Below are positions 1 through 64,000 of a DNA stretch of 64,000 bases, in pieces. Source of the stretch: Pagrus major. Taxonomy: Eukaryota; Chordata; Actinopteri; Spariformes; Sparidae. The stretch is taken from the NCBI RefSeq assembly GCF_040436345.1, contig NC_133230.1, positions 17,122,197 to 17,186,196 of the forward strand, in the 5' to 3' direction. Made by a program: the position numbers and the translations under genes. The notes beneath the pieces were generated by a model. The model searched no databases. It worked only from the letters and a program-made list of their open reading frames with translations, and was not told where the DNA came from. How positions within the stretch are numbered: position 1 is the stretch's first letter; each line of letters starts with the position of its first letter.

Positions 1-145
1 GCCATTTTGCGAACAGGTACTTGACCTTAGATTATGCACATTTACCATTACTTTTCTCGGTTGTTGTCATTTTTATTGCTTTCCAGATGTGTGCTCACAC
101 AAAGATGTCTTAATAAGTTAAATATTATGTGTTTCTTACTTACAG

Positions 146-3100
146 ACTGATGGAGAGGAATCTGATTACTCCTACGAGCTGTTCTCTGTGATTATCCATA
201 AGGGTGGCTGCTATGGGGGCCATTACCATGTTTATATCAGGGACATTGACCAGCTGGGCCAATGGGAGCCGCCGGTAAGAAAAATAAAACAGCAAAAGTG
301 GAAAAGAGCAAATGAAGGAATATTTTTTATTAAAAAAATAGCTGTCATTAGTTATACTTGCTTTTAAAATTGCTATTTCAAAGGCAGTTGAATGCGAATA
401 CTCTAATTGACTTGCATTACTAGCGGCAATATAAAAAGAAATGCCTCTTTGTCTCGTTGTTAGGAGGAGGAATGCAAACTCAAGACTCAGAAGAAAGGCA
501 AGGAAGAGGTCAAGAAGGAAGTGTGTGAGCCAAAACTACAAGAAGATGACCCTTTGTCTGTCCTCACTGCTATTATCGCCCAGGTATAGCTACTGCAAAT
601 CTAAGAGCTTTTGTTTAGTTCATGTATGTTTTTTTTCTTTGAGTCAGTGGTACAGTCATAGTTGACTGATGGTGTGATTTCCTGTCCACTAGGAGCCATC
701 AAAGAGCATCCTGTTGGACCAGCTGGGTCAGAAACTCCTGGATAAGATTGGTTCATCCTGGAGCAAAAAGTTCAGAAAACACTACGGTCCTATAGGAAAG
801 GTATTTAAGTTTACAATCTTTTTATGCTTTCTTTCAATCAGGGCTTATACCAGTTTATTTCATGTACCAATAATTGTCGTCTTGTTACTTATTCTGTTCT
901 GTTGTAGTTCTTGCAGTCCCACAGTGATGTTTTCATGTTGGTGTCCAATGGTACTCGAGTGGCATTGAAGGCAAACCCGCCAAGCCCTGTGACTGAGCCA
1001 CCAAGCCCTGTGACTGAGCCCCCAGGCCCAACAGAGCAGATCACTAACTCTGATCCTTCAACACCTTCAGACCCTGGAGCTGCTGAACAACAGCAGGAGC
1101 CTGAAAAAGAGGTATTGGAGCAGCAGCCACATTTTCGACGTCCAATATTAAATCGTTACGACTTTTGAAGGAAGAATTACACCTACTCAGTTGTTTTTCA
1201 TCTATGTTCCTGGTGGACATCTTTTTATTACTTTGATGCCTGTTTCTCACGGTGTTTCTTCCTGTCTGTCAGCAGGGTAGCCACTGGTTTGACCTTAACG
1301 ACTCCACAGTGACCTCCATCAGGGAGTCTGACATAGAGAAGCAGTTCCAGGGCAAAGAGAGTGCATACATGCTGTTCTACAGAAAAACACAGCTGCACAG
1401 GCCCAGTGAAGGTAATTGACTCCATGTGTTGCATTAGTATTGGAAAAGATGTGTCAGATCAGAAAAAGAAATGGAAAAGAGTTGATTAACAGAAGAGAAA
1501 GTAGGGTAATTTGATTGTCTTTGACTGTCTTTTATAATGTGTTTTGTGTTTCCTCTACATTTGCAGCCCTGAATAATGCCCAATATAAAGTTCCTCTTCA
1601 CCTCATCCACATGGCTCAGGAAGAGAACATCAAACTACAGCAAATGCGGTACAAAAACACACATTCATGTATCATACCACGCTTTTGGCTGTTTAGTAGA
1701 TTCTGACTGAAAAGTGTGACATTTCAGTGGAATCTGAAATCATAAATCAGTGAGGATCAACACAAAAAGGAAGACACTTGTATTAAAACTGGTTTGTTAC
1801 ATAAATTATTGATGTCAATCGTGTGTTTCTGTTACAGTGAGAAGTTCGAAGCCACAAATAACACTGTGGAGCTGCGACTTCACCTGGCAACCAATTACAG
1901 GCTAGAAAATGGAGCCCTGCAACCAATCAACAAGGAGCAGGACGGGAGCACCACTCTGAGTTTCGACCGTAGAAAGACCGTGGGAGATCTCCGATTAGCT
2001 ATTTATCAGGTAACTTAATTTCCAAAACGCTGTTGTGTATTAAAAATACAAAAACGAATGGTGGGAGTGAGCTGTTTTTGCATTTGTGTATAAAGATGCT
2101 GGACCAGTGGGAAGGGGACATGGCTCTGACTATGGCCAAGAGTCTTCCTGCGGGTCTACACCTCTACAATACTATTACAGGTGAGACTCTTGCATACAAA
2201 CTACTTTTGAAAGAGTAAAAGAAGTTTAACAAATGTTGTAACTCATTCTGGTTGTGGTACTCTTTGCAGATGACAGTGTCTCCCTGTACAGTACAGGCCT
2301 TCAGACAAACTCTGACCTGTTTGTGTGGAACGGCAGAGAGGTAAGGAAAGGCATAGTCCAACAAAGTAGGCCTCATGCAAAAAAGGCATCTGGACTTGAC
2401 TTGTATAGTAGGCTGGAACGTTTCAATTCAATCATATCACTCATACGTGCTACCTAAGAAGAATGAATTGTTTTATATGAGTGATTCTTGCATGGAACCC
2501 AGTATCTGACCAAAGATAACCAAACTTGACACGTTTTCCTCCTCAGGTGTGTGGTGCAACTGTCCTCATTGGAGCTGAATGGGAGCCAGTGCTGCTGACT
2601 GTAGTCCGCCCCCATTTGGGGGAAGATGGGATCCCGGAGGTGGAAGATGGGGTGGAGTGTGAGGAGGGAAGCGGAGGTTTTGAAAATGGAGGGCCAGGGC
2701 TTAAAAAGGAGGCGAGAGGTTTTGCAGGTGCTGCCACTCTTGGGGAGGTGAGGGAGGCTCTGGGGGAGCCTAAGGAGAGTCTGCTGTGCCAGGAGCATAA
2801 GGGAGGAAAGAGAGCAGAGCAGGCGGCAGGAGAGGGAGGAGGGGCAAGCGGATGGAGGCTGTTCCCTCCCGATGACATGCAGCGGACGCTAAAGGAGCTG
2901 TCACTGAAAGACGGAGATGCGCTGTTGGTGCTGGAGCCACAATCATTCGACAGCAGGTAAAATCCTTAGCAATGTATGTGATGTTGTTTTCCTCAAGTGT
3001 TTGTTTTACAACTGTCTTCTTATCTTTGCTCAGCATGTTCACTCTAAATGGAGACGTCGTCACTGTGACTACACCGTCTGACTGCCGCTGGCTCCAGGTG

Positions 3101-6100
3101 GAGTTTCAACCAAATGGAGGAGGAGAAGGAGAAGGGGACAAAGAAGAGGAGAGGAGGAAGATCAAGGTTCCAGCTACAGGAAGTATGGTCAGTATTTTTG
3201 TGCTGCAGTTGGTTTGTATCCTCTTTGTTCCTCCATGTTAGCACCACATTGTTGTCTCTAAAAAATCATTTAGTCATGTTTGATGTGCGTCTCTTACAGC
3301 TGCTGTGTGAGGTGAAACAGAGGGCCAAAGAAGAACTGCAGCTACAGGAGAACCCCCCAGGCAAGCTGCTCAGTGTTAAACTTAACTGTTTACAACTGCA
3401 GATGTTTTACAACTGTCACTAATCACAAATGAATATCAATGAATTGATTAGAAATAAGAGCTCGTATTAGAAGTCAGTTTGGATATGTCCTTAAATCAGC
3501 TGTTTTTATTCTCACTGACCAGGTGCACAGTACTGTCTGAGACAGGTGGACTGCACAGGGAAACTCCTTCCTCCAGGTACTGTTACATTTGTTACCTGGG
3601 GGTGATTTTAATGGTGGAGACAACTTAAAGGCTGGAAATCCCCCTCATTGTAACAAAATATCAAAATATGCATTCCTTTACACTCTTTACACTGCCCCCT
3701 CATAAAATGTTTAAAAGGTACTCCCCCTGCTTGTAATGTTTCTTCTCATCATCCATCTTTGAAGTTTTAAAGCATATTTACCAAGTGCGCTTGTGTTGTC
3801 TTACCTTGGTTTACCTGACAGTGTGTGAGGAGTTGAGTGTTCGCGATGCAGGGGTGCGACTCATGACCACACTGACTCTCTGTCCGGGAATTGCCCCCAA
3901 GGCATCACAGGTGTGTCTTTTTATTTGAAAGCTTCAATAAATCCTTTGTACTTGCAGCTGCACATGTGAAAGTTACAGAACCCTTAAGTAGCAGTGAAAC
4001 CTTTCACATCCTACGTTTTCAAGCAAATTGGAGTTACGAGCATTTTAAATGCCTGATTGATGTGGGTTTTTTTTCTTTGCGTTGCAGCTTTTCCTTCACT
4101 TCTCTGTGGGCACAGCGCCCTCTGCTGGCATGGAGATGGACATAATTGTGGAGAGTGCTTGTACTGTCAAAGAGGTGAGGAGAAAATGCTCATGCACGTA
4201 TTATGTGAAAACTTCAACACGTGCTTATGATAAATGTATGCATACTTTTAAAATTTGTATTTTCTTATTATTATTTGCAGTGTTTAAAGGCAATGCTGGA
4301 TGCTGTGGGACTTGATGGTAAAATAACTTTTTTCTGCTTTATTGTACTGTATGTAACTCATATGCACTGCAGACTCATCTTCTTGTCTCTGTTTTGGTAG
4401 GACTGAAATCAAACATTTTTTACTATAGTACATCAGTGCAGTACCTGGTTGTTAATGTCAGTTAAATATGCGTTTGCAGGCACCTGTTGGCACTTGAGGA
4501 GGCTTGATTGGTGTGAAGAGGTTGGAGAGGCAATTGTGGATGAGGTGAGTCGCTGACTGTCATACCTAAATCAACGGTGTTTGCAGACATCTTTTACTTT
4601 GTTTTGCTTCTTTTACCCACTTATCAGGTGTAGTTTTTCTATTTTTTTTTTTCATTATATTTAGTACCAGGCAAAAGTCTGGAGAGAATATTGTATGCTG
4701 TGATGTAAACTTTGAGTATCGTTTGAAATAATTTGACCAACAATCTCTATTTTCAGGATGCTTCTCTGTCAGAGCTGAAGATAAGCAATGGAGAGACATT
4801 AATCATCACAGAAGGACAGCTTCCTCCAAAGGTACTTAAATGTTTTGACTTTGGCTGGAGATTTATTGAATGTTGTGACTTTACCTCTCTCTTGAGCCTG
4901 GTTATCTGTTTTTCTCTGTCAGGGTTTTCTAAAGCTACCAGTGTGGCTGTATCTGGATCCCAGAAACAACTCCATGGAAACTGATTTTAACGGCCACACT
5001 GAGGAGCAAATGCTGGAGGTTGTGACAGCAGGTGAAACGCACAATCAGTCACCTCCAATGTATGCTGGAAACATGGCAGAGCTGAAAAGTGTAGGACAGG
5101 TGGAGATATCGGACGAGGCCACCTTGGAGGATTTTAAGACTCAGGTATGAGTATAATTTGTCCTTGTTGACACACTGCTTCTCTTTCGTTTCATGGAAGG
5201 CTTAATAATCAGGTCAGGCAAAGTGTGCATGTGATTTTGGTGGGTTTTTTTCTACCCAAGATGCTCCTCTCAATCTATTTTGTTTTCTGTTTCTGTGTCA
5301 GGTGATGACATTACCCTCCCTTCAGAATGTGTGTGTGCCAACCACTGCGTTCATGCGTGTGTGGCAACTTGAGGGACAAAGGCTGGCACGAATCCTCAGA
5401 GGACAACATCTCACACTCAGGTATGAACACTTTCAAAGTTGTAACTGATGCTCACAAGATTCTAGTTATTATTGATAATTTCAGTTTTGAGTCATTGCTT
5501 TTTTCCTCCTCATCAGGAAATTGAAGCTGACCAGTGCTACAGACCTCTGTGTGCAACAGCTACTAAAAGAGGAAGATCTAGGGTAAGGTTTGCAATGTCA
5601 CCATTTTTTTTTCACTTATACATAATGTGTGTGAGAAGGAAAGGGACCCTTCTGTTATTTCTCGGTTACATTATTTGTGTCTATCTGTTCCAAAGCCCTA
5701 AGGAGGTGTTGCTGAATGTTAAAATGGGAGTACCAGGGGAGAGGTGTTACTACCCTCCAGAGGAGCTGGTTTGGGATGCATCCCGAGACTCTTCTCCTCG
5801 CTCTCTACGCACTTGTCTGGCTTCACACTATGGCCTCTCCCCCGACTCTCTTCTGTTGGCCAAACACCAGCCAGAGAAACACACCTGGGAGGAAATCTCA
5901 AACTGGGTAAGATAAGCACAGAGTAATTTCTTGTTTTTTTTTAGTTTAGGCATCAGGGGAAATCTGTATGTATACTTGCACTCACTTGCTCAATAGAAAA
6001 GTTGGTAGAGTTGAAAGAGTTTGAGAAAGAACATTGGACGAAAATGTCGACTGCGTGAAACGTAGCAAGGACTGACAAAAGGAGCATGGATCTGATCATT

Positions 6101-6718
6101 CAGTTCATCATTTTATCAGGATTTTTATTACATAAGCAAAGAAATTATCCTAAAATCTCAATATTCTTGAATAATAGTGAATAGTGAATAATATGCTGTA
6201 TGTCTTTTTACTTTCAGAACCAGCAGGTTTCCAAAAAGAAAAAGAAGAAGAGGGCAGAATCACTACTGGGAGCACCGTTTCACCTCAAAGATGGAGACAC
6301 AATCGGCATCAAGGTCTTCATAAAACCCAGATTGTTTAAAAATTAGTCTGTTTCTGTTTTATTTGTTTCGAGAAACGCTGAATCTGTTCTTAATATTTTT
6401 TTCCAGAATCTTTTGATTGACAACAACAGGGTATTTGTCACCATGGAGGATCAGCAGGGCCAGCAGAGGCTCAGAGAGCAGGCAGAGCAACGCAGGAAAG
6501 GGTACGGCTTCAGATCTTTAACGGCATTGATCAGTACTGTAGCTTTAATACTACCACACTGTGTCAGTTGGGTCCTTTACTGAAACGTTGTACCCTTGCT
6601 TCTTTTTAGAGGGCAGGCTGCAGGCTCAGATGGTGTCGGACCACGCAAGAAGGCTGGAACGACCAAATCCAGGAAACCAGAGGTGGGGCTGTCAATCAAT
6701 GTTGGAGTATTCAGATAG
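146..6718 (+). CDS. usp40: Ubiquitin-specific protease 40, C-terminal part (5' end outside window)
   Basis: Deubiquitinating cysteine protease. The window starts inside an intron. I read 25 exons: 146-274, 464-583, 693-800, 908-1111, 1276-1411, 1567-1648, 1838-2009, 2096-2180, 2270-2340, 2547-2956, 3034-3187, 3300-3360, 3523-3576, 3822-3910, 4088-4174, 4281-4317, 4480-4544, 4757-4831, 4923-5144, 5302-5420, 5517-5582, 5696-5906, 6218-6313, 6407-6501 and 6610-6718 (TAG 6716-6718). They join in one frame of 1018 residues. The first exon encodes GGHYHVYIRD, the catalytic histidine box of USP enzymes, and the fifth encodes GSHWFDLNDSTVTSI, the end of the catalytic fold. The Cys and Asn boxes lie upstream of the window. 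The rest resembles the long USP40 tail, which I infer carries ubiquitin-like folds. Exon 908-1111 has a short PPSPVTE tandem; exon 2547-2956 encodes a Gly/Glu-rich linker. The 3360/3361 junction uses a GC donor. Identification is from overall resemblance to vertebrate USP40. Confidence 0.93.
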
Positions 6719-8388
6719 CACCCTGCTCCCGTGGGTGCATGGACAAATCATAACTACGCACAAACACAGATGCTACATTGCAGGACAATCCACTTGACGT
6801 CAGTCTTGTGCCATTTCTTTTTTTCTAACTGTGTTTCTCCACAAAACTTTCAAACCCGACTCAGTTCCCGCTGTAAAATAATTCCTTCTTCTCTTTTGTC
6901 TGATTTGTTGACAAGAGAAGGAATTTTATTTTGCCTTTTTGATTTGCTGTTTAGTACCACAATTAGTTATCTTGTTTCTTCTCTCTACAAGATTTCTAAA
7001 TTACAACCACCACACATGCCCTTTATGGAATTATATTCTTTGGGATATTTGAAGACAGCGACATTCAGGAAAACAGATTGTCTTGCTGCATTGATCGGTA
7101 GCTACTTTGTAAAAGTATCAGCCCTGAAAAAACACTTTCTACTTTGAGTGTTTATTTTTGTTTTGTTTTTTTTTTGCTGTTACAAGCTGAAGGTTATATA
7201 CTGACATATGTGCTGACTGGAGCGTCTATCTTATACAATTTTGTATAAAATGTAGCAATCAGGGTGAAAAAAAAAATACTGTCAGCCACCAGTTAATGGG
7301 TTTTATCTTCTGACATGCCAACAAGCCACTATGGCAGGAAATCAACCATCAAAGCTGATGCTCACAGGATAACTTGTTTTAAGTAATGCTGATTTGTATA
7401 AGAAACCTGTCACTGTGCATTGAGAACAAGCACGTTTTTTCTGGATCATGGGCTTGTTTTTAAGGTTGATAAGGGAGAGGAGAGATGGGCCTTAATATGG
7501 AGAAGCCTCAGTGCTGCTCTGTCCTCCCTACCTCGCTCTCTACCTCTCTCATTCTACCTCTGCTGCCCTCTCTGCCCCCCCCCCCCCAAGTTTTTGCCGT
7601 AATTAATAGTTTTGTTTTCTTAACCTCAAACTGTTCATGCCCCTGCTCTATATAAGTCAACTACAGTTTAAAAAGTATTTCAGTTTGATGCCTATGTTTA
7701 CTTGTAGTCATATTTTATAAACGGTTAAGCAACTTAATCGTCTTTTATTGGACATGATCCTCTTCTAGAGCTAATAATAAAGCAGACAGCCTTCACTTTC
7801 ACCTTTAATCCATAATTTCATGTTCAAAGAAATAATTCTTCTATAATCATGTGATGCCAGGTGAATTGGCTGCTGCAGATATATTCTGTAAAACAATACA
7901 TTCAAATCCTTTCTGGCACTAATCCTCCTTGATTATGTAAAATTTAAATTCCCTGAGTTGATACACGAGTTTTCATTGTGGAACATGTAATGTTTCATTT
8001 GCATGCACTATATGTGACTTCAGGGAAGAAAAGTAATATTCTTGTAGATAATTTATTCGAAAAGAAGTGACAAAATAATGTTTATACTGTATGAAATGTG
8101 ATCTGTTTTCTAGGCTGCTTGCCTGTTTTATTTCATGTATTATTCTGGCCTTGATCAGTGCCAAGTAGAAATTTATAGTTTTTTTTTTAAGCAATTGGAG
8201 GAACACTGCTTGACAGCATACTCAGCAATAGTGAAATTTAATTTTGTATAGTATGAAATCATTTACGAGTGTTATTGATTACATCTTTGGTGTTATTGAT
8301 AAAGAATGATCTGCTGTACTATGACAGTAGACATCTGTTTGTATTCGTGTCAGATTGTATCTGCAGGAAGTATTTTATCAACAATAAA
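6719..8388 (+). other. usp40: usp40 3' untranslated region with two candidate poly(A) signals
   Basis: About 1.67 kb of AT-rich sequence after the usp40 stop with no supportable exon. AATAAA occurs at 7776-7781 and again at 8383-8388. Either could end the transcript; the second is followed by AT-rich sequence and then a clear gap before the next gene. Open frames inside this stretch (for example 6731-7147) begin in the 3' UTR, resemble nothing I know and are probably chance. Confidence 0.6.
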
Positions 8389-8957
8389 GGTATACAGTAA
8401 TCAGACTGAAGCTGAATCATTTTAAACCTGCTCCTAGGCAGGTGTACCCACATTTTCTTTCCATGGAGGGTCAAAACTGAAAGTTAATGGTGGACCACGG
8501 GCCAAAAGCAAACTGTACTGTCTGTATTGTACAAGAATGCAAAATGGTATTACGATCCCAAGTTCCCTTAATTGATGGACTTGTTGTGCCCTGCATCTTA
8601 ATTTATTTATTTATTTATTTTTTTTCTGTTCCTGTTCTGGTGGGCCAAACCGAACCTCATTGCGGACCCCACTTTAGCCAGCCTTGCTCGGCAATGTTGG
8701 CTGATTTTTCCATCTTTGAACAGCTATAGTGCTGTGAAATTTGGGGCCTACTGTAAGAAAGTAATAGTTCACAAGAAAAGTTTGTATATGAAAAAAACAA
8801 TTAACTTTTTATCCTTTTTGTAATAAGATACGTAAATAAGATGAGAAAAAGTTCTTGTAGTACCTTAATTAACAGTAATTAATGACCGTTTTCATTGTTA
8901 TCACGGAAACAGTTACGGTTACAGTTGACATTCATTATTCATACAAAATATGCAACA
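8389..8957. other. Intergenic spacer between usp40 and the MITE-like element
   Basis: No gene seen. The stretch is AT-rich and contains a short ATTT tandem near 8600-8620. Short open frames here do not resemble known proteins. Confidence 0.5.
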
Positions 8958-9323
8958 TTAAAGGTGCACTATGTAGTTTTGGGGAAGACATTTTAATCAA
9001 AGAAAGATCTTTGTTGACTGATTTTTCTTACTTAATATTCAAAGTCTCTTCGTTTTCATGACATGAAAAAAAAGTAATTCATAAAATGAATAAACAAACT
9101 GACCTTAAAGGACAACACAATTTCATACTGTTTTACTTTGTTTATATGTGGTGGACCCTGCCACTTTTCTAGCCTTAAACAGTGTTCTTATTTTTCTCTG
9201 AGAACAGCTTGTTTATTCAGTTATGGAAAAAATACTACTATGTAATACTACTTGTTGTTTGTTTTAGTACCTCATTAATATTGAGTCTGAATTTCTTCTC
9301 CAAAACTGCATAGTGCTCTTTAA
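8958..9323. mobile_element. Short non-autonomous DNA transposon (MITE-like) with terminal inverted repeats
   Basis: The left end (8958-8988, TTAAAGGTGCACTATGTAGT and onward) and the reverse complement of the right end (9293-9323, TTAAAGAGCACTATGCAGTT and onward) match at roughly 27 of 31 positions. They enclose about 300 bp of AT-rich sequence without coding capacity. Both ends abut TTAA (8958-8961 and 9320-9323), the target-site duplication typical of piggyBac-type elements, although TTAA could instead be part of the inverted repeat. I have seen similar ends dispersed in fish genomes; that is recognition, not a search. Confidence 0.7.
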
Positions 9324-9341
9324 CAGCACACAGTGCTGTGA

Positions 9342-9420
9342 CCAATCACAGCCCAAGAAGCCTGGAGTGTCCAATCAGCTTTCACAGTGCAGCTCTAGTG
9401 TCCCTCTGTCACAGTATTAA
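9342..9420 (+). promoter_or_regulatory. fabp7: Candidate fabp7 proximal promoter: two CCAAT boxes and a TATA-like site
   Basis: CCAAT occurs at 9342-9346 and 9371-9375 (29 bp apart), each followed by CA. A TATA-like TATTAA lies at 9415-9420, about 90 bp before the fabp7 ATG, placing a plausible start of transcription near 9445-9450. The CCAAT boxes lie only 19 and 48 bp beyond the right end of the MITE-like element. The transcription start is inferred. Confidence 0.45.
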
Positions 9421-9509
9421 TGTGGCCGGCAGACACGCTGTGAGATTTACTGCAGGGAGAGCAGAGATTGTCTGACAGTTGCTCAGCTTGACAAATAACG
9501 TTTGCAAAA

Positions 9510-10554
9510 ATGGTTGATGCTTTCTGTGCTACATGGAAACTGGTGGACAGCCAGAACTTTGATGACTACATGAAGGCACTTGGTGAGCAAGTTTGATTTG
9601 TTTTTTTATTAATTTGTCTCCTTGAAATAAGAGTTAATTGTTCTCAGTGTGAGTAATGATGTCTGCTGTAGGCTGCATCTATTCTACAAGCGTGTTTCTG
9701 ATAAAGAAGTTGCTTATTTTTGCTCAAATATTTGTACTTTAAGCAAAGCATAATGTGTTTTCTTTTGATTTGTTTTTACAACAGGTGTTGGTTTTGCCAC
9801 TAGACAAGTAGGCAATGTCACCAAACCAACAGTAGCGATCAGCCAGGATGGAGACAAAGTGGTGGTGAAAACCATGAGCACCTTCAGGAACACCGAGATC
9901 TCCTCCAAGCTGGGAGAGGAGTTTGATGAGACTACACCTGATGATCGACACGTCAAAGTAAGCTGAGTAAAAGTCATTGCATAATTTTCACCGCGATGTG
10001 CGCTCTAGCTGGAGGTGGTTTAAAATTTAACTTGCTTGTTTGTGTTTGCAGTCTACTTTCACCTTGGAGGGAGACAAACTTGTGCAAGTGCAGAAGTGGG
10101 ATGGCAAGGAGACCAAATTTGTCAGAGAAATCAAGGATGGGAAGATGGTGATGGTGAGATCACATAACACACACAGCTTGATGGAGTATGATACAAACCC
10201 CTACAGCTGCAAGAGAAGATAAATCTTGTCATGCATGTCACTGTTCTTACATTTACAACTTGCAAAGTAGTTATGTAAAGCATTTTGAATTGCCTTGTTG
10301 TGCAAACGTGCCTAACAGATAAACTTGCCTCGCCTTGTTATTGCTATGGTGAAATAAATTATACGACTAGAATGATGTAAGGAAAACTTGCTTAACATTC
10401 AGTATGCATCATTTCTAGATTTTGCATTAAAAGCACGAATAAATATTGACCACCATCATGTAACACAGGCTGTCCTCTGCTTTGTCTCCTCTCTGCCTCA
10501 CAGACTTTGACTTATCAGGGAGTCCAGGCGGTCCGCACATACGAGAAAGCCTAA
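9510..10554 (+). CDS. fabp7: Brain-type fatty acid-binding protein
   Basis: Small cytosolic lipid chaperone that binds long-chain polyunsaturated fatty acids, typically in radial glia. Four exons: 9510-9582, 9785-9957, 10052-10153 and 10504-10554, joining to 399 nt (132 residues plus TAA). The number of exons, their sizes (73, 173, 102 and 51 nt) and the protein length match the classical FABP gene plan. The protein starts [20 protein letters not shown], contains [17 protein letters not shown] and ends VRTYEKA. These closely match FABP7 and fit it better than the heart (FABP3) or other paralogues. The C-terminal Arg-x-Tyr fatty-acid carboxylate pair is present (VRTYEKA). Teleosts often keep fabp7a and fabp7b; which copy this is cannot be decided from the window. 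Confidence 0.96.
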
Positions 10555-10777
10555 CTCTAACATCCACTTGAATGAGCAAATCATCCCTGCACTGCAAAAA
10601 AGGTGTCCCCTCCCCTTTTTATTTTAACAAAAATGTTTTTACAGCAGTGATTTGCACTTGATTTGTTGTTGTAACATGAGATAAATATTTTGGGAAATCT
10701 TTTTTGTAAGATCTTTTGTAAGAAATTTCCGACTGTGAAGGGCCTAAAATGTTTGATTCTGTGGAAAAAGGGAAAAA

Positions 10778-10783
10778 AATAAA
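10778..10783 (+). other. fabp7: Poly(A) signal of fabp7
   Basis: AATAAA about 225 nt after the stop, in an AT-rich 3' UTR. It is the best candidate for the transcript end. Confidence 0.6.
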
Positions 10784-13700
10784 GTGCTTGACTAAACTTT
10801 ATCGTCTCAGACTTTTCAGTTGGGGCTCCATCAGTACCACTTTATCTCAACAGGGCTCTCTTTCTCAGGGTTTTTTTTTTTTTTTTTTGTCATCCAACTT
10901 CGAATGCACTCCTACATTTCTTTTCACTGTCAACCTAAATTGTGGGAACAGTGCTCTCCCTGTGATGGGTCAGTTCCAGGTGACAGCTGCAGGGTGACCG
11001 TGAGGGCCAGAGCCGGCCGTGCAGCAGCAGCAGCCAGTGTGACCATTGAACTCATGGGAATGAACGTCCTCTAGTAACCTCCAGATGGTCAGAGACGACT
11101 AGGAGCTGGAGGGGAGTGGAGGGGGTGGGGGTGGTGATGTCACTGGCCTCGGGATAATCCGGTTTTAGTCGTGGTGTCATTACGTAGAGGCATCATTCGA
11201 TGGTGTGCGGACCAACCGTGAATGAATGCTGCCACTGGTGTGACAGAATGACAGCAGTACGGAAGGACACTGTGCAGGATTAGGACAGTTTGTATCAATA
11301 AATCCAGTATCCCACGGTTGGTAGATCAAAGTCTAAAATTAAAGTGATCTGCAACTGTTACAAACAAGAGGACACAGTTTTAAAGCTTTCCCTCATCTAA
11401 CCTCAGTCTTTCCCACATTTTAAGAGGCCAAGCGAACGCCTCTCTGTCCTCCCCTGTGAGCTGTGTCGAGCCTACTGAACACTGTGACTACAAGTGGCCA
11501 TTCTTCTCATCCCAACACACAGGCTGCCAAGTTTTTGGCCACCTCTGAATAGCGTGTGACACAAAGAAGCCGTGGTAACTGGAGTGGAACTCATTTGGCC
11601 TTTGCCCACTGAATTAATTTAAATTAAAATCTATCTTTATGCTCTAGTTATAGGATGCCCAAAAATATTCCCCCTAACTCTCACAAAATCCAGGCCAAAT
11701 CATTTGCATAAGTATTCGGGGTGACAACAGTTAAAAGACAAGTTCAGGCGAGTTCGTGTCACGGTGTTCACAGCAGCACAGTCGCGCTGAAAGGGTTATC
11801 GCATTCCACGACGGAGAAGCAGTGAGAGATGATAGTTTAGTGTAACTTCTTCTCTCCTCAGTGAGCTTCCCAGGAGAGCAGCAGGAGTTTCCTCTTTGTG
11901 TGGAATCTGTGTCAGTGGTGTAAACTGCCCTGTAGTAACCCGTCTCTGGCCTCATGAGGGATCATCAGTGTGAAGGACCTGACTGTAAACCGGCAAACGT
12001 ATATAAAGCTTAGGTAAACTGATTTTAAATGTAAGCGTAAATAATATAAATGTGTCATTAATGACTTAAAACAACTGAAACCAGCCATTCATTCACTTTT
12101 CATGACATGACATGAGGACATAAAGCGCATTGAAAAATTGGAAAACTTTTTGTTTTGTTCATTGCTCATCTCACATAGCCAGACTTAACTTCATCAATCA
12201 CTGCATTGACCACAAATTATTGCCATGACATTGGCAGAAAGCTGACCTTTAGAGAAAGACTTACAAAAGAAATAGACTTACAAAAGAAATATTTGCATTG
12301 CTCTGTTTTAATGTCAAATTGCTACTATTCACAAGCATAAGGAAGATGTAATTAACAAATGATACATAATGTGAATTTACCTGCAGTTAAAGAGCAGTTT
12401 CAGTAGCAGGGACCGGATTAAAATTCCTTTTCTCAATTTATTTAACTATTTACAATGAGATTATTTTAAATATGAATAACATCTCATGTTAGCAACACAA
12501 CTGAGCGACAGATGTCAGTAATTGGTGTCAAATAAGTTCAAGTATTTAGTGCTGCCATTTTGAACATTGGGGAAAATATCACAGAAACAGAGCGTGAAAC
12601 AAAAACACACACATCATGCACATTTCATTCGACTATCCGACAAACATACAATGCTTTGATCACTCAGATATTTAAAAATGTATATATTGCACATGTTTAC
12701 CTGGTTAAAGTGTGGGTTAAATATAATTTAGTAAAATGACTGAAGCAAATATTTATCTTTTGTTGCCATAAATCAAATATTAGCAACAACATCTCTACTT
12801 TCATTCCAATAACTCATAGAAATATTCAAAGACACTGTCGCTTTGGGATCAGTGATAGTGGAACAGCACCTCATAACTCAGCTGTTACAGTGCAGTTACT
12901 GGAGCAGATCGTATGCACCATATATGGACTCATGAAGACTGTGCTTCTATTATTTCAATAAAAAGATAAGTGGATTTAATTTGGGATTAGTGTCACAAGC
13001 TGTAATAATAACTGCCTTCTATGCAGCATATGGAGCAAAATGTAAAGAGCTACATGTAAACAACAGCTGGTACAAGCTGAGAAATAATGTACCAGTTTAC
13101 ATCCGAGATCATCTGCTCAAGCATGTGGCGCCCTCTGCAACAACTGTGCAATTACACGATGTGCAGATATGTAGTTTCATCTCCAACATCACCGCGTTAA
13201 CAACAACATTCAGGTTGACAAATAAACCTGTGAAGGAGCTGATTCTTGCAGCTCTCTTCATTCTTCAGAGATTTCAAACATGTGACTTGGATTTTTGACC
13301 AGTTTCAGTATTCAAAATCAATCTGAAAGTGTACATCACAAGCACAGGACTTCCATAAACTGTAATATGAAACCTGTCACCTTTGTTTTAGCACAGTAAT
13401 CAGATGTAATACAATGATATATTCATGTTATAAATGTCAAAAACATTACAACTTTTAAACATTTTCTGACCCTTTCTGGTTTATAAGAACCTGTTGAAAA
13501 GGTTGCAAAAATAAATCGTGTTTCTACACACAAACAGCCAATAACCAAAAGTTACTGACCGTGCGTTTTTGGTCTATCAAGGAATTGCCGTTAGCCACAG
13601 CAGTCATCCCTTTTGACTGACAAAAAATTAATCACATGTGCCCTACTGTACTTTTAATGTTCCAGCTTGTAAAACATCTTCTATAACAGTGCAAGAAAAG

Positions 13701-14377
13701 ACGTTTACTCGCCATCTCATTGACTAGAACAAGTGGTTGGAAAACAGGTTTCCAACTTGTTGTCCAATTATACAAACTCGGGGCTCATTCTGACAGTGCA
13801 GATGATGCAAAGCTTGTTTTTAGCACCAATGTCAGAAATGAGGAGCTGGCACACATGGCATCTACATGGTACAGTCTAGTAAGACTTTAAAGGTAGTGTT
13901 TCAGGTAGTGTTGGGAGCTCTCATATACAGTGCATGGTCATTCCTTTTGACACATAAGTAGACAGAAACAGACAAAAAAAAACTTTCCTTGCTTTCATTA
14001 ATGCTTTGATTGCTTGTTTGTACCCGTTTGGGGAGAAATACTGGAATATGTGTGAAAAGTTAAAAGTTTCCTTGAAAAACTATCAAGACTTATGCACAAA
14101 CTATAAATGCCCAATTGTTGATGTAAGGGCTTTAAAAGCAGGATAAGTTGAGCCTTAAAAACATTGCCTTTTACAAGAAAAAAGCTAAAAGTACACAAAT
14201 TACTGAGGATAAAAATGTATGTACGATTACTGTACAAACCACTTTTCAAGTCGATGTGGCTTTGGAGGAATTGAACACCTGTCTGCCAGAGATTGTGGTC
14301 ATTTTTGTACCCTGTTTACTGCATAGTTGAACATACTTTACAATATGTTCCTTCTTTAAAAAAAATGCACCATCATG
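10784..14377. other. Intergenic region between fabp7 and trdn
   Basis: About 3.6 kb with no supportable gene on either strand. It contains a run of about 20 T near 10869-10889, a short (CAG)n-like stretch near 11020-11033 and otherwise AT-rich unique-looking sequence. The 105-codon open frame at 12981-13298 has no recognisable similarity. Confidence 0.5.
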
Positions 14378-14383
14378 TTTATT
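14378..14383 (-). other. trdn: Candidate poly(A) signal of trdn
   Basis: AATAAA on the minus strand (TTTATT on plus), about 360 nt past the trdn stop codon at 14745-14747. It is the nearest canonical hexamer I noticed downstream of the stop. Confidence 0.4.
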
Positions 14384-14744
14384 TGCATGTGTAGCTGTGA
14401 GGACCTAAATAAATGCTCCACAAAGGTAATGTACTCTATTGTTCCATTTGAATAATTGCATTATATCCACCTTTCAAAACGCAAATTAAAAACAAAAAAA
14501 ATACATTAAAAAAATGGAAAGGAATGACACTGGCTGCATGTATTTGGTACGAGAGCTCAACCAAATCTGGAAATAAAAATAAAGTCGGTCCATCACATCA
14601 AATCACCCATCATCCTCTGCTCGTCCAGGTTTCTCTCCTGAAGACTAACAGTGACGCAGTGCAGGGCGTGCTCAGTGACTTGACCTTGTCGTTATCAGTA
14701 AGTTGGCTAAATTGTAAACCTCAGGCTGGATTCAGACTGAAGCT

Positions 14745-14830
14745 TCAAATCTGCAGTGGTGAGAAGGCGTAGAACGGGAACTGGGCCTCGTCCTCGTCCA
14801 CAAAAAAACACTGGAAGTAGGGCAGCTCAT
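14745..14830 (-). CDS. trdn: trdn terminal coding exon, conserved luminal tail
   Basis: 86 nt ending at TGA 14745-14747, with acceptor CCACAG just upstream. It encodes DELPYFQCFFVDEDEAQFPF followed by YAFSPLQI. The aromatic YFQC core and FPF motif match the C-terminus of skeletal triadin (FFQCVYLDGYNG and FQFPFTP). The single cysteine corresponds to the human C-terminal cysteine reported to form disulfides. This exon is the strongest single piece of evidence for the gene's identity. Confidence 0.9.
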
Positions 14831-17800
14831 CTGTGGAGGGAGTTCAGAATAATATGTTCATCACTTCTATCTGTCATCCCGAGAGAAGACTGAGTGTGCT
14901 GTTCGCACACTTGTGTGATATTTTGCTTATGAGAAGGGAATTTGGACTCACCCTCCATCTGAAAGCTGTCTGATACAGAAGGCTCTGCTATCGGAAAGAG
15001 AACATGATGTTAACCATAAAACAATACAGTGTTCTATTACCCTGAATTATTGCTTCAATAAGCAATAATTCAGTACCTTTTACTTTTTCCTCTTTGGCAA
15101 CTTTCTTCTTTTCTAGAACAAAAAAGAAGAATTTCCATGCATAAATAAAAGTATAGTTAGAAGTGGTAGTAAAGTATTTCAAACACTTAAAATTTAGTTG
15201 CAAAACAAACAACTGTACCTTTCTTTGCAGGCTCCTGTATCTCTTTAAGAACTCTGTCCACTGTTACAAAAGATTGATAATGATTAACTAAATGCAGGGG
15301 AATATGCAAATGCTGGTGCTGTTTATATAATTCACACAGACATTTCCCTAATCTATTTACATTAAAGGAAAATTTCACACAAATATGAAAATTCAGTCAT
15401 TATCTTCTCACTCTCATGCTGATGGATAGTCAGATAAAGTTTCATCGTCCACAAAACATTTCTGGAGCTGCACATCAAAACAGAGTTGAGCTAGAGATCC
15501 GAAACTGAGATGTTATTATCAAAAAGACATTATTTATACCCTTTTTAAAGCCAACATCTTCACCTAAGTTGCTAAGCTAAAAGTGTTAGCAAAGATCCTG
15601 TCCAAAGTGGGTGCACAAGCTCGACCACACGTCAGGGGTTTAAATAATGTCATTTCAAATCCATTTGGGATCTCAGTGCTTCAGGAGACTTGGATTATGC
15701 TGTATGAGCTGTATGGAGCAATTGTATGTTATTTTTCAGCTGTTTCTTTCTACATTTTAAAACAAGTCCCCATCTACCTCAGTTGTTTTAGCGAATGCTG
15801 CAGAAATGTTTTGTAAGCTATGAAACTGCACTTGAATTTCCGTCCACATGAGAAGATAATGACTTAATTAAAATTTTTGGGCGAATTTATTCGTTAACTT
15901 TCAACCTACCTTTTGCTTTCTCCTCTCTGGCTGCCTTCTTCTCAACTGTTTTTTCTACAATAAACAAATACATAAAGTTTCACGAATAATTAGGTCTAAA
16001 GTGTACAGTGGTAGTTGTACTGTAAACCGTTTGGTCAGTTTCTTAAAAGTGAAGATACCTTTCTTTACAGGCTCTTGTTTTTCTTTAGGAACTCTGTCTT
16101 CTGAAATAAATCAAAATGATGACAAACCATGAAATGATCAAGCAGCTGCTCTGTCCTCTTGCAGTTTCAAAAGTATTTTCCATAAATTCACAGTATATTG
16201 ATGTATTAATGTACTCAACACAGATTGTATGCAGTACCTTTCTTTGCTGCACTGGGTTTGACCTTTGCTTTTGAGACCTCAGGCTCTGTTTCACAAATAT
16301 AAGTGAGAAATTGGCAATTACAATATTGCTGACCCCTCAGGGCTTGTGTTAACTAGTATAGCGTATGCATCTTTTACCAGAGTAGATTCAGGATGACATT
16401 AATGTGGCTGATTTACTGCAGCGTCTCTTCATAATGATATGTTGTTATGAACAGACATGCCTAGGGTCCCAAAGCAAAAACTGAAAACATCACTGCCAAT
16501 AGACTTTCTAGGGTTATTAAAAATGTCTAACATGCATGTGCAGTAAGCTACTGGAAAATATTGCTGAACTCTCTGTACACTTACTGTCTATAAGCCTAAG
16601 ATTTATAGACAAAGAAGTCAAAATTGTTGTTATTTTTGTTTATAAGGATTCATAACAGAATATCTTCTTGCTGAATAAAAACACATTTCTAAATCTTAAT
16701 TTTTAATGTTTTCTATAAAGGATGTCGAGTATCACATTCAGCAGGAAAATATTCTCAGGTTTCAGCAGCAGCTGGTAGAAATGTCTGTTTCCCCTCTAAA
16801 TAAACCAATGGCTACATTCACAGACTGCAGTGGCCTTCATGTTGTAATCAGATTACATGTTGCACTCGGCTTGGTACATGAAGTGCTGCCTCTACTGAAG
16901 CACTACAGTTGTACCTTTCTTCACACGGACTGGTTTAGGCTTTTCCCTGAACATGGCTGCACCATCAGGAAGAAAATGCAATTGATAAAGCATACAGTTC
17001 TTTTCTTTGTGGAATGATTTCTAATAGATATATTTATACTATAATATCTATATAGACTATAAAACCTTATTAAGATAGCCTCAAATGCATCACCAAATTG
17101 AGATTCTTGTTGCATCATAATCTGATCTGAACAATGCTGATATGTACAATAACAGTATTCATTGTTGCAGACACTGTACCTTTCTTCACTGCAGCAGGTT
17201 TGTCCTTTTCTTTTGGAGTCTCCAGTTCTGCAAAAGGAAAAATAAGGTCACAGGATCTCAACAGTGGAAGTCACAATTATCTAATTGTCCAAAAAGGCAT
17301 ATTGCAGCTGGAGCCACAGCACAACCACAACAAAACTGAGTTTCTAAAACCTTAAAGCAGCTCACACAGCATGAGAAATCTATGGCTAGAAAGCTGTAAT
17401 TTGTGTTAGAAAGTGAGAAAACACTATTGATTTGTGCCTTTAACATCAGCAGCTGGTTTGGGCTGAATATATTAGGCATCTGGTGATTATAACCAAGAAG
17501 TCTTTATGTACTTATTGTTGCTTTTTTATCATCTCCTCAAATGTGAAATGGACATATAATGCTATTTCCTCATTATACATGAAATAATCTGTGAAAATCA
17601 CTCAACCAGAGTTTCACCTCTTTTAAAGCGTATGGCTCTATATAATGCATATTTTCTACATGTTCTCGTAGCTTTCATTTGCCTAAACACAGTTTGTACT
17701 AGGTGCAAACCTCCGTTCTAGAGCTAAGGGCTTGAAGCGTCCATTTATGTTCCACGCATTTCAACATTTACAACACATTGTAAATGTTTGTTGGCTTGGA

Positions 17801-20800
17801 TATAATTTGCTGTGTAATCGCAGCTCTTTATTGTCCATGAATTAGTGGGTAAGAGGTGAGTAATAAAAGCTTGATGAATTATCAACTACGCCTATCTAAG
17901 CAGGCATACAGTATTCTTAAAGATCATTGTATGGAAGCAGCTGTTTGCCGATGCAGCTGCTGCAGAGGAATCAACCTCCATTTCCTGTACATTACATCCT
18001 CTACAGTGATTTATTGATCTCGTATGCAAAGTGCTTGTTTCCCTCGTGAGCCGTCCAATCAGAGCTTTTACACATGACCTACATCCTGTGACCAGATAAC
18101 TGTAATTACAAGGATGTAGATGGAGCACCACTAATGTACCATTCTTGACATGGACTGGTTTGGCCTTTTCCCCTCAATAATGCTGATCCATCAGGGGGAA
18201 AATACAATAAATGTTTACTTGTGACAATGCTTGCCCTTTAATTACCACAGTGACACACAAAGCATTTTGTTTTTCATTTATAATTAAAAGTTTTATGTAT
18301 TTGTCACCTAACATGACAATGTGAGCTGCAGGTGTCATCATTTTTGTACCTTTTGTGAAAGCTGGCTTGACTTTGTCCACTGATACTTTGGGCTCTGAGT
18401 AAATGTATGAATTTATTGGTTCTCATGAGCTTTGTTGTTATTTAGTGTGATAACATGTTAGAGTTCCTTTAGTGAACCTACGGGATTATAATATAGACTC
18501 ACCAGCAGTTTATTAGGTGTAACCAGCCAAAACTAATGCATCTGTATAACTCAGTACAGTTCAAAAGCAACACAAACTGCAGCAGAAGTTGAATCAACAA
18601 ATACTTAACTTTATTATCGTCATAAAGGTTGTATTAATTGCATTAGCTTTAGCTAGGTTCACCTAATAAATTGGCAACTGTGTATAGATGATAATATTCT
18701 TTCTTCTAAGCTACAAGCCCAGAAAATCATCTTCAGGCTGATGATTTTGGCAGGCTACCTTTCTTCTTTAGGAGTGATTTGACCTTTTCCTTCTTTGTCC
18801 CAGTCTCTGTTTTAGAAGGAGCTAATTCAAAGGAATAACATTTTTTCAACATTTTTTTTTAACTCAAATATGAATATGTATACTATGTCTTGTTGTAATT
18901 AAATATTTACCTTTCTTTTCATGAGCTGGCTTAGGCTTCTCCTTTGGGACCTCAGGTGCTGCAGCAAAACACAGGGTGAAAATGAGTTCAGTTTTCGTGT
19001 TAACAAGAGTTATCTTTTCGCCAAATAATGATTGATTGTATCAGAATTACCCTTTTTGGCAAGAGCTGGCTTGGCCTCAGCTTCTATAGGGAATAAATAC
19101 AAAATAAATGCCTGTTTTTTGGGTTTTTTTTTTAAATAAATAATAGATTTATGAATAATCCGATGACATTGTATAATATTTCTTGGAGATGTGATTGAGA
19201 TTTTTGTTAAAAAAAACAAACAAATTGTCATTATCTTGTGGCTGTAAAGCATGAACACTGATTAGCATTTCATCAGCAGACACATGTTAATCTCCTCTAA
19301 AGCACGACAGAAACACACTTGTGCTGCATACCTTTCTTCTTTTCAGCAGTCTTTGCTTTGATAACAGGCGCTAGAAAAATACACGGCCCTATTAATTCTA
19401 ATGTATACAGTTAAGCGAGAAAACAACAAAGAAACTACAGTCGCAAAGCCAAACCTTTTGTGGGAGTCAGTGGCTTGGCCTTCTTCTCCTTGAGAACCTC
19501 AGCTTCGAAAGCAAATGATAATAGTAACACAAATATCAGTGGAGTTGGCCATTTCCAGCACGTTGTGACCATGTCACCATACCCGATTTACAACTAATGC
19601 AGCTTATTACCCTGAAATTGAAGCATTCAGACTAAAAATTGTTAAGAAAGCAGGCTGTCAAAATTAAAAATGAAATAACAGTGAAAGTATTTTAATTACT
19701 GTAATTACCTTTTTTAGTTGGTGCTGGTTTGACTTTCTCTTTTGGAGTTACAGGCACTAATGAAGAGAAAATATTACAGTGAAATGGTTCAAGTTAAACA
19801 AAAACTGACTAGCTGAAATGGTGAGCATATACACAATCTTAAAATGAGCTGTAAAAAAACCAAACAGACGGACCTTTCTTCAGTGGCACAACCTTCACCT
19901 TCTCCTTTGTTAGCGAGACATTTTTGTGTGGTACTTCTGCCTCTGTAAGAAAAAACGAATGAGAATGAAAATCAGTGACTTCATTATTAAAACATTAACA
20001 TAAATGTTGATTGGTGTCCTCTTACCTTTAACAACTGGGGTGGCTTTTTTCTTGAGTGGAGCAAGTTCTGTAAAAAGAGAGTTTAGGTTCATCATCACAG
20101 AAAATAAGATGACACATTGGACCGAATGTAAGGTAAGCTCTTACCTCTCTGTGCTAGAACTGGTTTGGGTTTCTCTTTTGAAACCTCAGCTGCTTAAGAA
20201 AACATATGACATGATGTTCAGCATGCAAAACCAAAACCTGTGATGGCATGAACATTTTGATGTTTGCAATGTTAAAAGTTTGCCAAACCTGTCTTTGCAG
20301 AGACTGCTTTGACTTTCTCTTTTGGTGCCTTGACAACTGAAAACAAAAAAACAAACACAGGTGTATGCTTAGGATCACTGACGCAAACCACTGAAACATG
20401 GAAGAATCTAAAACCAATCAAAGCTATACACCAAAAAAAATTTTACCTTTTTTCATGGGCACTATTTTGACTCTCTCTTTTACCAGAGTGGCGTTTCTGG
20501 GAGTCTCCTCTTGTTCTGTGGAAATACAATACACATACAGTATGAAATTGTTGCTCAAGATCCAGTTAGCTGGATATTTTCATGTCCATTATAAAATGCA
20601 ACACTGACCTTTTTTCAAGGTGACTGGTTTGGCCTTTTCTTTATCAGCTTTAACAGCTTCTGTGTGTCGAGAACGCAAGGTTTCTTATAGCAGGACAGTT
20701 TTATTTCCATTGTGACAAAAAAATAATAATAATGTTTCTCTTTGGTGATAAGAACATTATGAACTAATAATGTGCACGTTACCTTTCTTAGCAGGAGCTG

Positions 20801-23800
20801 CTTTGGCCTTTTCCTTTGAAACTTTTGTGTCAAGAAACAGGGCAAAAGGTTAGAATAGCTTGACTGTAAACTGAAATTAATTAGGTATATCCTGCAATCT
20901 ATGTACAGACAACAATCACAATATTGTTAAGTCTAAAAATGTTCTCATATGAGTAGTTTTAGTAGTTTTTGGAAGGTGTTGAAGAACATTAGTTGTGAAA
21001 ACTAATGCAGTCTAATACAAGGGTCCTATAATAAATTGTGTCTTGATGAAGATCATAATGTTGAGTTTTTGTTGATTCAACTATAATATCTGTAGTTTGT
21101 GGTGCTGTTGAACTGTATCGTATAAATTTGGTTGTTGATGCAAAGATTTCAAGTGTTTCTGCGTCAGTGAGTCTTTGCATTACCTGATTTTACAGGTTCA
21201 GGTTTGAGTTTTTCCTTTGGTTCCTTCTTGGGCTCCTTGGGAGCTGCCACTGGTGGAAAATGCAAAATGCAAAGTTTCTGACTAGAATATGGTCAAGTTT
21301 AATTCTTGAAATGATTAATATAACAATAAAAAAAATCAATACAAAAGAATAAAAGCATGCTCATACCTTTCTTTGCAGGTTCTGCTTTGGCTTTCAGCTT
21401 AGGAGCTTCAGAAACTTCTATTATTGGAATATTCAAAAAGATAATTCATGAGCTCATCTTAGCTTGACATTAACTCCACCTACATGTGAAACTGCATCAC
21501 TGCAGGCACTAGCCAACATGTAATGGTAGCACTCAATACAAACTATAATCATAATTATTTTGCCTATGGTTTATAATGTCACACACTGTAACAAGTTCAC
21601 ATGTGGTTACACTGAGTGTGGCCTGTTACTTACCTATTTTTGTAACATTAAGATGTTCCTTTTTCAGGACAGGAGCTATCTGCTTTCTTACAGCTTTGAC
21701 CACCTTTACTGTCTTCTTGGGTTCATCAGCTGAAATGAACAGCAGAAAGATTATGATACAATTTAGTGTCATACTGTTTTATTTCATTCTATTACATTTT
21801 GTTTTTTAACTCTACAAAGCATCGTTCAGTATTGCTGATGAAATCTGACTGATATCTTGCCATTTTATTTTATTTTTTATCTAAAGAGGTGTTGATTCAA
21901 CTGTAAGATCAGTAGTTTGTGATTCAGTAGAACTGTATTAATTTGGTTGTTGATGTAAGGATTTCCAGTGTTTTATTTTCTTATATTCCTCTCGCTCTCT
22001 GGCTTCGACTGCAGCGTCAGTGAATCTTTGCATTACCTGATTTTACAGATTCAGGTTTGATTTTTTGCTTTGGCTCCTTCTTGGGCTCCTTGGGAGCTGC
22101 CACTGGTGGAAAATTATGACATCAAAAAGCCTTAGCTATACATAAAGGCACATGTTTATTATGTGACACTTAATATGTAGTTTTTTATGTGTTCTACACA
22201 TAAAAAAATCAGTGTCAGCAAAGGAAAAATATGCTAAATATTTGGCTTAAATATGTTAAGATGAAGTTTAATTCTTGAAAGGGCTGATTAAAGATTGATA
22301 GGCTATGAGGTTATGTAGCATCTAAACCGCTAAATAACGTAAAACTACTTTTTCTTGAATTGACAATTGACACAAAAGAATGAAAGCATGCTCATACCTT
22401 TCTTTGCAGGTTCTGCTTTGGCTTTTGCCTTAGGAACCTCGGGAACCTCTGTTATTGGGGATAATTCATAAATATAATGTATTAGTTTATCTTAGCTCCA
22501 TATTGATCCATGCTTTAAATGTAATGTAAATATATTACTACTAGAATAGTTTTGAATACTGTTCAATTCCTCTTGACCCAAAGCTGAGTGTGGCCTGTTA
22601 CATACCTGTTTTTGTAACATTAACAAGTTCCTTTTTCAGAACAGGAACTATATGCTTTTTGACAGCTTTCACAGTCTTTTGGGGTTCATCAGCTGAAATG
22701 CAGAAGAAAGATTATGCTATAATTTATAATTATGCAACTTTGGTAGGAATAGTCAAATGTTCCTTTTTTGTGTATTTGCTAAACATTGTATTGCTGGCCT
22801 ATGCATACCTGTCTTATCCTCTTTCCTCTTGACAGGTTCTTTGTCTTTGGCAGTCTTCTTAATTTCTTTCTCTTCTTTAGAAGGCTTTGCTGGCTCTGTC
22901 TTTTGTTCTTTCTCTTCTTTGAGAGGTTTCTTTATGTCTTTCTCTTCTTTGGATGGTTTCTTGACCTCTTTCTCTTCTTTGAGAGGTTTCTTGACTTCTT
23001 TCTCTTCTTTGAGAGGTTTCTTTACGTCTTTCTCTTCTTTGGATGGTTTCTTGACTTCTTTCTCTTCTTTGATGGGTTTCTTGACTTCTTTCTCTTCTTG
23101 GACAGGTTTCTTGACCTCTTTCTCTTCTTTGAGAGGTTTCTTGACTTCTGTCTCTTTTTTGATGGGCTTCTTTACTTCTTTCTCTTCTTTGGATGGTTTC
23201 TTGACTTCTTTCTCTTCTTTGGATGGTGCCTTTACTTCTTTCTCTTCTTTGATGGGTTTCTTGACTTCTGGCTCTTCTTTGAGAGGTTTCTTGACCTCTT
23301 TCTCTTCTATGGATGATGGCTTTACTTCTTTCTCTTCTTTGAGAGGTTTCTTGACTTCTGTTTCTTTTTTGATGGGCTTCTTTACTTCTTTCTCTTCTTT
23401 GAGAGGTTTCTTGACTTCTGTTTCTTTTTTGATGGGCTTCTTTACTTCTTTCTCTTCTTTGGATGGTGCCTTTACTTCTTTCTCTTCTTTGATGGGTTTC
23501 TTGACTTCTTTCTCTTCTTTGAGAGGTTTTTTGACTTCTTTCTCTTCTTTGATGGGTTTCTTGACTTCTTTCTCTTCTTTGGGTGGTGCCTTTACTTCTG
23601 TTTCTTCTTTGATGGGTTTCTTGTCTTTCTGTTCTTTAGATGGTTTCTTGATCTCTTTCTCTACTTTGAGAGGCGTTTTTACTTCTTTCTCTTCTTTGAT
23701 TGGTTTCTTGACTTCTTTCTCTTCTTTGGATGGTTTCTTGATGTCTTTCTCATCTTTGGATGGTTTCTTGACCTCTTTCTCTTCTTTGGGTGGTGTCTTT

Positions 23801-26800
23801 ACTTCTTTCTCTTCTTTGATGGGTTTCTTGACTCCTTTCTCTTCTTTGAGAGGTTTCTTCACTTCTTTCTCATCTTTGGATGGTTTCGTTACCTCTTTGT
23901 CTTCTTTGGATGGTTTTTTGACTTCTTCCTCTTCTTTGATGGGTTTCTTGTCTTTCTGTTCTTTAGATGGTTTCTTGATCTCTTTCTCTACTTTGAGAGG
24001 CGTTTTTACTTCTTTCTCTTCTTTGATGGGTTTCTTGACTTCTTTCTCTTCTTTGGATGGTTTCTTGACCTCTTTCTCTTCTTTGGGTGGTGTCTTTACT
24101 TCTTTCTCTTCTTTGATGGGTTTCTTGACTTCTTTCTCTTCTTTGAGAGGTTTCTTCACTTCTTTCTCATCTTTGGATGGTTTTGTTACCTCTTTGTCTT
24201 CTTTGGATGGTTTCTTGACTTCTTCCTCTTCTTTGAGAGGTTTCTTGACTTCTTGCTCGTCTTTGATAGGTTTCTTGTCTTGTTTTTCTTCTTTGGATGG
24301 TTTCTTGACCTCTTTCTCTTCTTTGGATGGTGCCTTTACTTCTTTCTCTTCTTTGAGAGGTTTCTTGACTTCTTTCTCTTCTTTGATGGGTTTCTTGACT
24401 TCTTTTTCTTCTTTGGATGGTTTCTTGATGTCTTTCTCTTCTTTGGGTGGTGTCTTTACTTCTTTCTCTTCTTTGATGGGTTTCTTGACTTCTTTCTCTT
24501 CTTTGAGAGGTTTCTTCACTTCTTTCTCATCTTTGGATGGTTTTGTTACCTCTTTTTCTTCTTTGGATGGTTTCTTGATGTCTTTCTCTTCTTTGGATGG
24601 TTTCTTGACCTCTTTTTCTTCTTTGGATGGTGCCTTTACTTCTTTCTCGTCTTTGGATGGTTTCTTGGCTTCTTTCTCTTCTTTGGATGGTGCCTTTACT
24701 CCTTTTTCTTCTTTGGATGGTGCCTTTATTTCTTTCTCTTCTTTGAGGTGTTTCTTAACTTCTTTCTCCTCTTTGATGGGTTTCTTGACTTCTTTTTCTT
24801 CTTTGGATGGTTTCTTGACCTCTTTTTCTTCTTTGGATGGTACCTTTACTTCTTTCTCTTCTTTGATGGGTTCCTTGACTTCTTTCTCTTCTTTGGATGG
24901 TTTCTTGACTTCTTTTTTTTCTTTGAGGTGCTTCTTAACTTCTTTCTCTACTTTGATGGGTTTCTTGACTTCTTTTTCTTCTTTGGATGGTTTCTTGATG
25001 TCTTCCTCTTTTTTGGATGGTTTCTTGACCTCTTTCTCTTCTTTGGATGGTGCCTTTACTTCTTTCTCTTCTTTGAGGTGCTTCTTAACTTCTTTCTCTA
25101 CTTTGATGGGTTTCTTGACTTCTTTTTCTTCTTTGGATGGTTTCTTGATGTCTTTCTCTTCTTTGGGTGGTTCCTTGACCTCTTTCTCTTCTTTGGATGG
25201 TACCTTTAGTTCTTTTTCTTCTTTGAGGTGCTTCTTAACTTCTTTCTCTACTTTGATGGGTTTCTTGACTTCTTTTTCTTCTTTGGATGGTTTCTTGATG
25301 TCTTTCTCTTCTTTGGGTGGTTCCTTGACCTCTTTCTCTTCTTTGGATGGTACCTTTAGTTCTTTTTCTTCTTTGATGGGTTCCTTGACTTCTTTCTTGT
25401 CTTTGGATGGTGCCTTTACTTCTTTTTCTTCTTTGGTGGGTTTCTTGACTTCTTTCTCTTCTTTGGATGGTTTCTTGACTTCTTTTTCTTCTTTGGATGG
25501 TTTCTTGACTTCTTTCTCTTCTTTGGTGGGTTTCTTGACTTCTTTCTTTTCTTTGGATGGTTTCTTGACTTCTTTTTCTTCTTTGGATGGTTTCTTGACC
25601 TCTTTCTCTTCTTTGAGAGGTTTCTTCATTTCTTTCTCTTCTTTGAGAGGTTTCTTGACTTCTTTCTCTTCTTTGGATGGTTTCTTAACCTCTGTTTCTT
25701 TTTTGAGAGGTTTCTTGACTTCTTTCTCTTCTTTTGATGGTGTCTTTACCTCTTCCTCTTCTTTGAGAGGTTTCTTCACTTCTTTCTCTTCTTTGGGTGG
25801 TTTCTTGACCTCTTTGTCTTCTTTGAGAGGTTGCTTGACTTCTTTCTCTACTTTGAGAGGTTTCTTGACCTCTTTCTCTTCTTTGAGAGGTTGCTTGACT
25901 TCTTTCTCTACTTTGAGAGGTTTCTTGACCTCTTTCTCTTCTTTGGATGGTTTCTTGACTTCTTCCTCTTCTTTGAGAGGTTTCTTGACTTCTCTCTCTT
26001 CTTTGAGAGGTTCCTTGACTTGTTTCTCTTCTTTGGATGGTTTCTTGACCTCTTTGTCTTCTTTGGATGGCTTCTTGACTTCTTCCTCTTCTTTGAGAGG
26101 TTTCTTGACTTCTCTCTCGTCTTTGAGAGGTTTCTTGACTTCTCTCTCTTCTTTGAGAGGTTTCTTGACCTCTTTCTCTTCTTTGAGAGGTTTCTTGACT
26201 TGTTTCTTTTCTTTGAGAAGTTTCTTGACTTCTTCCTCTTCTTTGAGAGGTTTCTTGACTTCTTTCTCTTCTTTGGATGGTTTCTTCAACTCTTTGTCTT
26301 CTTTGAGAGGTTTCTTGAGTTCTTTCTCTTCTTTGGATGGTTTCTTGACTTTTTCCTCTTCTTTGAGAGGTTTCTTGACCTCTTTCTCTTCTTTGAGAGG
26401 TTTCTTGACTTCTTTCTCTTCTTTGGATGGTTTCTTGACTTTTTCCTCTTCTTTGAGAGGTTTCTTGACTTCTTTCTCTTCTTTAAGAGGTTTCTTTACT
26501 TCTTCCTTTTCTTTGAGAGGTTTCTTGACCTCTTTCTCTTCTTTGGATGGTTTCTTTAACTCTTTGTCTTCTTTGAGAGGTTTCTTTACTTCTTTCTCTT
26601 CTTTGAGAGGTTTCTTGACTTCTTTCTCTTCTTTGGATGGTTTCTTCAACTCTTTGTCTTCTTTGAGAGGTTTCTTCACTTCTTTCTCTTCTTTGGATGG
26701 TTTCTTGACCTCTTTGTCTTCTTTGGATGGTTTCTTGACTTCTTTCTCTTCTTTAAGAGGTTTCTTTACTTCTTCCTTTTCTTTGAGGGGTTTCTTTACT

Positions 26801-29800
26801 TCTTCCAATTCTTTGGGTGTCTGTTCTGCTTTTTTGTCTTTAGATGGCTTTGGTTCTTCTAAAAGTTCATCAAGTTATAAAAACTGTCAGTTCTTTATGT
26901 ACCGTAACATGTCTGTAACAGACTACACAGCTAGAGTATACTGTCATCTTTGTGTACAAGTGGGAATGTTGCTTATATGGAAACAATAGAAAATGCTGAA
27001 TAACTATCATACGTATATGCTTATAGTGATAACATATGCATATACACTAAGGTTAAACAAAGAAATTATTGAACATCATTCTGTTTCGAACCTATTTCAT
27101 ACTTTGTACATAAACTCTACAAAAGGCTGGTTTCTGTGTTTACACAGGTACATGTCCATGTACAATATTTGAACTTTCTGATGAAGTGTAATTACCTTTG
27201 AGCCTCTGTTGTTTCTTCTGAACTGGTTTGGCCTCCTCCTTTGGCTTTTCCTCTTCTAGTTTTATCTTTATGGTCTCCTCATGTTTGGCTTCTTTCTCTT
27301 TTTTCTCCTCTTTTTCAGTTTCTGCAGCTTTGAGGTCTGTAAACAACCATATTCATAAGTAAAGTTATCAGGTGCTCATGTAGATAGAGTACATTCTTGT
27401 TTTACTAAGTTGTATCAAATCAATGTATTCAATGAGAAAATTAGGAAACATAAAAATATCTGGGGAGAAAACAAAGTGGAGGGTGCACAATTTCAAGAAC
27501 ATTACCTTTCATAATGGCATCTTTAACTTCTTTTATTGCGTGCCTTTCCTTTGCCTCTTTGAGAACTAAAGTATTTCATGCAGAAATATATATAAATATA
27601 CAGTACATAAGAGAGCAATTCTAGCCAAAAGTCAGACCAGCAATATAGTCATCACGACAAGTAATCATGCTTGCCTAGGAAGCACTGTAAGCATTACACA
27701 CTAAAAACACTATGGCTACAAACACACCAAAAGCATTCCAAAAATGTCCTCATCCAGAAATCAATCAATGTTTTTCTCAGTCCTTTAGCTCCATCTAGCT
27801 GCTGTCTCTACTAATGGCTCACTGCCTGAGGCAATGACTGCTCAGTTTAAAGAAGGAACACTTAAGCTGCCAATTTAATTAGCACTTTAGGAAATAGATT
27901 TGTCCTCACGTAGTTATCAAGATGAAAAAAAAGCACAGTTAAAGGAGCTGGAATTAACAGGTGATGTACTAGCCCCAAGATCCTCTTTCAGTGCAGCTAT
28001 TCACACCTAAGTCAGGATGAGTTTCTGATGTAAATAAAACTTGACTTGACATTATCATATCCATCTCTATAGGTTTTTTAAATTTAATGTGCTAATCTTT
28101 CTTGTGGTCAGATGAGTTTAACAGTTTAGTTCCTATGTGTCCAGTACAGATAGCTATTGGTTAAGCACACAAACTTATGTTTATAGAGGACTAGCCTATA
28201 TATTATGATCCCAGACTGATCAATGCAGATACACAAATAACGACCAAGATTTCCTTGGAGCCCCAAAAACTGAGGTGAAGACATGTCCGAGTGAGTTTGC
28301 TAGCTCAACTTAAGCAGATATTTTGCACTTCTCATAAGGTTTTACAAATTGTTTTGTAGAGTGACAAACAGAAAGGAGAGGTGGGGGAAAATAACTGGAA
28401 GAACAGGTGTTTCTTGTCCTGAGGAGTTTTGGAGGATAGGCTAGTCATTCAAACACACCATAGGTGCTCTGCACACACAGTCCATGCATACTGTGCTAGC
28501 TAACGTTACAGCTAACGTAGTCAAAACATAGGCCGTTTAAGGCAAGAATACAAAACATTTTGGTCAAATAACACATGTCATGAATTTACTTGTGGTCAAT
28601 GTGATCCGTAAAACAACAAAAATATTAGCTTAGCTTATCTAATTACAAGCAGGTGAAGAAAGTTAGCCTAGCACAGGGATTTGCAAAGAGGGTCTATATT
28701 ATATCATAAAGTCCAAGTGTATATTTAAAGTATTGCTTGTACAACATTATAATTATTTGCATTACCTCTGTTTTGTAGCTCCTCTTTGCATGACGCTTTG
28801 GTGGATGTAAACAGGAAGTACAATGTTGCCAGGGAGCAGGTGAGTTAGCTGTGGGCTACAACTTGAGTCCTGGTATTTTTTTTTACCTGTATTTGTATTT
28901 GTTTACAATTTGTCTAATTGGAACTATTAAAAGTAGGCCATTAGCAGTTCCTGTTTACAATTTACCCAAGGGTGTACAGACAGCTATCTCTGGATTACTT
29001 TGACGCTAAAGAAAACTAAAAAATACTGTGATTTTAAGGCAAGTTCTGCAGTTATTAGGATCATCTTTTTTGTGTTTTTATGGATGTTTCACGATAGACG
29101 TAAGAGATAATCATATCCTAGGGAAGTATAAGTCACACTCATTACTGAATATAAATGACACAGAGATTTCTGATATCAGCCTTCGCCTCTGATTCTGGGT
29201 AAAACAGCAAACATTTCCTAAAACCAATCTAATCTGTTTAATCTGTAATGAAACACCTTTTGTGATGAAACAAGGTTTAAAAGCTTGGTGCTCTGCTTGA
29301 TGATGAACACTCAGAACAAAACAGCAAAAACACAATGTTAACAAAAAGCACTGAAATAAAATATACGAAATAATATACATGAGACGTTCAAGTATCTGTT
29401 AGGCCCTTAAAACTAGTCATGTCACAAAGCATTTAGTGTGTCATTCGAAAACATGTTAAGGAAATGTAAAGATGATAAATACTCATACTATCATTCCAAA
29501 TTACATTCATCATGATGAACACACTCACCATTCAAAAAAATTTTTTTAACCTGCTAATGAAGAAAATGATGAAACATACATGAGAGTAATGGTAAAAGTG
29601 TTGTACCTTTCTCATGCTTGTGATCAGCTCTTGATCCAAGTCTTCTGAGCCTCTCATGGGGAATATGAACCTTCCTCTTTCGTTTAAGTTCAGGTTTCCC
29701 ACTTTCACTGTTGTTGTTGTTTTCATCATGATCGTCGATGATGTCGGAGTATTCGTCTTCGTCGAGAACAGTCGTCCCTTCTTCCTCATCATCGGATTCA

Positions 29801-32800
29801 GGTGCTACGCTGGCATTATCGAGTTTCTCAGCTGACAGGATTTTAAGGTCAAGCTGTTGGACAGATGGCTCTTTTTCTTCCTCTTTATCATCCACCTCCA
29901 CGTGAATCTCCATTTCTTCCTGTTTTTCTTCTTCTTCTTCTTCCTCATCCTCCTCATAGAAAGACTCATCATCATGAAGATCTAAAGCTTGATCGTCCTG
30001 GTCAGTTTTTGAAAACTCTTCTTTGACACCAATGTCGCTTATTATAATGTTTTCTTTGTCTTTTTCTTCATGAAGATCTTTATCTTCAATCTCCTCCTCA
30101 TCAGCCTCTTCTTCTGTTTTTGTGTCCTCCTCCTTCTCCTCCTCTTCTATAGCATCTTCAGTTTTTGTACCCTCTTCTTCCTCCTTCTCATCTTCCATTT
30201 TGGTCTCCTCAACCTCTTCTACTCTCTCCTCCTCCTCCTCAATGTGTACCAAAACTTCTTCAGCTTTGGTCTCCATCTCCAGCTCTTCCTCCTCCTCATC
30301 TTCTACCACATTTTCTCCTGTTTTTGTCTCCCCCTCCTCCTCCAAATGTACCAAAACTTCATCAGCTCTGGTCTCCTCCTCCTCCTCAACTTCTACCACC
30401 TTTTCTGCTGTTTCGGTTTCCTCCTCCTCCTCACTGTGTACCAAAACTTCATCAGCTGTGGTCTCCTCCTCCTCCTCTCCCTCCTCCTCATCTTCTACTC
30501 CCTCTTCCGCTGTTTTGGTTTCCTCCTCCCCTTGTACTAAAACTTCTTCAGCTTTGGTCTCCACCTCCTCCTCCTCATCATCATCATCATCTTCTACCCC
30601 CTCTTCCACTGTTTTGGTTTCCTCCTCCCCGTGCACCAAAACTTCCTCATCTTTGGTCTCCTCCTCCTCATTTTCTACCACTTCTTCTTCTGTTTTTGTC
30701 TCCTCCCCCTCCCCGTGTACCAAAACTTCTTCAGCTTTGGCCTCCTCCTCCTTCTCCCCCTCCTCTGCTTCTATCTCAACCTCTTCATTTTTAATATCTC
30801 CATCTTCTTGTTCTTCCTCGTCATCTGCTGTTTTTAATTCATCCTCTTCTGTAACAATGCCGCCGTCATATTCTTTCTCCTCCTCCTCTTCCTCAATGTT
30901 TGCTGCATCCCACTCGGTTTTAATGATCTCTTCCTCCTCCTTCTTAGTATCCCCCTCTACTGCTTCTTCCTCTTCCTCTTCCTCCTTGCCGTCATCATGG
31001 AGGAGCTCCTCATCTTCCGGTGCTCGTTCATGTTCCGTTTCTTCGACGTCGACATGTTTCACTAGTGATGTGATAGCAACAAATTTAGTGCCTTTTATCG
31101 ATCTTGTATCTGACTAAAAAATTGGACTATTAAAGAAAAACCGTGTGAAAGAAAAACCGTGTGAATACCATCATCTTCCTCTGCCGCTGTCAGATCTGCT
31201 TCAGAGGGAACTTCAGCTTCCTCCTCCATCTTTGAGTCTGGGGCTTCACTTAACTCTGCAGCAGCAGCAGCAGCAGCTTCTTCTTTGGCAGCTTGCATGA
31301 TCTCTGTAACTGTATCATCCACCCATGTGACCTTTTTAATCCGACCTTCACCTTCACGCATTTTTATACAGAAATGCAGCTCCGAAAACTTGTTTTAAGG
31401 TACAGAAAGAATTTGATGGGGTGAAATGACCGTTCATAGCATTACATAGTACACAGCACATGCGGAAGTTAATAACTTTCAACATATGCTCATATCAGGT
31501 TAAAAGCCTGCAAACTCCCCTCCAGTTAGTTAGAACTGAAGATGCATCTTGAATGAAAGGTGAAACGTCTTCAAGAAACTGAAACAAGTCCAGCACTTAA
31601 AATATGCTCATATCTTTACAATTTCCTTGTTGTCAGCAAATCTTGAAATGACCAAAACCGAGTAAAGAGTAGAGTTTACTGTGGTAAATCTTTAAAAGTG
31701 TGTCACAAGTGTATAGTTTCATTTTAAGTAACTTCCTGAAACAGCTGGGCACTTCACTTTTTAGTAAACTTTACCTGAAAAGAGCAGTAAATAATGGTTT
31801 TTGTTGGGGGCTATTTTTAGCTGCGTATGTACACATATTTAATGCTCAGTGAGTACTGATTGGAGCAGAACAGTGTATGTGGGATTGATTGAAAATAAAC
31901 TAAAAGTAAACAGAAATGGAGGTCTAAGGTAGGTATGGGTACAAGTAATAGATTAATCAAGTAATAATCAGACATGTACCTTTTCCATCTTACATTGCTT
32001 TTTCTAAATACTGTAAAATACTGTTAATACTGTATACCAAACTTCAAATATTCTTTTTTCACATTATGGGGTTGTTTGTAGCCTTATGCTAGAGAGTTTC
32101 TCTAAGTCCATTTATAGTTGACCTTTTTTTAGTCCCTTAAAGTTTTTAGGAAGTACAGTTCACCCTATACGAATCTCTGATGGCGCATTTGATATATTTT
32201 ACTGCCACAGAGGAAATACATTTCTGATAAGTGGAAATGTCAGCCAGGAACTGCCAGTGTCACAGATGATAAGTGGGTAAAAAAGACAGTCGCAACTATG
32301 CTGAAAACTGTCAGAGGAAATATATCAGGATCCTGACAGGAGAGCATCTGAGTATGTAGCTGATATACATTAACATGGGATTTACATTATGATTTAATGG
32401 ACGTATTTCATGTTAACTTTCGCATCTTAGAATTAGTTGGGTCAATATAGCGGATAATTTAGCAGTCAGTGCAAATGTCTCTCATCTATGGTGCAAAAAA
32501 AACAAACAAGATATCTTCTTCATTTCATGGGAATTGATGACAAACAGAAACATTTAGACTATTGCCAGACTTATTCCAAAAATATTACCACCCACCATTG
32601 ATTTAGTGAGTAATATTCTGAAGGCTAACTTTTGAAACATGTTGTACTGATGATTTATGATTATTCCATGCAAAGACAAAATGAAATACTCGGCACGGAC
32701 ACACACGTCATCCAATACAAACAATCCAGATACAAACAATCCAGATACAAACAGCATACAGGATATGACAGATGTTTAAATTGTTGAAATACAGGTGGCA

Positions 32801-35800
32801 GACACATATTAAAGACGCCTTTTCAAGCTCAACATAACAAAACTTTTTAACATATGACACAAAATATGATGAGTGGAACAAAAAGATGTGAATGCAGAGT
32901 TCAGTGAAATGTAACATCCAACAAACAGTCAGTGTGACAAACAAAGGAAGAGATGCAGTCACCAGGTCATAGATGTTTATTCCAGTGAAAGTATACAGTG
33001 GTTATGATAAAAAATTGTTCATGCCATAATTAATAGAGTTTGTTCAAACATCACATACAGTTACATCATACATTAGAAAAAGACATAAGGCAGACTTGAG
33101 ACCGGTTCATACAAAGACAAACAAAAATCAATGCAAACATGCTTGAAAGGCCACTATTTGCGGGCAGCACACATTAAACCTGTCCATAACAAACATCATA
33201 GTGTGGCGTTTTCTTACCTTTTTCTAAAGGTGGCAGGAATTCACCTACATTAGAAAGAAGAAAATAAAAAAATGACAATTAGCTTAATATTTTAACCATT
33301 ATTTTTATTGTCTGTATTGTGACAGCAAGGAAAATTATTGCCATTACTTACCTTTCCTCTGTACCAATTTTATATCAGGCACGGGAGCTACGATTTCATC
33401 TAGTCAAACAGAAGAAAAAGACATGTTGTAGTTTGCAGAAATAGGCTAGTAAGATGCTTTTAGGTTTATTAAAACTAATAAAAAGTAAAACCTTTTTCAG
33501 TCACTATGTGTACAACCGGTGTGGCAGCAGGTTCACCTAAAACATGAGAAGAAAATATGGCAAAATATGCATCAAGATTTTTTAATATACATATTTTTGT
33601 CTTTCTGGATCAGAAGTATTGAAGCATTTGAATTAAAAAGACAAGCATACCTTGATCACCAACAAGCATGCTTGACATGGAAGCTATAAACAAATCCTTC
33701 TTGTCTGACATTTCCAGAATGGCATCTTCAACGACTTTCATGGGGTCAATGGACACTTCAGGCATGATCCCTGAAATATCAGCACACCACAAACTCAGTC
33801 AGAGCTGCTGTTCATAATACTAACATATACAACTTCAGATTGTTCACTGTTTCTCCCATTACAATATATATTTGTATACCTTTTTCCAAAGAGAAATATG
33901 AGCAGTCCCATAAAAAGTAAACTCATGGTGACATACCAGCAACCGTAATGTGGCTGATATGTAAATTATACGTTGTCATGTGTGAAAACAGACCTTGTTC
34001 GCCAATCAGCATTGAGGAGATGTAGCCCACAAGCATGCTGATTTGTTCTGTGGTGATTTCTGCTGTTCTCTTCAGGGCTGACATGGGGCTGAATCCCAAA
34101 GCATTCTGGATACCTGATCAACAGAAAGTCACAAGTAAAAGTACTGTATTCAAAACCTTGCTGAAGTAAAGTAAGTCAGCAAATTTGTCTTAAAGTGGCA
34201 AAAAGTACTCATACTTCCCTATCACGGTTTTACTATTATGTTTTTGACTAATATCACTGCATTAATGTGAATGTTGCATTTTATCGGCTGATTTTCAGTA
34301 TTCTCTTATACTTTTGAGTAGTTTAATCGACAGCAAAGCTTCATATTCTGTAAGATTATTATACTGTATGTACTGTATGTATTCCTGTGAGAACCACATA
34401 TCTTTAAAAATGAAAACTAGCCTGTATACATATATATACATATTACTTAACTTAAGAAGTAGGAGGATTTCCTCTGAAATTTAGTGGAGTAGAAGTATTA
34501 AGTAGCATAAATGAAAATGCTCAAGTACAGTACAAGTACCTCAAATATATACTTAAGTAGCCTAATATACTTGGTGACATCCCAGGTATTGTAGAGATAC
34601 ACATACATAGATTAGGTAAAAGTTAATAACCACGACAGATACTGTACCTTGTACTGCGTCCAGTATTACATCCATGATTGCACAGAGAACATCTTGGATG
34701 TATCCTGCTATTCCACTCACAAAGTCGTTAGTAACACTGAAGACATTTCTGCCAATAACCACAGGGTCAATGAAGCTAACGTCAGTGGTTCCTGAGAAGA
34801 ACAACACACATCCAGGCCCAAAACTCCGGTTAGTTACTTCATTCAACAAATTATTCTGTCATTTAGTTGAAAAGACAGTTAATGACCAATCAATGATTAA
34901 TTTTCTCTTTAAAAAAACAAAACTATATATCTATAACAAATACAAACGTTATTAACTAATAATGTTGGTTTAGTCATGAGTTAAGGGTTCAACAATACAG
35001 ACATAATTATATTTAATGTAAAGGTTAGAATATGAAGCAGGTACCTTTTGTTATGTCCAGTATTTTGTCTACGATGGCACAAAGCACGTCCTGGATGTAG
35101 CCCACTATTCCACTCAGAGTGTCATTAGTAACACTGAAGGCATCTCTGCCAACTACCACAGGGTCCATGAAGCTGACGTCAGTGGTTCCTGGGGGAAAAC
35201 AAATAAGCACAAAGAACAAATATGTAAAATCAAAACGGTGTGCTGCGTTAATGGCCATTTTAAGATGTTAGGAGGTTTAATACCTTTCACTACATTCAGA
35301 ACAGTGTCCAGGATGGCACAGAGCACATCCTGGATGTAGCCCACCACTCCACATGTGAATTCATTAATAACATTGAAGACACCTCTGCCTATGACCACAG
35401 GGTCAATGTAGCTAACGTCAGTTTTTCCTGAGAAAACAAGGACATTTGTGAGGGAAAAACTAATTTATTAATATCAAACTCAGCAAGAATTATTGAAGTA
35501 GAGTTTTAGATGAATGAATCAAATGATTAGTCGTTTTTACACATTTAATTAGAATATTTATCATGCTATTTTCTTGTGAATTCAAAGGATTCCTTTGTAA
35601 GAAATAAGCATTAAAATATAGAATACGTACCTTTATTAATGTCCAATATAGTATCCAATACAGTATCCACTATAGCACACAATGTGTCCCTGAAGGAGCC
35701 TACAACTCCACCCATGAAGTCATTCGTTGAGTGGAAAGCCCGTCTACCAATGACCACAGGGTCAACATAGTCGAGGTAGAAGTTCCCTGTGGGATCATTA

Positions 35801-38643
35801 GAGTCATGGTTACATCACACGTCAGCCAAAATGTTAACAGCTTTCTTTTCTGGTTGTTTTCATACCTTCCTCATCAGAAAAATAGCGAACAACTCCATCT
35901 TTTGCGTGCGATATTTCCTCAGCAGCGTAAGTGGCAACAGACGTGGGGTCACTTAAATCAGGTGCACATTCTAGAAGACCAGAAATAAGATGTTAGATGT
36001 CTAAAAAACATGTATGCATGCACTCTTCTGTATCTCTTATGTACCTTGAAACTTATTGAGCAGACTGGAAACTTCATCATAAGCGTCATTTACTGCTCCA
36101 ACAGGGTCTGTGATGATTTGCTGAATGTCTGAGAACAATAAAAGATATATTGGTAATTATGCATGTCTGGTGACTGAAGTCAAAAAAAGGTGCATTTTCA
36201 GGTATGTGTGACCTACCAGGGACTGTTTTGTACTCCACAAAGTCAAACATCACCACTCCCACCGTCACCCAGGACAGGAGGGCAGCCAGAGCTATCAGCA
36301 GCTCTGCAGACATCTTCAGCTTCCCAAGCAGCCCCAGACCTTTGGACCTGAGGGAGCTCGCCTGTGGTGCCACCACTCCATTGGACCCAGTGGCTAAAGA
36401 TGGATGAGTAAAGATATTAAAGTCACTCTGAAAAATCAACCATGTCCCTGTTTTGCTCTAACTTTTGCTTCTGTTACATGAAGATGTCTGGTTTGAACTT
36501 TTACAGTAAGTTACGTAATATAATTGGTATAATTGGCCTCATTGTCAGTCTACATAACACTCAATTGTGCAGATCGTAATATCAGATTACAGTGGTATGA
36601 AAAAAATTACATAGTTTGTCTGCCAGAGGGCGCTGACGTGTTGTATGTCAGTACAGATCTTGATCACAATTTTAATAATCATATTACAGGGTTTCCCTAT
36701 AAAAAAAAAAAGTTAGGTTATGTGTTTTTGTAAAGAAATAACATTGGCTGCTAAAATGTTATCAGATTTGATTACAATTTGGACGGAAATAAAGTTTTTG
36801 AGCAACGCCTTTTGGCTTGATACCTTGTTTTGTTCCTTTGCATGCCGATGGAAGGACAAACATGTCCGCCAGTGATTACGCACATATTCCTACATCATTA
36901 TATCAATAAAGGCATAAAGGGAGAAGAAGTAGACTGACAGGAAGTAAACATTGGTGTAGACAGGGCAGTTTTCAAAATTTTAAGAACAATGCATTTTAAT
37001 GTTAGTTAGACCTCAAAGATTCACTGTCAGTGTGTTTTAGTTAAAATAGTTTAATGTAAAGAAAACACAGAGCACCTTTAAATTGGCGATATAGTTCAGT
37101 CAGTGATAAATAATGACATACAACCATCTTTAAAAACTTATCAGCTGGAGTTCCTTTTATATATTTTTACCTTGAAGACAGTATCTTGTTCCAGTCTCAT
37201 CATACACACTGCAGCTAAAACAAGACAGGTGAAGGCTATTTCCTCTGTGATAAAAAGGATTGAAACAAGGCCTTAGCCATGGAGTCAACATTGGGGGGTG
37301 ACCACATCGGTTGGAGTCTGGGGGTCTCCCCCACCAAGAAAAGTGCCATTCTAAAATATTCACAGAAATCCATGAAACACATTTTTTCTTTGTTCATTCA
37401 CTAATGAAAAGAAAGTATGCTACCTAGCTAATGCTCCAACAAGAATTTATGTTATTTATTTTTCATTTTATATTATTTTTATTATAATTATTTTAGCCGA
37501 TAAACAGCTCAGACAAACCACATACAGAACTTCAGTACACTGGAATAGAACCAGCAGTAATACTGTAATAATCATAATTTGTTTAGTTAAGTTATGGTTT
37601 TACTTACATGTGCTAATGAGTATTCAGGGTGGTGGTGTGTGGTTTCTTCTCAAGGCATAGCAATTTTTTTATTTAGCCTATATTTTTGCATTAATATATT
37701 TAAGGAGGGGGATGTCCCCCACAATGTATATCATAATTACAGCCCTGGATTCAAACATGACACAGTGAAGATAGTATGTCTGATCTTTGCCTTCATCAAA
37801 TGGCAACCTCTTCCCTTGTGTTGCATCGACACGTAAGCTTTAGGATTATGTTGACTAGAAGACACTGATTAAGATCGTATCCTAATCAACATAAACCTAT
37901 CTGACATTTCAGCTGGAAATATCTGACATTCTCATTTAGGTCATCCAAACATATATGCGCATGATTCCCACCTGTTTAGTACAGTGTAAAGTCTTGATGG
38001 TATTTAAAACCTTATCCTAACCATCGTCAACTAATTAAGTAAGAGTGCACCAATGCTGCTGTTCTTTCCAAAGTGTTACAGATACCTTCTAACTGCGAAT
38101 GAACTCTGTGCATGCCCGAATCATGATTCACTTCCTCATATACAAGTGCTGGGTTATGAAAACTAAAAACTGTCCCCACAGTCAGCTGAGTTATTCAGGA
38201 TGGACATATGGTGTCAGTGTTTCATCACAAATTTATACTGAATCTGACTGAAACCGCCTGTTGCTGCTGTTTTTATTCACTAAGCCCCATAAGATTCACT
38301 AAAGAAATATTTATTTGTCAAATATTACTTGTTTGAGCAGCACGCATAACAAGTAGCCTTATTTTTAGATGGTAAGGACAGAAAGTTGTTGAAAAACCAG
38401 AGGTCAGCCCCAGCAGCAGTCATGTCTGTCACAGGACAGCGATACTAATACTCTGGCTACATGATATCCTGTATTTATAGCAACCAACTTTCAACACATT
38501 TTCCTAAGAGGACACACAGCATCATAACATCGCAGTTTCTTTATTACAAAGCATATATGACTTGGGCTTTCTGTGTTGTATCAAGCAGTAAAGGTTAATA
38601 ATTGTAGGCCCGGTGCAGGTGTAACAGTCCTACCTTCAGCCAT
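14745..38643 (-). CDS. trdn: Triadin, greatly expanded (about 46 coding exons)
   Basis: Single-pass protein of junctional sarcoplasmic reticulum that links the ryanodine receptor to calsequestrin through luminal Lys/Glu (KEKE) stretches. I join exons from 38643 down to 14745 into one frame of 8535 nt (2844 residues). Every internal exon is a multiple of 3 with phase-1 borders. Support for triadin: a short cytoplasmic start; one span ending MFDFVEYK, like human MFDLVDYK; DP-type membrane-proximal helices; a long KEKE lumen; a C-terminal tail containing YFQCFFVDED and QFPFYAFSP, like human FFQCVYLDGYNG and FQFPFTP; and the neighbour fabp7, as on human 6q22. Human triadin is about 730 residues, so this is nearly four-fold larger. 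Isoforms that skip exons are expected; the all-exon product is a maximum, not an observed protein. An alternative view is that the part below 31.4 kb is transcribed separately from its own first exon. Confidence 0.85.
14952..22692 (-). CDS. trdn: trdn luminal KP-rich exons (28 small exons)
   Basis: Coding exons, 3' to 5' in the gene: 14952-14984, 15077-15112, 15219-15260, 15910-15954, 16059-16100, 16238-16285, 17180-17227, 18140-18172, 18350-18394, 18759-18806, 18911-18958, 19051-19083, 19332-19370, 19455-19502, 19709-19756, 19874-19942, 20026-20067, 20145-20192, 20289-20336, 20447-20515, 20609-20659, 20783-20821, 21184-21249, 21367-21417, 21634-21729, 22037-22102, 22398-22448, 22606-22692. 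All are 33-96 nt, multiples of 3, with phase-1 borders, and many are 48 nt. Typical products are PKEKVKPAPTKK and SKEKPKPVLAQR. This matches mammalian triadin, whose lumen is built from many tiny KEKE exons. Splice sites are mostly canonical; 18140-18172 (TTGAG acceptor), 19455-19502 (CGAAG) and 20783-20821 (AAAAG) have weak acceptors and may be skipped. Confidence 0.8.
16915..16946 (-). pseudogene. trdn: Probable decayed trdn exon (32 nt, out of phase)
   Basis: The stretch reads like a sister of exon 18140-18172: both contain GAAAAG-CC-AAACCAGTC and end just before GTAC on the minus strand. Between its AG and GT signals this copy is 32 nt instead of 33. Used from a phase-1 exon it shifts the frame and meets TGA after about eight codons. 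I therefore leave it out of the coding sequence. It may be skipped, or serve as a poison exon. Confidence 0.55.
21184..22692 (-). repeat. trdn: Tandem duplication of a three-exon block in trdn
   Basis: Exons 22606-22692, 22398-22448 and 22037-22102 are repeated in order as 21634-21729, 21367-21417 and 21184-21249. The encoded pairs are close: DEPKKTVK in both or nearly so, KAKAEPAKK shared, and VAAPKEPKKEPKEK against VAAPKEPKKEPKQK. Introns match too: the stretch around 21889-21975 resembles 21068-21165, and the sequence just 5' of each third exon donor is alike. The corresponding distances are roughly 0.85-1.0 kb. Confidence 0.85.
22809..26858 (-). CDS. trdn: trdn giant KEKE exon (4050 nt)
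   Basis: One uninterrupted exon of exactly 1350 codons, acceptor AACTTTTAG at its 5' end (26858) and donor GACAG/GTATGC at its 3' end (22809), phase 1 at both borders. It starts EEPKPSKDKKAEQTPKELEE, runs through about 130 decapeptides of the form EVKKP(L/S/I/T/P)KEEK, and ends with EPVKRKEDKTG. No hydrophobic stretch, cysteine or folded domain is visible; the product should be an extended, highly charged, intrinsically disordered rod. In mammals triadin KEKE stretches bind calsequestrin in the SR lumen, so the likely role is a greatly enlarged calsequestrin-binding or spacer arm; that is inference. The intact frame over 4 kb argues that it is translated and under selection. Confidence 0.88.
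22911..26808 (-). repeat. trdn: Coding minisatellite, about 130 copies of a 30-nt unit
   Basis: On the plus strand the unit is close to TTTCTTGACTTCTTTCTCTT plus CTTTGAGAGG or CTTTGGATGG. From about 23641 to 26820 copies stay in perfect 30-nt register apart from a few 27-nt units, e.g. near 23620-23650 and 23950-23970. Higher-order copies are visible: a 150-nt module at 24931, 25081 and 25231; larger modules starting at the GTTACC variants near 23884, 24181 and 24541 (297 and 360 nt apart). The gene-5' half is dominated by KKPLKEE and KKPSKEE units; the gene-3' half contains KAPSKEE, KTPPKEE and KKPIKEE variants. The array grew by local multi-unit duplications. Confidence 0.95.
27196..27336 (-). 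CDS. trdn: trdn luminal Lys/Glu-rich exon
   Basis: 141 nt, phase 1 to phase 1, acceptor TTTACAG and donor GTAATT. It encodes DLKAAETEKEEKKEKEAKHE and onward to KKQQRLKG. Charged, without repeats of the neighbouring giant exon. It sits between the 60-nt exon at 27506-27565 and the giant exon and keeps the frame open. Confidence 0.8.
27506..27565 (-). CDS. trdn: trdn short exon
   Basis: 60 nt (20 codons), phase 1 to phase 1, acceptor ACTTTAG and donor GTAATG, encoding VLKEAKERHAIKEVKDAIMK. It is amphipathic and could continue a helix. It connects the acidic exon with the Lys/Glu-rich exons. Confidence 0.75.
27566..29606 (-). other. trdn intron, about 2 kb
   Basis: No coding exon found. Near 28774-28835 there are donor-like signals on both strands: minus AAACAGAG/GTAATG and plus GGAGCAG/GTGAGT. 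They could mark a small unannotated exon or be chance. The rest is AT-rich and unremarkable. Confidence 0.4.
29607..31061 (-). CDS. trdn: trdn acidic exon (1455 nt, Glu/Asp-rich, internal repeats)
   Basis: 485 codons, phase 1 to phase 1, acceptor CACTAG and donor AAAG/GTACAA. The product is extremely acidic, with long Glu runs and about six imperfect repeats of 27-36 residues, each marked by EEVLVH or DEVLVH and a following ETKT-like motif (roughly 30210-30735). It ends with a basic patch, KRKRKVHIPHERLRRLGSR. Mammalian triadin and the related junctin have a short acidic segment after the membrane span, so I read this as a vastly enlarged version. Acidic luminal stretches can bind calcium with low affinity; whether this one does is inference. 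It can follow either the exon at 33218-33244 or the ATG exon at 31169-31361; both end in phase 1. Confidence 0.75.
31169..31361 (-). CDS. Candidate alternative first exon (MREGEG...), within trdn
   Basis: ATG at 31361-31359 opens 64 codons plus one base (donor GATGATG/GTATTC), giving MREGEGRIKKVTWVDDTVTE and then an Ala-rich, acidic stretch. It joins in frame to the acidic exon at 29607-31061. Upstream AG sites would splice in only in phase 0, so it does not fit as an internal exon of the phase-1 trdn chain. I infer a transcript start here that would give a triadin-like product without a membrane span or signal peptide, or else a separate gene sharing the downstream exons. The start-codon context (AAAAATGC) is moderate. 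I do not recognise the N-terminal sequence. Confidence 0.5.
31362..33217 (-). other. trdn intron, or upstream region of the alternative first exon
   Basis: About 1.9 kb without a supportable coding exon. A short stretch at about 31535-31600 (GGTGAAACGTCTTCAAGAAA and flanks) resembles the tail of a dispersed fish repeat I recognise. At 32712-32756 a 15-nt motif, ATCCAGATACAAACA, is tandemly repeated about three times. If a promoter for the 31361 ATG exists it should lie in this stretch. Confidence 0.4.
33218..33536 (-). CDS. trdn: trdn exons 11-13, short Pro-rich linkers
   Basis: Three tiny exons: 33492-33536 (45 nt, GEPAATPVVHIVTEK), 33352-33399 (48 nt, DEIVAPVPDIKLVQRK) and 33218-33244 (27 nt, GEFLPPLEK). 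All are phase 1 to phase 1 with good AG and GT signals. They form a Pro/Val-containing linker between the DP helix modules and the charged part. Being so small they are easy to miss in automatic prediction; the consistent phase and the shared ending in EK or RK before the donor support them. Confidence 0.7.
33651..34113 (-). CDS. trdn: trdn exons 9-10, two 120-nt DP helix modules
   Basis: Exons 33994-34113 and 33651-33770 are both exactly 120 nt, phase 1 to phase 1. They encode related 40-residue segments: FSPMSALKRTAEI ending SSMLIGEQ, and IDPMKVVEDAILEM ending SSMLVGDQ. Both keep the (D/S)P plus helix pattern of the upstream tandem modules but lack their cysteine, suggesting an older duplicate pair. 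Confidence 0.8.
34126..34560. repeat. Dispersed repeat, fish 'aagtacaagtacctc' family, in trdn intron
   Basis: The stretch has AAGTAAAAGTACTG near its start and GTGGAGTAGAAGTATTAAGT, then AAGTACAAGTACCTC, near its end. I recognise these motifs as a common teleost dispersed element. A second copy in the other orientation lies at about 42585-42860 (motif CTTCTACTCCACTACATTT). No coding capacity seen. Confidence 0.6.
34648..35786 (-). CDS. trdn: trdn exons 5-8, four tandem copies of a Cys-containing DP module
   Basis: Exons 35631-35786 (156 nt), 35284-35427 (144), 35045-35188 (144) and 34648-34791 (144) encode the same module: (V/I/M)DPVV(I/V)GR, then F..(T/I)N(D/E), then a helix with GYIQDVLCAI in three copies and GSFRDTLCAI in the first, ending in a D..L helix before the donor. 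Introns between copies are short (203, 95 and 253 nt). Each copy carries one cysteine at the same place. The module sits just after the membrane span, on the luminal side. The first copy has 12 extra nt and has diverged most; the other three are very similar, so duplication was recent. Confidence 0.9.
35866..36128 (-). CDS. trdn: trdn exons 3-4, membrane-proximal DP modules
   Basis: Exon 36045-36128 (84 nt) encodes DIQQIITDPVGAVNDAYDEV and SSLLNKFQ. It matches the human triadin segment that starts SDPLKLVRDAMEE, just after the membrane span. Exon 35866-35970 (105 nt) encodes ECAPDLSDPTSVATYAAEEI and a following helix ending FSDEE. Both are phase 1 to phase 1. They begin the run of eight DP-containing exons. 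Confidence 0.85.
36217..36393 (-). CDS. trdn: trdn exon 2, membrane span
   Basis: 177 nt, acceptor TTTAG and donor CCTG/GTAGGT, phase 1 to phase 1. With exon 1 it gives a cytoplasmic N-terminus of about 30 residues, MAEATGSNGVVAPQASSLRS then a Lys/Gly segment, followed by a single span of about 25 residues (SAELLIALAALLSWVTVGVV then MFDFV) and EYKTVP. The WVTVGVVMFDFVEYK edge matches human triadin SAVAIVMFDLVDYK. Positive charge on the N-terminal side predicts a cytosolic N-terminus and luminal C-terminus, as known for triadin. Confidence 0.92.
36394..38633 (-). other. trdn intron 1
   Basis: About 2.2 kb, AT-rich, no supportable exon on either strand. Open frames at 36533-36733, 37594-37836 and others are short and unlike known proteins. 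Confidence 0.5.
38634..38643 (-). CDS. trdn: trdn exon 1, start codon
   Basis: Ten coding nt: ATG GCT GAA G, then donor GTAGGA. The ATG (38643-38641) has a strong Kozak context, CCACCATGG. Joined to 36393 it gives M-A-E-A-T-G-S-N-G in frame with the membrane-span exon; the ORF upstream of that exon has no comparable start. A 10-nt coding first exon is beyond what an ORF finder can see. Confidence 0.75.
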
Positions 38644-39660
38644 GGTGGTATGGAGACAATTTCAGGTATTATCCTTTGAGTTGGGGGCAAAGCCTCCTCA
38701 TGCAGAAGTGAATGGAAAATCACAGATTTGTTATGAACCCAATCAGCATCGACTTGTCAGTAAAAACAAAAATGTCCCAGTTATTCAGTTATTCCATTTC
38801 CACTTGGTGATCACAGTCTTGTTCCGTTCATCATGTAATCCACAGGTTGAACTCCTCCAAGGTTTAAAAAAAATGAAGAAAATGGAAAAATCAAACATAA
38901 AGTTTCACAGGTGTTGGGGAATTTGGAGCTGCCAGTGTGGCAGCATTGCAGCGGGGGATCTAGGGGCCAAAGCAAAGCAACGCAGGGAAGGGGAAGGAAA
39001 GCACCAGGCTAAGCACAGGGCTGGGTAAGGTTAGGGGGGAATGGACAGAATATTCCACCCAGTGTTATTGGTGCCTCACATGGGTATAGGTCAGAGCATA
39101 GCACAGGGGGGGCTTCTAGGTAACTTTATCCCCCAGAAGGCCCGGGTTATTCTTAGCTGGAGCTCTGCGGACCAGTAGCTCTGGCAGGCCTTTTTTGGCG
39201 GTTGAAGGGGTGTGTGTAAGATCAGTTGGCTGAACTGGGCGCCCTTACTGGTGCTGCCCACTAAACTGGAACAAATCAGGTGCCCACGATGAGGAACGGA
39301 CAACACACAGCTGGAAACATTACGCTTAAACATTGTCGGCCTCTTCCTCCTGCTGCTGCTGGTGCTTATGCGATTTATTTTTTTTCAGGGGGTTTCATTA
39401 CTCATCATTTTCTTTTTATGTGCACACATTTGCTCATATGTGACAGCTAAATAAACACATTTCCAAAATTACAAACTGCCTCACCAATGAACCACAAACA
39501 GGTCCAGCATGTGTATTAAAAGAGCGTCATTTTGTGACCCTTTTAGCAACCTGCAAGAGCATACATGTATTCAGTTTGTCTTTTTTACTGCAGACATTGC
39601 CATCCCCAGAGTCACTCCACTAGCTTGAATGCGGTCTGTACAGTTACACAAAGAAAAAGG
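38644..39660. other. Spacer between trdn start and traf3ip2 3' end
   Basis: About 1 kb. The first part should hold the trdn 5' UTR and promoter; I see no convincing TATA box. The 151-codon plus-strand frame at 38573-39028 overlaps the trdn start and resembles nothing known. Confidence 0.45.
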
Positions 39661-39666
39661 TTTATT
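39661..39666 (-). other. traf3ip2: Poly(A) signal of traf3ip2
   Basis: AATAAA on the minus strand (TTTATT on plus), about 106 nt after the traf3ip2 stop codon. Confidence 0.65.
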
Positions 39667-39771
39667 CAAACAACTGAGAAACATCTATACATTAGATACA
39701 ACACATCCTAAAACATGCACAATACTACAATCATCAAAAACATACACACACATGCACTAACAGCCGTGTCT

Positions 39772-42700
39772 TTACAGTGTAGCTGCAGAGCTGGGGGTCA
39801 CAGGCCTGATGATGAGGGTGAGCTCCATAGGTACAGGAGGGGGAACATATCGCTCCTCCCTCAGGAGCCGCAGCAGTAAATCCTCAGTGTCCCGGGGCCA
39901 ACGGTAAACACGTGTGTTCTGGAGCCAGCATGGGACGTGCTTCTGCAAATATATATATATATATAAACGGAGAACAGAGGAAGAAAAAGGTGGGAAAAAT
40001 TTGAATACACATGCTAAAAAAATGCTTTGTTATTTAATTAAAGTTCTTTCTGACCTGGGATGCATTGAGGAAGAGAACTGGTATGAATCTGAAATTCAAG
40101 CTGCCTTGCTGGATGAATTCATTCTGCATCTGGCAAAGTTATATTAAAAAATTTGAGCACATATTAAAAGTTATTTTCAGTGATGTCTCATTTAAACAAA
40201 AAATGGCAAACAGGCTCTCACCATGGTGTGAATGTATCTAGTGTGCAGACCATGTCTGTCCACTGTAGAGCCTTCAATGTCTGCCTTGTACTTTTCACTG
40301 ATGGCGATGATAATCAGGGTTGAAGGCTGTTAAAAAAAAAGTACATTTAAGACACATTCACACACAATGCCTGAAAAGACGACTTCAATACAAAAGTTTA
40401 AAGCTAAAAACAGACATAAAAGAGAGAATCTGGAACTTTTATTCAACTATTAAAGCCACATTTAGTCAGAGTCTGTCTTTAAAATCATAATTTTTTATCT
40501 AGTAACACTTCTGTACTTACACAGACTTTATGTGATAATATAGCAACAGCAATGCACAAGTCTGTGTTTTAACAGCCTTATTAACTTACATCTTTCAGGT
40601 GACTGTCCTCCCACTTGTTGATATCCATGCGTCTGATGGGGTTGTCAAATAAGTCAATCTGTGAATTTAAAGTTCAGGGCTGTAAGTGAAATGTCAAATG
40701 AGTTTTTTTTCTTTTTTTTTTCTAATTATCTGACTTCGGTTAAAGAGCAAGTCACTTACAGCTGTTCGAAATCCTTGCTTTGTGAGGAAGTCCACGAAGG
40801 GGATTATCTCTGAAGAAGCATCCGAGGAATAAGTTATAAAAACATTTCCTGAGAAGAGAGGAGATCATAAATCAAAATAAATCCCCAAATTTCTCATTGT
40901 ACATCAGTAAATCACACTAAATTTCCAGAAAAATTATAATTTTAGTTGTAACACTGAGTTTTTGTTGAGGCTGTACTGAAATGTGTTCTCTGTGGTGGGT
41001 TTAAGTTTGCACTGAATGTCACTGAAAACTGTTTCTTGTATTTTGTCCTTGTACCGATTTACGGTACAAGACACAAATGACAATTTATGTAATCCTGTCT
41101 CTTTAATGCCCCCCCTCCTGGAAATCCAAGTCTGCTCTGATTGGCAGGCGCTTACAGACCTGAGCAGGCCACGCCCATCATGTTTATGCAACTGTGCTTG
41201 TGTTTTTATAACCAGGGCACTGGCTGAGGGCCATGACTGTGACGTTATACCTTTATGTAACTTTTGATAGCTTGTTCGAAGGCATAGTTTAAATTCTATG
41301 TGGACTGAGCTTATTTAATATAACACCTCGACCTACTTTACGATCAACATACATGTAAGTCTCACTAACAATAGTTAATTTTTTTTAAATAAACAAAAAA
41401 ATTAACTAAATAAACTTTTCTTCTTTAAAAAACATTGATCTTTTAGGTTTAGAAATAAAAAAAAATACCATTATAAAGACCTAAATTTTGAAATGCTCAT
41501 AGTGAACTGTGAACCTGATTTCTTCTTTATTTGGGTGCTTGAAAATTAAATGGTTGTAATTGAAAATATTCAATTATTAAGTTTATATTATTTAGTTTAG
41601 TTTATTTATTTTAGGAGGATTATTGCAAAAAATGTGGGTGTATCGGACAAGATATTGATATCTGAATTTCTCACAGCCTAATATCAGCATCAGCTCCATA
41701 ACTTAGCGTCTTGTCGTGACTGTATCATAATAAGCCTAATTGCCAACAGAAACTACATCCTGCATAATTACCTGTTCTGCTAACACGACTTACTTTGCTT
41801 ACATATGAAGCAAGTTGCCAAAATAAGACATGAGCACCTCCTTTTAAATGAGAGGACTCACGGCACACATCAGGCAGACTGATGGTTCTTCTCTTCTCAT
41901 GAGGATGCGAGACGGACGCCTCTGCTCCCGCCGAGGTCAGGTTCATCACGCTGACCTGTGACATGCCCTCCACAGGGGGGGCGTAGAACTGAGGCACATT
42001 CACCGAGACGCTTCCCTGAGCCAGGCTGTCATTCATGAAGTTTTCATGATGTCGAAGCCTGAAGCAGCGAGAAAGAAAAATAAACAAAGGGTTGTGTTTA
42101 ATCATGCTGACATGTGATGGCTCCATCTAATATGCAAAGTACATACTGCCGCAGCACCTGGCGCACTGCTTTTTTAACATAAACATTAACAGTGTGGCTT
42201 GGGGGAACTTTGTGTAAAGCTGCGTCAGGTTATTTGCTCTTTATACCTGTTTTGGGGGTTCTCCCAGGGTCTTCTGTCCTGGCAGGGTGCAGAGTGATGA
42301 CATGGAGGGGGTGGGGGGTATCTATTGACTGGATTGAAGTTGTACTGCCCTTCTCCTGCAGAGCGATAACACCTTGCATCCATAGTATGATGAAGGTCTG
42401 TGGATATAGATATAGAACATTTCTTTGTGACAGAATAACAAAGCAGAAAATGTCTAAAAAAGCCAAAGGATAGAGAACAGGAGGTTGCCAGCTCAAATAC
42501 ATATGGGTTTAATTGGTCAACTAAATCAAAAATCAGGTTTTTTGCATAATAATAAAAATAAAACTGCTGCTAATGACAGCGGTGTAAAGCAACTAAGCAT
42601 TCACTCAAGTACTGTAAAGTTTTAGCTACATGTGCTTTGCTTGAGTGTGCCCATTTTCTGTGACGCAGAAAGAATTCACATTTTACAGGCAAAATATTTG

Positions 42701-44084
42701 ACACAAACTGATCAAAATATAATAAGGTAAAAGGTTAAAATACCCAACAGCAGTGAAGGAATGTAATTAAGTACTAGAGTATACTTATACTTCTACTCCA
42801 CTACATTTTTGAGACAAATATTGTGCTTTTGATTGCATGATTGCATGACGCATCAAAGTAGCACTTTTTTTGTAATCAGATTTTTAAAAAACACTGATCG
42901 TCAAAGTAATTGATAATCAGAAAAGTTCTGATTATCCTGGGTCCAATAATCAGCCTTGACAATTATCAGTCGACTCATACTTTACAGTATATACATACAT
43001 GGAAATGAACACATCATTTACTTTTAATCGTACTTTTAAAATGTAAGTACACTAGGCTTTATTTTTTATCATTAATTATACACAATAGAAATGTCCTTAC
43101 CAAAGTTGTGCATGTACTGATGAGGAGGTAGAAAAGGATTGTAGTGCCACAACTCATCATCAGATCTTAACGGCAACGGAGGCTCAAGATCCTCCTCATC
43201 ACTCTCAAGCTGAACCCGAGAATTGTTTTCATCCTCACCCCTGAATATACAAAAATATTTATGTGTATAACCCTTTCAACAGAAAAGATAACTCTAGCAT
43301 GGGTATAATGATGCTGAAAGGACCATTAAATTTCAATTTCCATTCACATCCACATTCCAGAAATACAGAAAAAGAAAAATAACTCCAAATGTTTATTACC
43401 CATTGATCTGACGAACAAAAAATAAAATGTTCAACATGATCATTGAATTAAAGGTTTCAATTTTTCATTTTTTTTAATAAAAATTGAACTGGTGAGTGTT
43501 ACGTGTAGCCTGGTTCTAGGTTAAGTTACCGTTCAAAAAGGGATTGACAAAAGCATACACTGTCCTATTATTTTTCCCAGGGATTTTCACATTTAAAGAT
43601 AAGTCATTAAGTGGATATTACAGATACAGCTTTGACTCTATCTTGATTGATTTCCTATTTTAGTTCCTCACCTAGTTGTTCCTCTGTTTGCTGGCCTTGC
43701 TGCTCCACACTGGCTCGGTCCACAGTTCCAATAACAGCACTGACCTCTGGTGTCAGGCTCACTGGTTCCTGCGGGACAAAGGCCTTCTGGAGGTTGATGG
43801 CGAAGGTTAATCCAGGCAGGAGTCGCTCCTCTACCTTGTGGCTGTCTGAGCTGCATCAGCTCTTGTGCAGGCAGACCAATCTCTGTGTTCACTTGTCTGA
43901 TTTTGCACGGGCTTTTGTTGCAGAAATAATCTGCATCCAAGCAACAGCTTGGCATGAATGCATCATGATGTGGATTTGCATGAAATATTTGGTTTCCTTT
44001 AACTGCCGGGCTAAACGGTTGAGGGGAATTTTCTGATCTGGTAGTGGTGGGTTTCAGTTCTGGTACTTTTTCAGATTGCTCCAT
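39772..44084 (-). CDS. traf3ip2: TRAF3-interacting protein 2 (Act1/CIKS), SEFIR adaptor
   Basis: Cytosolic adaptor that binds IL-17 receptors through SEFIR-SEFIR contact and recruits TRAF6, activating NF-kB. Coding exons: 43672-44084, 43101-43240, 42247-42397, 41862-42058, 40760-40848, 40590-40658, 40222-40326, 40055-40129 and 39772-39942 (TAA 39774-39772), 1410 nt in one frame, 469 residues. The SEFIR domain starts at [20 protein letters not shown] (human Act1: [20 protein letters not shown]) and continues through [61 protein letters not shown] and the tail [30 protein letters not shown]. The Pro/Ser-rich N-terminal half is poorly conserved and the protein is shorter than human (574). I did not confidently find TRAF6-binding motifs. 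ATG 44084 lies in the first coding exon, after a separate untranslated exon. Neighbour fyn matches human 6q21. Confidence 0.94.
39947..39964. repeat. (AT)n run next to the traf3ip2 last-exon acceptor
   Basis: About nine AT dinucleotides directly before the acceptor TTTGCAG of the last coding exon (39942), replacing a normal polypyrimidine tract. Confidence 0.85.
42585..42860. repeat. Dispersed repeat, second copy of the 'CTCCACTACATTT' family, in traf3ip2 intron
   Basis: Contains CACTCAAGTACTGTAAAG and CTTATACTTCTACTCCACTA. It resembles, in inverse orientation, the element at 34126-34560. Borders are approximate. Confidence 0.55.
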
Positions 44085-44297
44085 CTTAACCAGGAGACTT
44101 CGGTAGAAGGCTGCAGTCCTGCAAAGAACAGACAGAAGCAGAAAACATGTTGTATTTGCAAGTTGGCAAAATGGTTACAATACAGTTGAACTAAGACATT
44201 TCTAATGTGCATATCGCAAGACAACATATTCTTACATAAAATGTCTTAGCAGAAAGAAGGGGACTCGGACTGTAAAGAAAGAGTAACAATAACCTAC

Positions 44298-44397
44298 CTG
44301 TTCTCTGCGGGATTCTTCACACTCCTGTGGGTGCAGAGGCTTGTGTGTGTTTCAGCCTGTTATATGCAAATTCTTCTCTGCTTCAGTTGCGCCCAAT
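44298..44397 (-). promoter_or_regulatory. traf3ip2: traf3ip2 untranslated first exon with TATA-like, octamer and CCAAT sites
   Basis: On the minus strand a good donor, GAACAG/GTAGGT, ends a noncoding exon at 44298; the next exon starts at 44118 (acceptor TTTGCAG) with the ATG at 44084. Upstream, ATATAA lies at 44365-44360, overlapped by the octamer ATTTGCAT (44371-44364), and an inverted CCAAT is at 44393-44397. A TATA at that place predicts a transcription start near 44335. The start is inferred; the donor is seen directly. Confidence 0.55.
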
Positions 44398-45032
44398 CAG
44401 AGACAAGAATGTAGTGTCTGTGCTGCACAGCCAGCTCGGCCTGAAGAGTTTAGCTGGAGAGGATAACCTTTAAAAGTGGAGTCTTACTCTTGGAGTTTAC
44501 TCTTCAAAAGGCTTCTGGTTAAATGATTTACAAAGCAATATTATCCAGTGAAAGAATGAAACAGGAGCAGTATTTCAGCACAGATGTACTCTCAAAAGGT
44601 CAACAAGTGGCCACATTCAAACAAAACTCACAAAAAAGTTAAATATTTTGGATGGTAAAAACCTCAATTCATGATGCTAAAAATTTACAATAAACCCAAA
44701 TGAAACGGGTTAAATTAAAGTCCTGTTTCCAGTTGACTGCTCTCCAATTGCCGGGCAGACCTACTATGTGATTTGCATATATTCTGAGTTCAGAGGTGTT
44801 GTCTTTATGTCATGTTCAGCCTCAGGGAAAACCACAAAGAAACACTCACTCACCCACAGCCATTTCAAGGTGTGTCTATTCAAACATAAATGATTGATGA
44901 ACCCAGACTGCTGGAAAACGCGAAACCTGTGGTCTTAACAGTCACAGAGGCCGTCAAATCAGATGTTACCGACAAGTGTGAGGCGTTAATTATTTTGTAG
45001 TGGTGATCCACAGAAGAATGATGGCAAGATTG

Positions 45033-45038
45033 TTTATT
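45033..45038 (-). other. fyn: Candidate poly(A) signal of fyn
   Basis: AATAAA on the minus strand (TTTATT on plus), which would give fyn a 3' UTR of about 1.3 kb (46370 to about 45015). No coding exon is visible in that stretch; a GA-rich dinucleotide run lies near 46288-46302. Only about 640 bp then separate the fyn end from the traf3ip2 promoter. Confidence 0.4.
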
Positions 45039-46370
45039 TCAAAACCAGTTGTGTACAATTAACAGACAGACAATAAATAATGCAGAGACCAAAAACATTT
45101 TTCTGTACATCTACAGAATTAGGGTCAAACAAAGTGGTTCAAAAACTAGTTTTGGCTCACTTTTCCACCCATGAAAAGGAAACAGAAATACACAGAAATG
45201 GCGTCCTTGAATGCACCTTCTCACCCGTCAGGGAGAAGTTTGAGAAAATGTCATCGCGTGCTGCAGATTTCCCTGGAGAGAAAAATCACATACTGTAATT
45301 ATGTCATACTGACGACACATGAGACTGGCCGGGCGAAACAATACAATGGAATAAACATGTCTGGTCTCGTAACAAACAACATGTTATTTCCAGGTACACA
45401 TTATGGAGGGACAAACACAGGTACGCATCCTTCATTTCCTGTCATGATGTGAGCGGCAGTTTGTTTGTCTGCTTGGCTGCTGAAGCGAAAAAGACGAGAA
45501 TTTCTTACACAGCCCGCTGCCGTACAATAATGCAACACACATTTTAAAATATCGCCAGTATAATAAGCAGTCAGCCGAACAATGGTTGCAGTTGCAGGAA
45601 CTAAAAGTCGCTTTAAGCTGATCTATAAATCATTGGCTGAAGCTGAAATGCGATGAATGCACTTAATATTAGTGCAGATGGCATACACGTTTGGCTGGAA
45701 GAGTCCATGATGCACTTAGTTAGTGTGTAGAAAGCATGAAGGCATTCCCTTACGTTATAAGAATATTACTAAACATGAAAAGGCAAGAACAGGTGTTATA
45801 GTACATCTAAGTTCCTTGAGAAGAGGAGAGCAGTATTGTTATATTAACCTCGTAAAAAAGGTCAGTGGACTTCCACTTCGGTCCACGATGTCTAACTATT
45901 ACCATTCCTACAATTATTATGTCACGATTTGTTACCAACTGTGAGCTTCACACGGTTTTCCTACAAGCCGTTAATCTGAATTAACTTTGACGTTGGATTA
46001 AAAAAAAATCCACACATTTCCAAAATATCAAAAGTAATATAAAATGAAACAAAAAGGAGATAAGTAAACAAGCAATTTATATTTACATTACATACAAGTT
46101 ACACAACATAACTCATCTCGTTCATCCATGGCAGTCATTTTTTAACTCCTCAGTCATCTCAGTGCCCTCCTCCAAAACATCCTTTGATTTGATAGTCAGT
46201 ATGCTGTCAGGGCTCCCAGTTTTGTGTGAAGCCTGGAAGTCAAAGAAGTCAGTCGATGAGCTTTTAAGGATCGTCACAGCCACAGGATGAGAGAGAGAGA
46301 GAGAACAGGTGGAGTCTGGCTACCCCTGGTGGAGAGCCGGTGAAATGACATGAGATGAAGGCAGCGGTGC

Positions 46371-56396
<10,026 letters not shown>

Positions 56397-58549
56397 TCTC
56401 TACTTTCTGTGGGTGGAGAGAAGAAGACACGGAGATGAAATTAGCACGTAGGTAAAATAATAGCTCAAAAGCCGTCTCCGTTGGGGAAATTATGATTCAA
56501 TATTCCATTATTTCAGAGCTTCCTCTGAGACTCACACAGAGCCTTGTGAAAAATCTTTCAATTAGGCTGAAATTAAACACGATACTTTAAACTCCATTAC
56601 TAATTACACAGAGGAACATAATGTGACAGAGCTGCAGTGTATGGCTAATGTTTTTGTGAGATACTTTGAGCTGAGAATATCCATCTCAACTTGGCATAAA
56701 GGAATTTAACAGCACTACTTATTATGGTTTACTTTCCCATCTTACTGCACGACCACACTTGTGAGAAGAATTTACACCCGCCCATTGCATTTACAAGTTG
56801 GCATGCACTTTATTTTTGTTTTCTTTACAAGGAGCCAGACACCCATCTATAGATGCATAGCAGCGAGTTAAAACGCACAGAGAGACCCTTAATGTAACCC
56901 TGAATGTACGCTTAACAGCTAACCACTCCCTGGTTCAGTCTCATGAGGGGGCCCGATGGAGCATTTGGCCTCACTAAAGCAGAGCTAAACCAGCGCTGCA
57001 ATCTGCTTTGCCAATTAAAAAGAGCCTTTACCGTCTTTAAAGACCCAGTTAAACTAATGCACATTTCGGCTCACCGTGCCCCCACCCCCATCCCCACCCT
57101 TTAAGCCCTGGAAGCTCATGAAGCCGGCACAACAGGGCAAGCAGGAGACCGCTGACAGCACCGATGTCTTTCATCAGCTTTAGCGGCCAGCTGACTTCAG
57201 AGACGGCTAATTGGAAACACACTTGTTTACAGTCGCTGTGGCTGGAGAGAGGTGGTGCTAGGGGGCAAACGCCAGCGCTGCAACAGACGGGAGGGAGAGC
57301 GCACCACTCCTGACCTTAGCTGAAGATTCAGATCCACGTAGCAGCTTCTTATGAGAAATGTTTTTGCCGATGATATGGACAAAACATTTGGCCAGGATAG
57401 GTGTAAATAAGCCAGCAACATCACACATCTGAAGAGGATTTTGGAGGCAACAGTTTCAGCTCATTACATCTGATTTGATGAGTTTTTTGAGACAGAAATC
57501 ACCAGTTCCAGCTCCACAAATGTGAGCACTTCCAGTTTTTAAAAGTCTTCTGTGACAGTAAACGAAATATTTTCCAGGTTTGAACTACTGCTCGGACAAA
57601 ACACAACATTTCAAGATGTCACCACGTGTTCTGAGAGCTTGTGATGGGTATTTTTTTGCTACTAGGAAAATAGTTTACAGCCCCAAAATGAGCTGGAATC
57701 AGCGGCACGTCCTGAAGGACGCCGGAGCTTAATGGTTGCAAGGAAAGCTGCATAGTGTATGGCCAAATTCCTCCAGGGTCGTTTTACATTTACCAGCAAG
57801 AAACCCAAATGCCTACATGAGGGAAAAAAAAGTGCAAACAGATGTGTCACTTGCTGCAGACTGTCTCCTGCAACAGGGTAGACAGAAGGCAAAAATTATG
57901 CATCATTACTTAACTAAGGGAGTGCTCTGATGTACTCATGATGCTTGAGTTGTAAATTACATTCAAACGCACTATCAAAGTCCAAACATCCAAATATCCA
58001 CAGGTGCATGGAAGTATAACACATATACGTAGAGAATGTACCTCCTGTGCACAGGATTTCCACTTTCTCCAGTGCTTTACTTGCTTCACACTGGTTAACT
58101 AACAGAGGAACAGGGCCACTGCAGATAGAAGATCACTGTGATTCATTACTGCCAATAAAAGCCCATTAAATACCTCGAATAAAACGAGCCCAGTGGAAGC
58201 ATTTTTACAGTATAAGCCCAGACCAAAGCTCAGACCACAGGCTGAAATACAAAGAGGAGGAGGACGAATGCTGATTTTCTGATGATCCTTGAAAAAAACA
58301 AATAATCCTCCTTGACATTAATATCTACATCCTCTGTCTCCTGGTATTTACGGCGCCCCGTCTCTACTTTGTAGCAGGTAAGTAAAAAAAAAAATCCATC
58401 TTAAAACACATTTCCATTTAAGGGGAAACGCACAAGCCTCTCCTCAACTGCAGACGTGAGAAAAGTGAAGTCTGTTCACAATCTTTATTGAGAAGTCAAG
58501 AAAAATTAGCAAACAGCGAGTTCCATATATGATAGCCAACTATTCTGAT

Positions 58550-58820
58550 AGTTGATTAATCTTGATTTTTCAAACATTTGTTGGATGCAGATTCTTAAAT
58601 GTGAAGATTTTTGCTGCTTTTCTTGTCATTTAGGAAGGTAAATGAAGAGGCTTTGGGTTTTCGACTGGTGGTTGGAAAAAAGAAGTGATGTGAAAACATC
58701 ATTTTGGGCTCTGAGAAACTGGGATGATTTGATATATACAGACTAAAATTATGACTCATTTGGTCATGGAAATAATCGGCTGATTAGTAGATGATGAAAA
58801 TAATAATTAGTTGCAACCTC
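58550..58820 (+). repeat. Dispersed repeat copy D in fyn 5' intron
   Basis: Contains AAATGTGAAGATTTTTGCTG, then TTTGGGTTTTCGACTGGTGG, then TTTTGGGCTCTGAGAAACTG and ends TAATTAGTTGCAACCTC. It is the longest and most complete copy of the family seen at 46670, 51801, 54655 and 62110. Confidence 0.65.
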
Positions 58821-61800
58821 ACCATTTACCTTCCCAGTTATAGGAAAACAAAACTGGAAGCATTAGTCTAAAACCAGTCCAGGCCAGCATCTTGCTTCTT
58901 GACAGCAGGGTTAGTAACATATTTAACTCTTCGACAGCTCTGGTGGGGACTTGCACGAGCGAGGAAATATAAACTGAAGTGACTGTGATGATAACACAGG
59001 TAAAGTCTGTTTTCTGCTGCATTTCCTCTTTAACTGCAGTGATTGAAATAGCACTGCATCCCCTCCTGGAGGGATCTGAGTAAATGAGGGGAGATCTCAC
59101 GTCGCCGTGCTGCCTGTGGGGATTATGAAAATCTTCCTGCTCTTGAAGTTAAAAAGGCCAGGGACTACCACAGCTTTCACAAATCTGGAACCATTCTGCT
59201 GCACAGAAACTAGGCCATCCTGACTTGTTTATATACGTGTGTTCCCCTTTGTTTTTTTGGCATGTTAGTTGAGTAAACATTTGTGTATGAATCATGTCAA
59301 GGACCCAAGAAACATTTTTCTTTGAAGGAGGCAGACAGTAATCTAGATTTATCAAGTTCATGTCAGGCACATTCGACGGCAACAGGCTGATTTGTCACAT
59401 TTCTCACAATAATACAACAGTTCCACCAGCATTCATCACATCCAAAGGAGGATCTCTCTGTTATTCAATTACACGCATGAATCGACACTATGGATCGCAT
59501 CAAAATGTCGAGACAAAGCCCTGCTGCAGCGCTGTGATTTTAGGCGAGATACGCAGCCACATGCTAGGCCGCTCCACGCCTGACCTGCGGCACAACTTTC
59601 ACCCCCCAAAAAAGCAGATGATGGCATCGCTGCCGCGGGGCTTGTTCCTTTCCGTGGCACTGCCTGGGTATCGCATGACCACCTCAGCCAGCAAGAACAC
59701 TCATCGTCACGCTATTTTCAGACCCAAATGAACAGCTTGCCTCCGAGAGGACCACAGTGGCGTGATGTGGAAGGTCCAACAGGGACAGGATCGTAGCTAC
59801 GTGGCGTGTCGTAACAGTTAATAGCGAGAGGCAGAAACAAGGAGAGAGAGGAAGGGCTTGACTTTCACATGAGACAGACGTTAATTCTCCTCATCTTGAT
59901 TGGCTCAAGAGTCAGTATGAAATCTGACTCTGATGTCTGGCCAAATCTGTTGGATAGCATTTATCAATGAGATTCCTTCACAGCAGGAAGTGAAGAGAAA
60001 TTAAGTAGCCAATATTATCTGAACGCAGAGTAACAGCATGATGGTTAGTTCTACTACATCAGTCACAGCTGCTGGGATCAACTGGAAATTAATTTCCCAA
60101 ATGACGGCTTTTATTTTGATGCCGTACGGGCACAAGTGTTAATCATCTACAGTAACACAGAGAGCTGGGAGCCATAATGAGATACTCGGCCATTTATAGC
60201 AAAGCTGCTGGATCAATATACTAAATTAAAAAGGACAGACATGTCAGGGTCACGCAGCGTAACTGAGGGATTGATGGAGGAGACAGTCCGGCCTGACATA
60301 CAGACAGATGTGCAGTCTGAACAAAATGAGACGAGACGACGAGCACTGGTGGAGATTCACTTTAGAGCTGGAATATTTATTTTGATCTGCAGACAATTAA
60401 TTAACAAATTAACAATTCTGTTAACTGATTCAACGTTTAAGTGGCTTATCAACCAAAAGTACCAAACACCTTCTTGGATGTGATGATTTTATGCCTTTTT
60501 TGTGTGTTTTCAGGGTACACACACCTTTCTTTAACATCAAATTCAAGGACTTTTCAATGACTTCCCTGGCCAATTCCCTCAAGGTAAAAGGACCAAACAA
60601 GGTACTGTTTGAGACAAGGACGAAGGTTATTAGCTATTAAAACACCGCTATTTTTTATAATGAGAATCAGCAAGCTTTACAGAAGCTCCCAAAAGACAAT
60701 TGTTTAAAAAATCAAAAGAACTTCAGTTTCTATTATTCATACTCTTTTCAATGACGCATGTCTATTTTCCAACCTTATCAAGGCTCTCAAATTCAAACAC
60801 TTTCAAGGACCTCCAGAAAACCTCATTATGTCATTGTAAATCAAATATATAAGACATGTGAGGATACCATCCTGGACTCAAAATGACAGAAAAGATTTAC
60901 TACTATTATCAAAATAGTTAAAAAATAATAGGTTAATGGTTTCAGCTCCAACGGGAACACACTGTTTAACTGGTAAAAAAGCTGATCTGATGTTACTTGT
61001 GCTTTGTGTTTTAAACCTTAAACTATGCTCAACTGGTCATTACATTATGAATTACTTCATTATTTAACCGTGACGAACTTACAAGTCTCATCAGAATACG
61101 ATCATTTGCAATTCAACGCAGACGGGAACAACACAGCTCTGTTTAACTCGACTGTGTGGTCCCTTTTCACTCGGATCATTGACATGGCACAAAACAAGGT
61201 CAAACCTCCCACACCCCTCCTACAGAAGTCACGCTCCCACTGACCTTATTCAGCTCCAAAACTTTCTGCTCATTTAACCACAGACATTATCTGAAAGAGA
61301 ATCATTTTCACTTGTGTGCCATTTCGAAACTCGCTGCTGTGTTTACTGGATTTGGTACAACTCAAGGCAATCTCCTCCTTATGGCTACCATTCTCTAAAT
61401 AGTTACAATATTTGCTTGTGTCAGACAACCGAGTTCATTCAGCGAATCAACAACAAGACAATGGCCACATTTCACTCTGCCACAAGATTATCAGCACAAT
61501 GAAATACACTGTTAAGGCTTTCAAAGCATTCTTCACGTTCTGAATGAACTAGTTACGAAACCCACAGCTGAGCTTCATACGCTGTGTACGTGTGGGTATA
61601 AGCCTCACTGTGTTTTGGTGTCACAATGTTCACAGTGGAGTACGTTGAGTCATGTTGTTAAATCATTGAGCCCATTGTAAAAGACCACTCAGTCAGCGAG
61701 ACGTGTGCCTAGCAGATGAATATTTTCCAAATGGGAGAAAAGGGCAAATTAGAAAAACATTAACTCTTTCTCTTTTTTCTTTTTTCCACCAACAGGAGCA

Positions 61801-62109
61801 GATTCTGCCTGTCAGTCTGCACGGAGGGGTTTAAACGGCTCTTTCCAAATCTTGTGCCAGCGGAGGGCAATGTTCAATGTAAGAACCCACTGGAAATAAT
61901 GATGTGGTGGGTCTGCAGGGACGGAGGCTGGAAGTTTTCTGGTAGGAGTGAAAGACACTGGGGTTGATAGAAAGTGCAAACAGAGAAGCAACATGAAGTA
62001 TGAGTGACCGGGACTTTGGGATACCAGGATGGGTATTTTTCACTCCATCCTGACATATCATGGACCAATCTGCCTACTATGTACTCAGTTAATCAAATAA
62101 AGAAAACTG

Positions 62110-62446
62110 GGCTGAAACTAACAAATATTTTCAACTGTTTATCATCAATTAATCTGCAGATTACTTGCTTGAACAATCAACTTGTGCGTAAAACATCTGA
62201 AAAAAAAAAAAAAAATGCTCATTACAATGGTGTTCTGCCTGATCAGCAGTCCAAAACCAAAAGATATTGAGTTCAAACAATCACATCCGAGAAGCTGAAT
62301 CCATCATTTTTATATATATTTGCTTCAAAAATGTGATGTGATTAACGATGAATCGATCATCAGAATTGTTGCAGTTCACTTTCCTGTTGATCTACTTAAC
62401 TAATTATCGCAGCTCTAACAGAAAATAATCATTAGCTGCAGCCCTG
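62110..62446 (+). repeat. Dispersed repeat copy E in fyn 5' intron
   Basis: Starts GGCTGAAACTAACAAATATT and ends ATCATTAGCTGCAGCCCT. It is internally rearranged, with an A-run near 62200-62215, but has the same tail as the other copies. Confidence 0.55.
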
Positions 62447-62877
62447 GCTGTGTGTGTGACATGTATTGACTGACACACAAAAAAACACACAAACAACTAC
62501 AAGATATGTTGTAAATGAACACATTTCGCTTTGATAAAGCGATCAGTTAACTCCTTTTTAAGCTAAATATTCCACCTTTTGTTGTGACATATTTCATTTG
62601 GACCTCAAGTCACATGTAGCAGCTTACGTGCCAATATGTCTGTTGAACAGTATGGTTAGAGAGGGCCTGAGGGGGAAGTGATCATGCTCCACGAACCAGA
62701 ATATGTAACTCCTTTTCTCATTCACATCTGACACTGCATCACGCACTCCAGCTGTGTAGCCATTCATGGAATAATGACAGGCTGGATACACACACAGCTT
62801 CAGGGTGCTGAGTGCATATTTGCAGACCATCACACAACAACTACTGGCCAACTTACTGCACATGGATCAGACTGAGG

Positions 62878-62879
<2 letters not shown>

Positions 62880-62929
<50 letters not shown>
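62880..62929. repeat. (CA)n microsatellite
   Basis: About 24 uninterrupted CA dinucleotides. Likely polymorphic. Confidence 0.97.
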
Positions 62930-62931
<2 letters not shown>

Positions 62932-63383
62932 CACATACCATCCCCGGTGTTTGCCCACAAGATGGATGGCTGCACCTCCAGACACATCAGATAACCCGAT
63001 TAGGACAGCTTTAACTGGATATTTAACAGCGTGGCAATGCAATTATCTCAAAGCATATGACAGTTATTTTTTCGGGTCGGTGGAGGGGAGAATCAATAGG
63101 AGGCTGTCTGCAGGCCATTGTGGCGTTTATCATATGCGTGCCCGGCCTCAGTGGTCAGCTCAGCTCTGCAGCGCATCCATCCCTGCTGCTGCAACACAAG
63201 GAGAGGAGCCCCCTCTCCACAATCAGAGCGCTGCAAAACATCACCCACCACCACCGCCAGCCTCTGTCTCCCTCTCCTGCCCCCTTCTGAGGGCAAAGTT
63301 GGCTTTTAAACACACGCAACGCAACATCTGCCGACTGACACGAGCGGATACAACGAGCCACAATGTGGTATTTATCTTCTCTG

Positions 63384-63409
63384 CTCTCTCTCTCTCTCTC
63401 TCTCTCTCC
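63384..63409. repeat. (CT)n microsatellite
   Basis: About 12-13 CT dinucleotides, roughly 100 bp from the donor of the candidate fyn first exon and on its intron side. Confidence 0.9.
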
Positions 63410-63511
63410 CGAAATGAATTCATCTCCACACAAGCGCAAAAATAGGGGACAAGGCGGGTGCACCGATTGGAATTCAACACGGGAGGAGGACTAAAAAAAA
63501 AGCGTGCTTAC

Positions 63512-63700
63512 CGCAGAAAAAGCCAGATTAATCCATCGGAGTTTCCAGAGGGACTTTTCGGGGATATTTTTCTACTCTCTGTGAGTGTTTTTCCTTCGCA
63601 TTGACGCGGAATAGCGGTGGGATACCCGTCCCTGCCGATCCAGGAGCTCCTGTCGCCGCCGTGCGTACAGATGATGACGATGGCGGCCAGTGTCAAGTTC
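63512..63700 (-). promoter_or_regulatory. fyn: Candidate fyn untranslated first exon and CpG-rich promoter region
   Basis: On the minus strand TTTTCTGCG/GTAAGCACG is a strong donor at 63512/63511. The sequence upstream (63600-63720 and beyond) is richer in CG than anywhere nearby, as expected of a vertebrate housekeeping-type promoter. No coding exon precedes the fyn ATG exon at 56396, so a distant noncoding first exon is required. The 5' limit is unknown; the end given is arbitrary. Confidence 0.5.
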
Positions 63701-64000
63701 ACAGCAAACCACACATGCAGCTCCTGCTCGGTCCCGCCAAAATAAAGCTGTTGTTTTTCCCAATGAGACCGAGCAAGTCATTTCGAGGCGAAAGAGGAAA
63801 ACGAATCTAATGTTTTTAACCTGTGTTTAAAATTAAAATCCCACTAATTCTGTCAAAGTAAGACTGCTTAGCACCCTCTATATGTGATTTCTAAATGACC
63901 AACTTCCGTGCTTTTATTTTGACCTGCAAACGCTGGTGTGCCTTCCGGTTCGTCTGTGTGCGTCTTGACGCAGCTGTGATTGCGTGCAGCTGATGCGGAT

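Follow-up and report, generated by a model that had tools for sequence, protein, structure and literature searches.

A single exon holding 130 charged decapeptides in a divergent triadin-like gene of Pagrus major, a possible oversized luminal tether for calsequestrin

The Pagrus major DNA analysed here (the window, 64,000 nucleotides) contains a triadin-like gene in which one internal exon appears to consist of an array of 130 decapeptides. Since calsequestrins with long acidic tails are encoded in the same genome, this exon may specify an oversized luminal tether. We put at about 0.5 the probability that the array is coding sequence in an exon of a diverged triadin copy and serves in the lumen as a basic, multivalent tether that holds calsequestrin. 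The luminal arm of triadin anchors calsequestrin next to the release channel, but in mammals the influence of its length and charge on calcium storage is difficult to probe, since many small exons encode it. A natural duplicate that carries its repeats in one giant exon, accompanied by a conventional copy in one genome, makes the question testable, and would illustrate divergence of a duplicated gene via repeat growth within one exon. None of the papers listed in a search of the open-licence literature describes a comparable exon.

The exon has exactly the coordinates proposed in a sequence-only reading of the window, with canonical splice sites (acceptor ttttag, donor gtatgc) and phase 1 at both ends, and the estimate of about 130 Lys/Glu/Pro decapeptides agrees with the 130 units counted. 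Its 1,349 full codons (1350 had been reported) include no stop, interruption by stops having been named beforehand as a possible refutation; the remaining two sense frames have 48 and 17 stops. Tandem Repeats Finder describes the array by a period of 30, 130.7 copies, 81% matches and 0% indels. The 30-nt repeat, previously called near-perfect, is so in period but not in sequence, the 130 units comprising 88 distinct DNA sequences with a mean pairwise identity of 0.82. The array also includes two nine-residue units and one 4-residue break. The array as such is far beyond chance. The longest exact repeat inside the exon is 160 nt, the 64-kb window contains no N bases, and the assembly consists of 25 contigs (786 Mb). 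In a genome search that skips very common words, 20 of 23 DNA matches to the array fell within the giant exon, and the three weak off-locus matches (on C20 and C5) lay in simple repeats or Glu-rich sequence that lacks the decapeptide.

On its own, the open frame is weak evidence of coding, because an antisense frame across the array is likewise open (1,419 codons) and an event-based count leads one to expect only about 3 stops. In a simulation of 144 independent changes, which ignores shared ancestry, the coding frame was open in 0 of 1,000 arrays and the actually open antisense frame in 56 of 1,000. The ratio of observed to expected nonsynonymous to synonymous differences (N/S) across units is 0.46 in the coding frame, falling to 0.23 without codon 1 (codons 2-10), versus 0.87 and 2.17 in the remaining sense frames and 0.72, 1.37 and 2.88 in the antisense frames. 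An antisense reading of the array was rejected, its frame being open but its N/S 1.37. On a minimum spanning tree, N/S in the coding frame was 0.56-0.64 over three seeds (p 0.0004-0.008); the event-based ratio is only moderately below 1. This synonymous excess in the giant exon supports coding.

The giant exon joins 45 others in phase to give a 46-exon model of 2,927 residues, with all internal boundaries in phase 1 (Table 1). Exon 14, in which an ATG follows a TATAAAA-like string, was considered as an alternative first exon and was kept as an internal exon with a weak acceptor, a placement that is unproven. A zebrafish start-region pattern for the first coding exon had no match, and when 3 mismatches were allowed it had 1 match versus 1.13 by chance; exon 1 was not found, and the model begins at exon 2.

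Table 1. Coordinates of the triadin-like gene and its synteny marker in the window
Feature	Position	Strand	Remarks
fabp7 (brain fatty acid-binding protein)	9510..10554	+	convergent neighbour, used for synteny
Exons 46-47	14745..14987	-	C-terminal end ELPYFQCFFVDEDEAQFPFYAFSPLQI and stop
Exons 19-45	15077..22692	-	short, phase 1, many of type xxPKEKxKPxxxKK; a three-exon block occurs twice
Giant exon (exon 18 of model)	22809..26858	-	4,050 nt; 130 decapeptide units; consensus [S/L/I]KEEKEVKKP; net charge +107
Exons 16-17	27196..27565	-	a strict KEKE stretch of 53 residues, almost entirely within these exons, immediately precedes the giant exon
Acidic exon 15	29607..31109	-	1,503 nt; 230 Asp/Glu and 51 Lys/Arg among its 500 residues
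Exon 14	31169..31351	-	acceptor uncertain
Exons 9-13	33218..34113	-	more juxtamembrane sequence and short exons
Exons 3-8	34648..36128	-	juxtamembrane luminal module in which exons 5-8 form a set of four tandem copies (67-81% identical at the nt level)
Exon 2	36217..36393	-	encodes the cytosolic end and the transmembrane segment (LLIALAALLSWVTVGVVMFDFVEYK); aligns with human triadin better than 300 of 300 shuffles

Comparison with human triadin places the window gene in the triadin family. The membrane exon scored 72 (shuffle maximum 48) and the C-terminal FFQC...FPF exon 39 (a narrow result, the shuffle maximum being 37), neither score being reached in 300 shuffles; neither end of the giant exon, nor exon 17, had such a signal against human triadin (94, 132 and 132 of 300 shuffles as high). 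The gene has a single transmembrane segment of the triadin/junctin type. Its score against Pfam PF05279, 17.9 bits, is below the cut-off of 23, which is not taken as decisive for triadin because the model is named for aspartyl beta-hydroxylase. A second gene, on contig C22, passes that cut-off with two exons and, among the matches listed, resembles human triadin far better than the window gene does. Identity between the two copies is only 38% in the membrane exon (E 0.09) and 48% over 21 residues in the C-terminal exon, and no such array is present within the 60 kb read of the C22 gene. In both places fabp7 lies on the same side in the same orientation, at a distance of about 4 kb from the window gene and about 82 kb from the C22 triadin; FABP7 and TRDN are neighbours in the human genome as well. 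Because the two copies share the fabp7 side, the window gene is probably a divergent triadin-like duplicate; it is not the closest triadin of this genome. The earlier assignment to triadin stands for the family (membrane exon, C-terminal exon, synteny), but the C22 gene is the nearer to triadin. The acidic exon 15, the tandem juxtamembrane exons and the long calsequestrin tails had no place in the earlier reading. Identification as an aspartyl beta-hydroxylase (junctin) gene was rejected: stronger PF05279 matches, presumed to be ASPH genes, are found on C21 and C19, and the C-terminal exon of the window gene resembles that of triadin. No relatives of the membrane exon were confirmed in the viral and prokaryote collections.

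Four calsequestrin genes are present in the same genome, three with tails 63-85 residues long that contain 60-82 Asp/Glu, including one with 80 consecutive Asp, and a fourth with a tail of only 39 residues. The corresponding tail in PDB chain 1a8y has 18 residues, and cardiac calsequestrin chains in the PDB run further, with about 31 residues past the same point in 2vaf, if ungapped; mature Fundulus calsequestrin is given as 414 residues (PMC3511267). Long tails may be general in teleosts. For this reason, and given the longer cardiac PDB chain and the 39-residue fourth tail, co-expansion of arm and tail is a one-genome correlation.

In the proposed mechanism, the membrane segment would be followed by an acidic block and then by a 1,349-residue, proline-broken basic (+107) arm, probably disordered and luminal, extending into the sarcoplasmic reticulum. 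By many weak electrostatic contacts with the long Asp-rich calsequestrin tails, predicted from charge complementarity, such an arm could allow one triadin-like chain to retain several calsequestrin polymers close to the release channel and set the distance between them. Nothing observed bears on the earlier suggestion of tuning to fast muscle such as sonic or eye muscle. The array would have grown by in-frame duplication of units and segments within its exon. Mammalian CASQ1 binds triadin through its Asp-rich end, at the luminal KEKE motif (PMC8080761), and triadin is described as the main part of calsequestrin anchors, for which a value of 4.3 nm is given in mouse (PMC3388061). These binding data may not carry over, because the strict KEKE definition (a stretch longer than 12 residues that lacks W, Y, F and P, is more than 60% K/E/D and nowhere has five like charges in a row; PMC3427183) excludes most of the array. 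Proline recurs about every ten residues, and strict KEKE stretches number six (110 of 1,349 residues) in the giant exon and 12 (252 of 729 residues) in human triadin as control. Tethering as such does not require the array, because the better triadin candidate on C22 lacks it as read. A further proposal, which we hold tentatively and with more doubt than belief, is that the basic 130-unit arm and the poly-Asp tails (up to 80 residues) grew together as a charge-complementary pair. The two would then build a dense mesh that stores calcium in the junctional lumen, is perhaps phase-separated and is possibly adjusted by Fam20C through the 46 S-x-E sites.

Mostly neutral expansion, by unequal exchange of an easily duplicated charged unit tolerated as filler in a relaxed duplicate gene, has perhaps half the credibility of the tether. 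It would account for the wide variation at codon 1 (51 Ser, 46 Leu, 22 Ile, 8 Pro, 2 Thr and 1 Val among the 130 units), for segment duplications (193-389 nt, 92-94% identity) in which nonsynonymous exceed synonymous codon changes in five of six listed pairs and equal them in the sixth (9 and 9), for the absence of the array from the C22 copy as read, and for the moderate event-based N/S; the constraint on codons 2-10 across units and the preservation of frame by every departure in unit length argue against it. Infrequent or absent inclusion of the exon, or lack of expression of the gene, is improbable: the pyrimidine tract of the acceptor is weak (12/20) and internal exons very rarely reach 4 kb, but the phase is symmetric, the donor is fair (score 4.5), 122 GAAGA strings resemble splicing enhancers, and the exon shows the purifying signal.

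The arm might alternatively be a spacer or PEVK-like entropic spring that sets distances in the lumen without binding calsequestrin, as its composition (83% P, E, V or K; charged-residue fraction 0.66) and ten-residue Pro-Pro spacing (108 of 138 intervals) suggest; titin PEVK, a sarcomeric segment, is similar in composition. The lumen has no known tensile load, however, and a net positive charge beside polyanionic partners would make binding hard to avoid, which makes the spring unlikely. Less likely still is an arm whose charge and binding are switched by Fam20C on its many Ser-x-Glu sites, although the 46 sites exceed the mean of 14.8 in shuffles of the exon protein and the 3 in human triadin. 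Fam20C prefers S-x-E and, in transfected cells, phosphorylates triadin; an S-x-E site also lies within the mammalian KEKE motif (PMC6298778). Ser units retain Glu at +2 (44 of 51) no more reliably than Leu/Ile units do (55 of 68; p 0.47), so repetition itself may have produced the sites as a side effect.

With triadin (TRDN; Trisk 95/96), the window gene shares a transmembrane exon, short phase-1 luminal exons, a C-terminal YFQC exon and the fabp7 neighbour, but it is a probable divergent duplicate, about 2,927 residues long versus 729 in human, with one 1,349-codon exon and a large acidic exon. Like the triadin KEKE motif (residues 200-232), the array combines an S-x-E site with a luminal charge pattern rich in Lys and Glu; it differs in its regular prolines and in having about 130 units instead of one motif. 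The zinc-finger exon amplification of piccolo b (PMC3484663) is likewise a case of one exon-coded module amplified in a teleost duplicate gene, but there whole exons are amplified, whereas in the window gene the units multiply inside one exon.

The minus strand of the window carries, at 26858..22809, a single exon of 4,050 nt that is bordered by AG and GT, reads through 1,349 codons with 0 stops and is phase 1 on either side, in agreement with the sequence-only reading, which had described one exon of about 4 kb, open over some 1350 codons between splice sites of that phase. The approximately 130 Lys/Glu/Pro decapeptides it had claimed were counted as 130 units (consensus [S/L/I]KEEKEVKKP, 88 distinct at the DNA level), and two further nine-residue units and one 4-residue break all keep the frame; the 30-nt period was recovered by Tandem Repeats Finder (130.7 copies), near-perfect as a period but with 81% matches in sequence. 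The 1,349 residues (~160 kDa, net charge +107) include 497 Lys, 364 Glu, 139 Pro and 121 Val. Segments of 193-389 nt are repeated within the exon at 92-94% identity, and no exact repeat exceeds 160 nt. No description of a giant triadin-like exon was listed by searches of an open-licence library, and passages of a paper on zebrafish triadin, which puts conservation with human at around 30%, do not mention one (PMC8471218).

By itself the open frame is weak support for coding: tandem copying of one open unit keeps an array open, and a frame of 1,419 codons without a stop also exists in antisense. Compared with the unit consensus, the coding frame has 188 synonymous and 286 nonsynonymous changes (106 and 353 expected), a ratio of 0.46, versus 0.87 and 2.17 in the other sense frames and 0.72, 1.37 and 2.88 in the antisense frames; leaving out codon 1, which encodes mainly Ser, Leu or Ile, lowers the coding-frame ratio to 0.23 (block-bootstrap range 0.19-0.36). 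Since the units are not independent, a second count followed a minimum spanning tree built on the 88 distinct units, giving 144 changes and a ratio of 0.56-0.64 with three seeds (p 0.0004-0.008), with ~3 stops expected. The stop-class changes scored (1-2 on the tree, 1 in the consensus comparison) are not real stops, as the exon holds none, and we take them for steps within codons differing at two bases. None of 1,000 simulated arrays with 144 independent changes remained open in the coding frame; of the coding tests this is the most favourable one, and it takes no account of shared ancestry. Nonsynonymous codon changes exceed synonymous ones in five of the six listed pairs of duplicated segments, with equal numbers in the sixth, a pattern suggesting constraint that is weak or recent. 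Overall, the giant exon appears to be coding and under moderate purifying selection.

The gene model, made by hand and picked for phase-1 exons, joins 46 exons on the minus strand (36393 to 14745) with phase 1 at every internal boundary, and encodes 2,927 residues (~337 kDa) ending in a stop; some small-exon boundaries are uncertain, that of exon 14 most, and a search for exon 1 did not find it. Against the human triadin sequence used for comparison, the membrane exon scored above 300 of 300 shuffles and the C-terminal exon narrowly so (39, against a maximum of 37 in 300 shuffles), and Pfam PF05279 matched the membrane exon at 17.9 bits, under its cut-off of 23. At ~18139-18182 (minus strand) a short exon-like stretch, its frame broken, resembles by eye the intact exon at 16956-16915 and is probably a decayed duplicate. 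A fabp7 gene convergent to the triadin-like gene lies at about 9.5-10.6 kb of the window, and a FYN-like Src-family kinase exon at 47121-47576 (minus strand).

Further features of the triadin-like gene (window positions) and calsequestrin tails of the same genome (contig positions of the C-terminal exons)
Feature	Position	Strand	Characteristics
Acidic exon, second large exon of the gene	29607-31109	-	230 D/E and 51 K/R of 500 residues
Four tandem juxtamembrane exon copies, 144-156 nt, VSFIDPVVIGR type	34648-35786	-	67-81% identical
Three-exon block present twice	21184-22692	-	exon pairs 84-94% identical
Calsequestrin tail, contig C9 (locus L019)	C9:15519700-15520300		73 residues, 61 Asp/Glu
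Calsequestrin tail, contig C10 (locus L020)	C10:6315000-6315700		63 residues, 60 Asp/Glu
Calsequestrin tail, contig C21 (locus L021)	C21:9468300-9468900		85 residues, 82 Asp/Glu
Calsequestrin tail, contig C24			39 residues, 20 Asp/Glu

The genome (786 Mb, 25 contigs; the window belongs to C16) has seven PF05279 matches, six of them above cut-off (two each on C21, C19 and C22), and the window gene's membrane exon is not among them; matches occurred in 2 of 14 control genomes, none above cut-off. Both C22 matches are triadin-like membrane exons. The assignment of the giant exon to triadin stands in that its gene has triadin-like membrane and C-terminal exons, but this gene is not the genome's closest triadin: the exon at C22:10.207 Mb shares 57% of 68 aligned residues with the human sequence (E 2e-23), versus 28% identity (E 2e-4) for the window membrane exon in a separate search with other settings. 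The C22 copy also has a C-terminal exon of triadin type and a large acidic exon of its own (633 codons), and no array with a 30-nt period was among the repeats that Tandem Repeats Finder listed for the 60 kb read there. The two membrane exons are 38% identical (E 0.09), and each gene has its own fabp7 neighbour, on the matching side and similarly oriented, ~82 kb (C22) and ~4 kb (window) away; fabp-type matches number 17 genome-wide. We infer from these comparisons that the two genes arose by duplication, probably the teleost genome duplication, with large acidic exons common to both and the basic array confined to the window copy. Another membrane exon of triadin type, the third (C22:23561770-23561958, plus strand), is 50% identical to that at 10.2 Mb, and no further exons of it were recognised in a 50-kb scan.

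The calsequestrin family (PF01216) has 31 matches at four loci, and the last exon was read at all four, the tail being taken as the residues after EDVLSG. The C21 tail contains 80 consecutive Asp with mixed GAC and GAT codons. Beyond the same point, PDB chain 1a8y (rabbit CASQ1) has 18 residues, 3uom (human CASQ1) has 13, perhaps ending with the construct, and the cardiac chain 2vaf has ~31, provided that the alignment is ungapped; by this measure three of the four fish tails, at 63-85 residues, are long. Mature Fundulus calsequestrin is reported as 414 residues (PMC3511267), set against 367 in 1a8y, and long tails may be common among teleosts.

The Asp-rich end of CASQ1 is reported to contact triadin at its luminal KEKE motif (PMC8080761), and the calsequestrin anchors, which measure 4.3 nm in length in mouse, to consist mainly of triadin (PMC3388061). 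On the favoured reading, with the giant exon presumably included in transcripts and its protein presumably luminal, the window gene would supply a long, basic and putatively disordered arm, a multivalent tether that may bind calsequestrin through many weak contacts with the poly-Asp tails. Most of the repeat fails the strict KEKE definition, as reported, because this forbids Pro (PMC3427183): strict stretches number six in the giant exon (110 of 1,349 residues) and 12 in human triadin (252 of 729), and a further one of 53 residues, formed by the end of exon 15 and exons 16-17, lies directly ahead of the giant exon. Phosphorylation of the arm by Fam20C would fit its 46 Ser-x-Glu sites, versus 3 in the human sequence, Ser-x-Glu being the Fam20C motif and triadin a reported Fam20C substrate in transfected cells (PMC6298778), but is ranked the lesser option because Glu is retained no better beside Ser than beside Leu/Ile in the giant-exon units (p 0.47).
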